Shown here: positions 1 through 64,000 of the stretch, in pieces | How positions within the stretch are numbered: position 1 is the stretch's first letter | Layout of the letters: every line of letters begins with the position of its first letter | Assembly: GCF_014200015.1 (NCBI RefSeq) | Contig: NZ_JACHOT010000001.1 | Coordinates: 1,054,001 to 1,118,000, forward strand | Source: Aminobacter niigataensis | GTDB taxonomy: Bacteria > Pseudomonadota > Alphaproteobacteria > Rhizobiales > Rhizobiaceae | Length of the DNA stretch: 64,000 nucleotides | Direction: 5' to 3' | The notes under the pieces: generated by a model | What the model saw: only the letters and a program-made list of their open reading frames with translations | Told to the model about the DNA's origin: nothing | The model's database searches: none | Translations under genes and position numbers: made by a program

Positions 1-847
1 CGTGCAGACCAGCCGGGCGGGCCTGGGCGCTCCGGAAAAGCCGGTCGGCGTGTTCCTGCTCTGCGGTCCTTCGGGCGTCGGCAAGACAGAGACCGCGCTG
101 GCGCTGGCCGAAACGCTCTATGGCGGCGAGCAGAACCTGATCTCTATCAACATGTCGGAGTTCCAGGAGGCGCATACCGTCTCGACGCTGAAGGGCGCAC
201 CGCCCGGATATGTCGGCTATGGCAAGGGCGGCATCCTGACCGAGGCGGTTCGGCGCCGGCCCTATTCGGTGATCTTGCTCGACGAGGTCGAGAAGGCGCA
301 CCCGGATGTGCACGAGATCTTCTTCCAGGTCTTCGACAAGGGCATGATGGACGACAGCGAGGGCAGGCGGATCGACTTCAAGAACACGCTGATCCTGCTC
401 ACCTCCAATGTCGGCTCGGAAGTCATCATGGCCAAGACCAACGGTGGCGAGTTGCGCGAGAAGGTCGAGAACCTCGACGCGGCCCTGCGCGCGCCGCTGC
501 TCAAGGTGTTCCCCGCAGCCTTCATCGGCCGCGTCGTGACCATCCCGTACTATCCGCTGTCGGGCGACATGATCGAGGCGATCACCCGCCACCAGTTCGG
601 CAAGATCGCGCGCCGGCTGCAGACGAGCCACGGCGCGGAGCTGGTGATCGGCGACGGCGTGATGGAACTGATCAAGGCGCGCTGCACCGAGATCGAATCC
701 GGCGGCCGCATGATCGATGCGATCCTGACCAACACGTTGCTGCCGGAATTGAGCCGTGGCGTGCTCAACCGCTCGCTCGACGGCGAGAAACTGACACGCG
801 TCACCGTCGGCGCGTCAGGCGAGGGGTTCAGCTACGAATTTGGGTAG
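1..847 (+). CDS. tssH: T6SS ATPase TssH/ClpV, C-terminal part (5' end outside window)
   Basis: This is the C-terminal part of the AAA+ ATPase that disassembles the contracted TssB/TssC sheath of the type VI secretion system in the cytoplasm. The visible 281 residues hold the second ATPase module: Walker A GPSGVGKT near residue 23, Walker B VILLDEVEKAH near residue 90, a sensor-1 TSNVGS segment, and a C-terminal small domain with a GGRMIDA motif. The open frame runs off the left edge, so the start and the first ATPase module are missing. The reading as ClpV rather than ClpB rests on the downstream T6SS-type kinase and on the style of the C-terminus; ClpB is the alternative. Confidence 0.85.
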   Translation, partial: VQTSRAGLGAPEKPVGVFLLCGPSGVGKTETALALAETLYGGEQNLISINMSEFQEAHTVSTLKGAPPGYVGYGKGGILTEAVRRRPYSVILLDEVEKAHPDVHEIFFQVFDKGMMDDSEGRRIDFKNTLILLTSNVGSEVIMAKTNGGELREKVENLDAALRAPLLKVFPAAFIGRVVTIPYYPLSGDMIEAITRHQFGKIARRLQTSHGAELVIGDGVMELIKARCTEIESGGRMIDAILTNTLLPELSRGVLNRSLDGEKLTRVTVGASGEGFSYEFG

Positions 848-886
848 GTGAGCTAAATAGCCAAGCACTTGCTGTGCCCATAGGTC

Positions 887-1135
887 CTACCAAGGGTCGC
901 TGCCACCATCGCTCTTGTCACTTCGATCACTGCTTGGCGTCGCCGCCACGATCGGCTTCTTGACAACCTTCGGCTGGACCGGAGCCGCGACCGCGACCTT
1001 CTTCGCAGGGGCCGCCTTCTTGACCTGCACGGGCTGAACCACCGCGGCCTGCTCTTCAACCTTCATCAAAGAACCACAACCGCTGAGTGGTAGCAGCACG
1101 GCCGCCATAAGAAGACTGATGGTATGCGATCGCAT
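887..1135 (-). CDS. small predicted lipoprotein, Lys/Pro/Ala/Val-rich
   Basis: An 82-residue product with an N-terminal hydrophobic signal ending in a lipobox (LSGC), so probably lipidated and membrane-anchored. The mature part is a low-complexity stretch rich in K, P, A and V, then a charged S/D/G tail, with no recognisable domain. The start at 1135 is preferred over upstream codons because an AAGGGAG ribosome-binding site precedes it and the signal peptide begins there. It lies 13 bases after the caspase-like gene on the same strand and is probably co-transcribed with it. Function unknown; T6SS linkage is only by neighbourhood. Confidence 0.6.
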   Translation of the reverse strand: MRSHTISLLMAAVLLPLSGCGSLMKVEEQAAVVQPVQVKKAAPAKKVAVAAPVQPKVVKKPIVAATPSSDRSDKSDGGSDPW

Positions 1136-1148
1136 GTGGCATCTCCCT

Positions 1149-3947
1149 TTATGAGCCCAGCATGTCCAGTCGTGGTCTTGAATCGATCCATTCCTTGCGG
1201 AGCAGTGCAATCAGCAAATCCCGCGGGGCGCGGGGCGCGTCTGATCCCAATACCGAGTTGGCTGCCTCGCGAGTACGGCTCCCCAGTTTGCCATCAATAT
1301 CGCCAATATCCTGCCCTGCACGTTGAAGTGCCAACTGCACTTCTTTTCCGACGACTGTATTACCCACCTTGCCGAGATCCGACTTGGCGTCAGCGGAAAC
1401 ATCCTTCGTGTTGTGCGATGCAGAGAGAGCGAGCAGGCGAGCCACTTCGCCGTCGTCGCGCCTCAATGTCGGATTTTCCTGCAGCAATCCTGCTGCGAAA
1501 TATGCCGCCCACGCGTCACCACGCTCAGCGCTCTCTCGATACCAGCCGGCAACGGTTTGTATGTCCGCGCTTTTGTCGCGCAAAGCCATACGACCTAACA
1601 GCCTGCCTGCATAAGGATGCCCATTCGCGCGTGCCTTCTCGAACAACTCTGCCGCCCTCGCAGGGTCCTTTTGAACGCCAGCGCCATCGCGATAGAGCAC
1701 ACCAAGCAGGACCATGCCGAACACGTCTTCGCGGTCAGCTGACTCAGTAATGAATTTCAGCGCGCGAGCGTCATCCTTTTTGACATGTTCACCATAGAAA
1801 TACTCACCGCCGAGCATGTTCATCGCATAGGTATGGCCGGATTCAGCGGCACTGGTAACCATAGCCATGCCGCGCTCGACATCGACCTTGGTTCCGAGAC
1901 CTGTCACCAGGGCCCGGCCTAAAGCGTACTGCGAGTAGGGATCGCCGCGCTTGGCGCCGGCCTCAAATAGCGGAATAGCCCGTGACGGATCGCGCTCCAC
2001 CGCCGCGCCAAACTGATAAAGCCTGCCGAGCAGGTAGCTGGCCCGCACATGGCCGGCGTCGCTGGCGGCATTGAGTTCGGTCAGGGCCTCCTTGAAGTTG
2101 CCTTCGGCATAGAGTGCGCGGGCATATTGATACTTGAACCGCGCCACCTCGGGATGCTGGTCGACTGCTGCCTTGCAGGCGGCCAGTGCCTTGGGCACGT
2201 CGATGTCGTTGGGCAGCTTGCCGTCGGCCACCGCCTGCACGTCGAGCGGTTCGGCGGCGAGGGTGTCGCATTCGTTGACCGAGACGGCGACGTTGATGGT
2301 GATCGGCGCCGGCGCAACCGTCTTGACCGCAGGCATCAGCACGACGGTGCGCACCGATGGCTTGGCTGGCGCCTTGTCGGCGGGCAGTGGTATCGGCTTG
2401 ACCTCCAGGCCGTCGGTGCTGGTGTCGGCCTTGCCGGTGTTCGTCTGGGGCGCCATGGCGACTGTCTCGGCCACCGGCGCTTCGGTGTCGGACGCACTCA
2501 CGACCTTCAGGGACGGGCGTATGCGCAGCTTGGTGATGTCCTCGGCCTTGATCAGGTCGCCTTCGGAAACGATCTGCCCATCGACCGCCACCTGGGTCTC
2601 GGGATCGCGCTTCTCCAGGCGGAGCCAGCCGGTCGGGGCGCTGGAGCGCACGACCTCTTCGGGCATGGCGGCGAAGCCGGTGCCGATGTCGGAGGCCATG
2701 GCGACGAGGATCGGCTTTGCCTGTTCGGGCTGCGCCGGCTTCGGCTCTTCGCCCGGCTGGATGGCCAGGGCCGGCTTGACCGGTGCCTCGGCGACCGCCT
2801 GGGCATCGACGACGACGCGGACGATGCCGCTGGCGCTGCGGCCACTGTCGGTGGTGACGGTATAGCGCACTTCGTCCCCGGTCATCTCGGCGGAGGCCGG
2901 CTTGAGCATGACCTCCTCGATGCGGTCGGCTGAAATCTTGCTGTCGAGACTGAGCTGCTGGTCGCCGAGCCAGAGTGTGCCCTGGTCGGGCAGCTTGGTG
3001 AAGCTGATCGTCAGCTCGGCATTGCCGCTGGTGATCGGCGGCGAGATTCGCAGGGCCACTTCCTTGGGAGCAGGTGGCACGCGGACCTCGCGCATATCCT
3101 CGATAATCAAGAGGTTCTGCCGGGTTACGAAGAAGAAAGATGAGGTGAGGCTCGAAGCGTCCCACGGCGTCTGGCGTCCGTCGGTGCGCTTGATGACCTC
3201 GGCGCGGATGTCGCTGAGCAGCTTCCTGACCTCGACATTGGGCTTGAGCGCGTATTCGGCGAAAGTGCCGGTGAACGGGCTGAGGCCGTCATTGCCGTCG
3301 AGCGCCACACGGTCGGGAGCCGTCGAATAGACGATCAGCGTGCCGTCCTGGGGCGCGACCGAGGCAAGCCCCTTCTTGCCCTCGACGGCGACCTTGGCCT
3401 GGCCGACATAATAGGAATTGTTGGCGAAGGGATTGTCGCGGCAGGCGTCGAGGATCGCGATCTGTAGCGACGACGTCTCGCGCATGTATTCTAGAAGGCT
3501 CGACATGTTGTAGGCCTGGACCTCGAGATCGTAGGAGGTCGCCAGGGTGGCATCGACCGGCAGCATGAAGTTGTGACCGCCAACCTGGACGGCATGGCCG
3601 CTGTAGTAGAACAGCGCGACGTCGCCGTCGTTGAGCGTCCTGAGGAAGCCGAGGATGGTTTCCTCCAGGCCCTTCTTGTCGAGATCCTTGCCGAGCGTGA
3701 CCTCGAAATTGGCGCGCTCCAGCACGTCGCGGATACGGTCGGCATCGTTCGTCGCGTTCGGAAGTTTTGCCAGATGCTCATAGGCCGTATTGCCGATGAC
3801 CAGTGCTGCGCGGCGGCCCGAGACGCCGTCGGCAGCCAGTGCGGAACCGAGGGCCAGCAGCAGAACGAGGCCGCAAGCGACCATCGCGCCAGCCAATCGC
3901 GCGGCAATGCCAGAATTGCGAGCAGGCAAGCAGCCCTCGCATACCAT
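1149..3947 (-). CDS. exported caspase-like (C14) protein with Sel1 repeats and a C-terminal peptidoglycan-binding-like segment
   Basis: A 932-residue protein. Residues 1-39 form a signal peptide or membrane anchor ending near ALAAD. A caspase/metacaspase-type domain (about 45-290) carries the expected His-Cys dyad: H118 in YYSGHA and C169 in LDACRDNPF. A long linker with beta-rich and Pro/Ala-rich parts follows, then Sel1-type TPR repeats (about 600-800). The C-terminus (about 865-900) resembles a PG_binding_1 fold (LQRAGQDIGDIDGKLG). The start has a strong AAGGGAGG site 6 bases upstream. It faces away from the Ser/Thr kinase gene across 246 bases and converges on tssH. Bacterial caspase-like proteins are cysteine peptidases, often for basic residues; the substrate here is unknown. 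A role in the T6SS as effector, regulator or envelope factor is inference. Confidence 0.75.
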   Translation of the reverse strand: MVCEGCLPARNSGIAARLAGAMVACGLVLLLALGSALAADGVSGRRAALVIGNTAYEHLAKLPNATNDADRIRDVLERANFEVTLGKDLDKKGLEETILGFLRTLNDGDVALFYYSGHAVQVGGHNFMLPVDATLATSYDLEVQAYNMSSLLEYMRETSSLQIAILDACRDNPFANNSYYVGQAKVAVEGKKGLASVAPQDGTLIVYSTAPDRVALDGNDGLSPFTGTFAEYALKPNVEVRKLLSDIRAEVIKRTDGRQTPWDASSLTSSFFFVTRQNLLIIEDMREVRVPPAPKEVALRISPPITSGNAELTISFTKLPDQGTLWLGDQQLSLDSKISADRIEEVMLKPASAEMTGDEVRYTVTTDSGRSASGIVRVVVDAQAVAEAPVKPALAIQPGEEPKPAQPEQAKPILVAMASDIGTGFAAMPEEVVRSSAPTGWLRLEKRDPETQVAVDGQIVSEGDLIKAEDITKLRIRPSLKVVSASDTEAPVAETVAMAPQTNTGKADTSTDGLEVKPIPLPADKAPAKPSVRTVVLMPAVKTVAPAPITINVAVSVNECDTLAAEPLDVQAVADGKLPNDIDVPKALAACKAAVDQHPEVARFKYQYARALYAEGNFKEALTELNAASDAGHVRASYLLGRLYQFGAAVERDPSRAIPLFEAGAKRGDPYSQYALGRALVTGLGTKVDVERGMAMVTSAAESGHTYAMNMLGGEYFYGEHVKKDDARALKFITESADREDVFGMVLLGVLYRDGAGVQKDPARAAELFEKARANGHPYAGRLLGRMALRDKSADIQTVAGWYRESAERGDAWAAYFAAGLLQENPTLRRDDGEVARLLALSASHNTKDVSADAKSDLGKVGNTVVGKEVQLALQRAGQDIGDIDGKLGSRTREAANSVLGSDAPRAPRDLLIALLRKEWIDSRPRLDMLGS

Positions 3948-4193
3948 TGACTGCCTCCCTTTAGGATTGCAGCATTTACAGGCTTGGCAAGGCTTGCAGT
4001 CTTAGAAAGGCAAGCATCCTCCTCGCAGGCATCGGTGTCAACGCTGATCAAAAAGGCTATTCGTCGGTCTTCGCCGGAGCAGGGCTTGAGCAAGAGCCCA
4101 TCACGAAAATCCGTGTTATTGTCGCGGCAAGATCCAGCACCGCAGGTGTGAAGCAATGGCCGGCAGGCGCTCACGCAGGGATGGAACCAGGTC

Positions 4194-6230
4194 ATGACTC
4201 CGGACGACGCGAGCCCGGAGGACAAGACACGCATCGCGCCCGATACCGGCGTGCACAAGGGCGTCCAACTCAACGGCATCTACGAGATCGACGAGCACAT
4301 CGCCACCGGCGGCATGGGCGAGGTCTATCGCGGCCACAACATCCAGACCGGCGATCCGGTGGCAATCAAGGTGGTGCTGCGCGAGTTTGCCCGCGACCAG
4401 GGCATCCTGGCGTTGTTCCGCAAGGAAGCCTCGATCCTCAACCATCTCTCCAACGACGCCATCGTGCGCTACCACGTCTTCACGATCGATCCGACGATCG
4501 GCAGACCCTACCTGGCCATGGAGTTCGTCGACGGCCAGTCGCTGGGCGAGCGCATCCGCAGCGGCCCGCTCGATGCGCAGCAGGCGCGCAAGATGCTGGC
4601 CCGCGTGGCGTCGGGCCTTTCGGTGGCGCATGAGGCCGGCGTCATCCACCGCGACCTCTCGCCCGACAACATCGTGCTGCCGGGCGGCCGGGTCGAAAAG
4701 ACCAAGATCATCGATTTCGGCATTGCCCGCTCCGCCAATGTCGGTGGCGGCACCCTGCTCGGCGGCAGCTTTGCCGGCAAATACAGCTTTGTCTCGCCCG
4801 AGCAACTGGGCCTCTTCGGCGGCGACGTCACCGAGCAATCCGATCTCTACAGCCTCGGGCTGGTGCTGGCCGCGGCCTTGCGCGGCAAGCAGCTCGAGAT
4901 GGGCGGATCGCCGGTCGAGGTGATCGAAAAGCGTCGAAGCGTACCCGACCTTTCCGGCATCGACCCGGAATTGCTGCCGCTGCTCAACGCCATGCTCCAG
5001 CCGGACCCCAGGGATCGCCCGGAAAGTGCCGCGGCAATCGTCGAATGGCTGCGCGAGACCAGCGGCGTGACCGCAAGTTCGGGCACCCATCCCGGCATCG
5101 CCGGCCAGCTCGATCAGGGAAAACCCGCCGAACGTACCTGGCGCCCGCCGGGGTCGCCGGCCAGCGGGCAGAAACCACCGCCGTCCGAGTCGCTTTTGCC
5201 GCGCGACGCACCCTGGCGCAACGCCGGGGCAGCGGGCAGGCCTGTACCGGACCGTCAGCAGAAGCCGGCGACGAAGGCCCCACCTGCCGCGGAGAAGCCG
5301 AAATCGGGACGTGGCGCCCTGATCGGCATCTTGTTGCTGGTTGCGGCAGCGGCGGCCGGAGGCGGGGTCTATTATTCCGGGCTTGTGGATGGCCTGCTGC
5401 CGGGCGGAACAACACCCGCCCCCAGCAACCAGACAGCTGGCGGCAAGCTGACACCGGCAAGCCCCGAACCGCTGCCGGAACCGGTGGCAAAAGCTCCGCC
5501 TGCGACCGAGACCGTGGCGAAGGCGCCTGTGCCCACCGAAATCGCCAAGCCGAAGCCGGCGGAGCCGATCAAGCCGATCGCCGTCGAGCCGCCCAAGGCT
5601 GCTGTCAGCGCGGCGGAGTGGTTCAAGTCGTTCGACGGCGGCTCCTGCTTCTATGCTTCGGTGGCCAACCCGTCTGCGCCGAGCCCCCAGGTCGATGGGC
5701 TGGCGACCTCGAAGGCGCCATTCGACAAGCTGGCGCGCGATTTTTCGTCGGCCTTCGGCGCCAAACCGGCCGTCAACCCGCGGATGATCGAACGCGACCA
5801 ATGCCCCGTCGCCGACTTCCTGAAGGCGCTGCCGCCGCGCGAGGCGAGCGGGCCTAAGCTGGTGCTGAACAAGGACAATCTCAAGGTGGGCGACTCGCTC
5901 CAGGGCACGCTGAGCGGGACCGGCAGCCGTGATGTCAACCTGCTGCTGATCGGCAAGGATGGCGTGGTCTACAATTTTGCCAGCCTGCTCAAGAAGTCGG
6001 GGGCAGGCGAAGCCACGTTCAGCATGAAGCTGTTTCCGCTCAACGACCAGGAGGCGGCGGCGCCGGAACCGCACCTGATCGTCGCACTGGCCAGCGAAGG
6101 CGGCATCAAGGCTGCCGACATCAGCGACCCCGAACTGGCGTCCGACCTGTTCCCGAAGATACGGTCGGAGATCGAAACACAGCCCAACGGGGCAGGCGTC
6201 GCCTTCGGCTATTTCCTGTTCGACCGCTGA
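4194..6230 (+). CDS. membrane Ser/Thr protein kinase, PpkA-like, T6SS-linked
   Basis: A 678-residue Hanks-type kinase. The domain spans about residues 30-285, with GGMGEVYRG glycine loop, K59 in VAIKV, catalytic loop HRDLSPDN with D154, and DFG at 174-176. A Pro-rich linker leads to one transmembrane helix (about 374-394). The predicted extracytoplasmic C-terminus has another Pro/Ala linker and a domain ending in a beta-rich region (VNLLLIGKDGVVYNF) that resembles DUF4384-type sensor domains. In T6SS, PpkA phosphorylates Fha-type proteins to trigger assembly; that role is inferred from architecture and neighbours. The usual catalytic-loop Lys (HRDLKPEN) is Ser here. Divergent from the caspase-like gene. 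Confidence 0.8.
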   Translation: MTPDDASPEDKTRIAPDTGVHKGVQLNGIYEIDEHIATGGMGEVYRGHNIQTGDPVAIKVVLREFARDQGILALFRKEASILNHLSNDAIVRYHVFTIDPTIGRPYLAMEFVDGQSLGERIRSGPLDAQQARKMLARVASGLSVAHEAGVIHRDLSPDNIVLPGGRVEKTKIIDFGIARSANVGGGTLLGGSFAGKYSFVSPEQLGLFGGDVTEQSDLYSLGLVLAAALRGKQLEMGGSPVEVIEKRRSVPDLSGIDPELLPLLNAMLQPDPRDRPESAAAIVEWLRETSGVTASSGTHPGIAGQLDQGKPAERTWRPPGSPASGQKPPPSESLLPRDAPWRNAGAAGRPVPDRQQKPATKAPPAAEKPKSGRGALIGILLLVAAAAAGGGVYYSGLVDGLLPGGTTPAPSNQTAGGKLTPASPEPLPEPVAKAPPATETVAKAPVPTEIAKPKPAEPIKPIAVEPPKAAVSAAEWFKSFDGGSCFYASVANPSAPSPQVDGLATSKAPFDKLARDFSSAFGAKPAVNPRMIERDQCPVADFLKALPPREASGPKLVLNKDNLKVGDSLQGTLSGTGSRDVNLLLIGKDGVVYNFASLLKKSGAGEATFSMKLFPLNDQEAAAPEPHLIVALASEGGIKAADISDPELASDLFPKIRSEIETQPNGAGVAFGYFLFDR

Positions 6231-6238
6231 GGCAGGGT

Positions 6239-6763
6239 TCAAGCGTCGGAACGCTGCAATGCCTCGTTCCCGGCGAGTTGGAGCCCCATTTCGACAAAAG
6301 CGGCCAGCACATCGTGGCGGTCTTCCAGTGCCACCCGTGCCAGCCCGGCCAGAATGCCAGCATTGACGGCGCGTGCGGCCGGCAGCTCGGCCGACCTGGC
6401 CGTCGCGAGCGCGATCCAGACGGCGGGCGTGCGCTGGTCCGGCGTCGTCATCACATCCAACAGCGGCGGGCCGTTGCCGCCGGCGCCGACCCAGTCGCCG
6501 ACCTGCGCCAGAAGGCGGCGGTCCGGCTCGTCGAAAAGCTCACCGAGATTGTCGAGGCATTCGTGCGCCCACCAGATCGCGGCCGGCATGGGCAGCAGCC
6601 AGGCGCAGAAGGTGATTGCTTCTTCGGGCGTCCTTCCGCCAAGCAGCGCCAGGCAGAAGTCGGCTGGCGGCTCGTCGGTGGGCGACGCCAGCATATCCCG
6701 CGCGGCGTCGGGATATGCCTCGAACAGGTTTCGCGCTGTCCTGAACCGGAGCCCCTCGGCCAT
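6239..6763 (-). CDS. hypothetical protein resembling DUF6931
   Basis: A 174-residue soluble, Ala/Leu-rich, mostly helical protein with conserved-looking Trp-rich stretches (FCAWLLPMPAAIWWAHECL). It is reminiscent of a family I recall as DUF6931, found near T6SS genes, but I cannot verify this. The frame stays open far upstream, so the start is uncertain; 6763 is chosen because the sequence there begins the typical pattern of a TAR..FEAYP motif. It converges on the kinase gene with 8 bases between stops. No catalytic motif is visible. Confidence 0.5.
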   Translation of the reverse strand: MAEGLRFRTARNLFEAYPDAARDMLASPTDEPPADFCLALLGGRTPEEAITFCAWLLPMPAAIWWAHECLDNLGELFDEPDRRLLAQVGDWVGAGGNGPPLLDVMTTPDQRTPAVWIALATARSAELPAARAVNAGILAGLARVALEDRHDVLAAFVEMGLQLAGNEALQRSDA

Positions 6764-6870
6764 TTGCCGGGACCTTTCCCGCCATCCATCCTGGCTGAGA
6801 CAATAACAGGCTTTTGCGCCGTGCTCGACCACCGCGACAAAACATTGCTTCGACCAGGCCGTGGCAGGTT

Positions 6871-7539
6871 TCAGTCGCCCGACAAGGGAGCCTGGGGCCA
6901 GCGCTGCAGCGCCTCGCGCCCGGCATCGGTGAGGTCGTAGACGCCGCGCTCGACCCGGACGAACCAGCCGTAGACGTTGTCGAGCAGGATGTTGGCAGCC
7001 CGCGATACCGTCGGCGCGAGATCGCGCGGCCGCCTGGCGCCATCGGCAAGCGCGACTGCGCATTTCAGCGCGTCCTGGCGGTAGGCGGTCATGATCGGCG
7101 CGCGCGAACCGCCGCCGGCCACCGGGTCGCCCTGCCGTCGCTTGTGCTCTGCTACCAGCCGGGAGCGGCGCTTGGGGTCCCTGTGCGGGGCAGGCGCGTC
7201 GGGGCTGAGCAGCACCTCGACGCGCTCGTCGTCGAAGATGCCAAGCAGGCCAAAGCCCAGCCGCCGGCACAGATTGCGAAAGCGCTTGTCGCCCTCGCGG
7301 CCCTTGCCGCGCGGCGACATGCGCGCCGCAAGCCAGACCTCGTCCGCCGCCGCAGCCCGGTCGACGCCCTGCAGGACCAGTTCGAGATTGAATTGCAGCT
7401 TGAGTTCGCACACCACCACGATCGGCGGCGCGTCGGCACTCAAGGCCAGCAGGTCGCAGCCGCCGATCTCGCCCTTGACCTCGAAGCCCAGGTTTTCGAG
7501 GAAACGCTTGACCGGGATGTAAAGAGCCGTCTCGAGCAT
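6871..7539 (-). CDS. DUF2161-type putative PD-(D/E)XK nuclease-like protein
   Basis: A 222-residue protein. The N-terminal half has a PD-(D/E)XK-like pattern: GGCDLLAL followed by VVVCELKLQF, giving candidate acidic and Glu-x-Lys residues (GCDLLA, CELK). The C-terminal half looks like a winged-helix region (DVYDLTDAG-type ending with VYDLTDAGREAL). This matches the family annotated as DUF2161 putative phosphodiesterases or nucleases. Biological role unknown. It lies between two other small minus-strand genes of unknown function. No strong ribosome-binding site is seen at 7539. Confidence 0.6.
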   Translation of the reverse strand: MLETALYIPVKRFLENLGFEVKGEIGGCDLLALSADAPPIVVVCELKLQFNLELVLQGVDRAAAADEVWLAARMSPRGKGREGDKRFRNLCRRLGFGLLGIFDDERVEVLLSPDAPAPHRDPKRRSRLVAEHKRRQGDPVAGGGSRAPIMTAYRQDALKCAVALADGARRPRDLAPTVSRAANILLDNVYGWFVRVERGVYDLTDAGREALQRWPQAPLSGD

Positions 7540-7651
7540 TCAGCTGCGTCCCAGGCTGCCGGGTGCGGGCGAGCGGGCCGGATTCTGGCGAGTGCCAGGT
7601 TGACGGTCGGCTCCTGTAGGTCGGGTTTTCGGCATCACCTCGGGCCTGCGC

Positions 7652-7930
7652 TCAGCTGGCGCGCCAGTCGAACTTCAGTTCCTCGCGGAAGGCGAAGCGC
7701 ACGATATGGTCGACGACCACCTGCTCGAGTTGAGGCAGGTTCGCGGCTTCCACTTCGACCGTCAGCGACGTGTCGTCGGCCGAAAGGTCGACCACCCGTC
7801 CTTCGCCCAGGTCTATGCGCCCCGTGGTGGGCGAGAACTCGACGGCGAACTTGTGGCTCCAGTGCTTGCACAGCTGCTGCAGGTAGCGGCTTGCATGTTC
7901 CGTTGCGACGACTGCGGTTGATTTCGGCAT
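7652..7930 (-). CDS. DUF2218 family protein
   Basis: A 92-residue protein with the features of DUF2218: an N-terminal helix (ASRYLQQLCKHWSHKF) and a beta-alpha-beta core ending in FDW. The start at 7930 is preferred to an upstream in-frame ATG because GAGGAC lies just before it. DUF2218 proteins are often encoded near iron or siderophore genes, but nothing of that kind is seen here, so function is unassigned. The 112 bases on its downstream side hold no gene I can support. Confidence 0.65.
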   Translation of the reverse strand: MPKSTAVVATEHASRYLQQLCKHWSHKFAVEFSPTTGRIDLGEGRVVDLSADDTSLTVEVEAANLPQLEQVVVDHIVRFAFREELKFDWRAS

Positions 7931-7979
7931 GATTGTCCTCGGAGTAATCGCGGCCTTGTGCGCCAACATGCGCAATTAG

Positions 7980-8891
7980 TCACCCGATTCGCTTGGAAAA
8001 GGCACCCACGCAGAGTTCACGAACCCGTTCGCGCAGCCAGCGATGTGCCGGGTCGGCATCGAGCCGCGGGTGCCAGAGCATTGAAACGGTGACCTCGGGA
8101 ACGGCGACCGGAAGCGCAAAACTGTGCATTCCCGTCCGGAGATTGCCGGTGTGGCGCTCGGGAACGCTGGCGATCAGCTCGGTAGAGCGCGCCAGGGTCA
8201 GTGCTGCCGAAAATCCGCTGACGATCGTGACGATCTCGCGGCGCAGCCCGGCCGAGCCCAGGACCTCGTCGATGAGCCCGGTGTCGCGGCCTTGGCGCGA
8301 AACGTAGACGTGCCGTCCCGCAGCATATCGCGCAGGCGTGACTTCGCCCTGTGCCAGCGGATGATCCATGCGCACGACACCGATAAAACGGTCCCGGAAC
8401 AGCGCCTGAACCCGCACTTCCGGACTTGTCGTTTCTTCGACAACGCCGGTTTCCAGATCGACGCTTCCGTCGCGAAGGGGCTCGCTGTTCTTGTCCGGCT
8501 TGTGGATGAAACGCAGCCGCACGCCGGGCGCGTCACGGCCGAGCAGAGAAAGGAGGCCCGGCCCGAAGTTTTCGACGAAGCCATCACTGGTGCGCAGCGT
8601 GAAGGTTCGCTCCAGCTTCCTGGGATCGAGTTTGTCGGCGGGACGCAACACTGCCTCCGCCTCCTGCACCAGGCGACCGACCTGCTCGCGAAGCTCAACG
8701 GCCCGGGGCGTGGGGACCAGCCCACGCCCGGCCCGCACCAGCAGCGGGTCGCCAGTGGTGTCGCGCAGCCGTGCCAGCGCCCGGCTCATCGCCGATGGAC
8801 TGAGCCGCAGCCGCCGGGCGGCGCGGGCAACGCTGCCTTCCGCAAGCAGCACATCGAGGGTGACGAGAAGGTTGAGATCGGGTGTCGACAT
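7980..8891 (-). CDS. LysR-family transcriptional regulator
   Basis: A 303-residue LysR-type regulator: an N-terminal winged helix-turn-helix (about 5-65, with GSVARAARRLRLSPSAMSRA) and a periplasmic-binding-protein-like effector domain. It is transcribed away from the MFS exporter gene, with 125-odd bases between the starts. The usual reading of such a pair is that the regulator controls the exporter and itself. The effector cannot be told from sequence. Confidence 0.85.
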   Translation of the reverse strand: MSTPDLNLLVTLDVLLAEGSVARAARRLRLSPSAMSRALARLRDTTGDPLLVRAGRGLVPTPRAVELREQVGRLVQEAEAVLRPADKLDPRKLERTFTLRTSDGFVENFGPGLLSLLGRDAPGVRLRFIHKPDKNSEPLRDGSVDLETGVVEETTSPEVRVQALFRDRFIGVVRMDHPLAQGEVTPARYAAGRHVYVSRQGRDTGLIDEVLGSAGLRREIVTIVSGFSAALTLARSTELIASVPERHTGNLRTGMHSFALPVAVPEVTVSMLWHPRLDADPAHRWLRERVRELCVGAFSKRIG

Positions 8892-9019
8892 GTCTCGACC
8901 TTATAGTGACATGGCGCCAAACGCACGAATGAAGTGCAATCGGTGCGCGTTCCGCCACACCACAACAAGGGTTACGTCTCTCCAGGCTCCATGCCGGGAG
9001 CAGGGAAACGGAGGTCGTG

Positions 9020-10483
9020 TTGAACAACCGCGCTACAGAACAGGATGAGGCAGTGGTCGGAAGGACCGGCCCCGGATCGTCGGCTCGATGGGCACTCGCC
9101 AGCCTTGCACTGTCGATGCTGCTGTCGTCGCTTGGCACCAGCATCGCCAATGTCGGCCTGCCTGTATTGGAACAGTCGTTCAACGCCTCCTTCCAGGAGG
9201 TGCAGTGGGTCGTACTGGCCTATCTGCTGGCCATCACCACCCTCGTAGTGAGCGCCGGACGGCTCGGTGACATCACAGGTCGCCGACGGCTGCTGCTGGC
9301 CGGCATCATGCTTTTCACACTGGCATCGGGCTTGTGCGCCGCGGCGCCGACACTTTGGCTTCTTGTTGTGGGACGGGCAGTGCAGGGTGCCGGAGCAGCC
9401 GTCATGCTGGCCCTCACCATGGCCATCGTCGGCGAGACGGTGCCGCAGACAAGGATCGGCAGTGCCATGGGCCTGCTCGGGACGATGTCGGCGGCCGGCA
9501 CCGCTCTCGGCCCATCGCTCGGCGGCTTGTTGATCGCCATGTTCGGCTGGCAGTCGATCTTCCTCGTCAATGTGCCGCTGGGTTTGCTGGCCTTCTGGCT
9601 CGCGCTTCGCTACCTGCCTGTTGGCACCACAAGAGCGGGGCCCGCCCGTCAGGGCTTCGACGTGACGGGGACGCTGGTGCTTGCCGCCACCCTCGGAGCC
9701 TACGCGCTGGCAATGACGATCGGGCGCGGCAATTTCGGGTACCTCAACATTCTCCTGCTCTTGGCTACGGCTTTTGGGGGAGGGCTGTTCGTCCTGGTCG
9801 AGGCCAGGACAGCATCGCCATTGATCCATTTGCAGAGGCTCCGCGATCCGGTGCTGGGTCCAAGCCTGACGATGAACGCGCTTGTCGCCACAGTGATGAT
9901 GGCGACACTCATCGTAGGGCCGTTCTACCTCTCCCGCGGGTTAGGGCTTGATGCAGCTACAGTCGGCATCGTCATGTCGATCGGGCCAGTCATTTCCATA
10001 CTGAGCGGCGTGCCCGCTGGCCGCATCGTCGATCGTTTCGGCGCGCCGCAAATCGTCATGGTCGGGCTGGTCGCGATGGCGGCGGGCGCCATGGCGCTGG
10101 CATTGCTACCTGCAATCTACGGAATCGTCGGTTACACTTTCGCCATTGCGGTGCTGACACCGGGCTACCAGTTGTTTCAGGCGGCAAACACCACATCCGT
10201 CATGACGAACGTCAAGCCTGGCGAGCGGGGCGTTCTGTCAGGGATGCTCAACCTTGCACGCAATGTCGGGCTGATCACTGGTGCATCCGTGATGGGTGCG
10301 GTGTTCGCGTTCGCCTCGAAGGCGGACATCGCTGCGGCAGGTCCGGACGCCGTGGCGACGGGCATGCAGGCGACGTTCGCCGCAGCGGCAGGCTTGATTG
10401 TCGTCTCGCTGGCCATTGCGCTTGCCGCCTATCGCCGGCTGTCGGGACCCGAATTGAACGCAGGCAAGGCGTCTCCCGAGTAA
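9020..10483 (+). CDS. MFS drug exporter, DHA2 (EmrB/QacA) type, 14 TM
   Basis: A roughly 487-residue inner-membrane proton antiporter of the 14-helix DHA2 family, shown by its length, about 14 hydrophobic segments, the first-helix motif SSLGTSIANVGLP and the loop 2-3 signature GRLGDITGRRR. A GTG at 9017 and a TTG at 9020 are both in frame. The GGAGG at 9010-9014 is only 2 bases from the GTG but 5 from the TTG, so TTG is preferred. Divergent from a LysR gene that probably regulates it. Substrate unknown. Confidence 0.85.
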   Translation: MNNRATEQDEAVVGRTGPGSSARWALASLALSMLLSSLGTSIANVGLPVLEQSFNASFQEVQWVVLAYLLAITTLVVSAGRLGDITGRRRLLLAGIMLFTLASGLCAAAPTLWLLVVGRAVQGAGAAVMLALTMAIVGETVPQTRIGSAMGLLGTMSAAGTALGPSLGGLLIAMFGWQSIFLVNVPLGLLAFWLALRYLPVGTTRAGPARQGFDVTGTLVLAATLGAYALAMTIGRGNFGYLNILLLLATAFGGGLFVLVEARTASPLIHLQRLRDPVLGPSLTMNALVATVMMATLIVGPFYLSRGLGLDAATVGIVMSIGPVISILSGVPAGRIVDRFGAPQIVMVGLVAMAAGAMALALLPAIYGIVGYTFAIAVLTPGYQLFQAANTTSVMTNVKPGERGVLSGMLNLARNVGLITGASVMGAVFAFASKADIAAAGPDAVATGMQATFAAAAGLIVVSLAIALAAYRRLSGPELNAGKASPE

Positions 10484-10932
10484 CCTTCGGGCGATGCCTT
10501 TTGCGCGCTGATAACTTGCATCGAACACGTTGACGCGGCGATGGCACGAGCCGTGTTGCGGCTCTTCTCGGCAGTCGCTGCAGCTGGCTTGGCTGGCATT
10601 GGCCGTCTCTTCCTTAAACCACCAGAACGAGCAAATCAAAGACGCTCAACAGAAGCAGCGAGTTTTGCCGAAGGGACGCCGTGGTTCCTGTATGTGCCTC
10701 CATCGGTTGCCTGGAAGAAGCGGTGTGCTCTAGTATCGCGGCGCTGGCAGCGTCTGCCCTTGTCCCTCGGCGATTTCTTGGCACGTTCCGGGCTGGCGTG
10801 CGCGTGATCTATCGTCGGCCCCGCGGGTAGGCTGGCGGAGGCCCGAAGGCAGCTGAAGATCGGTCAGGCCTGCGCGAAATCGGCCCCACTCGCGGCGACG
10901 GGCGGAGGCGACGAGACGTCAGGAGTAAGCTT
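10484..10932. other. gene-free stretch (about 450 bp)
   Basis: Only short overlapping frames occur here, none with a recognisable motif or convincing start. No insertion-sequence ends, tRNA or long inverted repeat were seen. The last bases contain the ribosome-binding site of the next gene (AGGAG at 10921-10925). Confidence 0.5.
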
Positions 10933-11622
10933 ATGGCATTGATCAACAATACCCACCGTTTTGTTTTCGTTCATATTCCGAAGTGCGCGGGAACCGCGGC
11001 AACCCTTGATCTGTCATCGCTTACTCGGGCTTGCGATATCGAATTAGGCGGCACGGAATTTGGCGAGGCGCTATTGCCCGCCTATTCCAACCGCTTTCGG
11101 GTAAGCAAGCATTCAACGGCACAGGAGCTCGCTGAGGCGATTGGAAAAGATCGGTGGCGCACCTACTTCACATTTGCTTTCGTCAGACATCCATTCGACC
11201 GCGCGGTTTCAACTTTTCGCTTTCTGAAGCGGTGGCGCGAATGGAATGGAAGCGAGATCATGGACGAGTTCCAAAACGTCAACGAATTCATCGCGCATTC
11301 CTACTGGGATGGCCCGGGCATCGACAGAATTCTGGAGCCGCAGACGACCTTTACAGCCCACGGCACATCTCATGAGGTCGACCGTACCTTCAAGATCGAG
11401 GCGTATGACGAGGCAATGCGGGAACTTTTCACCCGCGTGGGGACAGTTTGGACCGGCCCCGAAGAAGGCTTCCGAAACATCTCTCCAGAGGTCGCATCAC
11501 AAGAGGCAACACTAGCCCTTAACCCGACTTCCTGCCAAAAGATCATTTCGCGCTATCAATGTGACTTTCTTGCATTCAACTACAAGACAGATCTGGCACT
11601 CGCGGGCACTCGAGGCGGCTGA
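10933..11622 (+). CDS. sulfotransferase family 2-like protein
   Basis: A 229-residue protein with the two PAPS-binding signatures of sulfotransferases. The 5'-phosphosulfate loop is FVHIPKCAGT (about residues 12-21) and the 3'-phosphate site is FVRHPFDRAVSTFRF (about 80-94). These enzymes move sulfate from PAPS to a glycan or other hydroxyl acceptor. The start has AGGAG 7 bases upstream. It converges, 3 bases apart, on a membrane acyltransferase gene; both look less GC-rich than their neighbours, fitting an acquired surface-glycan modification pair. The acceptor is unknown. Confidence 0.75.
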   Translation: MALINNTHRFVFVHIPKCAGTAATLDLSSLTRACDIELGGTEFGEALLPAYSNRFRVSKHSTAQELAEAIGKDRWRTYFTFAFVRHPFDRAVSTFRFLKRWREWNGSEIMDEFQNVNEFIAHSYWDGPGIDRILEPQTTFTAHGTSHEVDRTFKIEAYDEAMRELFTRVGTVWTGPEEGFRNISPEVASQEATLALNPTSCQKIISRYQCDFLAFNYKTDLALAGTRGG

Positions 11623-11625
11623 ATA

Positions 11626-12813
11626 CTATTCTGCTGGCGCCGGCATTCTTCGGCGAAACCAGCTATCCAGGCACCTAGGAATGCTGTCTAGGGCCCTCAA
11701 CTTTTTCAGCCACAGACGGTCAAAAGCCGAAAGCGGGATTGCGGCAGCGAAAGACGCCACGACCGCAGCCAGGAATGCCGAGGGGGCAGCAATAGAGCCT
11801 GGTACGGACAGATAGACGAGACACCCAACATGGGCGATCATCGCGACGTGGATTACGTATAGAGCGAACGAAATCCTTCCCAGCCAGGCAAAGAAGCCGG
11901 AGCTCATTGCGCGAATGAATGGCTCGCAAGCAGCAAACGCCAACACCAAAGCCGTGGCCGCGGCGATCCAGAGATAGGGTCCAACGGTTCCACCCATCTT
12001 GACGAGAGGCCCAGGGCCAAGCCACCCGGATGGATGAAAACCAAGAGCAACTACCGCGAACGCAACGAGAGCAACACCAACGGAGGTTGGCAAAACCACC
12101 GGCCTTCTTGCCAATACGTAACTGAGTGATGCTCCGATGACGAACGCGCCGATATATGGGGACCAAAAGAATGCTAAGGCCGATGCGATCATCATTGCTG
12201 CAGCGGCTGTCGCCCCCGCCCGAACTTTTGCCAGTAGCAGCGCAAATGCAAAGACAATGAAACTGCCCACGAACTCCCACCACATAGTCCAGAGGCTGGT
12301 GTTGTAGTAAGAATCCCCTCTAACGAATGTCAGCAGAGCTCCCTGCATGAAGGCATCCACGAAACTCAGCTCAAGTCTACCCTGCATGCCGCCGAAAGCC
12401 GCGCCGTAGAGCCACGCTGATCCGGAAATCTCCGCCACTAGAATCGTGCGATCCGGCAAGGTAATCAGTAGCGTTACAGACGTAATCGTGGACACCAGGA
12501 CCAGACCCATGAGCCTAGGCCACCGCTTTATGGCTGAAGCTAAGAGAACGCTGGCGTCACCTGTCAGGAAATACCGCCTCGACAGGACAAAGCCCGACAG
12601 AACGAAGAAGATGAGAACCGCGGCCGCGCCATTGAAAAGTATGAGCCATGGGCCAGCGTAAACCTGAAATGCCGATGGCGTCATTCCGTTGTACAACGAA
12701 GCGACGAATTGCGGATAGAAAGCCAAGGTGCAGTGGGTGATCACGACAACGCAGGCCGCAATCCCTCGCAACGACTCCAGTGCCACTAGCTTGTTCGAGT
12801 GACTTGCCCCCAT
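11626..12813 (-). CDS. membrane acyltransferase, acyltransferase-3 family
   Basis: A 395-residue integral membrane protein with about 10 hydrophobic helices. Its N-terminal signature of the acyltransferase-3 family (LESLRGIAACVVVITHC, with the conserved Arg and His) marks it as an O-acyltransferase of the OafA/NodX type, which typically acetylates polysaccharide or lipooligosaccharide. No periplasmic SGNH domain follows. Ribosome-binding site weak. Base composition is lower in GC than the housekeeping block. The target glycan cannot be named. Confidence 0.8.
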   Translation of the reverse strand: MGASHSNKLVALESLRGIAACVVVITHCTLAFYPQFVASLYNGMTPSAFQVYAGPWLILFNGAAAVLIFFVLSGFVLSRRYFLTGDASVLLASAIKRWPRLMGLVLVSTITSVTLLITLPDRTILVAEISGSAWLYGAAFGGMQGRLELSFVDAFMQGALLTFVRGDSYYNTSLWTMWWEFVGSFIVFAFALLLAKVRAGATAAAAMMIASALAFFWSPYIGAFVIGASLSYVLARRPVVLPTSVGVALVAFAVVALGFHPSGWLGPGPLVKMGGTVGPYLWIAAATALVLAFAACEPFIRAMSSGFFAWLGRISFALYVIHVAMIAHVGCLVYLSVPGSIAAPSAFLAAVVASFAAAIPLSAFDRLWLKKLRALDSIPRCLDSWFRRRMPAPAE

Positions 12814-12906
12814 GCCGAGGCTGTATCATCGTTCGTTTCTCCGCAAAAGTCTGCCTGAGGAATTATGCGCGGTTCGTCCGGTCTTTCTCCGGCTTCTTCC
12901 CAGCCG

Positions 12907-13106
12907 CGCATCCGCTTGGACGAGTTGGACCCATGCCTCGCAGATGCTGGCGGTCGATGTCCAACCGAAGGTTACCAGCGAACGGCTTGCATGCCTCGAT
13001 CAGCATGACGCTCGGTCTCTACAGCCATGTGATACGGGGCATGCAAGCGGATGCCTCAGAACAGGTTGACGCCGCGATCAGGAGCGCGGTAAAGGCGAAG
13101 CCGTAA
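12907..13106 (+). pseudogene. remnant of a tyrosine recombinase (phage-type integrase), C-terminal end, frameshifted
   Basis: Three short pieces in three frames line up with the C-terminus of tyrosine integrases: IRLDEL at 12910-12927, THASQMLAVDVQPKVTSERL at 12929-12988, and HASISMTLGLYSHVIRGMQ from 12990, running to a stop near 13106. At the first junction the Arg-His of the HDLRHTH box is missing; at the second a Gly codon is reduced to one base. The gene is therefore dead. Its tail ends about 80 bases before tRNA-Ser. Confidence 0.75.
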
Positions 13107-13184
13107 GGCTCTCGGTAGCAAATGGTAGCAAGGACCTGATCTGAGGTCGCCAGCAATCCAAAAAAGCTAGCGTTTTCCAGCCTT

Positions 13185-13274
13185 GGAGGGATGGCCGAGC
13201 GGTTTAAGGCACCGGTCTTGAAAACCGGCGTGGGCGCGAGTTCACCGTGGGTTCGAATCCCACTCCCTCCGCCA
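13185..13274 (+). tRNA. tRNA-Ser (anticodon UGA)
   Basis: A 90-base class II tRNA. The acceptor stem GGAGGGA pairs with TCCCTCC, followed by discriminator G and an encoded CCA. The anticodon stem CCGGT/ACCGG holds the loop CTTGAAA with anticodon TGA at 13219-13221. A long variable arm and the GGTTCGAATCC T-arm are present. It reads serine UCA-type codons. An integrase remnant lies just upstream. Confidence 0.97.
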
Positions 13275-13308
13275 CATCGGTGGCCACGCTAGAGAGCGAC
13301 CAGTACCG

Positions 13309-13791
13309 CTATTCCAACATGACGATGGCTTCGACCTCGAAGAGCATGGGGTCGATGGCAAGCTTGGGGACGGGAACCAGGGTCTGCGCCGGCAGTGTCT
13401 CGCCGAACATATCCTTGACGTTCCTGGTCAGCACCTCGAGCTTGGACATGTCGTGATCGACCACGAAGACCGTGAGCTTGGCAACCTGATCCGGCCTGGC
13501 ACCGAGGGCATCGATGGCACTGCGCAAATTCGCGTAGGCCTGCTTCACCTGGACAGCGAAGTCGGGCGACAAGGCTCCCCTGCTGTCCTGGCCGCCCTGT
13601 CCTGAGATGTAAGCCATCTTGGCTCCGCCCGGCACGATCACCGCCGTGCTGTAGCCGTTTGGCGACGGGTCGTAGAGATTTCTTGGATTGACGATGGACA
13701 GCTTGAACTCATTCGCTGTCGTGGCGGTGGGAACTCCTGCGGGCATGATAATTGGGCCTCCGATAAGCAGATGCTTGATTGTTCGTGACAT
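13309..13791 (-). CDS. RidA/YjgF-family protein
   Basis: A 160-residue protein. The C-terminal 120 residues are a YjgF/RidA domain: SGQGGQDSRG, a QVKQAYANLRSAIDALGA helix and a V.VPKLAIDPMLFEVEAI ending. Family members form trimers; true RidA deaminates reactive enamine/imine intermediates, while other subgroups have unclear roles. The start at 13791 (MSRTIKHLL) is chosen over an upstream in-frame ATG on family length; its ribosome-binding site is weak. Divergent from a TetR gene with operator-like repeats between them. Confidence 0.75.
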   Translation of the reverse strand: MSRTIKHLLIGGPIIMPAGVPTATTANEFKLSIVNPRNLYDPSPNGYSTAVIVPGGAKMAYISGQGGQDSRGALSPDFAVQVKQAYANLRSAIDALGARPDQVAKLTVFVVDHDMSKLEVLTRNVKDMFGETLPAQTLVPVPKLAIDPMLFEVEAIVMLE

Positions 13792-13873
13792 GGTTCTTTT
13801 CTCTTGGCTCTGCTGGCTGCGGGCAACGTACCTGCGCAGCCGGCATGATCGAACTTTCGTCGTCGCCATGGGA

Positions 13874-13920
13874 TGACTCGTACACTGTGCGATTCATCGT
13901 GTGGTACAACGTACGAGTCA
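13874..13920. promoter_or_regulatory. two operator-like sites in the ridA/tetR divergent promoter
   Basis: Two 13-base imperfect palindromes, CGTACACTGTGCG (13879-13891) and GGTACAACGTACG (13903-13915), share the pattern SGTACAMYGTRCG with centres 24 bases apart. They sit inside a larger perfect inverted repeat, TGACTCGTAC (13874-13883) and GTACGAGTCA (13911-13920). The likely binder is the TetR protein encoded at 13987. Confidence 0.6.
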
Positions 13921-13986
13921 ACCACTCAGGATCGACATTCCTGACGTCGCCTGCCAAAATTGCGGTTCCGACAGTGAGGAATACGA

Positions 13987-14685
13987 ATGGCAGCCAAGCG
14001 TAGCGGCGCCCAGAGCAAACGGTCTCAACGGCCAAGCGCGGGACTCCAGCCCGCGCAGGAGCCACACAGCGAACCGCCCCTCTCCAGAGAACGGATCGTG
14101 GCCACCGCTGTAGAACTGCTGGACGCGGAAGGAATCGGCGGATTGTCGATGCGTCGGCTGGCTGATCGCCTCGGCTCGGGCGCGATGAGCCTGTATTGGC
14201 ACGTCGACAACAAAGAGAAGGTCTTCGATCTGGCGCTCGACTCGGTGCTCGAATATCGCGAACCGCCGCAAACCGGAGAGCCTCGAAACTGGCGCGGCGA
14301 AGTCGTCCACATGCTCGAAGACTGGCGCGCCAGCATGCTGCGCCATCCCTGGTCGGCATCGCTGTTGCCGCGCCGGGCGCTCGGCCCGAACATCCTTGGT
14401 CGCCTGGAACTGCTGAGCAAGATCTTGTCCCGAGCCGGCGTAGCGGATGCAGATTTGAACGTCGCGATATGGTCGCTCTGGAACTATGTGATGGGCGCCA
14501 CCGTCACCCGGGCGAGCTTCGAGCTCTCGGATGATGACAGGGCCGTCGCGCAGCAGCGCCTTACACGCCTCAGCGAAAGCTACCCGACAATAGAACGTTC
14601 CCGTCTGCTGTTGGACAGTGATTGGGATGGCGCCTTCAGCAGAGGCCTCGACTTCATGCTTGACGGCTTCGCCGCGAGACAATGA
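13987..14685 (+). CDS. TetR-family transcriptional regulator
   Basis: A 232-residue regulator. The TetR helix-turn-helix lies at about 35-80 (IVATAVELLDAEGIGGLSMRRLADRL, then GAMSLYWHVDNKEKV), and the C-terminus resembles the ligand-binding half of tetracycline-repressor-like members. About 30 hydrophilic residues precede the DNA-binding domain. It is transcribed away from the RidA-family gene and probably represses it and itself through the repeats between them. Confidence 0.85.
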   Translation: MAAKRSGAQSKRSQRPSAGLQPAQEPHSEPPLSRERIVATAVELLDAEGIGGLSMRRLADRLGSGAMSLYWHVDNKEKVFDLALDSVLEYREPPQTGEPRNWRGEVVHMLEDWRASMLRHPWSASLLPRRALGPNILGRLELLSKILSRAGVADADLNVAIWSLWNYVMGATVTRASFELSDDDRAVAQQRLTRLSESYPTIERSRLLLDSDWDGAFSRGLDFMLDGFAARQ

Positions 14686-14914
14686 ACATTCTTCATCTCT
14701 CCGACGAGACAGTGTCCTTCAAGCCAACAGGCTCGCCACAATAACGCCGCAATCTCGCCCGTTTCGAACCACAGTCGATTAATACGCTGGCAAGAATTAC
14801 CTGCGCACAAGTGGACGGGGATAACGTGCGCGAACTGTTTTTACATTTTTAGCGCAGCGGTGTTGCGATTCGACGAGCGGCGCTCGCTTGGTACTGGCAG
14901 GGGACCTGAGTAAA

Positions 14915-16210
14915 ATGCAGAATTCGACGCGCACGCGTCTTGGTCGCGCAACCGCGATCAGCATTCTCGCGGCGACCGCTGTCTTCATTGCCGGCTGCGC
15001 ATCGCAGCAGCCCAAGTCCGTGGCCAGCAAGAAGCGTTCGAAAGAATATTTCGCCGAATCCGAGTACGGCGTCAAAGCGAGCCCACGCGTCACGACCAAG
15101 TTGTCGGGCCTGCAGCGCGGCGGCGGCCGCGACCAGACCGGCAAGCCCTACAAGGTACGGGGCAAGTGGTATTATCCCAAGGAAGACAAGGACTACGCCG
15201 CCGTTGGTGCCGCCTCGTGGTATGGCGACGCGTTCCACGGCCGGCTGACCGCCAATGGCGAAGTCTACGACATGACGAATTTGACGGCGGCGCATCCGAC
15301 GATGCCACTGCCGAGCTATGCCCGCGTCACCAACTCCAAGAACGGCAGTTCGGTGATCGTGCGCGTCAATGACCGGGGCCCGTATTCCAATGGCCGCGTC
15401 ATCGACCTTTCCAAGCGTGCGGCAGAGATGCTCGATTACGCCCACAGCGGCACGGCCAATGTGAAGGTCGAGTATGTCGGCCGGGCACCGCTCGACGGAC
15501 AGGACGACCAGTATCTGCTCGCCTCCTACCGTCCGGGCAAAGGCATGGGCGATCCGATCAATGACGGCCTGCCGACCGGCGTGATGATTGCCATGAACGG
15601 CCCGACGCCAAGCGCGGCCGTGGGGCAGGCGACTGCCTTCCCTGGCGCCATGACGGATGCAGCACCCGCGGTGACCCTTGCCAGTGCGTCTGGCAACACG
15701 CTCGCTGCGCAAGCGGCACAATTCGACCAGCCGGTCATGACGGCACAGGGGCAGGGCATCATCGATGTGGTGCTTCCCGATTTCGGGCCGATCGCTCCCG
15801 AGCGTCCAGATGCGACGATGCCGATTCCGCAGACCCGCATGGCAATCGCCACCACGGGTTATGCCAGCGAGCGCGTCGGCGGTGCGGCAAAAGCCTTCGA
15901 CGCACTCGAAGGCAAGGCCATGTCCTCAAGCGACATCGTCGATTCCTGGAAGCGCCTCAATCCTGGCCCACGTGCCGAACAGGACTCGGAAACCTACGTT
16001 GCCGCCGGAACTTTCGAAAATGGCGAGGAAGCACGCCGCGTTGCCAAGGCGCTGTCGGCCTATGGTCGCACCTTGGTCGAACAATCCGATTTCGAAGGCA
16101 AGACCTGGTATTCGGTCGACCTCTATCCGGATGGCAAGACATCGCTCGACGCAGCGCTCAAGGCGGCCTGGTCGCATGGTGCGCCCGACGCGTTCGCCGT
16201 CCACGATTGA
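14915..16210 (+). CDS. rlpA: RlpA: septal/cell-pole lipoprotein with DPBB and SPOR domains
   Basis: A 431-residue outer-membrane lipoprotein. The signal peptide ends in the lipobox IAGC with Cys28. The double-psi beta-barrel domain (about 90-190) has the family motif ASWYGDAFHGRLTANGE and a VNDRGPYSNGRVIDLS segment. A C-terminal SPOR domain (about 360-430) binds denuded peptidoglycan. RlpA is a lytic transglycosylase in Pseudomonas; activity here is not shown. The ATG at 14915 is chosen over an upstream TTG because AGGGGA precedes it and the signal peptide starts there. The 202 bases before it hold no gene. Confidence 0.9.
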   Translation: MQNSTRTRLGRATAISILAATAVFIAGCASQQPKSVASKKRSKEYFAESEYGVKASPRVTTKLSGLQRGGGRDQTGKPYKVRGKWYYPKEDKDYAAVGAASWYGDAFHGRLTANGEVYDMTNLTAAHPTMPLPSYARVTNSKNGSSVIVRVNDRGPYSNGRVIDLSKRAAEMLDYAHSGTANVKVEYVGRAPLDGQDDQYLLASYRPGKGMGDPINDGLPTGVMIAMNGPTPSAAVGQATAFPGAMTDAAPAVTLASASGNTLAAQAAQFDQPVMTAQGQGIIDVVLPDFGPIAPERPDATMPIPQTRMAIATTGYASERVGGAAKAFDALEGKAMSSSDIVDSWKRLNPGPRAEQDSETYVAAGTFENGEEARRVAKALSAYGRTLVEQSDFEGKTWYSVDLYPDGKTSLDAALKAAWSHGAPDAFAVHD

Positions 16211-16331
16211 CCGGATCTTCGGTGCGAGGAACTGTGGCTATCTGCCCGGCCACGGTTGATCCCATCGATTGAAGACTGATAGGTTCAAGGCGCTCGACCG
16301 GAATACGGGGCCGAACGGGGCAGTATCTTTC

Positions 16332-17498
16332 ATGACCTTCAGACTATCCGCGCCGCTCACCTTGATGATCGGCCTTCTTGCGGCGCTTGCCTTCATCGGT
16401 AAGGCCCAGGCGCAGCTGTTCGAGACCAAGGCCGCGCAGGCCTACATGATCGATGCCGAAACCGGCACGGTGCTGTTCTCGAAAGAGCCGGACAAGCCGA
16501 TGGCGCCGGCCTCGCTGGCCAAGCTGATGACGATGGAGGTGGTGTTCAACGCCCTCAAGACCGGCCGCTACAAGCTCGACGACACATTTGCCGTCAGCGA
16601 GAACGCCTGGCGAACCGGCGGTGCGGCATCGCGGGCCTCGACCATGTTTGCCGCCGTCAGGTCGCAGATCCGCATCGAGGACCTGATCCAGGGCGTGACG
16701 GTGCAGCTCGCCAATGACGGCTGCATCATCCTGGCTGAAGGCATGGCTGGCTCAGAGGCCAATTTCGCCCTGCAAATGACGGAGCGTGCCCGCGAGATCG
16801 GCTTGGCGAAATCGACATTCGTCAATTCGACCGGCCTGCCGATGCCGGGCCAGACCACCAGCGTACGCGAGTTGGCGCAACTCGGCCTGCACATCTGGCG
16901 CACCTATCCGGAATACTACCGTTACTACGGCCTGCCGGAATTCACCTGGAACAAGATCCTGCAGCGCAACCGCAACCCGCTGATCGCGATGGACATCGGC
17001 GCCGACGGCCTGGCCGCCGGCTTCACCGAAGGCGAGGGGTTCGCCATCGTAGGCTCGGTCAACCGCGAGGGACGGCGGCTGTTTGCGGCCCTTGGCGGGC
17101 TCGCCAGCGACCGCGAGCGCTCGGAAGAAGCACGCAAGCTGCTTGATTGGGGCATGCGCGCCTTCGAGAAAAGCGAGATATTCGCGGCCAACGAAACCGT
17201 CGGCGAAGCCCAGGTGTTCGGTGGCGTGAAATCGCATGTGAAGCTGGTGGCACAGAAGCCGATCTCGCTGTTCCTGCCGATCACCAATCGCGAGCGGCTT
17301 GTCGCCCGCATCGTCTACAACGGCCCCGTCGCGGCACCGGTGGCGCAGGGGACGCCCATCGGCGCGCTCAAGGTCTGGATCGGCGACACGCTGAGCCAGG
17401 AGACGCCGCTATATGCCGCCGAATCCGTCGAGGTCGGCTCGCTGCAGAGCCGCGCCCTGGACGCGGTCAAGGAACTTGCCATCGGCTGGCTGCGATAG
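16332..17498 (+). CDS. D-Ala-D-Ala carboxypeptidase (DacF/PBP5-type) homologue with degenerate active site
   Basis: A 388-residue periplasmic protein. It has a signal peptide (1-27), a peptidase S11 domain, a PBP5-type C-terminal beta domain and an amphipathic end. The S11 nucleophile motif SxxK is intact (S61-LA-K64). However, the SxN motif reads LAN (126-128) and KTG reads AAG (228-230), although the sequence around both is otherwise typical. Family members trim pentapeptides in peptidoglycan; this copy may be catalytically weak or dead and structural instead. ATG 16332 is chosen over a TTG at 16269 since the signal peptide begins there. It sits between rlpA and tmk. Confidence 0.85.
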
Positions 17499-17605
17499 TC
17501 GGGTGGACCTTTGCCACTCTCGACGCTAGAGCTTCGACACCTACATATGCCGTGAGGCCGTTCGTTCGGTTGAACTTGCGATACGGCGAACAGAAAGGCT
17601 TTGGA

Positions 17606-18277
17606 GTGGCGCGCGGCTTCTTCATCACATTCGAAGGCGGCGAGGGCGCGGGCAAGTCGACGCAGATCGAGCGCCTGGCCACCAAGCTGCGCGACAAGCG
17701 CTACGACATCATCGTCACGCGGGAACCCGGCGGCTCGCCAGGTGCGGAGGCGGTGCGACACGTGCTGCTGTCGGGTGCAGCCGAGCCCTTCGGGCCGGAG
17801 ATGGAGGCGTTGCTGTTTGCAGCAGCCCGTTCCGACCATGTCGAGCAGGTGATCCGTCCGGCGGTCGAGCGCGGCGCCATCGTGCTCTGCGATCGCTTTC
17901 TCGATTCCTCGCGCGTCTACCAGGGCGTGACCGGCAACCTCGACCCAGACTTCATGACGGCCGTCGAGCGCGTTGCGATCAACGGCATGATGCCTGACAT
18001 GACGCTCATCCTCGACCTCGACCCGGTGGAAGGGCTGCGGCGGGCCACTGCGCGGCGCGGCCAGGATGTCGCCGACCGCTTCGAGAAGGAGACGGTCGAC
18101 ATCCACCAGCGCCGGCGCAACGCCTATCTGGCGATCGCCGAGAACGAACCGGACCGCTGCGTGGTGATCGATGCCGCGAAGGACCAGGAAGAGGTCGAAC
18201 ACGCGATCACCGATGCGGTGTTTGCAGCGCTCGAGGCGCGTGCATCGGCCGGCAGCCGGGCGAGGGCGGACGCCTGA
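17606..18277 (+). CDS. tmk: thymidylate kinase
   Basis: A 223-residue enzyme that phosphorylates dTMP to dTDP. It has a P-loop [11 protein letters not shown] (about 8-18), the TREPGG motif that binds dTMP, a CDRF(LDSS) DRX-type motif, and an Arg-containing lid region ([11 protein letters not shown]). The GTG start at 17606 follows GAAAGG by about 7 bases; the frame stays open far upstream inside the previous gene. The stop overlaps the holB start (TGATG), so the two are translationally coupled. Confidence 0.95.
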
Positions 18278-19329
18278 TGTTCGAGCGCATCGCTCCCGAG
18301 CAGCACGACACGCTGGACGGCATTCCGGAGCCGGCGGAGAATCCGCATCTGTTCGGGCACGAGCAGGCGATCGCGATGCTCACCGCAGCCTACCGCTCCG
18401 GCAAGCTGCCGCACGCGCTGATCCTCGCCGGCCCCGTCGGCATCGGCAAGGCGACACTTGCATTTCACCTTGCCCATCATCTGCTGCGACACCCCGACTA
18501 CCTAAGCGCACCGGAAACGCTGGCCGATCCCGATCCGCGGTCGGGATCGTTCCGGCAGGTGGCAACCGGGGCGCATCCCGCGGTGCTGCACCTGACGCGG
18601 CCACAGAACGACAAGACCAAGGGTTTCAAGTCGGTCGTCACCGTCGACGAGATCCGCAAGGTGTCGCGCTTCCTGTCGATGACCTCTCATGACGGCGCCT
18701 ACCGGGTCGTCATCGTCGATCCGGCCGACGACATGAACACCAATGCTGCCAATGCGTTGCTGAAGAATCTTGAAGAGCCGCCTGCACGCACGCTGTTCAT
18801 CCTGATCGTGCATGCGCCGGGCAGCCTGTTGCCAACCATCCGTTCGCGCTGCCAGACCATTCGGTTGACGCCACTGGATGACCAAAGCCTGCTCTCGGCA
18901 CTTGCCGCCACCGACCAGCCGGCACCTGACGAGCCGGAAGCGCGCGCGGCATTGGTCTTGCGGGCAGGGGGCAGCGCCCGCGCTGCGATCCTGCTCACCC
19001 AGTATGGCGGGCTGGAGATTGCCGAAGCACTGGACAAGATCGTGCAGTCGGGGCGCAACGACATCGGTGCCGCCCACCGGCTGGCCGATGCCGTGGCCGG
19101 CCGCGACAGCGCCATCCAGTTCGAGATGTTCAATCGCCGTGCGCTGGACCTTCTGTCCGACACGGCGTCGCAGGCCGCGCGCGCCTCCGACCTTTCCCGG
19201 GCCAACCTTTTGTCCGATGCTTGGCACGATGCGCAAAACGCGATATCCGAGACTGAAACCTACAACCTCGACAAGAAACAGCACGTCCTGGCCATGATCG
19301 ACCGCCTGAATGCCGCGATGCGAATGTGA
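18277..19329 (+). CDS. holB: DNA polymerase III subunit delta'
   Basis: A 350-residue clamp-loader subunit with an AAA+ fold. The P-loop-like AGPVGIGKATLA (about 50-60) and the segment NAANALLKNLEEPPARTLFIL, typical of delta'/gamma, identify it; SRCQ follows in the arginine region. Length matches alphaproteobacterial HolB. Overlaps tmk and precedes metG in the usual order. Confidence 0.92.
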   Translation: MFERIAPEQHDTLDGIPEPAENPHLFGHEQAIAMLTAAYRSGKLPHALILAGPVGIGKATLAFHLAHHLLRHPDYLSAPETLADPDPRSGSFRQVATGAHPAVLHLTRPQNDKTKGFKSVVTVDEIRKVSRFLSMTSHDGAYRVVIVDPADDMNTNAANALLKNLEEPPARTLFILIVHAPGSLLPTIRSRCQTIRLTPLDDQSLLSALAATDQPAPDEPEARAALVLRAGGSARAAILLTQYGGLEIAEALDKIVQSGRNDIGAAHRLADAVAGRDSAIQFEMFNRRALDLLSDTASQAARASDLSRANLLSDAWHDAQNAISETETYNLDKKQHVLAMIDRLNAAMRM

Positions 19330-19414
19330 CGCTCGTCCGAGCCGGGATGGCAATCGCCATGCCGATGCGTTATCTCACCGCGACCCTTTCATTCGACATT
19401 CATGACGGCCATCC

Positions 19415-20956
19415 ATGTCCCGCGAAAAATTCTACATCACGACCGCGATCTCCTATCCCAACGGCAAGCCGCATATCGGCCATGCCTATGAGTTGATTGC
19501 CACCGACGCACTTGCCCGCTTCCAGCGCCATGACGGCAAGGACGTGTTCTTCCTTACCGGCACCGACGAGCACGGCATCAAGATGCTGCAGACGGCCAAC
19601 CGGGAAGGCATCTCGGCGCGCGAGTTGGCAGATCGTAATTCGAATGAATTCAAGAAGATGGCGACTCTTCTGAATGCGTCGAACGATGATTTTATCCGCA
19701 CCACCGAAGAGCGCCACTATGCCGCCTCGCAAGCGATCTGGAAGGCGATGGCCGACCGCGGCGACATCTACAAGAGCAGCTATGCCGGCTGGTATTCGGT
19801 GCGCGACGAAGCCTATTACGGCGAGGAAGAGACCGAGGTCCGTCCAGACAACATCCGCTACGGCCCGCAGGGCACGCCGGTCGAATGGGTCGAGGAAGAG
19901 AGCTACTTTTTCCGGCTGTCGGCCTATCAGGACAAGCTGCTGGCGCTCTACGACAACCAGCCCGACTTCATCGGCCCCAACGAACGCCGCAACGAGGTTG
20001 CGAGCTTCGTACGCTCGGGCCTGAAGGACCTGTCGATCTCGCGCACGACCTTCGACTGGGGCGTGCCGGTGCCGGGCGACGACAAGCACGTGATGTATGT
20101 CTGGGTCGATGCGCTGACCAACTATATCACCGCCCTTGGCTATCCCGACACCAACGCCGAGAAGTGGGCCTACTGGCCTGCCGTGCACATCATCGGCAAG
20201 GACATCGTGCGTTTCCATGCCGTGTACTGGCCGGCGTTCCTGATGTCTGCCGGCATCGAATTGCCCAAGCGCGTGTTCGGCCACGGCTTCCTGTTCAACC
20301 GCGGCGAGAAGATGTCAAAGTCGCTCGGCAACGTCGTAGACCCGTTCACCATGGTCGAGCACTACGGCCTCGACCAGGTGCGCTATTTCCTGCTGCGCGA
20401 AGTGCCGTTCGGCCAGGATGGCAGCTACAGCCATGAGGCGATCGTCAACCGCACCAATGCCGATCTTGCCAACGACCTCGGCAATCTGGCGCAGCGCTCG
20501 CTGTCGATGATCGCCAAGAACTGCAATGGCGTGGTGCCACAGCGCGGCGAACTGGCAGACGCCGACAATGCCATCCTCGACCAGGCAACCGCAGCACTGG
20601 CCACGGCACGCAAGGCAATGGCGGAGCAGGGGATCCACCACGCGCTTGCGGCGATCTTCGCCGTGGTCGCGGAAGCCAACCGCTATTTTGCGGCACAGGA
20701 GCCGTGGGCGCTGAAGAAGACCGATCCGGCGCGCATGGAAACGGTGCTGTGGACGACGGCCGAGGTGATCCGCCGCGTCGGCATCATGTGCCAGCCCTTC
20801 ATTCCCGAGTCGGCATCGAAGCTGCTCGACCTGCTTGCCGTGACCGACCGGGATTTTGTTCACGTCGATGCCGCGCATGCGCTGGTCTCGGGTGCGCCCT
20901 TGCCGGCACCCCAGCCGGTATTCCCGCGCTATGTCGAGCAGGCAACGGAAAACTGA
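19415..20956 (+). CDS. metG: methionyl-tRNA synthetase
   Basis: A 513-residue class I synthetase that charges tRNA-Met. The HIGH-type signature is PHIGHAY (about 19-25) and the KMSKS loop is [10 protein letters not shown] (near 297). An anticodon-binding helical domain ends the protein; no C-terminal tRNA-binding extension is present, which is common in alphaproteobacteria. The 85 bases after holB hold no other gene. Confidence 0.96.
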
Positions 20957-20968
20957 GGCTGTCGAAAA

Positions 20969-21751
20969 ATGCTGGTCGACAGTCACTGCCATCTCGACTT
21001 TCCTGATTTCGCCGAGGAGCGCGCGGATATCATCGCGCGCGCCAAGGCGGCCGGCGTCGAGCGCATGGTCACCATCTCGACACGCGTGAAGCGTTTCGAG
21101 CAAGTGCTTGCGATTGCTGAGGAATATGACGAGGTCTATTGCTCGGCGGGGACCCATCCGCATAATGCCGATGAGGAACTCGACGTGACCGTGGCCGATC
21201 TCGTCAGGCTGTCGGCGCATCCAAAGGTCGTAGCCATCGGCGAGGCGGGTCTCGACTATCACTACGACAAGTCGCCACGCGACGCACAGGCACAGGGTCT
21301 GCGGGTCCATATCGCGGCTGCGCGCGAGACCGGATTGCCGCTGGTCATCCACGCCCGCAGCGCCGACGAGGACATGGCGGCGATCCTCAGGGAAGAAACC
21401 GGGAAGGGCGCGTTCCCCTTCATCCTGCACTGCTTTTCCTCAGGCGCGGAGCTTGCACGCGTGGGTGTCGAGCTTGGCGGCTACGTCTCGTTCTCGGGCA
21501 TCGTGACCTTCAAGAATTCCGGCGAGCTGCGCGACATCGCCAAGGACGTGCCGCGTGACCGTCTTCTGGTCGAAACCGACGCACCGTACCTTGCGCCTAT
21601 CCCGCATCGCGGCAAGCGCAACGAGCCGGCCTACGTCGCCAACACTGCCTCCGTGCTCGCCGAGACCATTGGCGTAAGCACTGACGAGATGGCCGAGATC
21701 ACGACGACCAACTTCTTCAGGCTGTTCACCAAGATGCCAAGGCCGGCCTGA
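20969..21751 (+). CDS. tatD: TatD-family metal-dependent deoxyribonuclease
   Basis: A 260-residue TIM-barrel hydrolase. It has the N-terminal metal motif DSHCHLDF, an internal GEAGLDYHY, PLVIHAR, HCFSSG, and the TDAPYL signature near the end. TatD enzymes are 3'-exonucleases acting in DNA repair or RNA quality control. The stop overlaps the start of the next gene (TGATG). Confidence 0.93.
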   Translation: MLVDSHCHLDFPDFAEERADIIARAKAAGVERMVTISTRVKRFEQVLAIAEEYDEVYCSAGTHPHNADEELDVTVADLVRLSAHPKVVAIGEAGLDYHYDKSPRDAQAQGLRVHIAAARETGLPLVIHARSADEDMAAILREETGKGAFPFILHCFSSGAELARVGVELGGYVSFSGIVTFKNSGELRDIAKDVPRDRLLVETDAPYLAPIPHRGKRNEPAYVANTASVLAETIGVSTDEMAEITTTNFFRLFTKMPRPA

Positions 21752-22566
21752 TGCCGGATACGCTGCGCCTCACCATTTTGGGCTGCGGCTCGTCGCCAGG
21801 CACGCCGCGCATCACCGGCGACTGGGGCGCCTGCGATCCCACCAATCCGAAGAATCGGCGCACACGCGCGGCCGCGATGGTCGAGCGCATTTCGGCTTCC
21901 GGCACGACGCGCGTGATCATCGACACCGGACCGGATTTCCGCACCCAGATGCTGGCCGCCGGCGTCAGCCACATCGACGCCGTGGTCTACACGCATCCGC
22001 ATGCCGACCATATCCACGGTATCGACGATCTCCGGGGCTATGTGCTCGAGCGCCGCAGCCTGGTCGACATTTTTGCCGACGATTTTACGCTCGAGCGGCT
22101 GAAACTGGCTTTCGGCTACTGCATCGAAACGCCGCCAGGAAGCTCGTATCCGCCGATCGTGCGGCCAACCGTGATCGAGCACGACAAGCCGTTCGCCATA
22201 GTGGGAGAGGGGGGTCCCCTCACCTTTTTGCCGCTGCCGCAGACCCATGGCGACATCGTTTCGCTCGGTTTCCGCGTTGGGCCGATCGCCTATTGCTCGG
22301 ATGTCAGCGACTTCCCGGATGCCACTGCGGCCTTGATGAAGGGACTTGATCTCCTGGTGGTCGACGCGCTGCAGCACAAGCCCCATGTCAGCCATCTTTC
22401 GCTATCGGAGGCGCTCGACTGGATCGAGCGGCTGAAGCCCAAGCGCGCGGTGCTGACCCACATGCACGTGCCGCTGGACTACGCGGCGGTAATGTCGGCC
22501 ACGCCGGCGCATGTCGAACCGGCCTATGACGGTATGACAATAGAAGTGCCATATATTTCAATGTGA
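21751..22566 (+). CDS. metallo-beta-lactamase fold hydrolase, PhnP-like
   Basis: A 271-residue protein of the Lactamase_B_2/PhnP group. The metal motif THPHADH (H82, H84, D86, H87) follows an N-terminal LGCGSSPGTPR, typical of cyclic-phosphate phosphodiesterases. Later His and Asp ligands are in place (SDVSDF, LTHMHVPLD). PhnP itself cleaves phosphoribosyl cyclic phosphate, but the tatD-linked homologue in alphaproteobacteria has no settled role. Coupled to tatD by start/stop overlap. Confidence 0.85.
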   Translation: MPDTLRLTILGCGSSPGTPRITGDWGACDPTNPKNRRTRAAAMVERISASGTTRVIIDTGPDFRTQMLAAGVSHIDAVVYTHPHADHIHGIDDLRGYVLERRSLVDIFADDFTLERLKLAFGYCIETPPGSSYPPIVRPTVIEHDKPFAIVGEGGPLTFLPLPQTHGDIVSLGFRVGPIAYCSDVSDFPDATAALMKGLDLLVVDALQHKPHVSHLSLSEALDWIERLKPKRAVLTHMHVPLDYAAVMSATPAHVEPAYDGMTIEVPYISM

Positions 22567-22571
22567 TATCG

Positions 22572-22904
22572 ATGACAGATAAGGTCGTTCAGAAGAGAGT
22601 CGTGAGTGGTATTTTCGTCGCCATCCCATTTCTGCTGGTTCTTACCTTCGACCATGTCTGGAACCAACCCGACGCGGCATTCGTCGCCGGATGGCTGATG
22701 TTGGCGTTGCTGCCGCTGCTGGCGGTTGCGTACCAGTGCGCTCTCAGTCTTGCGCGCTCACTACGCTTGAGCACGGCAGATAGGAGCCTCGATACAGTCT
22801 TCTGGATCGTCTTCCTCGTGCTTCCTTCGGTTCTGTGGGGCACCATCTGGGTATGCTCGTATTTGTGGTACCTCCTGACCGCGCCGCATCTCTTAGTTCC
22901 ATAA
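22572..22904 (+). CDS. small hypothetical membrane protein
   Basis: About 110 residues with three predicted transmembrane segments (about 10-30, 37-60 and 76-108) and no known motif. The start is uncertain: GTG at 22563 overlaps the previous stop and ATG 22572 lacks a clear ribosome-binding site. It looks like an add-on at the end of the tatD operon, with slightly lower GC than the genes before it. Confidence 0.5.
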   Translation: MTDKVVQKRVVSGIFVAIPFLLVLTFDHVWNQPDAAFVAGWLMLALLPLLAVAYQCALSLARSLRLSTADRSLDTVFWIVFLVLPSVLWGTIWVCSYLWYLLTAPHLLVP

Positions 22905-22964
22905 TATCTCTTATGCGACTATCGCAATGTAGGTGGGGCTGCCCTGATCTGCAGCACCCAGAGA

Positions 22965-24092
22965 TCAAAAAGCCGCGTCGTAGTCTACAACCACACCACC
23001 AGTCCCCGGTCTCGACTGGCAAGTGAGCACCAAGCCCGCCTCCCGTTCCCAAGGCTCGAGAACAGCGTCAGGGACAGTGTCGGCCGATCCATCAACTATC
23101 TTTGCGACGCAGGAACCGCACGTGCCACCGCCGCAGGAGTATGGCACCTTGACGCCGGTCCGGCGGGCAGCGTCGACAATGGTTTCCGCCGGGCGCGCGC
23201 TGATGACGAAGCTGCGCCCACCTAGTCGGATCTCGATTTGCCGGGATGAATCCCCGGCCTCCGGTGAGGCATCCGGCGAAGCCTTCACTGGAGCGGCCGC
23301 GGCATGGAAGGATTCAGCGTGGATCTTGCTCGGCGCAAGGCCAGCCGCATGTAGCGATGCGCTCAGATGCGCAACCATTTCGGGCGGCCCACATAGCAGC
23401 GCGTGATCTATGGCTGAAATCGGCACGGCGCATTCGCCAAGGATGGCGGCAAGCTTGCCGACATCAATTCTACCCTGCAGCAGCCCTGCCCGATCCGGCT
23501 CGCGCGAGAGAACATGGCGCACCAAGAGCCGGGGTGCGAAGTCCTTGGCAAGCTTGTCTATCTGGCTTCGAAAGAGGATGTCCCGCTGTTTCCGGTTACC
23601 GCAGACGAGGACAAACTGACTGTCGGGCTCGCGGGCAAGCACCGTCCTGGCTATCGACAGAACCGGGGTGATGCCGGACCCGACGACGGCGGCAAGGAAG
23701 ACACGACCCTTTTTCCGCGCCGGCGGCACAATGAAGCGGCCTCTGGGCTCCATCACGCCAAGGATGCCGCCAGCGGTCAGGCTGCGATTGGCGAAAGACG
23801 AGAAACGTCCGCCCTCGACCTGTTTCACCGCCACCCGGATCTCGCCGTCGTCCAACCCCGAACAGATCGAATAGGAGCGCCTTACCCGCTCCCCTTCAAT
23901 CTCGGCTTCCAAGGTGAGGTATTGGCCGGGGGTAAAGACGAAACGCCCCGCCAGTGCGTTGGGAATGTCGAAGACGAGAGAAACCGCATCCGCCGTTTCA
24001 CGGCGGACTTGGCTCAGGGTCAATCTGTGCAGCATGTTGGCAACCATTGCTGTCGAGGTGAAGCGGCCATAGGCTGCCCTCGCCCCGAGCAT
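22965..24092 (-). CDS. ferredoxin-NAD(P)H reductase component of a Rieske oxygenase (GbcB-like)
   Basis: A 375-residue electron-transfer protein. It has an N-terminal FAD-binding barrel (RRSYSICSG flavin motif), an NAD-binding domain (GSGITPVLSI, CGPPEMV), and a C-terminal plant-type 2Fe-2S domain with ligands in CGGGTCGSC and a later Cys in LTCQS. This is the layout of GbcB and similar reductases that feed electrons to Rieske oxygenases. The ATG at 24092 has GAGAGAG upstream and lies 12 bases after the oxygenase stop, so the two form an operon. The frame is open further upstream but that part is antisense-like noise. Confidence 0.88.
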   Translation of the reverse strand: MLGARAAYGRFTSTAMVANMLHRLTLSQVRRETADAVSLVFDIPNALAGRFVFTPGQYLTLEAEIEGERVRRSYSICSGLDDGEIRVAVKQVEGGRFSSFANRSLTAGGILGVMEPRGRFIVPPARKKGRVFLAAVVGSGITPVLSIARTVLAREPDSQFVLVCGNRKQRDILFRSQIDKLAKDFAPRLLVRHVLSREPDRAGLLQGRIDVGKLAAILGECAVPISAIDHALLCGPPEMVAHLSASLHAAGLAPSKIHAESFHAAAAPVKASPDASPEAGDSSRQIEIRLGGRSFVISARPAETIVDAARRTGVKVPYSCGGGTCGSCVAKIVDGSADTVPDAVLEPWEREAGLVLTCQSRPGTGGVVVDYDAAF

Positions 24093-24103
24093 CCAGCACT
24101 CTC

Positions 24104-25432
24104 TCAGGCAGTTTCTTTGGACGCGAGCCTCGCATATCCCCTGCTCGGCCGCTGCCACTGCGGGGCTACGGCTGGACGTTCGCCGGTAATAAGGTGCCGC
24201 ATATTGGCCAGATATACCCCCACGAACGCGGCTGTTTGGGTCTCCAAGGCCGTATAGGGTCCGGGCCTGTAGGCCCTGGAGGTAACGCCCTCGGCATTGT
24301 GTTCGGTGATCGTCTTGTCTTGCGCGGTCGTCACGTCCCACATCCACGTAATGGCATCGGTGTCGATGTCGGCATCTGCATCCTTGTCGACCAGCCAAGT
24401 CAGGACGACGTCGGTTTCCGTGGCACTGCGCGGTATCATCTGGAACAGGGTGACGTAATCGTTCGCCGAACTTACGAATGACAGCCGGCCAAGCAGGAAC
24501 CCGGTTTCGCCACCATCATAGGAGGTGCGTCCCCCCATCAGGCACGAGACGGGCTGGCCGTCGTCGGAAAGAGTCATGCGGCCAGGACCAATTGGCTTGC
24601 GGTACATGCCGAACGGCGCTGTGTCGATATCTCCGGATTCCCATGCGCCCTTGTTGAATTCGGTGTCACCAATGACGCTATGCCAGGCTTCGAGTTCTTC
24701 CTGCCATTGCACTGCCTTGTCTTCGTCCCGCATGGCCGTGACCTTCACATGGGCGTTGACCCTGAAGTATTCCGGATGCGCAGGCCGGCAGTGATAGCAT
24801 TCGGTGAAGTTCTCGAGCACCAGCTTCCAATTGGCCTTGGTGGGATACGTCTTGCGGGCTGCAATGCGCGCCCGGTCGATGCCGTTCTGGCGCAATCCGT
24901 CTATCAGCGCATCGGCGACAGGCTGGACATCCGGCAGGCTGGTTTCGTCAAGCCCGCACAGCACGAGGCCGCCGATACATTTCGTCGGGACGCGATGCAG
25001 GCCGAGCGCTTCGGGGTCGACATCCGCCGGAACATCCTGCCGGGTCTGCAATTCCCCGGTCAGCCTGAAGGACCAGGCGTGATACGGGCAGACCAGCAGC
25101 CTGCTGCGACCATCCTCAGTGCACAGGCGTGAGCCACGATGGGTGCAGACATTGTAGTAGGCCGCGATGTCTTCTTCGCCGTCGCCGAAACGAACGACGA
25201 TGATTTCCTCGTCGAAGAGCTTTCGCACGATGTAGCGCCCCTTCTCCGGCACCTCGCTGGCATGAGCCACCAGCGACCATTCCCGTGGGAACAACAATTC
25301 GCGCTCCAGCTCGAAGATGGCAGGGTCGACATAAAACGGCTGCTCCAGCGACCAGTTGGGGCGGCTGCGATCGATCAACCCGACGATCTTGGCGCGGTCA
25401 GGGTGAAGTCCGTTTGTTGTTGCACCTGACAC
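24104..25432 (-). CDS. Rieske non-heme iron oxygenase alpha subunit (GbcA/stachydrine demethylase type)
   Basis: A 442-residue oxygenase. The Rieske centre is formed by C96/H98 (CTHRG) and C115/H118 (CPYHAW). The mononuclear iron site lies in ENFTECYHCRPAHPEY. GbcA removes a methyl group from glycine betaine, and close relatives act on stachydrine or carnitine-type quaternary amines. The neighbouring dimethylglycine and sarcosine enzymes favour glycine betaine or a related N-methyl substrate, but the exact one is not shown. A GTG start at 25432 is chosen: AAGGAG lies 7 bases upstream, whereas the ATG at 25462 has none. Confidence 0.85.
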   Translation of the reverse strand: MSGATTNGLHPDRAKIVGLIDRSRPNWSLEQPFYVDPAIFELERELLFPREWSLVAHASEVPEKGRYIVRKLFDEEIIVVRFGDGEEDIAAYYNVCTHRGSRLCTEDGRSRLLVCPYHAWSFRLTGELQTRQDVPADVDPEALGLHRVPTKCIGGLVLCGLDETSLPDVQPVADALIDGLRQNGIDRARIAARKTYPTKANWKLVLENFTECYHCRPAHPEYFRVNAHVKVTAMRDEDKAVQWQEELEAWHSVIGDTEFNKGAWESGDIDTAPFGMYRKPIGPGRMTLSDDGQPVSCLMGGRTSYDGGETGFLLGRLSFVSSANDYVTLFQMIPRSATETDVVLTWLVDKDADADIDTDAITWMWDVTTAQDKTITEHNAEGVTSRAYRPGPYTALETQTAAFVGVYLANMRHLITGERPAVAPQWQRPSRGYARLASKETA

Positions 25433-25461
25433 CAGGGAACTCCTTCGATCTGAGCTAATCA

Positions 25462-25474
25462 TGACTATTAGTCA
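25462..25474. promoter_or_regulatory. palindrome in the oxygenase/LysR divergent region
   Basis: A 13-base perfect palindrome, TGACTATTAGTCA, 30 bases before the oxygenase start and about 95 before the LysR start. It may be part of a binding site for the LysR protein; LysR sites usually contain a T-N11-A dyad. Confidence 0.35.
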
Positions 25475-25569
25475 GGAAATTGCGATACAAGGCCCTGGAT
25501 TGCAAATATGTAAGTGGCATTCTATCATAACAAAAAGATATTGAGCGCGAGACGAGCCGGCAGCCAACC

Positions 25570-26472
25570 ATGAAGACACTGAAGACCTCGCTGCCGCTTC
25601 TCAATGCAATGGTCGTGTTTGAATCGGCCGCACGAAATGGCGGGCTCACAACGGCAGCGGAAGAGCTCAACATCGCGCAGTCAGCGGTCAGTCGGCATGT
25701 CGCCAACCTCGAGCGCCAATTGTCGGTCACCCTTTTCACACGCAAGGGAAACCGGGTCTTCCTGACCGATGCCGGCAGCACGCTCGCCGAGGCGATCCGC
25801 GACGGGCTGGGCACCATACGTGAGGCGGTGGAGCGACTGCAGGCCCCGGATCGGGACACATTTGTGGTCGGCAGCAGCTTTGACATAGCGCAAATGTGGC
25901 TCATGCCCCGGTTCGATCTGGTCGCTTCGCGTATCCCCAACGGCCAGGTGATGTTGTTGACATCCAACGACTACAAGGACTTCGACCAACCCGACGTGGC
26001 ACTGTCGATACGCTTTGGAACGCCTGAGGAATGGCCGGGACTGGTTGCCAGGAAACTGTTCGACGGCGAGTGGTTTCCGGTCTGCTCGCCGGCCTTTCTT
26101 GAGCGACATCCGCTGGCGTCGGAGTTTCCGCAAGCGTTCCTCGATATCCCGCTTTTGCACCTGATCACCCAACCGGGAGCCGTCGACAGCTGGCAGTCGT
26201 GGATTGGCACCGAACGGCCCCTCGATGGCCCGCGGTTCACCAGCTATCTGTCGATGATGCATGAGACCATCGCCGGTCGGGGTGCTGCCCTTGCGTGGGC
26301 GGGCTTCGTCGAAGAACACCTGCGGCTTGGTCAGTTGGTGCGCCTGACCAGCACGTCGCGGCGGCACCACGGTTCATTCTACATAGTGACGCGCACGAAA
26401 ACGAGCCCGGCCATTCAGGCCGTCGTACAAGCGCTCATCGGTTCCGTGGCAGACCAAACACTGCAAGGCTGA
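25570..26472 (+). CDS. LysR-family regulator, GcvA-like
   Basis: A 300-residue LysR regulator. The DNA-binding domain (about 8-68) has LTTAAEELNIAQSAVSRHV, and the effector-binding part is of the GcvA type (CSPAFLERHP). It is divergent from the Rieske oxygenase operon and is the natural candidate for its regulator. Stop is 84 bases from the convergent binding-protein gene, with a hairpin between. Confidence 0.85.
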   Translation: MKTLKTSLPLLNAMVVFESAARNGGLTTAAEELNIAQSAVSRHVANLERQLSVTLFTRKGNRVFLTDAGSTLAEAIRDGLGTIREAVERLQAPDRDTFVVGSSFDIAQMWLMPRFDLVASRIPNGQVMLLTSNDYKDFDQPDVALSIRFGTPEEWPGLVARKLFDGEWFPVCSPAFLERHPLASEFPQAFLDIPLLHLITQPGAVDSWQSWIGTERPLDGPRFTSYLSMMHETIAGRGAALAWAGFVEEHLRLGQLVRLTSTSRRHHGSFYIVTRTKTSPAIQAVVQALIGSVADQTLQG

Positions 26473-26504
26473 GGTCTGCTCACGCCGCCAGCCGAGGCCG
26501 AATG

Positions 26505-26533
26505 AGTTGCGCAGCAACGTTTGCTGCGCAACT
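26505..26533. terminator. 13-bp perfect hairpin between convergent genes
   Basis: A 13-base stem (AGTTGCGCAGCAA and its complement) closes a 3-base loop CGT. It lies between the stops of the LysR gene and the binding-protein gene, where a bidirectional terminator is expected. Neither side has a run of T, so it may be an mRNA-end stabiliser instead. Confidence 0.55.
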
Positions 26534-26556
26534 GGGGTCAGGCGGCGTCTGTCGGG

Positions 26557-28134
26557 TTATGCCTCCAGCCAGGCGCGCGATGCGACGTAGCCGTTCGACA
26601 GGTCGTTGCCGACATCGTGGACATAGCCCTTGAGCTCCTTCGTCGCGGCAAGAAGGTGGTCGTTGAAGACCGGGGTGATCGAGCCGCCTTCATCGCGCAC
26701 CATCACTGCCGCGGCATGATAAAGCTCTTTGCGCTTGGCCTCGTCGGCCTCGACGCGCGCTTGCTTGATCAGCTTGTCGAAGTCAGGCCGCTTGAAGTTG
26801 GTCTCGTTGGCAGGCGAGTCCGAAGTGTGCTCGGTCGAATACATCAGATCCTGGGACAGGCGGCTGCCGTAGTAGGACATGCAGAACGGTGCTGCGCGCC
26901 AGACATTGGTCCAGTAGCCGTCTGCAGGTTCGCGCTTCACTTCGATGGCAATGCCGGCCTTCTTGGCGCTTTCCTGATACAACAACGCTCCATCGACCGC
27001 GCCGGCATAGACCCCATCCGAGGTTCTGAGCACGATCGGCCCGTCATGACCGGACTTCTTGAAATGGAACGCAGCCTTGTCCGGATCGTAGCTGCGCTGC
27101 TCGATCTCGGCGGGGAAATACGGGTAGGTGGAATTGATCGGAAAATCGTTGCCGATCGTGCCGTAGCCGCCAAGGACGGTCTGCAGCATGGCCTCGCGGT
27201 CGATGGCATATTTGAGGGCAAGCCGCAGGTCGTTGTTGTCGAACGGTGCCTTGTCGACCTGCATCGGAAAGGTGTAGTGGCCGCGGCTCGGCGTGTTCAG
27301 GATCTGCACTCCCGGGGCTCGCTTGAGCAACGGAACGGTCTTGGCACTGACGCTGTTGATGAGGTGGACGCGCCCGGCTGAAACCGCCGCGATACGGGCG
27401 GTTGGGTCATTCATCGCGATGATCTCGAAGCTGTCGACATGGCCGCGCTCGCGCCAGTCGTTCTTGTTCTTCTCAAACAGCGCCCGCACGCCCGGCTCGA
27501 AACTGACCAGCTTGTATGGCCCGGTGCCGACGCCCTCGCCCGGGTTGTCGTAGCCGCCGTTCGGCTGGATCACCAGGTGATAGGCCGTGAAGATCAGCGG
27601 CAAGTCGACATTGCTCTCGGAGAGCTTGACGACAAGATCGTTGCCGCTACCCTCGATCGAGGTGATCGCCCGCAGAAAGCCGAGCGCGCCCGAACGCGAC
27701 TTCTCATCGCTGTGGCGCTGCAGCGTTTTGACGACATCGTCGACAGTCAGCTTCTTGCCGTTGTGGAACTGGACGTCGTTGCGGATCTTGAAGGTCCAGG
27801 TCTTGGAATTGTCCGAGGATTCCCAGCTCTCGGCGATGGAAGGTATAGCCTTGCCGGTCACCGGATCGCTTTCGACCAGATGGTCGCCGAAGCTGCGGGC
27901 AAGGCAGAAGGCGATGGCACTGATGTAGGCGGCTGGGTCAAGCGAATCCGTCGATGACCCGCCATCGAGCCCAAGCTTGAGATGTCCGCCCTTGACCGGC
28001 GTGCCTGCCTGCTCGGTTTGTGCCCATGCCGTACCCATTCCACTGCCCAGCAGCAGGCCCGCACCGATCGATCCCTTGAGGAAGTCGCGACGGCTGGCCG
28101 CGAGGTCCATTCCGAAAAGTCCTGATTTCTTCAT
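26557..28134 (-). CDS. peptide/nickel-type ABC transporter substrate-binding protein (family 5), Tat-exported
   Basis: A 525-residue periplasmic binding protein of the DppA/OppA class (SBP_bac_5). The N-terminus has a twin-arginine signal (SRRDFLK, R15-R16) with a hydrophobic stretch and a cleavage region near AWAQT. Family segments such as DDVVKTLQRH and a lobe with LALKYAIDRE are present. It delivers di-/oligopeptides or other small solutes to the permeases encoded upstream in the operon. It sits 94 bases after the dipeptidase gene. Confidence 0.88.
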   Translation of the reverse strand: MKKSGLFGMDLAASRRDFLKGSIGAGLLLGSGMGTAWAQTEQAGTPVKGGHLKLGLDGGSSTDSLDPAAYISAIAFCLARSFGDHLVESDPVTGKAIPSIAESWESSDNSKTWTFKIRNDVQFHNGKKLTVDDVVKTLQRHSDEKSRSGALGFLRAITSIEGSGNDLVVKLSESNVDLPLIFTAYHLVIQPNGGYDNPGEGVGTGPYKLVSFEPGVRALFEKNKNDWRERGHVDSFEIIAMNDPTARIAAVSAGRVHLINSVSAKTVPLLKRAPGVQILNTPSRGHYTFPMQVDKAPFDNNDLRLALKYAIDREAMLQTVLGGYGTIGNDFPINSTYPYFPAEIEQRSYDPDKAAFHFKKSGHDGPIVLRTSDGVYAGAVDGALLYQESAKKAGIAIEVKREPADGYWTNVWRAAPFCMSYYGSRLSQDLMYSTEHTSDSPANETNFKRPDFDKLIKQARVEADEAKRKELYHAAAVMVRDEGGSITPVFNDHLLAATKELKGYVHDVGNDLSNGYVASRAWLEA

Positions 28135-28228
28135 TGCTCTCCCCTATTTGATCTGTCGAAATTCAACTGGATAGGTTCAGCGCGGGCCCTGCAGCGGGCA
28201 CGCGGCTTTGACCCGCGAACTGGTCTGC

Positions 28229-29233
28229 CTATTTCCAGACCTGCCGCGCCAAGCGCAGGAAATTCCCGCCCAGGACACCGCGCACGGTCTCGTCGGCATG
28301 TCCGCGCCGGAGAAGGATCTCGGTCATCTCGGCAAGCTGCGCAGGCTCGGCATAGACGGTGGGTGTCGTGCCGTATCCCTCGCTCAGCGGCCAGAACTGA
28401 GGATTTGCCGCCAGAATCTCCTGGATACCCGCCATGTCCACCGGGAAAGCGTAGTCGAGGCCTATGCCGACATGAGCCGGTCCGGCGACGTCGAGCAGAT
28501 ATTCGACGTGGTCGGCCAGGCTGTCGGAACTGGCCTTGTCGTCGCCCAGGAATTTGCTGAGACCGACGATGCCGACGATGCCGCCCGTCTTGGCGCATGC
28601 CCTGATCTGGTCGTCGGTGATATTGCGGCCGTGGCCACACAGCGCCTTGGGATTGGAATGCGAAAAGATGACCGGTCGGTCGGAATACTCCATCACGTCC
28701 ATGGTGGTGCGGTGGCCGCAGTGGGTCACATCGACGAACATGCCGAGACGGTTCATCTCGTCGATCACCTGCCGGCCGAAAGCTGTCAGGCCACTGTCGT
28801 CGTCGTGGCAGCCACCGCCGGCCAGATTGTTGCGATTGTAGGCGAACAGCATCTGGCGGACACCGAGGTGATGGTAGAACTCGACCATCTCGATGCGGCC
28901 GTCGAGTGCGTTCATGCCCTCGAGGTCGAAGGTGATGGCGAGCTTGCCCTGCGCCTTGGCCTGCAGTGCCTCGTCGGCGCTTGTCACCAGCGTGTAGTAC
29001 TCGGGATGGGCGTTGATCCAACGACGGAAAGCAGCCAGCGTCCTGACCGTGTCCTGCCACGACATCAGGTCGAAGCCGACATCGATGGACAGATAGTTGA
29101 CGCCGGCGTCGCGCCATATCTGGAGATTGTTCAGGTCAGCAACCGGGTCGGGCATGAAGCCGGAATGGGTGTCCCAGACAAGGGCGTCGGCATAGAGCTT
29201 CCTGGCCCGTTCGCTGATGGTTATCTCAGTCAT
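28229..29233 (-). CDS. M19 (renal/membrane dipeptidase) family peptidase
   Basis: A 334-residue zinc dipeptidase of family M19. It has an early metal motif WDTHSGF, a THCGHRTT segment, and the HSNPKALCGHGRNI region typical of the family. M19 enzymes cut dipeptides, including some with D- or unusual C-terminal residues. A family member is also encoded in the Pseudomonas glycine-betaine/dimethylglycine catabolic region (PA5396 in P. aeruginosa), which fits the setting here. The start at 29233 overlaps the ATPase stop (ATGA) and has GGAGAG just upstream. Confidence 0.85.
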   Translation of the reverse strand: MTEITISERARKLYADALVWDTHSGFMPDPVADLNNLQIWRDAGVNYLSIDVGFDLMSWQDTVRTLAAFRRWINAHPEYYTLVTSADEALQAKAQGKLAITFDLEGMNALDGRIEMVEFYHHLGVRQMLFAYNRNNLAGGGCHDDDSGLTAFGRQVIDEMNRLGMFVDVTHCGHRTTMDVMEYSDRPVIFSHSNPKALCGHGRNITDDQIRACAKTGGIVGIVGLSKFLGDDKASSDSLADHVEYLLDVAGPAHVGIGLDYAFPVDMAGIQEILAANPQFWPLSEGYGTTPTVYAEPAQLAEMTEILLRRGHADETVRGVLGGNFLRLARQVWK

Positions 29234-30885
29234 GATCTCTCCAATTCCATGGCCGCGCCGGGCACCTGGGTGACGACGCGGCGTCCGTCCAAAACACGTT
29301 CCAACCAGCCTATTTCCATTTCGGGCACCGACCTGAGCAGCAGGTCGGTGTAGTCGTCGAAGGGGGGCGACAGCACCGCAGACTTGACGCCTTCGCGCAC
29401 CACCTTGCCGCGATGCATGACCGCGACACGGTCGGCAATGGCGCGAACGATGGCGATGTCGTGGGTGATGAACAGGTAAGAAACCGCCGTCTCCTCCTGC
29501 AGGCGCAGCAGGAGCTTCAAGATGCCCTCGGCCACCAGCGGATCGAGCGCCGAGGTCGGCTCGTCGCACAGGATCAGCTCAGGCTTGGCGGCAAGCGCGC
29601 GCGCTATGGCGATGCGCTGTTTCTGGCCGCCCGACAGCTCGGCTGGAAAGCGATCGAGGAACTGCGGTCCCATCTCGATCTGGTCGAGCAGTTCCTTGAC
29701 CCGCTCGGTCTTGGCCTTGCCACGCATGCCGAAATAAAGCGTCAGCGGACGACCGACGATGTCGCGGATCTTCTGCCGCGGGTTCATCGCCGTATCCGCC
29801 ATCTGGTAAATCATCTGGATGCGCCGCAACTGCTCACGTGAGCGGTCCTTGCGTGCGGGCGGCAACGCTGCACCGTTGAACGAGACCGCCCCTGCCTTCG
29901 GTTGCAGGAGGCCTGTTATGACGCGGGCAAGCGTGGATTTGCCCGAACCGGATTCGCCGACGACGGCAAGCGTCTGCCCCTTGGGCAGGATCAGGGAAAC
30001 ATCGTGCAGGACATCCATCGCCGAGTAGCCGGCGGTCATCCCCGCGACGCGCAGCTGTGCGTCGTCCGAGGGTAGCGCCTCCTGCCGCATGGTCTGGCGG
30101 ATGCTGACCAAGGCTTTGGTGTAGTCTTCACGCGGCGCTTCGATGATCTGCCGCGTCGAGCCGTATTCCACCGTCTTGCCATGGCGCAGCACCATGATGT
30201 CGTCGGAAATCTGCGCCACCACGGCAAGATCATGCGTGATGTAGAGCGCTGCCGTCTGCGTCTCGACAATGGCATGCTTGATCGCGGCGAGAACCTCGAT
30301 CTGGGTGGTGACATCAAGTGCCGTGGTCGGCTCGTCGAAAACGATGAGCTCCGGGTTCGCGCACAGCGCCATGGCGGTCATGGCCCGCTGGAGTTGGCCA
30401 CCGGAGACCTGGTGCGGGAAACGTTCGCCGAAGGTATCTGGGTCGGGCAGCCCGAGAATGCCGAAGAGGTAGGCCGCCCGCTTCGTCGCCTCCGCCCGCG
30501 TCATGATGCCGTGGCGGATGCTCGCCTCGATCACCTGGCGCCCGAGCTTGTGGGCAGGATTGAATGCGGCGGCCGCCGACTGCGCGACATAGGCAACGCG
30601 CGCGCCGCGAACGGCACGGATGCCGCGCAAGCCAAGCTTGGCGATGTCCTGTCCGTCGAGCAGGATCTGCCCGCCCTCTATGCGCACCCCGCCCCTGCCA
30701 TAAGCCAGGGCCGACAGCCCGATCGTCGACTTGCCGGCACCCGACTCGCCAATGAGACCGAGTACCCTGCCCTTGCCGACGTCGAAGGAAACATCATCGA
30801 CCAGCACCAGATTGGTCGCAGTGCCATCGGGCTGGCGCGCGGTGACCTCGATACGCAAGTTCTTGACGGACAGCATCTCAGGCAT
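29230..30885 (-). CDS. fused double ATPase of a peptide-type ABC transporter (DppD-DppF type)
   Basis: A 551-residue protein with two nucleotide-binding domains in one chain. The first (about 5-260) has Walker A GESGAGKST, signature VSGGQLQRA and Walker B LIVFDEPT. The second (about 280-530) has GESGSGKST, LSGGQKQR and LILCDEPTS. It powers the DppB/DppC-like permeases encoded just before it. Its start overlaps the permease stop by 8 bases and its stop overlaps the dipeptidase start. Confidence 0.93.
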   Translation of the reverse strand: MPEMLSVKNLRIEVTARQPDGTATNLVLVDDVSFDVGKGRVLGLIGESGAGKSTIGLSALAYGRGGVRIEGGQILLDGQDIAKLGLRGIRAVRGARVAYVAQSAAAAFNPAHKLGRQVIEASIRHGIMTRAEATKRAAYLFGILGLPDPDTFGERFPHQVSGGQLQRAMTAMALCANPELIVFDEPTTALDVTTQIEVLAAIKHAIVETQTAALYITHDLAVVAQISDDIMVLRHGKTVEYGSTRQIIEAPREDYTKALVSIRQTMRQEALPSDDAQLRVAGMTAGYSAMDVLHDVSLILPKGQTLAVVGESGSGKSTLARVITGLLQPKAGAVSFNGAALPPARKDRSREQLRRIQMIYQMADTAMNPRQKIRDIVGRPLTLYFGMRGKAKTERVKELLDQIEMGPQFLDRFPAELSGGQKQRIAIARALAAKPELILCDEPTSALDPLVAEGILKLLLRLQEETAVSYLFITHDIAIVRAIADRVAVMHRGKVVREGVKSAVLSPPFDDYTDLLLRSVPEMEIGWLERVLDGRRVVTQVPGAAMELERS

Positions 30886-31705
30886 TGTCGCGCGCGCCCT
30901 TCAGGCTGGACGTGGTGTTGATCAGCCAGTCGACGACGAGGTTCACGCAGACGACCAGGAAGGCGATCGCGGCACCCGGCGTGAGCGACGCCGAAACACC
31001 GAAGATGATGCCGTCCTTGTTGTCCTTGACCATGCCGCCCCAGTCGGCAATCGGCGGCTGGATGCCGAGCCCCAGGAACGAGAGCGTCGACAAGAACAGG
31101 ATCGAGAAGGCGAAACGCAGACCGAACTCGCCAAGCAGCGGCGCCAGCGTGTTGGGCAGGATCTCGCGGAAGATGATCCAGAGCTTGCCCTCGCCGCGCA
31201 GCCATGCGGCCTCGACGAAATCCATGACGCTGACATCGAGGGCGACGGCGCGGCCGACACGGTAGACCCGCGTCGAGTCGATGACGGCCATGACGACGAT
31301 CAGGATCCAGATGTTCTGTGGCAGCACCGCAAGCACGACCAGCGCCAGGATGAGCGCGGGGACGGACATCAGGAGATCGTTCAGCCGCGACAGCAGCTGG
31401 TCGACCACGCCGCCGGAGACCACCGCGGTGAAGCTCAGGAACATGCCTATGGAAAACGAGATCACCGTTGCCGACAGTGCCACAAAAAGCGTTGCCCGCG
31501 CGCCGTAGATCAGCCGCGACAGCAGATCGCGTCCAAGGTTATCGGTGCCGAGCAAGAAGTCGCCGCCCATCGGCGCCCAGACTTCGCCGACAATGGCGCT
31601 TTCATCATAGGGCGCGATGACAGGAGCGAAGATCGCGCAGGCGAAGACAAGCAATATGCCCGCAAGGCCGATCCGCGCGCTCATTGGCATTGATCGCAAT
31701 GTCAT
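30878..31705 (-). CDS. DppC-like ABC transporter permease
   Basis: A 275-residue inner-membrane permease with about six helices and the coupling EAA loop EAAWLRGEGKLWIIFREILPN. The N-terminal GTDNLGRDLLSRLIYGARATL segment is typical of DppC/OppC. The start overlaps the DppB-like stop (ATGA). Confidence 0.93.
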   Translation of the reverse strand: MTLRSMPMSARIGLAGILLVFACAIFAPVIAPYDESAIVGEVWAPMGGDFLLGTDNLGRDLLSRLIYGARATLFVALSATVISFSIGMFLSFTAVVSGGVVDQLLSRLNDLLMSVPALILALVVLAVLPQNIWILIVVMAVIDSTRVYRVGRAVALDVSVMDFVEAAWLRGEGKLWIIFREILPNTLAPLLGEFGLRFAFSILFLSTLSFLGLGIQPPIADWGGMVKDNKDGIIFGVSASLTPGAAIAFLVVCVNLVVDWLINTTSSLKGARDNA

Positions 31706-32724
31706 CGTGGATGCCTCAGTCGCGGATTGGCCAGGATCGAGACGATGTCGGCGACCATGTTCAACACGATGTACAAGGCAGCGAAGATCAGCCCGCAGCC
31801 CTGGACGACAGGCATGTCGCGCATCGTCACGGCGTCCACCATGTATTGGCCGATGCCGGGGTAGACGAACACCACCTCGACGACGACCACACCGACGACG
31901 AGCGCGGCAAGATTGAGCGCAATCACCGTGACGACCGGCGCTATCGCATTGGGCGCGGCGTGCTCGGCAATGATGCGCAACGCCGAAAGCCCCTTGAGTT
32001 CGGCGGTCTCGACATAGGGCGAAGACATGACGTTCATGATCGCCGAGCGGGTCATGCGCATCATGTGCGCCAGCACCACGATCACAAGTGTCATCACCGG
32101 AAGGGCTATCGTCGCAAGCCGCTCGCCAAGACCCATGCCGTCATAGACGGTGGCCGGAAAGGAAGCGACGCCCAGCTGGACGGTGAAGAACTGGATCAGC
32201 AGGTAGCCGATGAAGAATTCGGGCAGCGAGATCGCGGCCAAAGACAGGATGCTGATGACCTTGTCGGGGATGCGATTGCGGTAGAGCACCGCGACCATGC
32301 CAAGTGCCAGTGCCAACGGGATCGCGATGAGTGCTGCAACGCCGGCAAGCAGTAGCGAATTGCCAAGCCGCTTCCATATCTGGTCGCCGACCGAGTTGCG
32401 ATTGGACCAGGAGGTACCGAAGTCGCCCTGGGCGATGCCGCCGAGCCAACTGAGATAGCGCTCGGTCATCGGGCGATCGAGATCGAGCTCCTCGCGGATG
32501 TTGGCGATGGCCTGCGGGGTGGCATCCTGCCCGAGATAGGTCGATGCGAAATCGCCCGGCAAGGCCTCGACGCCGCCGAAGATCAGCATCGATGCCGCGA
32601 TCAGCAAGCCGAAGCCAAGGAGAATGCGGCGCACGACCATTTGGCCGAGCGAATTGCGCAGTAGCGTCTGCCGGGCAGACGCTAATGGCTTGCTTGATAC
32701 CGGCTCTTCGAGCGACGATGTCAT
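31702..32724 (-). CDS. DppB-like ABC transporter permease, first gene of the operon
   Basis: A 340-residue permease with about six helices. Its EAA loop is ETAELKGLSALRIIAEHAAPN and its N-terminal block (VVRRILLGFGLLIAASMLIF) is typical of DppB. ATG 32724 is taken as the start on length; a GTG-type or upstream ATG at 32748 is possible. It heads the permease-ATPase-dipeptidase-binding protein operon. A candidate operator shared with two other promoters lies about 165 bases upstream. Confidence 0.9.
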   Translation of the reverse strand: MTSSLEEPVSSKPLASARQTLLRNSLGQMVVRRILLGFGLLIAASMLIFGGVEALPGDFASTYLGQDATPQAIANIREELDLDRPMTERYLSWLGGIAQGDFGTSWSNRNSVGDQIWKRLGNSLLLAGVAALIAIPLALALGMVAVLYRNRIPDKVISILSLAAISLPEFFIGYLLIQFFTVQLGVASFPATVYDGMGLGERLATIALPVMTLVIVVLAHMMRMTRSAIMNVMSSPYVETAELKGLSALRIIAEHAAPNAIAPVVTVIALNLAALVVGVVVVEVVFVYPGIGQYMVDAVTMRDMPVVQGCGLIFAALYIVLNMVADIVSILANPRLRHPR

Positions 32725-32888
32725 CGTGCGCCCATGCCCTGCGGGCACGCAATCGATGTCGTATCCCTATCGACACAGAAGTCTCTCAAGCCACCCTCCC
32801 CGTCTCGGCCGCGAAGTTACAGGCGCAAGCCCGACCCTCGTCATTGGCGGTTTCGTTGTTCCCAGAAACCGAAAGCTAGCGGCACTGT

Positions 32889-32902
32889 TCACACATGTCT
32901 AG
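32889..32902. promoter_or_regulatory. operator-like site, copy 1 (transporter operon)
   Basis: TCACACATGTCTAG, the reverse complement of CTAGACATGTGTGA. It matches the two other copies at 36337-36350 and 44657-44670 at 12 of 14 positions and lies upstream of the DppB-like gene. Confidence 0.55.
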
Positions 32903-32950
32903 TACGATCAGCGCCAAACACGCCGCTTTGTGCAATTGGGGAAGTTGCGC

Positions 32951-34228
32951 CTACTGCAGCTGCGAAACCGAGCGTGCCTCGTGCACTCCATTCCAGGCTG
33001 GCAGGGCTGCCGCAATCTCGGCCTCGCTAGCGTAGGAATCGCGCGCAAAGCGGTCGAGGCGGAACCGCGTCGTGTCAACAAAAGGCTTCTGGCCGAGCAC
33101 CAGTTCGGCGGAAAGACGGCCAAGGCCGGGGCCGTGGCTGACCCCCGTTTCGTTGTCGCCGCCGACCGCCACGACGTTCGTCGTGCCCGGCACGTGACCG
33201 ACGATCAAGCCACTGTCCGGGGTGTAGCAGGGCACGCCCTGGGCCCAGCTCGATACCTTCGAACCGCGGAGTGGCGGGAAGATTTTCTGCAGCCTTGCCA
33301 ACTCGTCGTCGTCCATCGCCTGCATCAGATCGACATTGCGCGGCTGGCCGGGTTCGATCCAGTCGTCGCCCGACTTGTAGTAGGGCTGGTAGTGGCGACC
33401 GGTGCCCCACATGACCGCGCCAAAGCTCTCGCGCAACCAAAGGCGCAGTTCGCGGCATTGCACCGTCGGCAGCGTGGACGGAAGCCCTCGCCCGTCAGTG
33501 ACGATGCGCGTGGCCATGACCCTGAGCAGCGGCAGACGCCAACCGAGCCCCTTGAGCACTTCGTTGTTCCAGGCACCGGCGGCGACGACGACGCCATCGG
33601 CTTCGAACTCGCCCTTGTCGGTCTCGATCTTCACATGACTCCCGGCATCGTGAATGCCGGTGACTGCCGTTCCATTGCGGAACACGCCGCCCATCCTGAC
33701 GATCTCGTCGACCATGACGCCGGTCGCAAGCCTGGTGTCGAGTTGAATGCCATGCGGATTGAAGGCGCCGGAATGCACCTGGGTCGCGTCGATCAGGCCC
33801 CTGGTCTTCTCGCCGATCTGCTTGGCGCTCAGATCCTGCATTTCCGCTGGCGCGTAAGGCGAATCCAGGACGGGGCGAACGAAGCGCTCTCGCCCCGCCT
33901 CGGTCAGCGCCATCATCAACGTGCCGTTCGGGCGATAGCCGATCTCGACGCCGAGATCATGGATCGCGCGATAGAAGTCGAGACCGTATTGCTGAAGCTG
34001 CAGGCCCTCCTCGCCAAGCGGGAACATGCCCGCGGACCAATGGGAGACAAACCCGGCACCCGCACCCGTTGTTGCCGCGGCCGGTTCGCGCGCTTCGATG
34101 ACGGTCACCTGCCGCGCTCCCGCCTTCAGCAGGTGGAAGGCTGTCGAGCAGCCGATGATGCCGGCGCCAATGACGGCGATGCGCTTGCCTGCGAACCCCA
34201 CTTCGGCTGAACCTGTCGTTGTAGCCAA
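32951..34228 (-). CDS. FAD-dependent amine/amino-acid oxidoreductase (DAO family)
   Basis: A 425-residue flavoprotein of the DAO superfamily that includes glycine oxidase, sarcosine oxidase and DadA. The dinucleotide-binding motif is IAVIGAGIIGCSTAFHLL near the N-terminus, and a typical C-terminal GLGRLSAELVLGQKP segment follows. A TTG start at 34228 is preferred: GAGGAGG lies 7 bases upstream and no in-frame ATG has a site. It sits 29 bases after the S9 peptidase stop, so both are one operon. The substrate is probably an amino acid or N-methyl amine; not resolved. Confidence 0.82.
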   Translation of the reverse strand: MATTTGSAEVGFAGKRIAVIGAGIIGCSTAFHLLKAGARQVTVIEAREPAAATTGAGAGFVSHWSAGMFPLGEEGLQLQQYGLDFYRAIHDLGVEIGYRPNGTLMMALTEAGRERFVRPVLDSPYAPAEMQDLSAKQIGEKTRGLIDATQVHSGAFNPHGIQLDTRLATGVMVDEIVRMGGVFRNGTAVTGIHDAGSHVKIETDKGEFEADGVVVAAGAWNNEVLKGLGWRLPLLRVMATRIVTDGRGLPSTLPTVQCRELRLWLRESFGAVMWGTGRHYQPYYKSGDDWIEPGQPRNVDLMQAMDDDELARLQKIFPPLRGSKVSSWAQGVPCYTPDSGLIVGHVPGTTNVVAVGGDNETGVSHGPGLGRLSAELVLGQKPFVDTTRFRLDRFARDSYASEAEIAAALPAWNGVHEARSVSQLQ

Positions 34229-34257
34229 TGCTTTTCCTCCTCTGTCGCTGCGCCTAG

Positions 34258-36225
34258 CTAGTTGGTCGGACGCACATATTTGCCAAGCCACCACAGGATG
34301 CGGGCGGCACTATCGAGATATTCCGGGTAGCTGCGGATGCTGTGACCGGCATTCGGATAGATGATGAGCGAACTTGGCGCGCCGGACCTGATTGCCGCAA
34401 AATGGCACTCCTCGGCCTGGCCGACCGGCGTGCTCCTGTCGAGCGCGCCCGCCATGACCAGTGTCGGAACCGTCGCCTTGTGCTTGAAGAAGGCAGGGCT
34501 ACGCGAAAAATAGGCACCGTCGGCTGCCCACGGCGACGACTCGAGCATGATCTCGTCGAATTCGGGGATCTGCGACGTCCGATGCTGGCTATACCAGTCG
34601 CCCACGGGCGAAATCGGTATCGCGGCAGCGAAGCGATCGCTTTGCGATGGCAGCCAGGCGGACATGAAGCCGCCATAGCTGGTGCCGGTAACGGCGATCC
34701 GCTTGTCGTCAGCCCAGCCCTTGGCGACAAGCGCCTCGATGCCGCTGGTAATGTCGAGCGCGTCGGCACCACCCATGTCGCCCTTGACCGCGCGGGCAAA
34801 GGCATCGCCCCTGCCCGTGCTTCCCCTGGGGTTGGGTAAGAAGACCGTCCATCCTTGGCTGACCAGGATGGGAGCGGCGCGCATCCTTGCCATCCAGCGG
34901 TTGCGGTGCGCCGAGATCGGTCCGCCATGGATGTCGACCAGAAGCGGCGTAGGGCTTGTCGCGCCATGGGGCCGCACGACCCACCCCTGGATTTCCAACC
35001 CGTCCGGCGCGCTCCAACTGACAGGTTCGATCAGCCCGCAGCGCGACATCGCCTCTTGTGCCTGGGGCGCTGCGAACGATGCCACCTCGCGAATGGCGCC
35101 AGAGACCACTTCGGCAAGGAACGGCGGGCGCGAATAGGACTCGGCAACGAACAGGCTGCCGCTCGCTCCGATCGGATATGAACTCGGGACCCATTCGCCA
35201 TTGGTAAGGTCGCTGGACGACCAGCTTTCGGTGGCGACGGATTGTTCGAGGTCGTAGTCGCCTGTCGCGGTTTGGTGGCCGCGCGCACCCGTGAAATGGA
35301 TGACTGTCGGCGAGCGCCATTCGATGGACGTCACGTCGATGCCCAGCGTATCAGGTGTTTCGACCTTGCCGGTTTTCAGATCGAAGATGGACAACAGGCC
35401 GGAAACCAAGCCCCGGTCGCTGCAAAATGCCTCGATGAAGGCCACGCTGCCACCGTCCGCAGCGCCCCTGACACAGCCAAGCTGGTCGGCAGGTGTATGG
35501 ACTGTCGTCACGGCTCCCGAACTCGCATCGACAAGCGAAAGACGCGCCTCGTACCAACTGCCTTCGCTATGACGATCACTTGATATGGCGGCAATCATAC
35601 CACTGCCGCACCAGCTGGCTTCCCACACATTCAGCGGCGGCGTGGTGAGACGCTGCGGCCCGTCGTTGCCGTCCCACGTCCAGATGGTGCGCCAGAGTTC
35701 GTCACCGTGTTCAGAGCGCACCTCTGGAAGCCATGCCGGGCCGTTGGATTGCACCTTCTGGCTATAGCCGCCGTGGATGCCGGCAAGGTCTGCAGCCGCT
35801 CCAGCAACGACCACAAGCAAAGACGCGCCATCCGGCGACCAGTCGATCTGCTCGATACGTCCCGGCACTGCTTGCGCATTTGAACAGCCGTCGCCCGACC
35901 ATAGCTCGATACGGTCGGCCGCGGGTTCGTCGCCAGCGCATGCCACTGCCAAGGTTTGACCGTCGGGAGAAAGTCTGATCTGCCGTGTTTCGCGCTCATT
36001 GAGGCATTCGAGGTCGCCGCCGTCGCGACCCGTCCGGCAAAGCCTGCTGGTGACGCCCTCTTCCAGGGATTTCGCGAAGCTCTGTCCGATAAAATAGAAA
36101 TGCATTGCATCCTCGTGGCCACACAAGGAACGCGCGCCGAATACGTGCCCGCCCGGCGCCAGCAGCGCGCCGTAGAATGTCTGTGTCGCCACATGTTCAG
36201 GCGACGAGCGAAAATCGCGGTCCAT
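34258..36225 (-). CDS. S9 family (prolyl oligopeptidase-type) serine peptidase
   Basis: A 655-residue peptidase with an N-terminal beta-propeller-like part and a C-terminal alpha/beta hydrolase domain. The catalytic triad is visible: S516 in GTSYGGF, D596 in GALDRS, H628 in NAGHS. It resembles acylaminoacyl peptidases and dipeptidyl peptidases. No signal peptide is seen, so it is probably cytoplasmic. A GGAGGAG site lies before the ATG at 36225. Divergent from the TetR gene, with a palindromic site between. It would suit cleavage of imported peptides. Confidence 0.87.
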   Translation of the reverse strand: MDRDFRSSPEHVATQTFYGALLAPGGHVFGARSLCGHEDAMHFYFIGQSFAKSLEEGVTSRLCRTGRDGGDLECLNERETRQIRLSPDGQTLAVACAGDEPAADRIELWSGDGCSNAQAVPGRIEQIDWSPDGASLLVVVAGAAADLAGIHGGYSQKVQSNGPAWLPEVRSEHGDELWRTIWTWDGNDGPQRLTTPPLNVWEASWCGSGMIAAISSDRHSEGSWYEARLSLVDASSGAVTTVHTPADQLGCVRGAADGGSVAFIEAFCSDRGLVSGLLSIFDLKTGKVETPDTLGIDVTSIEWRSPTVIHFTGARGHQTATGDYDLEQSVATESWSSSDLTNGEWVPSSYPIGASGSLFVAESYSRPPFLAEVVSGAIREVASFAAPQAQEAMSRCGLIEPVSWSAPDGLEIQGWVVRPHGATSPTPLLVDIHGGPISAHRNRWMARMRAAPILVSQGWTVFLPNPRGSTGRGDAFARAVKGDMGGADALDITSGIEALVAKGWADDKRIAVTGTSYGGFMSAWLPSQSDRFAAAIPISPVGDWYSQHRTSQIPEFDEIMLESSPWAADGAYFSRSPAFFKHKATVPTLVMAGALDRSTPVGQAEECHFAAIRSGAPSSLIIYPNAGHSIRSYPEYLDSAARILWWLGKYVRPTN

Positions 36226-36334
36226 CAGGCTCCTCCACCAACGGCATCATTACCTTGGCAAGGGGCTCCTCCCCCTCGCCCGCAGAGGCTTTCGCTGCGT
36301 CAGCGTGGGCAACATTGCAGCCAATTCGCCGCCT

Positions 36335-36352
36335 GTCTAGACATATGTGTAC
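36335..36352. promoter_or_regulatory. operator-like site, copy 2 (S9 peptidase / tetR divergent promoter)
   Basis: GTCTAGACATATGTGTAC, which contains the near-perfect 14-base palindrome TAGACATATGTGTA. The same 16 bases occur, inverted, at 44657-44672. Located 110 bases upstream of the S9 peptidase start and about 155 upstream of the TetR start. Confidence 0.65.
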
Positions 36353-36505
36353 TTTCGCGCCATGTCTGTGCGGAGAGGTCTCTGCAGCGACGTGGTGAGC
36401 GAACGCGCCTTGGTCCATGCGCCGGGCGGCGGCCCTGCTCAAAATAGTCGATGCGAAGAGCCGACAGTTGCTCGTATAACGATGAAAATAATAGGGGGAT
36501 CGCCA

Positions 36506-37204
36506 GTGCCACCATCGCAAAGCAAGGGGCCGGAACAGATAGCGGCTCATCAGGTCGACAGCGTTGGCGACAGCTCGTCGAGGACCAGCAAGAACGACTG
36601 GCTCAATCTGGCTATCAATACGCTGATCGATGACGGGATCGACGAGGTCAAGATCCAGGTGATGGCCAAGAAACTCGACGTCTCGCGCTCGAGTTTCTAC
36701 TGGTTCTTCAAGAGCCTGCAGGACCTTCACGACCAGCTCCTGCAGAACTGGCTGCAAAACAACACGACCCCGATCATCGAACACGCAATGCGCCCTGCCC
36801 CCACCATCAACCGGGCCATTCTGAACGTCTTCGAGTGCTGGGTGGACGAGCGCCTATTCGACCCAAAACTGGATATCGCCGTGCGATTGTGGGCGCGACG
36901 CGAACCGGCTGTCCGTACGGTGGTCCATGAAGCGGACAGGCGGCGCGTCGATGCCATCAAGGCGATGTATCTGCGCTACGGTTATGATGACGAGAACGCG
37001 TTTATCCGCGCCCGCGTGCTCTACTACATGCAGATCGGCCACTTCACGCTCGATTTGGGCGAAACCCTGGACGCCAGGGTCTCGCATGTTCCGGCCTACC
37101 TGCTCGCCTTCAGCGGGCAAGAACCGGAGCCGGAGGACGTGCGGTTGTTCGACGCTTTCGCGGCACGCTTCGCCGTTTCCGACCCAAGTGCGGAAGTGCC
37201 CTGA
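36506..37204 (+). CDS. TetR-family transcriptional regulator
   Basis: A regulator of about 232 residues. The helix-turn-helix has LAINTLIDDGIDEVKIQVMAKKL followed by VSRSSFYWFFKSLQDL, and the C-terminus is a helical ligand-binding domain. A GTG start at 36506 is preferred because AGGGGGA lies 8 bases upstream; ATG codons at 36347 and 36482 are in frame but lack sites. It stands between the peptidase/oxidase and sarcosine oxidase operons, next to one of three matching operator-like sites, and is the best candidate to bind all of them. It ends 3 bases from the convergent soxG stop. Confidence 0.8.
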   Translation: MPPSQSKGPEQIAAHQVDSVGDSSSRTSKNDWLNLAINTLIDDGIDEVKIQVMAKKLDVSRSSFYWFFKSLQDLHDQLLQNWLQNNTTPIIEHAMRPAPTINRAILNVFECWVDERLFDPKLDIAVRLWARREPAVRTVVHEADRRRVDAIKAMYLRYGYDDENAFIRARVLYYMQIGHFTLDLGETLDARVSHVPAYLLAFSGQEPEPEDVRLFDAFAARFAVSDPSAEVP

Positions 37205-37207
37205 GGG

Positions 37208-37744
37208 TCAGGCTTCCGCGCTTGCGATATTGCCGCCGACCGTTGCCACCCAGCTCCAGAAATAGGCGGCAAGGCTACGATCGACATGAATGCGAATCCT
37301 CTCGCCGTGGCGGTAGACGACGGCATTGATACCCGCAAACGAGATGGCCGCCGAAGCGCTCCCCTTGCCTGGATCAAGCGTGGTTGCACGCGCGACAAGT
37401 TCGGCTGCGGCAGCGCCTTCGATCTCGAATATCAGCATCCCAGCGCTCACCGTGCTCACGGCGAAACCTTGTTCGTGCCAGCCCTGAGCGACGGTGGACG
37501 GAAGGGCAGACACGACCAGCAGCCGGTCGCGCGCGACCTGAACCGTGTAGGTATCGCCCATTGCCTGCCCGAATGCGCCCACCGGCTGCAGGGCTATGCC
37601 CCATGCCTTGCTCCAGGTCGCGAGATCGCCGCTGACGAGAAACTGGTTCAGGCCGGACACCGAACGGATCGCAAAGCTGGGCGTATCGATCACAGCCGTC
37701 TGCCAATCCGGCATGGCTGTCCATTTTTCGGCGAGATTACGCAT
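37208..37744 (-). CDS. soxG: sarcosine oxidase gamma subunit
   Basis: A 178-residue subunit of heterotetrameric sarcosine oxidase, recognised by its place after soxA and by the family pattern FAIRSVSGLNQFLVSGDL with a C-terminal VYRHGERIRIHVDRSLAAYFW. It starts 8 bases inside soxA, so the two are coupled. Structural role in the tetramer. Confidence 0.9.
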   Translation of the reverse strand: MRNLAEKWTAMPDWQTAVIDTPSFAIRSVSGLNQFLVSGDLATWSKAWGIALQPVGAFGQAMGDTYTVQVARDRLLVVSALPSTVAQGWHEQGFAVSTVSAGMLIFEIEGAAAAELVARATTLDPGKGSASAAISFAGINAVVYRHGERIRIHVDRSLAAYFWSWVATVGGNIASAEA

Positions 37745-40613
37745 TGAGCCGTTCTCCTGAAGGATCGAAGGCGCAAGGGCCGGTGATCGTCGCGCGCCTC
37801 ACCATGCCGAGATGCTGGATGTCGATCGTCTCGCCATGGCGCGCGGCTCCGCGTTCGATCAGGCCAAGTGCTACCGGCCGCGCCAGCGTCGGGCTGTGAT
37901 AGCTCGAGGTCACGAAACCCTGGCTCCGGAGCTTGCCGCCCTCGCGCGAGATACCATGCGCGCCGGTCGCCAGCGGCTCTTCGCCTCGGGCAACAGCAAG
38001 GCCAACCAGCTGTTGCCGGCTGTCAGGCATGGCCACCTCGGTGAACAGCGAGCGGCGGCCGACATATTCGCTCTTGCGTTTGGCACGCGGCCCATCGACG
38101 CCGAGGTCGTGCGGCAAGGTGGTGCCGTCGGTGTCCTTGCCGATAACGATGTACCCCTTTTCTGCCCGCAGGATCATCAAGGCCTCAAGCCCGATGGTGA
38201 CCGCATCGAATGCCTTGCCGGCCTCGTGCATCCGCGCCCACAGGCGCTCCGCCCGGTCGGCGCGTATCGACACCTCGTAGCTGCGGTCGCCGGTGAAGCT
38301 GACGCGGGCGACACGAACCGGTTCGGTCTCGAACATGCCCTCGCCTATCGCCATGTGCGGAAGGTCCGTATCGTCCAGCGACAGGCCGAGATTCAGTGCC
38401 ACGAGCAAATTCTTGGCGTTCGGCCCGGAAACGGTCAGCGTCGCCATCTCGGAGGTGGCATTGTGAATGTAGACCGCATCGCGGCCGAAGCGGTCCTGTC
38501 GCCATTCCTCCAGCCGGGCATGAACAGCTGCGACATGCGAACTCGAGCAGGAGACGACAAAGCGGTGCTCGTCCAGCCGCACCAGAATGCCGTCGTCGAA
38601 GACAACGCCATTTTCCGACAGCATGAAACCGTAGCGGCAGCGGCCGGGCTTCAGCGTCGACATGGTATTGTAGTAGATGAAATCGACAAATTCCGCAGCC
38701 TTCGGGCCCATCACCTCGATCTTGCCGAGCGTCGAGCCATCGAACAGCGCCACCGACTGGCGGGCACGCCGCGCCTCGTCCTGGATCGCCCGGTCGGCAT
38801 CCGCGCCTCCATAATGGGCGGGCCGCAGCCAGCCGCCATATTCCTGGAAGACAGCGCCTTGGGCGCGATGGACATTTTCAAGCGGCAAACGGCGCACCGG
38901 CGACATCAGCTCGCCGCCACGCGCGCCGGCAAAGCTTGCCAGCGGCACCGGCGTGAAAGGCGGGCGGTAGGTGGTGGTGCCGACCTCGGGGACGGTTCGC
39001 CCGGTGGCGGCGCCCATCAATGCCAGTCCAGCTAGGTTCGACGTCTTGCCCTGGTCGGTCGCCATGCCAAGCGTGGTGTAGCGCTTGAGGTGCTCGACCG
39101 AGATGAAGTTTTCGCGGGCAGCGAGTTCTACGTCCTTGGCGGTGACGTCGTTCTGATAGTCGATCCAGACGCGGCCCCTGGCACCGGGGATCGGCCAGGC
39201 AGCAAGGATGCCACCCGTCGCTTCCACGCCCGTGCTGCGCGGCGCGGGCGACGTGGTCGCGCCCGGCATTGCCTTGGCGGCACCTTCGAATACGCCAGAC
39301 AGGGAAACTGCACCTGCCGCCGCGCCGACGACAGCCATGCCCTCGACAGGATCGCCCGGCAGGAAGGCAGCTTGCGCCTCGCTCCAGACGAGTTTGCCCC
39401 TAGCCTGGCAGAACAGATGGATGGTCGGCGTCCAGCCGCCGGAAACCGCAACGCAATCTGCTTCAAGCACCGTGCCGTCGTCCAGCACGGCGCCCTCGAC
39501 GCGCACTTTTCCGCGCGCCGCAGCGACGAGGCGACCGGCCATCCGGCTCACACCCTCAGGCGCTGCAGGAGCCCCGTCCTTCCGGCTATCGACCAGGGTT
39601 ACATCGGCACCGGCTTCAGCCAGGGCGCCGGCGACCTCGTAGGCGCTGTCGTTGTTGGTGGCGACGATGATGCGCCGGCCGACGAGCACGGCAAAGCGCC
39701 TGAGATAGATCAACGCCGCATCAGCCGACATGATGCCCGGCAAATCGTTGTTGGCGAAAGGCAATGGGCGCTCGATGGCGCCGGTCGCCAGCACGATCCG
39801 GCGCGGCCTGACCCGCCAAAGCGTATCGGGCCTGCCGTCGACGTGACGCTGGTTCAGCCCGACGAGATTGTGGTCGTAAATACCGAAGGCAGTGGTCGAC
39901 GGCAGGACAATGTGCCCAGCGGCGGAAAGTTCGGCGATCGTCTCGGCGACCCAGGCAGCGTCCGGCTTGCCGTCGATTTCGCCGGTGCGATGGTTGAGCG
40001 ATCCGCCAGGCTCGCGCTGGCCATCAACCAGAATGACGGACTGCCCCGCGCCAGCTGCGAGCTTTGCCGCTGCCAAGCCTGCAGGCCCGGCACCGACCAC
40101 AAGCACGTCGCAATGACGGTTGATCTGGTCGGCCGGACCGGACGATTGCCATCCCGTATCGACCTCGCCCAACCCCGCGACCGCGCGGATGCGCGGCTCG
40201 AACAGATGCCAATCCGGCCACATGAAGGTCTTGTAGTAGAAGGCGGCGGGAATGAAGCGCGAGAAGCGGTCGATGAAGGCATTGCGGTCGGCAGCAGCGT
40301 TCGGCGACGCATTGACGCTCTTGGCGATCATGCCTTCGAGCACGAACTCGGTGGTGGCGCGGGTGTTTGGTGTGGTGGCGACACTGCCGCTGATGTCGAC
40401 CAGCGCGTTCGGCTCTTCGACGCCGGCGCCCCAGATGCCACGCGGACGGTGGTACTTGAAGCTGCGGCCGACCACGGCAACGTCGCTGGCAAGCAGGGCG
40501 GAGGCGATGGTGTCGCCTTCAAAGCCCTGCAGCTTGCGTCCGTCGAAGCTGAACGAGACCGGGCGGGAGCGGTCGATGGCGCTGCCGCCGGAAGACAGGC
40601 GCGTGGCGGTCAT
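37737..40613 (-). CDS. soxA: sarcosine oxidase alpha subunit
   Basis: A 958-residue subunit of normal length. It has an N-terminal ferredoxin-like part (about 20-100, FDGRKLQGFEGDTIASALL), an NAD/FAD-type dinucleotide fold (VVGAGPAGLAAAKLA near 170), and a C-terminal GcvT/aminomethyltransferase-like folate domain. The enzyme demethylates sarcosine to glycine with formation of methylene-tetrahydrofolate and hydrogen peroxide. Its start overlaps soxD (ATGA). Confidence 0.95.
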   Translation of the reverse strand: MTATRLSSGGSAIDRSRPVSFSFDGRKLQGFEGDTIASALLASDVAVVGRSFKYHRPRGIWGAGVEEPNALVDISGSVATTPNTRATTEFVLEGMIAKSVNASPNAAADRNAFIDRFSRFIPAAFYYKTFMWPDWHLFEPRIRAVAGLGEVDTGWQSSGPADQINRHCDVLVVGAGPAGLAAAKLAAGAGQSVILVDGQREPGGSLNHRTGEIDGKPDAAWVAETIAELSAAGHIVLPSTTAFGIYDHNLVGLNQRHVDGRPDTLWRVRPRRIVLATGAIERPLPFANNDLPGIMSADAALIYLRRFAVLVGRRIIVATNNDSAYEVAGALAEAGADVTLVDSRKDGAPAAPEGVSRMAGRLVAAARGKVRVEGAVLDDGTVLEADCVAVSGGWTPTIHLFCQARGKLVWSEAQAAFLPGDPVEGMAVVGAAAGAVSLSGVFEGAAKAMPGATTSPAPRSTGVEATGGILAAWPIPGARGRVWIDYQNDVTAKDVELAARENFISVEHLKRYTTLGMATDQGKTSNLAGLALMGAATGRTVPEVGTTTYRPPFTPVPLASFAGARGGELMSPVRRLPLENVHRAQGAVFQEYGGWLRPAHYGGADADRAIQDEARRARQSVALFDGSTLGKIEVMGPKAAEFVDFIYYNTMSTLKPGRCRYGFMLSENGVVFDDGILVRLDEHRFVVSCSSSHVAAVHARLEEWRQDRFGRDAVYIHNATSEMATLTVSGPNAKNLLVALNLGLSLDDTDLPHMAIGEGMFETEPVRVARVSFTGDRSYEVSIRADRAERLWARMHEAGKAFDAVTIGLEALMILRAEKGYIVIGKDTDGTTLPHDLGVDGPRAKRKSEYVGRRSLFTEVAMPDSRQQLVGLAVARGEEPLATGAHGISREGGKLRSQGFVTSSYHSPTLARPVALGLIERGAARHGETIDIQHLGMVRRATITGPCAFDPSGERLNA

Positions 40614-40879
40614 TGGGCGTGCCCCGCGCCGTCAAGCGATGTCGAGGACAGGACCTGATGGCTGACACTGTCGCGCTCCATGACAAAGAATTCGCCGCAG
40701 TTCATGTGCACCCAGACCTCGCGGACCGCGCCCTTGGGATTGTCGCGCATGTAGAGATAATTTGCCCAGCGATCGGCGGGGGCGTCAGCGCCGTCGGGCC
40801 GCAGGTTTCCGGCTTCGCCGCCGAAATGGAATTCGGTCTCGTCGCGAGCGCCGCAGAACGGGCAGTGAAAAAGCTGCAT
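40610..40879 (-). CDS. soxD: sarcosine oxidase delta subunit
   Basis: An 89-residue zinc-binding subunit that begins MQLFHCPFCGARDETEFHFGG, with the Cys and His ligands expected for SoxD and the typical ANYLYMRDNPKG and NCGEFF segments. It lies between soxB and soxA in the conserved order, 21 bases after the soxB stop. Confidence 0.95.
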   Translation of the reverse strand: MQLFHCPFCGARDETEFHFGGEAGNLRPDGADAPADRWANYLYMRDNPKGAVREVWVHMNCGEFFVMERDSVSHQVLSSTSLDGAGHAQ

Positions 40880-40900
40880 GGTTTACTCCAGGTCGACGAC

Positions 40901-42154
40901 CTAATGCGCGATGCCGGAACCGGCAGCCTCGTCCAGCAAGCGGCCGGTGACGAAGCGATCCAGATCGAAGGGGCGGCTGATATCGTGATGCTTGCCGGTC
41001 GCCAGCAGATGCGCGAGCAAAGTGCCGCCGGCCGGAATGGCCTTGAAGCCGCCTGTGCCCCATCCGCAATTGAGGAACAGACCAGGCAACGGCGACTCGC
41101 CGATGATCGGCGAAGAGTCCGGCACGACATCGACGATGCCGGCCCATTGCCGCATCAGCTTGAGCTGGCCGAAGGCCGGAAACATTTCGAGCAGGCCTGA
41201 AATGACACCCTCGAGCGTCGGCAGATTGCCGCGCTGGCCATAGGATGGAACCCGGTCGAGCGCGCCGCCGATGACGATCTCGCCCTTGTCGGACTGGCTG
41301 ACGTAAACGCCGGTGCCTGGCGACAGAACAACCGTATCGAGGATCGGCTTGATCGGTTCGGAGACGCAGGCCTGAAGGGCATAAGAATTGATCGGCAGGC
41401 GTAAACCCGCCTTGGCAGAAAGCACCGAGGAATGGCCTGCCACCGCCATACCGATGCGGTCGGTGCGAATGGTACCGCGCGAGGTCTGCACGCCGCGACA
41501 GCGGCCGCCCTCGACGATGAAGTCGGTGACCTCGCAGTTCTGGATGATGTCGACGCCGAGCGCGCTTGCAGCACGCGCATATCCCCAGGCCACTGCGTCG
41601 TGACGAGCCGTGCCCGCCCTACCCTGCCAGACGCCGCCGAACACCGGAAAACGTGCGTCTGGCGCAAAGTTGAGAACGGGCGCGACGCGGCGCACATCGT
41701 CCACTGAAAACATCTCGGCATCGACGCCGTTGATCTGCATCGCATTGACGGTGCGCGCGCCGATCTCCATCTCGCCGGTACTGTGGCACAGGAACACCAT
41801 GCCGCGCTTCGAGAGCATGACGTTGTAGTTCAGTTCCTTCGACAGCCCCTCATAGAGCCGGTGCGCCAGGCCGTAGATCGCCACGCTCTCGGGATAATAA
41901 TAGTTGGAGCGCACGACCGTCGTGTTGCGGCCGGTGTTGCCGCCGCCGATCCAGCCCTTTTCAAGCACGGCAACGTTGGTGACGCCGTGGCTCCTGGCGA
42001 GATAATAGGCCGTCGCGAGCCCATGTCCGCCGCCCCCGATGACCACCGCGTCATAGATCTTCTTCGGTTCGGGCGAGCGCCAGGCGGGCTGCCAGCCCTT
42101 CTGGCCGGCCAAACCTTCCTTGATCAGCGATAGCGCGGAGTAGCGGCGGGTCAT
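40901..42154 (-). CDS. soxB: sarcosine oxidase beta subunit
   Basis: A 417-residue flavoprotein that carries the catalytic site of heterotetrameric sarcosine oxidase. It has the N-terminal family pattern MTRRYSALSLIKEGL, the FAD fold AVVIGGGGHGLATAYYLA (about 37-53), and the C-terminal NCGWGTGGFKAIPA. The start at 42154 fits SoxB length and has AGGAA upstream; the frame extends further without support. It follows the DMGDH-like gene by 52 bases. Confidence 0.95.
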   Translation of the reverse strand: MTRRYSALSLIKEGLAGQKGWQPAWRSPEPKKIYDAVVIGGGGHGLATAYYLARSHGVTNVAVLEKGWIGGGNTGRNTTVVRSNYYYPESVAIYGLAHRLYEGLSKELNYNVMLSKRGMVFLCHSTGEMEIGARTVNAMQINGVDAEMFSVDDVRRVAPVLNFAPDARFPVFGGVWQGRAGTARHDAVAWGYARAASALGVDIIQNCEVTDFIVEGGRCRGVQTSRGTIRTDRIGMAVAGHSSVLSAKAGLRLPINSYALQACVSEPIKPILDTVVLSPGTGVYVSQSDKGEIVIGGALDRVPSYGQRGNLPTLEGVISGLLEMFPAFGQLKLMRQWAGIVDVVPDSSPIIGESPLPGLFLNCGWGTGGFKAIPAGGTLLAHLLATGKHHDISRPFDLDRFVTGRLLDEAAGSGIAH

Positions 42155-42206
42155 TGAACCATTCCTGGAAACTTCCGTCTTGTGCCCGATGTGGATGATG
42201 CGAAGC

Positions 42207-44615
42207 TTACATCCGCATCCGGAGGCCCTGCGGATCATAGACAGAGGGCTGGACAACGCGGGCTGTACGCTCGACGCCGACAATATGGACCCTCAGCTCG
42301 GTGCCGACCTCGGCCAGTTCCCTGTCGACCAGCGCCAAAGCGAGGCTCTTACCGACGGTGTGGCCATATCCGCCAGAGGTGACGAAGCCAACCAGCCTGC
42401 CATCGTGCCAGACAGGCTCATAGCCGCTGGCATCGGCATCCATTGCATCCACTTCCAGTGTCGCCAACGCGCGTCCAGCGGTCGCCACCCTTTCAGCCAG
42501 TGCCGCCTGTCTGCCGATGAAATCCTTGTCGAAATCGATCCAGCGATCCATGCCGGTTTCGCCAGGCGTGTAGTCCTGCGTGAATTCGCGCGACCAGATG
42601 CCAAAACCTTTTTCCAGGCGCAGCGCGTTGACGGCGTTGAAGCCGTATTCGGTGATGCCGAGATCCCGGCCTGCCTCAAGCAGTGTGCGCCGCAGCGTGG
42701 CGTGTTCGTTGGCCCTGCAGTGGATTTCGAAACCGAGCTCGCCGACGACCGAGAGGCGCCCGACCTTGGCACGGATGAGGCCGACATCCAGGCTGCGGCA
42801 GCCGAGGAACCCGAAGGCCCCGTGCGACACGTCCTCATGCGTGACGCGCTCCAGCACCTTGCGTGCATTCGGACCGGCAAGCGAAAAGCCAACGACATCG
42901 TCGGAAATGTCACGCACCGCGATGCCTTCAGCGAGGTGCTGTTCAAACCAGCGCATATGCCACTGGCGCAGATAGTAAGACCCCATGATCCACCAGGTGC
43001 CATCGCCCCAGTTGAACACGGTAAGGTCGCCCTTGAGCTTGCCGTTTTCACCCAGCATCGGCGCCAGCCTAGCGCGACCGGGTGCAGGCAGCTTGCACGC
43101 GAGCAGGCGATCGAGCCAGGCTTCGGCGCTCGGCCCCTTTACCTCGTAGCGGGAGAAGGCTGAGATATCGAGCAGGCCGACGCCGGCACGCACCTTGCGG
43201 CATTCCTCGCCGATGAGATCAAAGGCATTGGAACGCTTCAGCGTCGGCGTTTCGACAAAAGCCTCTGGCGCGAAATAGAGCGGCACCTCCATGCCCCACG
43301 AACTGCCCCAGTGCGCACCCGCAGCGGTCATTGCGTCATGTGCGCCTGAGGTCTTGAGCTTGCGCCCCGCCGGCAGTTGTTCGTTGGGATAGCTCATGAC
43401 GAAGCGGCGCGAATAGAACTGGCCGGTGGTCTGCTTGATGTATTCGCGGTTGGAGGCGAAGTCGCCGTAGCGGGCGATGTCCATGCCGAACACGTCGGCC
43501 TGCGGTTCGCCATGGATCATCCACTCGGCCAGGGACTTGCCGACGCCGCCGCCCTGCAGGAAGCCCGCCATCACGCCGCATGCGACCCAGTAGTTCGGCA
43601 CGCCGCGAACCGGACCGACCAGAGGATTGCCGTCAGGCGAGAAGGTGAAGGCGCCGTTGACCCAGCGCTTGATGCCGGCTGTATCGAGACACGGATAGCG
43701 GCTGAAGCCGAGCGTCAGTTCGTCTGATATGCGGTCAGTGTCTTCCTGGATCAGTTCGATGCCGTAGTCCCACGGCGCGCCGTCCATGTTCCAGTGCTTG
43801 TGGTCGATCTCGTAGATGCCGAGCAGCAGCCCCTTTTGCTCCTGGCGCATATAGGTGAAGCCTTCGAGGTCGACGATGAGCGGCAGCTCCTTGTCGAGCG
43901 CCTGGATTTCGGGGATCGCCTCGGTGACCAGATAATGATGCTCCATCGGCGAGACCGGCAGGTCGATGCCGACCATGCGACCCACCTGCTTGGCCCACAG
44001 GCCGGCGGCATTCACGACATGCTCGGCGACAATGGTGCCTTTCTCGGTAACCACGTCCCATTGGCCGTCGGCGCGGCGGTTGAGCTCGAGCACGCGGTTG
44101 TGCTCGACAATCTCGGCGCCGCGCAGCTTTGCCGCCTTGGCATAGGCATGGACCGTTCCGGACGGATCGATATGGCCTTCGCGGGCCGCGTAAAGACCAC
44201 CGAGCATGCCGTCCGTGTTGAGGATGGGGCACTGCTTCTTGATCTCGTCGACACCGATCAGGTGGACATCGTCGATGCCCATGGTCTGGAAGACGCGGTA
44301 GGACGCCTGCAGCCATTCCCAACGATCGGGGGCGGACGCCACCGAAATACCGCCGGTCATATGCATGCCGATGTTCTGGCCGGATTCCTTCTCGATCTCG
44401 GAGAGAAGGTCGATCGTATAGGACTGCAGGGCTGCGATATTGGGATCTGCGTTGAGCGCATGGAAGCCGCCTGCGGCATGCCAGCTCGACCCGGCCGTCA
44501 GCACGTCGCGCTCGATCAGCACGACGTCGGTCCAGCCGTATTTCGCCAGGTGATAAAGCACCGAGGCACCGACCACGCCTCCGCCAATCACGACTGCCCT
44601 GTAGTTGGATTTCAT
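42207..44615 (-). CDS. dimethylglycine/sarcosine dehydrogenase-like FAD-GcvT protein
   Basis: An 802-residue protein: an N-terminal DAO-type FAD domain (VVIGGGVVGASVLYHL) with the covalent-FAD His46 in AGSSWHAAGG, then a C-terminal GcvT folate-binding domain. This is the layout of dimethylglycine dehydrogenase, which oxidises dimethylglycine to sarcosine. Sarcosine dehydrogenase is the close alternative. The start at 44615 follows GGGGGAGGA by 5 bases. It heads the operon with soxBDAG, and an operator-like palindrome lies about 40 bases upstream. Confidence 0.88.
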   Translation of the reverse strand: MKSNYRAVVIGGGVVGASVLYHLAKYGWTDVVLIERDVLTAGSSWHAAGGFHALNADPNIAALQSYTIDLLSEIEKESGQNIGMHMTGGISVASAPDRWEWLQASYRVFQTMGIDDVHLIGVDEIKKQCPILNTDGMLGGLYAAREGHIDPSGTVHAYAKAAKLRGAEIVEHNRVLELNRRADGQWDVVTEKGTIVAEHVVNAAGLWAKQVGRMVGIDLPVSPMEHHYLVTEAIPEIQALDKELPLIVDLEGFTYMRQEQKGLLLGIYEIDHKHWNMDGAPWDYGIELIQEDTDRISDELTLGFSRYPCLDTAGIKRWVNGAFTFSPDGNPLVGPVRGVPNYWVACGVMAGFLQGGGVGKSLAEWMIHGEPQADVFGMDIARYGDFASNREYIKQTTGQFYSRRFVMSYPNEQLPAGRKLKTSGAHDAMTAAGAHWGSSWGMEVPLYFAPEAFVETPTLKRSNAFDLIGEECRKVRAGVGLLDISAFSRYEVKGPSAEAWLDRLLACKLPAPGRARLAPMLGENGKLKGDLTVFNWGDGTWWIMGSYYLRQWHMRWFEQHLAEGIAVRDISDDVVGFSLAGPNARKVLERVTHEDVSHGAFGFLGCRSLDVGLIRAKVGRLSVVGELGFEIHCRANEHATLRRTLLEAGRDLGITEYGFNAVNALRLEKGFGIWSREFTQDYTPGETGMDRWIDFDKDFIGRQAALAERVATAGRALATLEVDAMDADASGYEPVWHDGRLVGFVTSGGYGHTVGKSLALALVDRELAEVGTELRVHIVGVERTARVVQPSVYDPQGLRMRM

Positions 44616-44656
44616 CGGTATCCTCCCCCTGTTGCGAGAAGGATTACCGACTATGG

Positions 44657-44672
44657 ACACATATGTCTAGAC
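44657..44672. promoter_or_regulatory. operator-like site, copy 3 (DMGDH-sox operon)
   Basis: ACACATATGTCTAGAC, identical over 16 bases to the inverted copy in the S9/tetR promoter. It lies 42 bases upstream of the DMGDH start codon, a typical place for repressor control. Confidence 0.65.
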
Positions 44673-44790
44673 CCTCGATGCGGCGGGAATGGAACGATAT
44701 TGCCAACCTTGTTCGCGGGGTGGCACATGCTGCATGGGATCGCGCTGCACGAAGCGCAGATCGCCACATAGCCGCGCTCTGCTGGCAACG

Positions 44791-46398
44791 TCACATATCG
44801 GCGAGGATCATCTCCGACGCCTTTTCGGCGATCATGATGACGGGCGAGTTGGTGTTACCCGAAACGATCGCCGGCATGATCGACGCGTCGACGACGCGCA
44901 GGCCGGCAAGGCCGTGGACCCTCAGCCGCGCATCGACGACCGACATGGCGTCACTGCCCATCCTGCAAGTTCCGACGGGGTGGAAGATCGTCGTGGCGAT
45001 GTCGCCGACCTTTGTCAGCAAGTCGGCGTCGCTGGCCACCGCTGGGCCGGGCAAGATCTCCTCCGGCGCAAAACGCTCGATCGCCTTGGCCGACATCAGC
45101 CGGCGGACGTGGCGGATGGAGGCTATGGCAACCGCGCGGTCGTTGTCGGTCGACAGGTAGTTGGGGCGGATGGCTGCCGGCGTCCGAGGATCGGCCGAAA
45201 GGGCATGCACCGTGCCCCGGCTTTCCGGCCTGAGGTTGCACACAGAAACCGTGACCGCCGGGAAGCGGTGCAGCGGCTCACCGAGCCTGTCGGTGCTGAG
45301 CGGCTGGACGTGGTATTCGAGGTCGGGCGTTGCGAGCCGCGGGTCGCTGCGGGCGAAGATGCCGAGTTGGCTCGGCGCCATCGACAGCGGGCCGGAGCGC
45401 TTGAGCGCATATTCGATGCCCATGCCGGCCCGGCTGAAAAGGTTGTGGTAGCGCTGGTTCAGCGTCGCGGCGTTCCTGACCTTGAATACGGTGCGGATCT
45501 GCAGGTGGTCCTGGAGGTTTTCGCCTACGCCGTCGAGCCGGTGGGCGACATCGATGCCGAGCCCGAAGAGCACATCCGGCCGGCCGATGCCCGACAGCTC
45601 CAGGATCTTGGGCGAGTTGATCGCGCCGGCGGCCAGGATTGTCTCCCCCGCCCCTGCCTCATGCAATTTACCGTCCAGCCGGAAGACGACGCCACGCACC
45701 TGCCGCCCCTCGATCACCAGCCGCTCTGTCTCGGCACCAGTGACGACACGCAGGTTCGGCCGCTTGAGGATAGGCCGCAGGAAAGCCTTGGAAGTGTTCC
45801 AGCGCACGCCCTTCCGCTGGTTGACTTCGAAATAGCCCGAGCCCTCGTTGGTGCCCTGGTTGAAGTCGTCTGTGCGCGGGACGCCGATCTCTTCGGCCGC
45901 ATCGCGGAAGGCGTCCAGGATCGGCCAGGACAGCCGCTGGCGCTCGACCCGCCATTCGCCGCCGGCGCCATGCCCGGCGGAGGCACCACCATGATAGTCC
46001 TCCGACTTGAGGAAATAGGGCAGCACGTCGTCCCAGCCCCAGCCGACATTGCCGGCCTGGCGCCAGCCGTCATAGTCGGCAGCCTGGCCGCGCATGTAGA
46101 TCATGCCATTGATCGACGAGCAGCCGCCCAACACCTTGCCTCTGGGATAGTTGAGCACGCGCCCGTTCAGGCCCGGCTCGGCCTCGGTCTTCATCAGCCA
46201 GTCGGTGCGCGGATTGCCCATGCAGTAGAGGTAGCCGATCGGGATATCGATCCAGTGATAGCGGTCGCTGCCGCCGGCCTCGAGCAGCAACACCCGGTTT
46301 TTCGGATTGGCGGACAGGCGGTTGGCCAGCACGCAGCCGGCCGAGCCGGCGCCGACCACGACGAAGTCATACGTCCCGAAATCGCTTGCCGTCGTCAT
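44791..46398 (-). CDS. GMC-family FAD oxidoreductase (choline dehydrogenase-like)
   Basis: A 535-residue GMC flavoprotein. It has the N-terminal VVGAGSAGCVLANRL FAD motif, the family signature GGCSSINGMIYMRG (about 85-100), and the C-terminal catalytic FHPVGTCRMG. GMC enzymes oxidise primary or secondary alcohols. The start overlaps the kinase stop (ATGA), making this the last gene of the long sugar/polyol operon, so an alcohol group of that substrate is the likely target. BetA-like choline oxidation is the alternative, since the sarcosine genes lie just beyond, on the far side of an operator-like site. Confidence 0.85.
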   Translation of the reverse strand: MTTASDFGTYDFVVVGAGSAGCVLANRLSANPKNRVLLLEAGGSDRYHWIDIPIGYLYCMGNPRTDWLMKTEAEPGLNGRVLNYPRGKVLGGCSSINGMIYMRGQAADYDGWRQAGNVGWGWDDVLPYFLKSEDYHGGASAGHGAGGEWRVERQRLSWPILDAFRDAAEEIGVPRTDDFNQGTNEGSGYFEVNQRKGVRWNTSKAFLRPILKRPNLRVVTGAETERLVIEGRQVRGVVFRLDGKLHEAGAGETILAAGAINSPKILELSGIGRPDVLFGLGIDVAHRLDGVGENLQDHLQIRTVFKVRNAATLNQRYHNLFSRAGMGIEYALKRSGPLSMAPSQLGIFARSDPRLATPDLEYHVQPLSTDRLGEPLHRFPAVTVSVCNLRPESRGTVHALSADPRTPAAIRPNYLSTDNDRAVAIASIRHVRRLMSAKAIERFAPEEILPGPAVASDADLLTKVGDIATTIFHPVGTCRMGSDAMSVVDARLRVHGLAGLRVVDASIMPAIVSGNTNSPVIMIAEKASEMILADM

Positions 46399-47909
46399 GC
46401 CTCGACCTGTTCGCTCGCCATGCTTTGCCACAACGGGCCCATCGCCTTGTTGATCTCGCCATAGAGCCGGTAGCGCCGTCCATAGGCCAGCGCGACCTCG
46501 CAATTGGGCGTATATCGGCGCGCCGCAGCTGTCATCGCGGACGCCCCTTCGGCAAAATCCTTGAAAAGGCCGACACCCGTGGCGGCAGCAATCGCAGCAC
46601 CCAACGCCCCGGTCTCGCGGCTGCGCGCCACCGTTACCGGGAGGGAGAGCACGTCAGCGAAGATCTGCGGCCAGATGGCGCTGCGCGAACCGCCGCCCGA
46701 CAGCACGACCTCATCGACGACAGCACCGGCATCACGCAGCGTCTCGACATGGCGCCGGTGCTCGAACACCACGCCCTCGAACAGCGCCCGCAACAGATGG
46801 GCGCGGCCGTGCCAGCCGGCGATGCCGTAGAAGCCGGCACGCGACTGGCCGTTGGTCTGGGCACCGTAGAGATAGGGATGATAGATCGGCACATCGCCTG
46901 TCGGATCGACCGAGGCGACCAGATCGCCACAGAGTTCGAAGGGCGAGCGGCCGGACTCGGGCGCATGCTCGAAGAACTCGCGCACTATCCATTCGAGATT
47001 AGCGGCGGAAGTAGCGCTGGATTCGATCGCCAGATAGCGCTCGGGATCGTAGGTCGAGACCATGAAGATCTTGGGATCGCGGATCGGCTCGTCTGTGATG
47101 ACCTGGTTGATGCTCCAGGTGCCAGCGATGATCGAGGCGGCTCCCGTGCGGGTGACGCCCGAGCCAATGGCGCTGGCGACGACGTCGAACAGGCCGGCGA
47201 TGACCGGCGTGCCCGCAGCCAGGCCGGTCAGGCCGGCAACATCCGACGAAATGCGGCCTGCGATTTCGGCGGATTCCAGAACCGGCGGCAGCAACTGTGC
47301 AGCGTCCCCGAGGCCGTAGGCTGCGAGAAGACCGCCGTCATAACGACGGGCCGGCATGGTGAGCAGGCCGCAACCGGACATGTCCGACGTGTCGGTCGAG
47401 CGCGCGCCGGTCAGCCGGTTGACGACAAAATCCTTGCACAGGAACACCGTGCCTATGCGTCCATGGAGAGCCGGATCATGGCGCTTCAGCCAGGCCAGCA
47501 GCGTCGGCGTCTGCGCTGCCCACGGCTTCTGCAGGCAAAGGGGATAGGTGCGATCACCGACGCCTTGCTTCTGCCATTCGTCGACCAGCCCGCTTGCACG
47601 CGTATCGAGCGACTGGATGCCGATCAGCGGTTCGCCGTCACGGTCTAGCGCGTAAAGCCCGTTGCCATGGCCGGCGCAGCCGACGGCCAGGACGTCACCG
47701 GCATCGACGCCGGCACGTTCGATGCACTGACCGATGACCTCGACGGCATTGCGCCACAGTTCACCCAGGTCACGTTCGACATGGCCAGGCTTCGGCATGG
47801 ACGACCGGCCATCCTTGGCGGCGAGCGCTAACTCGCGGCCTTCGAGGTCGAAGAGTACGGCCTTGATGACGGTGTTGCCGGCATCGAGGCCAAGAATGTA
47901 TTCTCCCAT
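46395..47909 (-). CDS. FGGY-family carbohydrate kinase
   Basis: A 504-residue sugar kinase. The N-terminal phosphate motif LGLDAGNTVIKAVLFD and the C-terminal adenosine-site segment VVLSGGGSRSAIWPQIFADVL mark the FGGY family. Length is close to xylulose, erythritol and L-xylulose kinases. Its exact sugar is not readable from sequence. It lies 101 bases after the aldolase gene, separated by two palindromes, and overlaps the GMC gene. Confidence 0.88.
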   Translation of the reverse strand: MGEYILGLDAGNTVIKAVLFDLEGRELALAAKDGRSSMPKPGHVERDLGELWRNAVEVIGQCIERAGVDAGDVLAVGCAGHGNGLYALDRDGEPLIGIQSLDTRASGLVDEWQKQGVGDRTYPLCLQKPWAAQTPTLLAWLKRHDPALHGRIGTVFLCKDFVVNRLTGARSTDTSDMSGCGLLTMPARRYDGGLLAAYGLGDAAQLLPPVLESAEIAGRISSDVAGLTGLAAGTPVIAGLFDVVASAIGSGVTRTGAASIIAGTWSINQVITDEPIRDPKIFMVSTYDPERYLAIESSATSAANLEWIVREFFEHAPESGRSPFELCGDLVASVDPTGDVPIYHPYLYGAQTNGQSRAGFYGIAGWHGRAHLLRALFEGVVFEHRRHVETLRDAGAVVDEVVLSGGGSRSAIWPQIFADVLSLPVTVARSRETGALGAAIAAATGVGLFKDFAEGASAMTAAARRYTPNCEVALAYGRRYRLYGEINKAMGPLWQSMASEQVEA

Positions 47910-47941
47910 AAGCCCCTCCCAAGGCGCTGGAGCCTATCCCA

Positions 47942-47958
47942 TTCCGATTGAATCGGAA
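47942..47958. repeat. 17-base palindrome inside the sugar operon
   Basis: TTCCGATT-G-AATCGGAA, arms of 8 bases around a single G. It resembles palindromic intergenic elements seen widely in rhizobial genomes (RIME-like), though I cannot confirm membership. It sits between the kinase and aldolase genes. Confidence 0.6.
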
Positions 47959-47989
47959 CGGGTCTCTGTCCGTTTGGCTGGAATGTCTT

Positions 47990-48009
47990 CAGCCGCTTGC
48001 GAGCGGCTG
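47990..48009 (-). terminator. stem-loop just after the aldolase stop
   Basis: CAGCCGCT-TGCG-AGCGGCTG, an 8-bp GC-rich stem with a 4-base loop, starting 2 bases after the aldolase stop on the transcribed strand. No T-run follows, so it could attenuate or process the message rather than end it. Confidence 0.5.
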
Positions 48010-48010
48010 G

Positions 48011-48856
48011 CTAATTCGCCCCGGTGTACCGGTCCCAGGCGGCGGCGCCGTCAGCGCCCTCGTGGATGATCGCCATGAGCCCGGCCACCACAGCGCGCGG
48101 ATTGGCGTGCTGGTAGATGTTGCGGCCATAGACCATGCCATGCGCGCCCTGCGCCATAAGCGCCGCCGACTTGTCGAACACCGTGCGCAAATCCTCCTTG
48201 CCGCCACCACGCACCAGCACCGGGCAGCGCGCAGCCTCGACGACGCGGTGGAAATCGGCAGCCTCGGTCGTCGGATCGGCCTTGACGATGTCGGCGCCCA
48301 TCTCGCGGGCAAGCCGGGTCAGCGTCACGATCTTCTCGGCATCGCCGTCGACCATGTAGCCGCCGCGCTCGGAGTTCGCCAGCATCGCCAGCGGTTCGAT
48401 CATCAGCGGCATGCCATATTTGTCGCAGTCGGCGCGGACGCGCGCAATGTTCTGCACGCACTGGCGGAACAGGTCGGGTTCGTCGGGCAGCATGAACAGG
48501 TTGACCACCACGCAGGCGGCGTCCATCGCCAATGCGCCGGTCAGCGGCTCATGCTCGTTCTGTAGCACAGCCCACATGTGGCGGTGGCGGGTCTTGTTGT
48601 AGGGATTGCCCATGTCGATGCGCATGACCAGCGCCGGCTTGTCCTTGCCCGGGCGCTCCTGCAGCAGGTCGGCCTGGCCGAAATTCATCTGGATCGCGTC
48701 GGGACGGGCCGTGACCAATTGGTCGACCACGCCGGCAATGTCTTCCAGTCCGTCGAGGAAGGACGGCTCGTTGCAGACACCATGATCGATGGCGACGTCG
48801 AGGCACCGGCCGTTGGCGAACAGACGGTTCATGCGGACTTTAGGGCTGATGCGCAT
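48011..48856 (-). CDS. class I aldolase, DeoC/LacD/LsrF-like
   Basis: A 281-residue TIM-barrel aldolase related to LsrF/FbaB. Typical blocks are LDVAIDHGV near the N-terminus, the putative Schiff-base lysine K192 in DIVKADP, and PVLVRGGGKED, a phosphate-binding turn. It would cleave or thiolyse a phosphorylated ketose. The start at 48856 lies inside the previous gene but has AAGGAG 7 bases upstream; ATG 48832 has the common ATGA overlap but no site. The sugar is not known. Confidence 0.82.
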   Translation of the reverse strand: MRISPKVRMNRLFANGRCLDVAIDHGVCNEPSFLDGLEDIAGVVDQLVTARPDAIQMNFGQADLLQERPGKDKPALVMRIDMGNPYNKTRHRHMWAVLQNEHEPLTGALAMDAACVVVNLFMLPDEPDLFRQCVQNIARVRADCDKYGMPLMIEPLAMLANSERGGYMVDGDAEKIVTLTRLAREMGADIVKADPTTEAADFHRVVEAARCPVLVRGGGKEDLRTVFDKSAALMAQGAHGMVYGRNIYQHANPRAVVAGLMAIIHEGADGAAAWDRYTGAN

Positions 48857-50556
48857 TCGGCGCTCCTTTCGGATCTTGCTGAGAGTTTCGTGGCGTCGAG
48901 CCCGTGCCGGCTTTCCAGCAGGGCGAGAAATTCCTGGCGCTCGCGCGCGCTGCGCTGCTCACCCCAACCCTTTGCTTCGGCGAGGATGCCGAGCGCCTGC
49001 TCGATGAGTCCCCACGAGAGCTTGCCGGTCACGCCGATGGTCGTGCGCCGCAGCAGCAGATCGTCGAGCTTTTCGACATGCTCATGCGCGATCAGGTGCG
49101 CGAGTTCGCGGTCCGAATAGGTGGAGCCCGGCAACATGGCGTCGTCGCCGAGGCCGTCGGCAACCGTCGCAGCATCCGTGCCGTAGCGTTCGAACAGCTC
49201 GCGCATGCGGGCACGCGGAACACCTGAAATGGCGGCCTGTTCGGAAATCCACCGCTCGGCATCGCTAGGAAAATCACGGCCACCGCCAATGGCCAGTTCC
49301 TCGGTATCCCTAGTCCGCTTCGTGCCAAGACGTTCCAGTGCCATGTCGGCCGCCAGCGCCCCGAACGAGCGGAAGGTGGTCCACTTGCCCCCGATCATGC
49401 ACAGCATCTCAGGCAGCGCGCCGCTGGCCTCGACCACCTCGCAGAAGTGGTCGCGCGGGATGCGGCCGGTGAAGCTGTCGTCGCTGGCCGGCAGCGGGCG
49501 CACGCCGGCAAACTGGAAGACGATCTCCTCAGGCGCGATGCGGAGGTGCGGAAAGACGAAGGCGAGCGACTGCAGGATGTAGTCGCGCTCATCGGTCTCG
49601 CAGCGCACCTGGTCGGGATCGTCGACACGTATGTCGGTCGAGCCCACCAGCACGTTGCCGAGATAGGGAAACAGGATGCAGATGCGCCCGTCCTCGTTCT
49701 CGTAATAGATCATGTGACCTGATAGCGCGTCGTGCAGTTCGCGGTTGGCGACGACCAGATGCGAGCCCTTGGTGCCGCCTATCATCGTCGGCGCCGAGGC
49801 GCCGAGGCCAGCGTTGGTCAGGTCGATCCAGCCGCCGGTGGCGTTGACGATCAGCCGAGGATTGAGGCGTACCGCCTCGCCGGTCAGAATGTCGGTCAGC
49901 ACCACGCCGTCGCCATCGCCGCCGACCTGGGCATGGTTCAGCGCCCGCGCCGCCGGATTGGTCGCCAGCGCGTCGTTCAGCATTTCGACGCCCAGCCGCT
50001 CGGGCCGGCTCACCCAGGCGTCATAGTAGGTCGCCGAGTTGCGGATATCAGGGTTGATCGCCGGCCAGGTCCTCAGCGTCTCGGCGCGGCTGCGGAAGAC
50101 ATGCTTTGGCATCAGCCGGCGCGTGGCGGTGAGGATGTCGTAGACCGCCAGGCCCGCCTTGATGACCACCGCACCGCGGCGGTTCGGCCTGCGGGTCAGG
50201 CCGAGAAAGCGGAAAGCGCCGTTGGCGATGCCCGAGAAGAAGTCGAAGATCGGCACCGTCGTCGGCAATGGTGCTACGAAATGCGGGGCGTTCCTGAGAA
50301 GCCTGTCGCGCTCCAGAAGCGACTCCCGCACCAGCTTGAACTCGCCGTTCTCGAGATAACGCAAGCCCCCATGCACCATGCGCGACAGGGCCGCGCTCGC
50401 CCCCGAGCAATAGTCGCCCTTCTCGGCCAGGAGCACGTCGACACCTTGCAGCGCCAGCTCGCGGAAGACGCTGATGCCGTTGATGCCGCCGCCGATCACA
50501 AGCACGGCGGGGCCGTTCCGGCCCTCGAGGCCGGCTATGGTTTCGCTGCGATTCAT
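48829..50556 (-). CDS. FAD-dependent glycerol-3-phosphate dehydrogenase family (GlpD/EryB-like)
   Basis: A 575-residue flavoprotein. It has the FAD motif VLVIGGGINGISVFRELA, the family block ALSRMVHGGLRYLENGEFKL, GGKWTTFRSF in the middle and a C-terminal helical DAO_C domain. GlpD oxidises glycerol-3-phosphate; EryB, in erythritol operons, oxidises a polyol phosphate. Placement with a kinase and SorC regulator favours a polyol phosphate over plain glycerol-3-phosphate. It ends 28 bases inside the aldolase gene. Confidence 0.87.
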   Translation of the reverse strand: MNRSETIAGLEGRNGPAVLVIGGGINGISVFRELALQGVDVLLAEKGDYCSGASAALSRMVHGGLRYLENGEFKLVRESLLERDRLLRNAPHFVAPLPTTVPIFDFFSGIANGAFRFLGLTRRPNRRGAVVIKAGLAVYDILTATRRLMPKHVFRSRAETLRTWPAINPDIRNSATYYDAWVSRPERLGVEMLNDALATNPAARALNHAQVGGDGDGVVLTDILTGEAVRLNPRLIVNATGGWIDLTNAGLGASAPTMIGGTKGSHLVVANRELHDALSGHMIYYENEDGRICILFPYLGNVLVGSTDIRVDDPDQVRCETDERDYILQSLAFVFPHLRIAPEEIVFQFAGVRPLPASDDSFTGRIPRDHFCEVVEASGALPEMLCMIGGKWTTFRSFGALAADMALERLGTKRTRDTEELAIGGGRDFPSDAERWISEQAAISGVPRARMRELFERYGTDAATVADGLGDDAMLPGSTYSDRELAHLIAHEHVEKLDDLLLRRTTIGVTGKLSWGLIEQALGILAEAKGWGEQRSARERQEFLALLESRHGLDATKLSARSERSAECASALKSA

Positions 50557-50577
50557 GGTGCGGAGGGTTTCCTTCGG

Positions 50578-51567
50578 TCAGGCGTCCATGGCGACGAGAT
50601 GCCTGGAAATGGCGGTATCGAGGGCGAGCAGATCGTCGGCATCGAGCCTGATCTTGCCGGCCCGCGCATTGTCGAGAGCCTGCGCCGGATTGCGCGCGCC
50701 ACAGAGTGCAAAGGTGATGCCGGGCTGGGCCAGCGTCCAGGCGATCACCACCTGCGCCATGCTCGCCTTGTGCCGCTCGATGACAGGCTCAATGGCCGCC
50801 TTGAGCTCTGCGACCTTCTGCCGGTTGGCCGCGGAGAAGCGCGGATTGTCCTTGCGCTGGTCGTCGCCACTGAATTGACGGCTCGGATCAATAGCGCCGG
50901 AGAGCAGGCCGAGCGCCAGCGACGAATAGCTGAGGGTCGCGACATCGTTGCCCTGCGTGATCGGCAGCAGCGTGTCTTCGATCTCGCGATCAAGCATCGA
51001 GTAGCGCTCCTGGATAGCATCGATCTGACCGGCTTCGATATAGGTCTTCAACTCGTCAGCATTCACGTTGCTCGCGCCGATGGCGCCGATCTTGCCCTGC
51101 TGCTTGAGCCGCAAGAGCGTGTCCATCGTCTCGGCGACCGGCGTGGTCGGATCCTGCCAGTGGGTGATGTAGAGGTCGATATGGTCGGTGCCGAGGCGGC
51201 GCAGGCTCTGCTCAACCTCGTAGACGATGCCGTCGGCGCCGAGATAGCGATGTACCGGCAGCCCGTCCTGGTCGAAGAAGTGATTGCCCTTGCCGGAGTG
51301 CCAGTTGAGCCCGCACTTTGTGGCGACCACCACCTTGTCGCGGCGTCCGCGGATCGCCTTGCCGACGATCTCCTCACTACGTCCGAGACCATAGGCGGGC
51401 GCTGTGTCGATCAGCGACACGCCGGCATCGATCGATGCCTGGATCGCCGCAATGGAGGCGTCCTCGTCGGTGCCGCCCCACATCCAGCCGCCGATCGCCC
51501 AGGTGCCGAGGCCGACGCCCGAGGCCGATATCCCCGATCGGCCGATGTTGCGAACAAGCTGGCTCAT
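50578..51567 (-). CDS. aldo/keto reductase
   Basis: A 329-residue NADP(H)-dependent oxidoreductase with a TIM barrel. The catalytic tetrad is visible: Asp in SLIDTAPAYG, Tyr in the same segment, Lys in VVATKCGLN, and His in YITHWQDP. It resembles IolS and L-threo-aldose dehydrogenase-type AKRs that act on sugars. Its start overlaps the SorC gene stop (ATGA). Confidence 0.87.
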   Translation of the reverse strand: MSQLVRNIGRSGISASGVGLGTWAIGGWMWGGTDEDASIAAIQASIDAGVSLIDTAPAYGLGRSEEIVGKAIRGRRDKVVVATKCGLNWHSGKGNHFFDQDGLPVHRYLGADGIVYEVEQSLRRLGTDHIDLYITHWQDPTTPVAETMDTLLRLKQQGKIGAIGASNVNADELKTYIEAGQIDAIQERYSMLDREIEDTLLPITQGNDVATLSYSSLALGLLSGAIDPSRQFSGDDQRKDNPRFSAANRQKVAELKAAIEPVIERHKASMAQVVIAWTLAQPGITFALCGARNPAQALDNARAGKIRLDADDLLALDTAISRHLVAMDA

Positions 51568-52547
51568 GGTCTTTTTCCTTCGGCGAGTTCCAAGACCTGG
51601 AGGGCCGTGGCTTCGTCGGTGACGATGGTTTCGAGGTGGTTGCCGCGCATGGCGCTGAGGATCGGCGCGGCCTTGCTGGCGCCGCTGGCGACGCCGATGG
51701 TGCGCGGGACGGTGGCGAATTCTTCCAGTGTCAGCGACACCAGGCAGCGATTGAGGCTGTAGTCGCAGACCCTGCCTTGGGCATCGACAAGGTGGGCCAG
51801 CAGCTCGCCCGCCGCCCCCGACCGCTCGATGGCCTGGCGGTCTGTGCTCGACGAGGGATGCAGGTCGTAATAGCTGGAGTCGTCGGTCAGGATCGAGCCG
51901 ATGCCGACCACCGCGACATTGGCCTCGCGCGCCTTGCGGAACACGTCGGAGACGGAGCTTACGCCCATCAGCATGTCGCGCTGCTCGGGGCTGTCGGCAA
52001 ATAGCGGCGCATGCACCTGGTAGGCACGGCCGCCGAGCTTGTCGGCCATCAGCGAGGCGACGTGGTTGACGTCTGTGTAGTGCTTGCCCTGGACAAGCCC
52101 GGTCGCCGGGATGACCTCGACCTTGAACTGACGGTCGCCATTCAAGCCCGCAACCACGGCCGAGACACCCTTGCCGCCGGTGATAGAGATCGTGTCGCCG
52201 TCCTTGATCGTGTCCTGCAGTAGCGTTGCCGCGGCTTCGCCGACGCGCTGTAGCGCTGTCTGCGGATTGTCGCCGAGAGACGGCACGACAACGGCGCGCT
52301 TGAGCCCGCCGAGTGCCACCAGCCGGGCCTCGAGGTCAACGAGGTGTTCGATCGGCGATTTGATCCTGATCTCGACCAGCCCCATCTGGTGGCCGCGCTT
52401 GATCAGGCGGTTGACGGTGGCGTGCGAGATGCCGAGCTCGTGGGCGATCTCCACCTGGGTCTTGCCTTCCATGTAGTGGAGCACGAGCGCCTGATGCATC
52501 TGCCGCGCGTTGGCGATTTCGTCGCGTGAATTGCCGTTGGCCATCAT
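51564..52547 (-). CDS. SorC-family sugar-binding transcriptional regulator
   Basis: A 327-residue regulator. The N-terminal helix-turn-helix (about 18-60: EGKTQVEIAHELGISHATVNRLI) is followed by the SorC effector domain with ITGGKGVSAVVAGL and a C-terminal VGVASGASKAAPI-type end. SorC proteins such as EryD sense phosphorylated or free sugars and control their own operon. It starts 10 bases after the permease stop and is inside the operon. Confidence 0.9.
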   Translation of the reverse strand: MMANGNSRDEIANARQMHQALVLHYMEGKTQVEIAHELGISHATVNRLIKRGHQMGLVEIRIKSPIEHLVDLEARLVALGGLKRAVVVPSLGDNPQTALQRVGEAAATLLQDTIKDGDTISITGGKGVSAVVAGLNGDRQFKVEVIPATGLVQGKHYTDVNHVASLMADKLGGRAYQVHAPLFADSPEQRDMLMGVSSVSDVFRKAREANVAVVGIGSILTDDSSYYDLHPSSSTDRQAIERSGAAGELLAHLVDAQGRVCDYSLNRCLVSLTLEEFATVPRTIGVASGASKAAPILSAMRGNHLETIVTDEATALQVLELAEGKRP

Positions 52548-52557
52548 TCGTCTCCGC

Positions 52558-53544
52558 TCATGCCTTCCTGCGATGAAGCAGGTGGTCGATGGAGACTGCG
52601 GCGAGAAGGATGCAGCCCTTGATCATGTCCTGCCAGTAAACCGAGATGTCGAGCAGGATCAGCGAGCTGGTGACCACCGAAAGCAGCGCCATGCCCAGGA
52701 TCGCGCCGAAGATGGTGCCTGAACCGCCGTTGAGCGAAGCCCCGCCGATGACGGCCGCGGCGATGATGTTGAGTTCCATGCCGGCGCCGAATGTGGGCGT
52801 CGCCGCTCCGAAGCGGGACATGTAGATGACACCTGCAAAGCCTGCGAGCGTCGAACTCAGCACCGTCACCCAGAACTTCACCTGCTTGGTACGAATGCCG
52901 GAATACTGCGCCGCCTTCTCGTTGGAGCCGGTGTAGAAAACCTTGCGGAAAGCCGTCGCCCGGCGGAGCAGGAAGTCGAAGACGGCAACCACCACCACGA
53001 AGATGATGATGACATAGGGGACGCCGTGGAAGCTGCCCTGGCCGATGGCCTTGAAGGCCGGCGGCAGGGTGAACAGCGAGAGCGGCGTGCCCTTGGTGAC
53101 GATCAGGCACAGGCCACGCACGATCACCATCGCCGCCAGCGAGGTGATGAAGTGGTTGAGCCCGACCACGGTGACGAAGAAGCCCATGACGGCTCCGATG
53201 AGCGCGCTGACGGCGATGCCGATCAGGCTCGCCGTCCACGGGTCGAGCCCGGCAAGAAACAGCGCGCCAGACACCACCATCGAGAAGGCGACGACCGAGC
53301 CGACCGACAGGTCGATACCGCCGACGATCAAGAGGATGGTCATGCCGACAACGACGATGCCCTCGATGGAGAAGCTCATCAGCATGGCGCGGAAATTGCC
53401 CCATGTGAGGAAATGCGGCGAGGCAAACGACATGGCGATGCACAGCGCCAGGATGATGACGATCAGGCCCGCCTCACGCATGGAACCCAGCCGCGCAAGG
53501 TTCCAGCGCGCGCCTTGGCTTTCCGATTTCATCTGAGCCGTCAT
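52558..53544 (-). CDS. sugar ABC transporter permease (RbsC-like)
   Basis: A 328-residue permease of the BPD_transp_2 family with 8-10 helices. The segment LLIVGGIDLSVGSVVAFSMVV is diagnostic for RbsC-type permeases, and a C-terminal IIAAAVIGGASLNGGSGTI block follows. ATG 53544 is chosen since GGAAGC lies upstream and the earlier in-frame ATGs overlap the ATPase gene. Works with the ATPase and binding protein of this operon. Confidence 0.92.
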   Translation of the reverse strand: MTAQMKSESQGARWNLARLGSMREAGLIVIILALCIAMSFASPHFLTWGNFRAMLMSFSIEGIVVVGMTILLIVGGIDLSVGSVVAFSMVVSGALFLAGLDPWTASLIGIAVSALIGAVMGFFVTVVGLNHFITSLAAMVIVRGLCLIVTKGTPLSLFTLPPAFKAIGQGSFHGVPYVIIIFVVVVAVFDFLLRRATAFRKVFYTGSNEKAAQYSGIRTKQVKFWVTVLSSTLAGFAGVIYMSRFGAATPTFGAGMELNIIAAAVIGGASLNGGSGTIFGAILGMALLSVVTSSLILLDISVYWQDMIKGCILLAAVSIDHLLHRRKA

Positions 53545-53563
53545 GATCGGTGCTTCCGCTTCC

Positions 53564-55093
53564 CTAGGCGACATTTTGAGCCCTGGCATTGTGTGAATTT
53601 GACTGCACGCCGGAGGCGAGCATGATGATGGCTTCTTCGCCGAGCTCGTCGGCCGCAAGTTCGCCGGCGACCCTGCCCTCGCGCACGACGAGCACCCGGT
53701 CGCACAGCCCAATCAGCTCGGGCATCTCCGAGGAGATGACGACGATGCCGACGCCGCGACTGGCAAGCTCACGCAGCAGGCGATGAATTTCGGCCTTGGC
53801 GCCGACGTCGATGCCGCGCGTCGGCTCGTCCATCACCATCACCCTGGGGTCGACCGACAGTTGCTTGGCAATGGCCACCTTCTGCTGGTTGCCGCCGCTG
53901 AGCGTCGAGACGGCAGCGCCGACGCCACCCATGCGCACGCCGAGCCGCTTCGCCAGCTCTGTCGCCTGCGCTGTCTCGGCGCGGCGGTCAAGCAGGCCGA
54001 GTTTTCCTGTGAGCTTGCCGAGGTCCAGCGCCGACACATTGGCTGCGATCGACATGTCGAGGAACACGCCGGAGCCCTTGCGGTCCTCGGAGAGATAGAC
54101 CAGGCCGGCCTTCACCGCGTCGGCATAGCAGGAAATCCTGATAGGCTGGCCGTCGATCTCGACCTCGCCAGCGGCCACGGATCTCAGGCCGCACATCGTT
54201 TGCGCCATTTCGCTGCGGCCCGACCCGATGAGCCCGCCGATGCCGAGGATTTCGCCGGCGCGAAGCTCGAGGCTGACACCGAAGCAGCGCTCGCCGTCCG
54301 ACAGCCCTGACACCTTGAGCAAGGTGCGTCCAGGCGCCTCGTTCAGCTTGTCGGGGTAGAGCTGGGCAATCTCGCGGCCGACCATCTTGCGCACCACCTC
54401 GTCAGGGGTGGTCGAGACAATCTCGTCGGTGGCGACATAGCGCCCGTCGCGGAAAACCGTCACCCGGTCGCAGAGCGAGAAGATCTCGGCCATGCGGTGG
54501 CTGATGTAGATGATGGAAATGCCGCGCGACCTGAGTTCGCGGACGATAGCGAACAAGCGCTGCGCTTCCGGTTCGGTCAATGCCGCCGTCGGCTCGTCGA
54601 GGATCAGCACGCGACAGTCGAGCGTCAGCGCCTTGGCGATCTCGACCAGTTGCTGGTTGGAAATAGAGAGGTCGCCGACCTTGGTGCGCACCGGAATCGG
54701 GGCCAGAAGGTCCATCACCTTTTGCGCTTCGGCATGGAGCCGCCGGAAATTCATCAGCGGCGCGCGGCGGCTGTTGATCGCCGGCATGAAGATGTTCTCG
54801 GCAACCGTCGCATCGGGACAGAGTGCGATCTCCTGGTGGACGAGCGCGATGCCTAGCCGCTGGGCCGCGGCCGGATTGGCAATCACGGTGCGCTCGCCTG
54901 CGATGCGGATCTCGCCTTTGTCGGGCTGAAGCACGCCGGCAATAATGTTCATCAGCGTCGACTTGCCGGCACCGTTCTCGCCGCAGAGTGCATGGATCTC
55001 GCCGGGCGCGAGCGAGAAATCGATACCGGTCAGGGCCTTGATGGCGCCGAACGACTTCGAAACTCCTGAGATCTCGAGAATGGGCGTCGACAT
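53564..55093 (-). CDS. sugar ABC transporter ATPase, two-domain (RbsA-like)
   Basis: A 509-residue ATPase with two nucleotide-binding halves. The first has Walker [10 protein letters not shown], and Walker B VLILDEPT. The second has [10 protein letters not shown] in place of a normal Walker A, as usual for RbsA/MglA, with the LSGGNQQKV signature and [15 protein letters not shown] lies 7 bases before the start. It energises uptake of a monosaccharide or polyol. Confidence 0.95.
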
Positions 55094-55181
55094 GAGTCAA
55101 CCTTCACGGAGTGTGATCTTTGCGGTGCCGGGGCAGGACGCCCCGGCCGTCTTTCAGCAAGGCATGAAAGGGAGCGGAAAT

Positions 55182-56210
55182 CTATTCCTCGATGCCCTTG
55201 GTGCCGCGGCGCTTGAGGTACTTGTCCCAGTAGAAGTCGTCGGCGTTGTCGGCGGTGACGATGGAGAAGCCGTTGTCTACGAAGGGCACGCTCATCGGGT
55301 TGAAGCCCGAGCGCTTGGCGTCGTTCATCGGGTCGATCAGTTCGGGATGCTTGGCCATCCACAGCAGCATGAAGCCCATGTAGCCCTGCATGCCCTGGTT
55401 GGGGTTGACCGAGCCGAAGATCTCGCCGGCCTTGATCATGTCCAGGATCTTGGCATTGACGTCGGCCAGCATCACCTTGATCTTGCCGCCGCCTTCCTTG
55501 GCTGCCTGCGCAGCACCGATGGCCGAATTGGCTTCCGGCATGAACACGGCGCCGAGGTCGGGATGGGCCTGCGCCAAGCTGAGTACGGCCTGGTAGGCCT
55601 TGGTCGGGTCCTGGTTCGAGGCGGCGCGGCCGACCAGCTTCATGTCGGGCCACTTGGCCTCCATGCGGGCGACGAAGGCATTGACGCGCTTGTCGTGATT
55701 GTCCTGGCCGGGGTTTTCGAGCACGGCGTATTCGCCCTTGCCGTCCATCGACTTGGCGACCGCGTCGGCGGCATAAGTGCCTTCGGCGACATTGTCGGAG
55801 GTGATGTAGGAGACGCGCTTGGAATTGGGCGAGTCGGCGGCGAAGGTGACGACGGCCGTGCCCTGCTCGATGGCGCGGTTGATCGGCTCGATGAACGGGT
55901 CGGAGTTCATCGGGTGCACCAGGATGCCGGCCGGCTTCTGGGCGAGCGCCTGGTCGAAGGTGGCGATCTGCTTGTTGACGTCATATTCCGGCGTGCCGGT
56001 GTAGGCGGTCTCGCAGCCGAACTGCTGGCCGGCCTGCTTGAACATCTCGTAGACCGGGAACCAGTATTCGACGCCCGACACCATGACGTTCATGACGTAT
56101 TTTTCGCCGGGCGCGCATTTGAACGGGTTTTCGGCCGACTGGGCATGGCCGGCACCGAGAATGGTCGAGAGCGCGGCCGCGGCCGCGAAAGTGCTCAGAA
56201 ATTTACGCAA
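55182..56210 (-). CDS. sugar ABC transporter substrate-binding protein (RbsB-like)
   Basis: A 342-residue periplasmic binding protein of the Peripla_BP_4 class, with a signal peptide (LRKFLSTFAAAAALSTILG, cleavage near AQSAE). Binding-lobe segments such as GILVHPMNSDPF and VTFAADSPNS are typical of ribose/polyol binders. A TTG start at 56210 is preferred: GGGAGG is 4 bases upstream, while ATG 56345 would place non-secretory sequence before the signal. First gene of the operon. Substrate unknown. Confidence 0.9.
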   Translation of the reverse strand: MRKFLSTFAAAAALSTILGAGHAQSAENPFKCAPGEKYVMNVMVSGVEYWFPVYEMFKQAGQQFGCETAYTGTPEYDVNKQIATFDQALAQKPAGILVHPMNSDPFIEPINRAIEQGTAVVTFAADSPNSKRVSYITSDNVAEGTYAADAVAKSMDGKGEYAVLENPGQDNHDKRVNAFVARMEAKWPDMKLVGRAASNQDPTKAYQAVLSLAQAHPDLGAVFMPEANSAIGAAQAAKEGGGKIKVMLADVNAKILDMIKAGEIFGSVNPNQGMQGYMGFMLLWMAKHPELIDPMNDAKRSGFNPMSVPFVDNGFSIVTADNADDFYWDKYLKRRGTKGIEE

Positions 56211-56359
56211 GTTCCCTCCCTTGGCCGAAGCCAGATCAATAACCTTCGCCAGCACCTGACATGCCGTGCGGTATGGATTGATTGTCCGAACTTCCTCCCG
56301 AAGCCCGGTGACAGTGAGAATTGCAGCCTCGCGGCGCAATGTCAATAAAATTCATCATC

Positions 56360-56373
56360 TGAAATATATTTCA
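56360..56373. promoter_or_regulatory. 14-base palindrome upstream of the sugar operon
   Basis: TGAAATATATTTCA, a perfect 14-base palindrome 150 bases upstream of the binding-protein start and about 110 upstream of the divergent methyltransferase. A candidate site for the SorC regulator encoded in the operon. Confidence 0.45.
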
Positions 56374-56482
56374 CGCCAACACCAAGGTCAAGACTGTTTT
56401 AGCCGTCACCGCAAGCCCGAGAGCTTGGCCGCTCCCCCATCCGCGGATAGGCTGCCACTATCGTTAAGTGGAGCCTCATGCC

Positions 56483-57103
56483 TTGACCGACGATCGCAAG
56501 TCCCACTGGGACACCATCTACGGCACCAAGGCGGAAGACGACGTCAGCTGGTTCCAGAAAATGCCGGAGCCGTCCATGACGCTGCTCTCGCTCGCAGGCG
56601 CTACGCCTGGACAGGCAATCATCGATATCGGCGGCGGCGCCTCGCATCTGGTGGACGCGCTGCTCGATCAGGGTTTCGGCGATGTGTCCGTCCTCGATAT
56701 CTCGCAGGCCGCACTTGAGGCCGACAAGGCTCGGCTAGGCGCAGCAGCGCACGAAGTCCACTGGATCTGCTCCGACGCGACCGCATGGCGGCCGGCGCGG
56801 CATTACGATATCTGGCACGACCGCGCCGCCTTCCACTTCCTGACCGATCCGGCCGACCAGGCGGGCTACATGTCAGCCCTCAAGCAGGCGCTGGTGCCTG
56901 GCGGCCACGCGATCATCGGCACCTTTGCGCCCGACGGACCGGAGAAATGCAGCGGCCTGCCGATCGTCCGACACGATGCCCAAAGCATCGGCAGGCTTCT
57001 GGGCAGCGGCTTCGAGCTCGTCGACAGCCGCCGCCACGAGCACAAGACGCCATGGGACAGCGTGCAGCATTTTCAGTTCGGCACCTTCCGCAAGCGGGCC
57101 TGA
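56483..57103 (+). CDS. class I SAM-dependent methyltransferase
   Basis: A 206-residue methyltransferase with motif I IIDIGGGASHLVDALL, motif II-like VSVLDISQAAL, and the acidic WICSDA segment. The start is either GTG 56468 or TTG 56483; TTG is preferred because GGAG sits 9 bases upstream and it gives the usual TDDRKSHWD beginning. Substrate unknown. It reads away from the sugar operon and converges on the sulfide operon. Confidence 0.8.
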   Translation: MTDDRKSHWDTIYGTKAEDDVSWFQKMPEPSMTLLSLAGATPGQAIIDIGGGASHLVDALLDQGFGDVSVLDISQAALEADKARLGAAAHEVHWICSDATAWRPARHYDIWHDRAAFHFLTDPADQAGYMSALKQALVPGGHAIIGTFAPDGPEKCSGLPIVRHDAQSIGRLLGSGFELVDSRRHEHKTPWDSVQHFQFGTFRKRA

Positions 57104-57145
57104 CACACCTGCCCGATATATTAGCACGCGCGGATTTCGCGAAGA

Positions 57146-57571
57146 TCAGGCCGCTGCAACAGGTCGTGCCGTGGCCATTCGCGCCAGCCACATGCCAAGA
57201 AACATCATCGGCAGAAACGCATACGTACCGGCCGCGCCCAACGCTATTGCTGTCAGTGCCGGACCCGGGCAGAAACCACCAAGCCCCCAGCCGATGCCGA
57301 AGATTGCCGGGCCGACTATGATCCTGCGGTCGATGGCAGAACTGTTCGGCACGTGAAACGAGGCGCCCGCCAGCGGCTTGGGCCGCCTGAAGACGATTCG
57401 ATAGCCTGCAAAGGCCGTGATCACCGCCCCGCCCATGACGAAGGCAAGCGATGGATCCCACGTGCCGAACAGGTCGAGGAAGTTCAGCACCTTGGCTGGG
57501 TCCGACATTCCCGAAACCACAAGACCTATGCCGAAAAGCAGGCCGAGCGCGAGATTGACCATGAAGGACAT
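57146..57571 (-). CDS. YeeE/YedE-family membrane protein, second half-gene
   Basis: A 141-residue membrane protein with about four helices and the family motif GIGLVVSGMSDPAKVLNFLDL plus WGLGGFCPGPAL. The YeeE/YedE (TsuA) family imports thiosulfate or sulfur compounds; each half-gene is thought to supply half of the channel. Its start is one base after the stop of the first half (TAACATG), so the pair is translationally coupled. Confidence 0.85.
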   Translation of the reverse strand: MSFMVNLALGLLFGIGLVVSGMSDPAKVLNFLDLFGTWDPSLAFVMGGAVITAFAGYRIVFRRPKPLAGASFHVPNSSAIDRRIIVGPAIFGIGWGLGGFCPGPALTAIALGAAGTYAFLPMMFLGMWLARMATARPVAAA

Positions 57572-57572
57572 G

Positions 57573-58001
57573 TTAGGCTCCCAGCACGTGGCGAACGGCA
57601 AAGACTGTGGCAAAGGCAGTAGCCATGAAGGTGAGCGTCGCCACCAGCGAACGCAGCGAAAGGCGCGACAGCCCACAGACGCCATGGCCGCTGGTGCAGC
57701 CATTGCCATAGACCGAGCCGAAGCCGACGAGCAGTCCGGCCAGGGCCATCAGCGGCAGGTTTGACGAGACGGTCTGGACGACGTCGGTGCCGCTTATTGC
57801 GGCATAGGCCAGCGGTGCAGCAACCAGTCCGAGAACAAAGCCGAGCCGGGAAAGCAAGGCGCCGTCGAGGTATGGCGGCAGCAGGCGGGCGGCAATGCCG
57901 CTGATGCCGGCAATGCGCCCTTCCCAGGCCATCAGCAGCACAGCCGAAAGCCCGATCAGGACGCCGCCGATGGTGGAGGCTATGGGGGTGAAGTCAGTCA
58001 T
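57573..58001 (-). CDS. YeeE/YedE-family membrane protein, first half-gene
   Basis: A 142-residue membrane protein of the same family with about four helices and the motif [21 protein letters not shown], whose Cys-rich turn is typical of sulfur-handling members. It overlaps the ArsR stop and precedes the second half. With the ArsR and ETHE1-like genes this is the layout of BigR operons, which handle hydrogen sulfide. Confidence 0.87.
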
Positions 58002-58365
58002 ATCCTTGCCTTTTGATGGGGTCTGCCGCCTGTCGCGGCTTGCTCTCGCCGTCCGGATCGCAGAACAGCGTGTAGAGCAGCGAGACGACAGCCCTCACCC
58101 GCTCGTCGGAGAGCCGGTAGAAAACGGATTTCGATTGCTTGCGGCCGACGATCAGGCCGGCATCGCGCAACTCGGCGATCTGTTGCGACAGTCCCGGCTG
58201 CCTGATGCCGAGGCCATCTTCGAGTTCACGCACCGAGCGCTCGCCTTCAACGAGTGCGCAGGCGATCATCAGCCGGTTCGGATTGGCGAGCTTCTTCAGG
58301 AATTCCGATGCCTCCGCTGCGCGGTCGAGCAGATCGGAAACCGGCCGATGCGGTTCCTGGGCCAT
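57994..58365 (-). CDS. bigR: ArsR-family persulfide sensor, BigR/SqrR type
   Basis: A 123-residue winged-helix repressor. Two cysteines, C36 and C102, are placed as in BigR and SqrR, where they form a disulfide or polysulfide bond on sulfide stress. The recognition helix region is [19 protein letters not shown]. It probably represses this operon. The gene lies 3 bases after the dioxygenase stop. Confidence 0.85.
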
Positions 58366-58368
58366 GTC

Positions 58369-59254
58369 CTACCCCCAGTTTGCGCCCTGCAGGGCGTCGA
58401 GCGGGAACTTCAGGTAACGCTTGCCGTTGGCTTCGGGCTCAGGCAGGCGCCCGCCATTAATGTTGACCTGCAGCGCGTGCAGGATGAGCTTGGGCATCGG
58501 CAGCGTCCTGTCGCGGGTTTCGCGAAGCGCGACGAATTCCGCCTCTGTCGCCAGCCTGGAGATGTGCGTATTGCGCGCCTTTTGCTCAGCGACGGTGCTT
58601 TCCCATTGCGGCTGGCGCCCGCCCGGCTGGTAGTCGTGTCCCGTAAAAAGCCTGGTTTCGTCGGGCAACGACAGGATCTCCTGGATCGACTGCCAGAGGC
58701 GCTTGGCGCTGCCACCGGGAAAATCGGCCCGTGCCGTGCCGCTGTCGGGCATGAACAGCGTGTCGTGGATGAAAGCGGCATCGCCGACCACATAGGTGAT
58801 CGAGGCCAGCGTGTGGCCGGGCGAGAACAGCACCTTTGCCGGGAGCTCGCCGATGAAGAAGGTCTCGCCCTCGGCAAACAGTTTGTCCCACTGCGACCCG
58901 TCGGCGGCGAGGTCCGTCCAGTTGTAGATGGCCTTCCAGAGTTTCTGCACCTCGATGACGCGTTCGCCGATAGCTGTCCGTGCACCGGTCCTCGACTTGA
59001 GATAGCGGGCCGCGGAAAAATGGTCGGCGTGGGGATGGGTGTCGAGGACCCACTCGACGGTCAGCCCCTGCTCCTCGACGAAATCGAGGATACGGTCAGC
59101 ATTGCCGGTGGCCGTGGCGCCTGATTTCTCGTCGAAATCGAGTACCGGGTCGATGATCGCGCATTTCCTGGTCGCCGGATCGGCAACGACATACTGGACG
59201 GAAAAGGGTGCGCGGATCGAAGAAGGCGGAGACTTCGGGTTTCTGTACCATCAT
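58369..59254 (-). pseudogene. blh: ETHE1-like persulfide dioxygenase (Blh), one frameshift
   Basis: A metallo-beta-lactamase-fold protein of the ETHE1/Blh group that oxidises persulfides. The frame from 59254 (KPEVSAFFDPRT) shifts near 59206-59208, after the codon for T15 or so: removing one base of the GGG on the plus strand restores FSVQYVVADP and a complete protein with the iron motif DTHPHADHF, FSPGHTLAS and FTGHDYQ. The downstream 280-odd residues show no other damage. Either an assembly/sequencing indel, a recent mutation or a +1 frameshift. Start 59254 is favoured over 59278 on family length. Confidence 0.75.
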
Positions 59255-59288
59255 CTGCCCCACAAGGTTGTCGTGCATTTGCAAAGCA

Positions 59289-59708
59289 TCAGGAGTTGGT
59301 GCGCAGCCAATCCTTGGCGCCGGCCAGATTGGTGCCCAGCCGTTCGCCGAGCGCATCGATATCCGTCAGTTTCATCCGGCCATCGAGTACCTCGCCGATC
59401 GCCCAAAGCGTCAGCGAGCGCGTGCCGCCCTTGCAATGGGCGAGAACCGGGCCCTGGGCCTCGTCGACAGCCTTCTGGAAGGCCCGTACGGCTTCCAGCG
59501 TGTAGCGCCCAGACAACACCGGGACATTGACGAAGTCCATGCCCAACTGCCCTGCCAACGCGGCGGCTTCGGCCATGCCGGGTTGGGTCGGCTCCTCGTT
59601 TTCGGGGCGGTTGTTGATGATCCTGCGAATGCCCGCTTGGGCAGCAACAGCCAGATCAGCGTCCGTTGGCTGGCCGGAAATCCAGAGCTTGTCGGTAACC
59701 TGCTTCAT
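59289..59708 (-). CDS. DUF442/TIGR01244 phosphatase-like (Blh N-domain) protein
   Basis: A 139-residue protein with the P-loop HCKGGTRS (C92, R97) of Cys-dependent phosphatases and sulfurtransferases, and the opening KQVTDKLWISGQPT. In Xylella-type Blh proteins this domain is fused to the ETHE1-like part; here it is a separate gene directly upstream. AGGATG precedes the ATG at 59708. It is the first gene of the sulfide operon; the AT-rich 125 bases upstream probably hold the promoter and BigR site. Confidence 0.85.
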   Translation of the reverse strand: MKQVTDKLWISGQPTDADLAVAAQAGIRRIINNRPENEEPTQPGMAEAAALAGQLGMDFVNVPVLSGRYTLEAVRAFQKAVDEAQGPVLAHCKGGTRSLTLWAIGEVLDGRMKLTDIDALGERLGTNLAGAKDWLRTNS

Positions 59709-59833
59709 CACACATCCTATCAAAAGCGCTTGCGTAGGCCGCTACACGATTTAATATGAATGATTGCGTTTTCTTGCAATAGATTTTTTGTAACTAAAGA
59801 TTGATGCCGCCTCGCCCGCGGCCTCTGCCTTTG

Positions 59834-61135
59834 CTAGCCGCCGCGATCCTGGCGGCGCTTGCCCCAGTAGTCGAGTCGCTTCTTGACGTCGCGTTCGAAG
59901 CCGCGCTCGTTGGGCACGTAGAATTCGGGCCGGTTCGGGCCGGCCAGTTCGTCGGGCATGAATTCCTGCCCGGAAAAGGCGTCGGGATAGTCGTGGTCGT
60001 AGCGGTAGCCTTCGTGGTAGCCGAGTTCCTTCATCAGCTTGGTCGGCGCATTCAGGATGTGCTTCGGCGGCGCCAGCGACCCGGTCTGCTGGGCGAGTGC
60101 AATCGCCTGGTTGAAGCCCATGTAGGAAGCGTTCGACTTGGGCGCGGTCGCCACATAGGTGATCGCCTGCGCCATGAACAGCCGCCCTTCCGGCCAGCCG
60201 ACGCGCTCGAAAGCGCTCCAGGCCGCCACCACCTGCGGCATCGCCTGCGGATCCGCCATGCCGACATCTTCGGACGCAGCGCATGCCAGACGGCGAAAGA
60301 TGGTACCGGGGTCCTCGCCGCCGATGACCATGCGGGCTGCCCAATAGAGCGCTGCCTGCACATCGCTGCCGCGCAGGCTCTTATGGAAACAACTGAGCAG
60401 ATTGTAGTGCTCTTCCTGGCCCTTGTCGTAGACAGGCGCCCGCTTCTGGACGGCTTCGGCAAGGGCTGCCACATCCAGCATCGTGCCATCGGGCAGCGCC
60501 AGCAATTCCTCGCAGAGGCCGATCAGGTAGCGCCCGTCGCCATCCGCCATGGTCAGCAGCGTGTCGCGTGCGGCCGGTTCGAGGGGGAGTTTCCTGCCCG
60601 TGTGCGCTTCCGCACGCTCGGCCAGAATGGCGAGGTCTTCCTTTTCGAAGCGCCTGAGCGTGTAGACCTTGGCGCGCGACAGCAGAGCCGCCACCAGGCT
60701 GAAACTCGGGTTCTCGGTCGTAGCCCCGATCAGCACGATCGTGCCGTCTTCGACATGCGGCAGCAGGGCATCCTGTGTGGTGCGGTTGAACCGGTGCAAC
60801 TCGTCGACGAACACCACCGTCTGCCGCCCTGCCCCGCTGCGCAGCTGCTTGGCGGCGTCGATGACCTTGCGCAGGTCGGCGACACCCGAAAGGACCGCCG
60901 ACAGCTGCACGAAATCGAGGCCGACTTCCTTGGCGACCAGCCGCGCGATGGTCGTCTTGCCGACGCCGGGCGGGCCCCAGAGGATGAACGAGGATACCTT
61001 TCGCGCCTTGATCATGCGGCCGATGGGGCCGTCGGGACCAAGCAGATGATCCTGTCCGATGACCTCACCGATGCGTTGCGGACGCAGCGTCTCGGCCAGT
61101 GGTCGGGGTACGGCCTCGTCGAAAAGGGAACTCAA
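59834..61135 (-). CDS. rarA: replication-associated recombination protein RarA (MgsA)
   Basis: A 433-residue AAA+ ATPase. The P-loop is GPPGVGKTTIAR, Walker B VVFVDELHRF, and the ATTENPSFSLVAALLSRAKV segment is diagnostic for RarA/WRNIP1. A C-terminal tetramerisation part has KHILNAPTKLMKELGY. It acts at stalled replication forks. Follows the Do protease gene by 33 bases. Confidence 0.95.
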   Translation of the reverse strand: MSSLFDEAVPRPLAETLRPQRIGEVIGQDHLLGPDGPIGRMIKARKVSSFILWGPPGVGKTTIARLVAKEVGLDFVQLSAVLSGVADLRKVIDAAKQLRSGAGRQTVVFVDELHRFNRTTQDALLPHVEDGTIVLIGATTENPSFSLVAALLSRAKVYTLRRFEKEDLAILAERAEAHTGRKLPLEPAARDTLLTMADGDGRYLIGLCEELLALPDGTMLDVAALAEAVQKRAPVYDKGQEEHYNLLSCFHKSLRGSDVQAALYWAARMVIGGEDPGTIFRRLACAASEDVGMADPQAMPQVVAAWSAFERVGWPEGRLFMAQAITYVATAPKSNASYMGFNQAIALAQQTGSLAPPKHILNAPTKLMKELGYHEGYRYDHDYPDAFSGQEFMPDELAGPNRPEFYVPNERGFERDVKKRLDYWGKRRQDRGG

Positions 61136-61168
61136 GACGTCAGCCTCCCGGCGGTCCGGCTGCCACGC

Positions 61169-62650
61169 CTAATAGCGCAGCATCTGCCGCATGATGCGGC
61201 CGTCGCGCTCGACGGTGAAGCGCCACCAACGGGTGTCTTCCTCGGCAAGCTGCTTCAGCTTGGCAGCGGTGTCGACGGTCTCGCCATTGACCTCGCGGAC
61301 GATGTCGCCCAGTTGGAAGCCGAAACCTGCCGCCGGCGAGCCACCGTCGATGCCGACGATCGCCACGCCCTTGGTGTCGGTCGCGACACGCAGGCGCTGG
61401 GCCAGCCGCGGCGACAATTCGGCAACCTTGGCGCCGGCAAACGGGCTGCGGCCGCGCAGTAGCACCTCGTTCGAACTGGTGCCCTCAGGTGCACGCTCAA
61501 GCGCAACTTCGATCGACTTCTCCTCGCCCTTGGTCAGCACCGAAAGGGTCGCCTTGCCGCCGACCGGCTGCGTGGCCAGGCGGTAGTCAAGCGCTTCCAT
61601 GTGTTCGATGGCAGCGCCATTGAATGCCAACACCACATCTCCAGGCTTCAGCCCGGCGCGCGCTGCGGGGCCGTTCTCGTCGACCGACGAGATCAGCGCG
61701 CCGGAAGGATGATCCATGCCAAGGGATTCTGCGATCTGCGGCGTCACCGGTTCGAACGAAGCGCCGATGAACGGCCGCTCGAAGAACTCGGCGCCGCCCT
61801 TGGCCGCTTCGGTGAAGGCACGCACCATGTTCGACGGGATGGCAAAACCAATGCCGATCGAGCCGCCGGTGCGGCTGAAGATCGCCGTGTTGATGCCGAT
61901 GAGTTGGCCGCCCATGTTGATCAGCGCACCGCCCGAATTGCCCGGGTTGATCGCCGCATCGGTCTGGATGAAGAAGCCGGAGTCCGACACGCCGATATGC
62001 GTGCGGGCAAGGGCCGAGACGATGCCGCTTGTCGTGGTCTGGCCAACGCCGAACGGATTGCCGATGGCCAGCACCAGATCGCCAACCTGCAGCGCGTCGG
62101 AATCGCCAATGGCGACGGTCGGGAACGGCTTGTCAGAATCGATCTTGAGCACGGCAAGGTCAAGGGTCTCGTCCTTGAGCAGCACCTTGCTGGTGAATTC
62201 ACGGCCGTCAGAGAGCGCGACCTTCACCTGGTCGGCATCCTGGACGACATGGTTGTTGGTGACGACGATGCCGCTTGGGTCGACCAGAACGCCCGAACCG
62301 AGCGACGAACGGTTGCGCGGACCCGACCGACCGAAGAACTGTTCGAAGAACGGATCGCCCTCGAATGGCGACCGCACCTTCACCTGCTTGGAGGCGTAGA
62401 CATTGACAACCGCTGCCGCCGTGTCCTTGACCAGCGGCGCAAACGACAGCTGCATCTCTTCCCGTCCGAATGGCACACGCCGATCGGGACCGGGCGTTGC
62501 GGCCCCGCCGCCCTTGCCGCCATTCAGCAGATCCGTCAGCACATCCGACAGGCCCGGATCCCCGGTGGTCGGCGCCTCCTGGGCCGTCGCACCGCTGGCA
62601 AGCGTCATCCAGGTGCACAGCGCAAGCGACAGATATCGTTTCGCACGCAT
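61169..62650 (-). CDS. Do-family (DegP/MucD-like) periplasmic serine protease
   Basis: A 493-residue periplasmic protease and chaperone. Signal peptide 1-23; trypsin-like domain with the triad H134 (TNNHVV), D164 (LDLAVL) and S239 (NPGNSGG); then two PDZ domains (about 300-390 and 405-490). Length and layout match DegP/MucD. The start at 62650 follows GGAGG by 7 bases; the upstream open frame is not coding. Confidence 0.93.
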   Translation of the reverse strand: MRAKRYLSLALCTWMTLASGATAQEAPTTGDPGLSDVLTDLLNGGKGGGAATPGPDRRVPFGREEMQLSFAPLVKDTAAAVVNVYASKQVKVRSPFEGDPFFEQFFGRSGPRNRSSLGSGVLVDPSGIVVTNNHVVQDADQVKVALSDGREFTSKVLLKDETLDLAVLKIDSDKPFPTVAIGDSDALQVGDLVLAIGNPFGVGQTTTSGIVSALARTHIGVSDSGFFIQTDAAINPGNSGGALINMGGQLIGINTAIFSRTGGSIGIGFAIPSNMVRAFTEAAKGGAEFFERPFIGASFEPVTPQIAESLGMDHPSGALISSVDENGPAARAGLKPGDVVLAFNGAAIEHMEALDYRLATQPVGGKATLSVLTKGEEKSIEVALERAPEGTSSNEVLLRGRSPFAGAKVAELSPRLAQRLRVATDTKGVAIVGIDGGSPAAGFGFQLGDIVREVNGETVDTAAKLKQLAEEDTRWWRFTVERDGRIMRQMLRY

Positions 62651-62840
62651 GGCGAATCCTCCAATGCATAGTTGGCGCCATTGTCGCGACGATTGTGCAA
62701 ATTGAAAGGCTAGAGGGGCCCGAAAAGCGGTTATTTCCGCTTGGTTGGCCCCGGTTACGGAAGGACCGCTGAAACCTCTACGCGCCGTGCGCCCGCATCG
62801 CCCGGCAAACCACGTCACAGCGATCTGACCGACACACCAC

Positions 62841-62870
62841 CCAAAACAAAAGGGGCCACAAGGGCCCCTT
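62841..62870 (-). terminator. Rho-independent terminator of the rpoA-rplQ operon
   Basis: On the minus strand, AAGGGGCC-loop-GGCCCCTT (8-bp stem, 5-base loop) followed by TTGTTTT. It lies 25 bases after the rplQ stop. Confidence 0.9.
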
Positions 62871-62895
62871 CGGTTCATAACACGATGCGGAAAGC

Positions 62896-63324
62896 TTATG
62901 CAGCTTCAGCTTCGTTGACAGCTTCGGCTTCGAGACGAACGCGGTCGCCTGCGCCCTTGGCCGAGGTGTCGCGATCGACGAACTCGATGACGGCCATCGC
63001 GGCGTTGTCACCGCGGCGGAAGCCAGCCTTCATGATGCGCAGGTAGCCGCCGTTGCGGGTGGCGTAACGCGGCGCGACGACGTCGAACAGACGCTTCACG
63101 ACGTTCTCGTTGCCGATCTGGGCGATCACCTGGCGGCGGGCATGCAGGTCGCCGCGCTTGCCGAGCGTCACCAGCTTCTCGACGATCGGACGCAGGTCCT
63201 TCGCCTTTTCGAGCGTGGTCACGATCTGCTCGTGCTCGATCAGCGAGACCGAGAGGTTGGCGAACATGGACTTGCGGTGGCTTACGCTGCGGGCGAAGCG
63301 ACGGCCTTTAAAACCGTGACGCAT
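62896..63324 (-). CDS. rplQ: 50S ribosomal protein L17
   Basis: A 142-residue ribosomal protein with the typical opening [42 protein letters not shown]-type core and [18 protein letters not shown]. It sits after rpoA in the standard order, with a 108-base gap. Confidence 0.98.
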
Positions 63325-63432
63325 GGCTCTTTTCCTTCTTCAGTTGTTCAAGAGGCCACGGCCTCTGATGGTTTTCCGCAAGGCCGTCGGACCGGATATC
63401 CGGGCCTCGGAACCATGCTCGACTAGGTCTTC

Positions 63433-64000
63433 TTAGTACTGGTCTTCGTATCGCTTGGCGAGGTCTTCGATGTTTTCCGGCGGCCAGTCCTGCACTTCCA
63501 TACCGAGGTGCAGGCCCATTGCGGCCAGAACTTCCTTGATCTCGTTGAGCGACTTGCGGCCGAAGTTCGGCGTACGCAGCATCTCGGCTTCCGTCTTCTG
63601 GATCAGGTCGCCGATGTAAACGATGTTGTCGTTCTTGAGGCAGTTGGCCGAACGGACCGAAAGCTCCAGTTCGTCGACCTTCTTGAGCAGCGCCGGGTTG
63701 AAGGCGAGCTCGGTAACGGCCTCGGCTGCAACTTCCTTCTGCGGCTCGTCGAAGTTGACGAACAGTGCAAGCTGGTCCTGCAGGATGCGAGCAGCGAAAG
63801 CCACTGCGTCCTCGCCGGTGATCGAACCGTCTGTCTCGATGGTCATGGTCAGCTTGTCGTAGTCCAGAACCTGGCCCTCGCGGGTGTTCTCGACCTTGTA
63901 CGAAACCTTCTTGACCGGCGAGTAGAGGCTGTCGACCGGGATGAGACCGATCGGAGCGTCTTCAGCGCGGTTGCGTTCGGCCGGCACATAACCCTTGCCG
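63433..64000 (-). CDS. rpoA: RNA polymerase alpha subunit, 3' part (5' end outside window)
   Basis: The C-terminal 188 residues of the alpha subunit. The end of the N-terminal domain ([19 protein letters not shown]) and the full C-terminal domain are visible, including [21 protein letters not shown] and [13 protein letters not shown], the part that binds UP elements and activators. The frame runs off the right edge. Confidence 0.98.

Follow-up and report, generated by a model that had tools for sequence, protein, structure and literature searches.

Sarcosine catabolism in Pseudomonas is controlled by SouR, which, like GbdR, belongs to the AraC family, a regulator family other than that of the TetR-type protein described here. 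GbdR controls glycine betaine catabolism in Pseudomonas (excerpts of PMC3572970). Both regulators respond to glycine betaine or to products of its degradation, and in this resemble the system proposed here. BetI1 and BetI2 of Ruegeria pomeroyi are TetR-family proteins of choline catabolism, and, as proposed for the present case, place quaternary-amine catabolism of Alphaproteobacteria under a TetR-type regulator (excerpts of PMC12442346). BetI2 has two overlapping palindromes that share a flank within a divergon (same excerpts), resembling paired sites, 14 bp apart and with TGTCTAGACA in common, that we found in 25 of 80 TetR-homolog loci (the best 80 of 470). However, neither the BetI1 palindrome ATTGACG*CGTCAAT nor the AAACTTGAAC shared by the BetI2 boxes is the TRGACA-N4-TGTCYA found here, and BetI targets choline and choline-sulfate genes, whereas here dimethylglycine dehydrogenase (DMGDH) and sarcosine oxidase (sox) genes are concerned (excerpts of PMC12442346). 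The NCBIfam search gave no match of our TetR protein to the BetI family model, and its predicted sites differ from the betI boxes of PMC12442346. McbR of Corynebacterium glutamicum, also of the TetR family, has the consensus TAGAC-N6-GTCTA (as cited in excerpts of PMC2723105), which agrees in half-site and spacing with TRGAC-N6-GTCYA here. It differs in acting on sulphur/methionine metabolism in Actinobacteria, with S-adenosylhomocysteine as effector (same excerpts).

The window, the whole stretch of 64,000 nucleotides of Aminobacter niigataensis DNA that was analysed, contains three copies of a palindromic element which are very probably operators of one TetR-family protein, predicted from the sequence to control the DMGDH-sox genes and a peptidase-importer gene string (Table 1). 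The protein belongs to the TetR family by its N-terminal TetR_N helix-turn-helix, and a putative palindromic operator lies in its own promoter region and beside the predicted target genes. Pfam TetR_N scored 22.8 bits (E 8e-05), just under the cut-off of 24, and NCBIfam gave weak MtrR and TetR matches only, far below cut-offs. A profile of 21 TetR sequences searched against the PDB matched MtrR, NalD, AcrR, TtgR and TetR over the helix-turn-helix, and the recognition-helix region VSRSSFYW was nearly invariant across the 21 aligned sequences. The gene had been placed at 36506-37204; the gene stands, and its start may be the in-frame ATG rather than that GTG.

Among the putative targets, the DAO-FAO_M-GCV_T-GCV_T_C architecture (scanned from a longer open reading frame starting at 44660) and soxA and soxB matches above NCBIfam cut-offs identified DMGDH and heterotetrameric sarcosine oxidase; the nearest solved chains to the DMGDH-like protein are dimethylglycine dehydrogenases (E ~1e-170). 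The soxD-like frame was assigned by position and also by what we take, without a profile, to be a CPFCG-type sequence. An alternative gene at 28134-29117 was discarded as the wrong frame for the M19 peptidase.

Table 1. Predicted operators and genes of the circuit, in window coordinates.
Feature	Coordinates	Strand	Remarks
Operator 1 (weak), ACTGTTCACACATGTCTAGT	32884..32903	.	17.0 bits, third in window
Operator 2, TCTAGACATATGTGTACTTT	36336..36355	.	Between S9 peptidase (-) and TetR (+); 21.5 bits, second in window
Operator 3, TATGGACACATATGTCTAGA	44652..44671	.	26.4 bits, top of window
TetR-family regulator gene	36482..37204	+	Start ATG 36482 in frame; earlier reading GTG 36506
SBP_bac_5 solute-binding protein (SBP)	26557..28134	-	Pfam
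Peptidase_M19 (membrane dipeptidase family)	28229..29233, start by reading	-	Pfam Peptidase_M19 278 bits
Fused two-domain ABC ATPase	29230..30885	-	NCBIfam, two stretches for most models
ABC permease (C)	30878..31705	-	NCBIfam, below model cut-offs
Peptide/nickel-type ABC permease (B)	31702..32724, start approximate	-	NCBIfam, below model cut-offs
DAO-type FAD oxidoreductase	32951..34294, start approximate	-	Pfam DAO 170.8 bits
S9 (prolyl oligopeptidase family) peptidase	34258..36225	-	Pfam Peptidase_S9 138.5 bits; first gene under predicted operator 2
soxG-like	37208..37744	-	TIGR01375 29 bits, below cut-off 144; Pfam SoxG 27.8, above cut-off 21
soxA	37737..40613	-	TIGR01372 1302 bits
soxD-like small subunit, 89 aa	40610..40879	-	Open frame as read; assigned by position
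soxB	40901..42157, start approximate, ORF open to 42283	-	TIGR01373 717 bits
Dimethylglycine-dehydrogenase-like	42207..44615	-	DAO, FAO_M, GCV_T, GCV_T_C; under predicted operator 3

The motif from which the first-pass annotation had proposed a single TetR regulon, CTAGACATRTGTG, was found by pattern search in three exact copies in the window, at 32890-32902 (-), 36337-36349 (+) and 44658-44670 (-). As described there, copies 2 and 3 are identical over 16 bases and inverted relative to each other, copy 1 agrees at 12 of 14, and no exact copy occurs elsewhere in the window; indeed, the three places are the only ones in the whole genome (5,283,805 bases), in which the reversed-pattern control had 0 exact copies. 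The window held 8 matches in total (3 exact, the remaining 5 with 3 mismatches each), and since this total does not exceed that of shuffles (mean 11.5), the signal lies only in the exact copies. Two further places in the genome carry one mismatch. L004 overlaps the beginning of an open frame read without a profile as LuxR-type, and L005 lies between frames read likewise as racemase and permease; both miss the right half-site, score 6.0 and 6.4 bits, and were rejected as regulon members. An 18-bp symmetrised pattern, searched in the whole genome, ranked the three window sites as the best, site 1 being tied at 2 mismatches with C2:58062, a place upstream of a frame read as FAD-dependent dehydrogenase that was set aside at only 11.8 bits. 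The other matches, at 3 mismatches, were also dismissed (29 rows versus 25 in the reversed control), some of them falling inside open frames. Sites were compared genome-wide by pattern searches and matrix scores were obtained for selected places, one of which, C1:1692727 inside a 462-aa open frame, reaches 18.2 bits, above site 1. The scan with the exact motif and the 18-bp pattern thus gave no scatter of copies; such scatter had been named in advance as speaking against the regulon.

The palindrome is real, and the motif as first given covers just its left part. Half-sites TRGACA and TGTCYA are separated by a 4-base spacer, and the full element TRGACA-N4-TGTCYA is often extended to TCTRGACA...TGTCYAGA; our own first 18-bp pattern, TSTAGACANNTGTSTACA, had the wrong centre, which the de novo search shifted to this position. 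That search used TetR, DMGDH, soxB and S9 promoters of 21 non-redundant relatives, leaving out A. aganoensis and the window and including L079 (Aminobacter sp. HY435), and returned TcTGGACAtataTGTCCAgA at a width of 20. The log-likelihood ratio, taken at width 18, was 190, compared with 25-28 in three shuffled sets and 54-69 in three sets taken from elsewhere in the same loci. The resulting matrix ranked the three window sites first to third (26.4, 21.5 and 17.0 bits; next 6.4). Retraining on 14 representatives, without Rhodobacterales and without L076, L108 and L134, recovered the same three sites, and 3 of the 5 Rhodobacterales representatives proved to have promoter sites scoring 17-23 bits; the motif learned from these five alone was similar in form and only weak (28.0). 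When up to 2 mismatches were allowed, CTAGACATRTGTG itself occurred in promoters of 13 of the 22 representatives, A. aganoensis among them, whereas 200 shuffled motifs in the same test averaged 0.35 and reached 3 at most.

Conservation beside homologous TetR genes, as the regulon proposal implies, was strong: a site of at least 14 bits was present in 77 of 80 loci, these being the best 80 of 470, mostly Mesorhizobium and not 80 independent cases, and the tally is not independent of training, the matrix having been built from 21 of 22 representatives. The 22 are those that remain at <90% identity, and 21 of them have a site. More independent checks are provided by leaving out A. aganoensis and the window, by leaving out Rhodobacterales, and by control soxB stretches. 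Among the best 80, the 420 bp that precede TetR contain a site in 68 loci and none in 12, and 140 of 149 sites precede TetR, DMGDH, soxB, S9 or transporter genes, in promoter windows that make up 8.7% of the bases. At 14 bits no site was found in L087, L098 and L133. Just 56 bases precede the match in L133. L090 has a single site of 15.6 bits, about 3 kb from TetR and before TRAP/MttB genes, and L127 has two weak sites only (15.7 and 14.2 bits), neither at TetR. In some relatives, sites precede MttB, formyltransferase-type, ETF and TRAP-transporter genes, which points to N-methyl (betaine/dimethylglycine/sarcosine) catabolism.

A sister clade of TetR proteins, for which the loci read (L030-L032, L034, L035) show 39-43% identity, has related upstream sites such as ATGTACATTAGTGTCAAT, the best scoring 18-21 bits per locus. 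It differs in having an OYE/FadH-type oxidoreductase neighbour in L030, L034 and L035 (by profile in L034 only, below cut-off). In L030 a proC-like gene lies beside the oxidoreductase, below cut-off, and in L035 the adjoining frame, with no NCBIfam match, was read as a betaine-type solute-binding protein. These loci resemble proline-betaine (stachydrine) demethylation clusters. In the putative dimethylglycine/sarcosine-type clade, MttB, PurU-like, ETF and importer genes would stand under the same operator in some genomes.

In control soxB stretches, which vary in length and of which two end at contig ends, a site was found in 1 of 38 and none in 37. Close soxB homologs of 14 genomes without a TetR protein of at least 45% identity had no upstream site (0/14), nor did the unlinked soxB of G221, G065 and G150, whose TetR is more distant (45-51%). 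The one stretch with a site is that of G143, in which soxB lies on a different contig from a close TetR gene, yet has a 24.7-bit site upstream. Rarity in the genome, conservation beside TetR and the 14 control genomes all support the proposal of TetR operators forming one regulon, and rarity and conservation exclude chance as the origin of sites 2 and 3.

Sites 2 and 3 are strong and site 1 is weak. Operator 3, which shows 0 mismatches to the strict patterns, lies 36 bp ahead of the start codon of DMGDH, and the position of operator 2 is also occupied in A. aganoensis, M. soli and Aminobacter sp. HY435. Operator 1 is placed between the FAD oxidase and permease genes, inside one same-strand gene string that is probably already under site 2 control. 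A search for sigma-70-like promoters gave none at the three sites. Of the three promoters of the first-pass annotation, those at sites 2 and 3 are no more than fairly secure; site 1 is internal to the string and, among four close relatives, recurs in A. aganoensis only. Sites 2 and 3 may be the only operators, with site 1 a chance occurrence or relic and the importer reached just by read-through from operator 2, a possibility that we consider less likely. Site 1 is the weakest of the three, is outscored by the place inside an open frame mentioned above, and is absent between the same genes in L077, L078 and L079 (two M. soli genomes and Aminobacter sp. HY435). However, A. aganoensis has a stronger site (20.2 bits) at this very place, the next-best score in the window is far lower, and sites precede SBP/importer genes in L086, L110 and L129.

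The motif could also belong to another regulator, for example the LysR protein encoded at 25570-26472, whose gene adjoins Rieske oxygenase genes in the window, or a global one, with TetR a mere neighbour. Such a regulator might fit the abundance of soxB homologs, found in 175 of 247 genomes of the family, as TetR proteins of at least 45% identity occur in far fewer; yet the Rieske/LysR genes of the window have no site, the 16-20-bp palindrome has the form expected for the TetR family, and the motif tracks TetR through the 80 loci (best of 470) while the neighbours vary, mostly just upstream of it, and is missing at close soxB homologs in the 14 genomes without a near TetR. We consider this explanation highly improbable. 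It is also unlikely that the sites are common to a second TetR of another type, which would make the circuit mixed rather than a single regulon. A look-alike in the same genome, C1:465013 (TTTGGACAAGTGTGTCTAAA, of the form TTTRGACA-N4-TGTCYAAA), has the identical half-site core RGACA/TGTCY and spacing, but its flanks are TTT/AAA as against TCT/AGA, it scores 13.4 bits with the matrix, below sites 1-3, and the recognition-helix region reads VSRQTVYNHHGDK as against VSRSSFYWFF. It lies between a 219-aa TetR-like and an MFS-like efflux frame, as read from sequence, and was for this placement not counted as a regulon member.

For the single TetR circuit that we favour, we infer binding, repression as opposed to activation, promoters, operon structure and ligand. 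A TetR dimer would bind TRGACA-N4-TGTCYA with one recognition helix per half-site. Free of ligand, it would act as a repressor at two main places: at operator 2, on the gene for TetR itself and on the divergent string of S9 peptidase, FAD oxidase, ABC importer, M19 dipeptidase and SBP genes, with the internal operator 1 assisting in the present lineage, and at operator 3, on the DMGDH-soxBDAG operon. The ligand would be a metabolite that arises when N-methyl amino compounds are degraded (betaine, dimethylglycine, sarcosine or a related N-methyl compound). It would release TetR, so that import is switched on and methyl groups are removed step by step from nitrogen and passed into the folate C1 pool.

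This is a new TetR regulon of an ordinary type. We found no description of such a regulon in open-licence full text, and one may exist in print; the excerpts of the Brucella flavoprotein paper (PMC9045290) and the Bradyrhizobium blr7984 paper (PMC5017801) do not describe this regulator. Tentatively, the TetR subfamily may be devoted to regulating N-demethylation and the supply of folate one-carbon units in Rhizobiales and Rhodobacterales, with a dimethylglycine/sarcosine clade and a proline-betaine sister clade recognising variants of TGNACA-N4-TGTNCA and perhaps answering to a common C1-pathway signal rather than to one substrate. For catabolism of the dimethylglycine/sarcosine type in Alphaproteobacteria, the present locus offers a candidate operator with its regulator that can be put to the test, and the operator may help to identify what the odd peptidase-oxidase-importer cluster acts on and to spot regulon members in other genomes.

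Exact copies of CTAGACATRTGTG, a palindromic motif that the first-pass annotation had placed at three promoters and assigned to a single regulon with the adjacent TetR gene, were found at those three positions and nowhere else in the whole 5.28-Mb genome; the reversed pattern, scanned as a control, gave no match genome-wide. Copies 2 and 3 share 16 identical bases at the coordinates originally read, and copy 1 matches at 12 of 14 positions, as had been described.

The operator was then defined de novo. The TetR protein was aligned with 20 homologs, and the best 80 of 470 TetR loci in named genomes were fetched. These were mostly from Mesorhizobium; the rest came from Aminobacter, Rhizobium, a number of Rhodobacterales and a handful of other taxa, and the closest among the named relatives fetched was Aminobacter aganoensis (TetR 90% identical). 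Twenty-two of these loci, with TetR identity below 90%, served as representatives. A palindrome-constrained search of promoters upstream of TetR, DMGDH (dimethylglycine-dehydrogenase-like), soxB and S9 peptidase genes in 21 loci, with A. aganoensis left out, returned TcTGGACAtataTGTCCAgA at a width of 20, and three shuffled sets and three sets taken from elsewhere in the same loci scored much lower. Because the search gives this motif, the predicted operator is TRGACA-N4-TGTCYA, and the 13-mer first noticed is only a portion of it, namely the left half and a piece of the right half. The fourth-ranked place in the 64 kb scored 6.4 bits with the resulting matrix. Retraining on the 14 representatives without Rhodobacterales preserved the order of the window sites (26.6, 20.4 and 17.9 bits; next 6.2). 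This matrix detected promoter-window sites of 17-23 bits in the Rhodobacterales loci L085, L091 and L110, and reached at most 13.3 bits in L090 and 12.0 bits in L098; the five Rhodobacterales loci trained alone gave a weak motif of similar form.

Operator sites and neighbouring gene clusters (sites 1-3 scored with the matrix from 21 loci; L-numbers are fetched loci)
Feature	Position	Score (bits)	Genes or remarks
Site 3	44653	26.4	
Site 2	36337	21.5	
Site 1	32885	17.0	
Rieske genes	22968-26472		Rieske oxygenase, flavin/2Fe-2S reductase, own LysR gene
Adjoining sugar or polyol cluster	44791-55093		GMC oxidoreductase, FGGY kinase, DeoC-type aldolase, glycerol-3-phosphate dehydrogenase-like protein, aldo-keto reductase, DeoR/LsrR-type regulator, sugar-type ABC ATPase
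TTTRGACA-N4-TGTCYAAA site (L158)	C1:465013-465032		between 219-aa TetR-like and MFS-like efflux frames, as read from sequence
Partial site (L059)	C2:58062-58081	11.8	followed after about 50 bp by a frame reading as FAD-dependent dehydrogenase
Overlapping pair, example (L152)	9885-9916		Mesorhizobium
Other sites	L081, L090		MttB methyltransferase downstream (Pfam)
Other site	L086		Formyl_trans_N protein downstream (Pfam)
Other site	L086		AraC/DJ-1-type regulator downstream (Pfam)
Other site	L129		ETF subunit downstream (Pfam)
Other sites	L090, L127		TRAP solute-binding proteins downstream (Pfam)

With up to two mismatches, the original motif occurred in the promoters of 13 of the 22 representatives (200 shuffled motifs, counted identically: mean 0.35, maximum 3). 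Sites of at least 14 bits were present in 77 of the best 80 of 470 loci, the exceptions being L087, L098 and L133, and in 21 of 22 representatives. These 80 loci held 149 such sites, at least 7 bases apart, of which 140 lay at promoters of TetR, DMGDH, soxB, S9, SBP or permB, in windows making up 8.7% of the sequence. Each of the remaining nine was inspected. Several of them stand ahead of genes whose Pfam families match the demethylation theme (table), including a protein read as formyl-THF deformylase in L086; others occur in L080 and L085, and the one in L149, within an open frame, is probably due to chance. Overlapping operator pairs with centres 14 bp apart, all 25 sharing TGTCTAGACA, were seen in 25 of the 80 loci, which points to a pair of adjacent dimers in the TetR/DMGDH divergon. 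A comparable layout, built on different sequences, is reported for BetI2 of Ruegeria pomeroyi (PMC12442346).

As controls, we scanned 38 soxB upstream stretches without a near TetR linked to them, comprising 18 close homologs (64-94%) and 20 commoner, more distant genes (53-56%). The sole site (24.7 bits) was at a close homolog, in genome G143, which carries the close TetR on another contig. No site was found at the close soxB homologs of G221, G065 and G150, which have a TetR of 45-51% identity elsewhere, at any of 14 from genomes lacking a TetR of at least 45%, or at any of the 20 distant genes, four of which belong to genomes with a near TetR (G000, the genome studied here, G108, G073 and G217).

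Matches to the strict operator pattern in 30 of 247 family genomes fell, by hand count, at 33 distinct places. Ten of these have a TetR homolog (identity 45% or more) no further than about 10 kb away, 13 have the form TTTRGACA-N4-TGTCYAAA, and the other 10 belong to neither group. The TTTRGACA type, present in 12 further genomes of the 247 (hand count), also occurs once here, at C1:465013, in what looks like a separate circuit with a look-alike operator. The partial site at C2:58062 is a possible, unproven fourth regulon member. A sister TetR clade (L030-L032, L034 and L035; 39-43% identical) is accompanied by sites of a related form, ATGTACAT...TGTCAA; an OYE/FadH-type oxidoreductase is divergent to TetR in the three loci with frames printed, two of which have a proC-like or solute-binding-protein-like frame nearby, and the neighbourhood looks like a proline-betaine demethylation cluster.

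Site 1 is internal to a string of genes on a single strand, with the FAD-oxidase gene 47 bp upstream of it and the permease ATG adopted here 159 bp downstream. The site is present in A. aganoensis (20.2 bits), two M. soli genomes and Aminobacter sp. HY435 have no site at that place (best values below 0), and a place within an open frame elsewhere in the genome scores 18.2 bits; site 1 is therefore probably an internal operator specific to this lineage. Operator 2 is likely to govern the importer regardless, and in L086, L110 and L129 sites stand ahead of the SBP/importer genes of those relatives.

The matrix scan of the window found no operator copy at the Rieske genes or in the sugar or polyol cluster. 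The nearest solved chains to the Rieske oxygenase are 3vca, 4qup and 3n0q, then carnitine monooxygenase, and the pair is probably a separately controlled quaternary-amine demethylase.

Among the top-ranked papers listed from an open-licence library, none described such a TetR regulon. The nearest published operator found, TAGAC-N6-GTCTA of McbR, agrees in half-site and spacing (PMC2723105); McbR is from another phylum and another pathway. Conservation beside TetR homologs and the soxB controls support the single-regulon proposal, read here as a local TetR regulon with a well-supported predicted operator.

Operator 3 lies upstream of a protein of full DMGDH architecture and soxBDAG (soxD read from sequence), and operator 2 upstream of the S9 peptidase, a DAO-type oxidase, an Opp-type importer, an M19 dipeptidase and an SBP_bac_5 protein. 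Sites 1-3 showed no recognisable sigma-70-like promoter, as is common in Alphaproteobacteria. TetR-family dimers usually repress until released by a pathway metabolite, and the TetR dimer here would act in this way. The pathway most naturally reads as one for the breakdown of N-methylated amino compounds, possibly imported as peptides.
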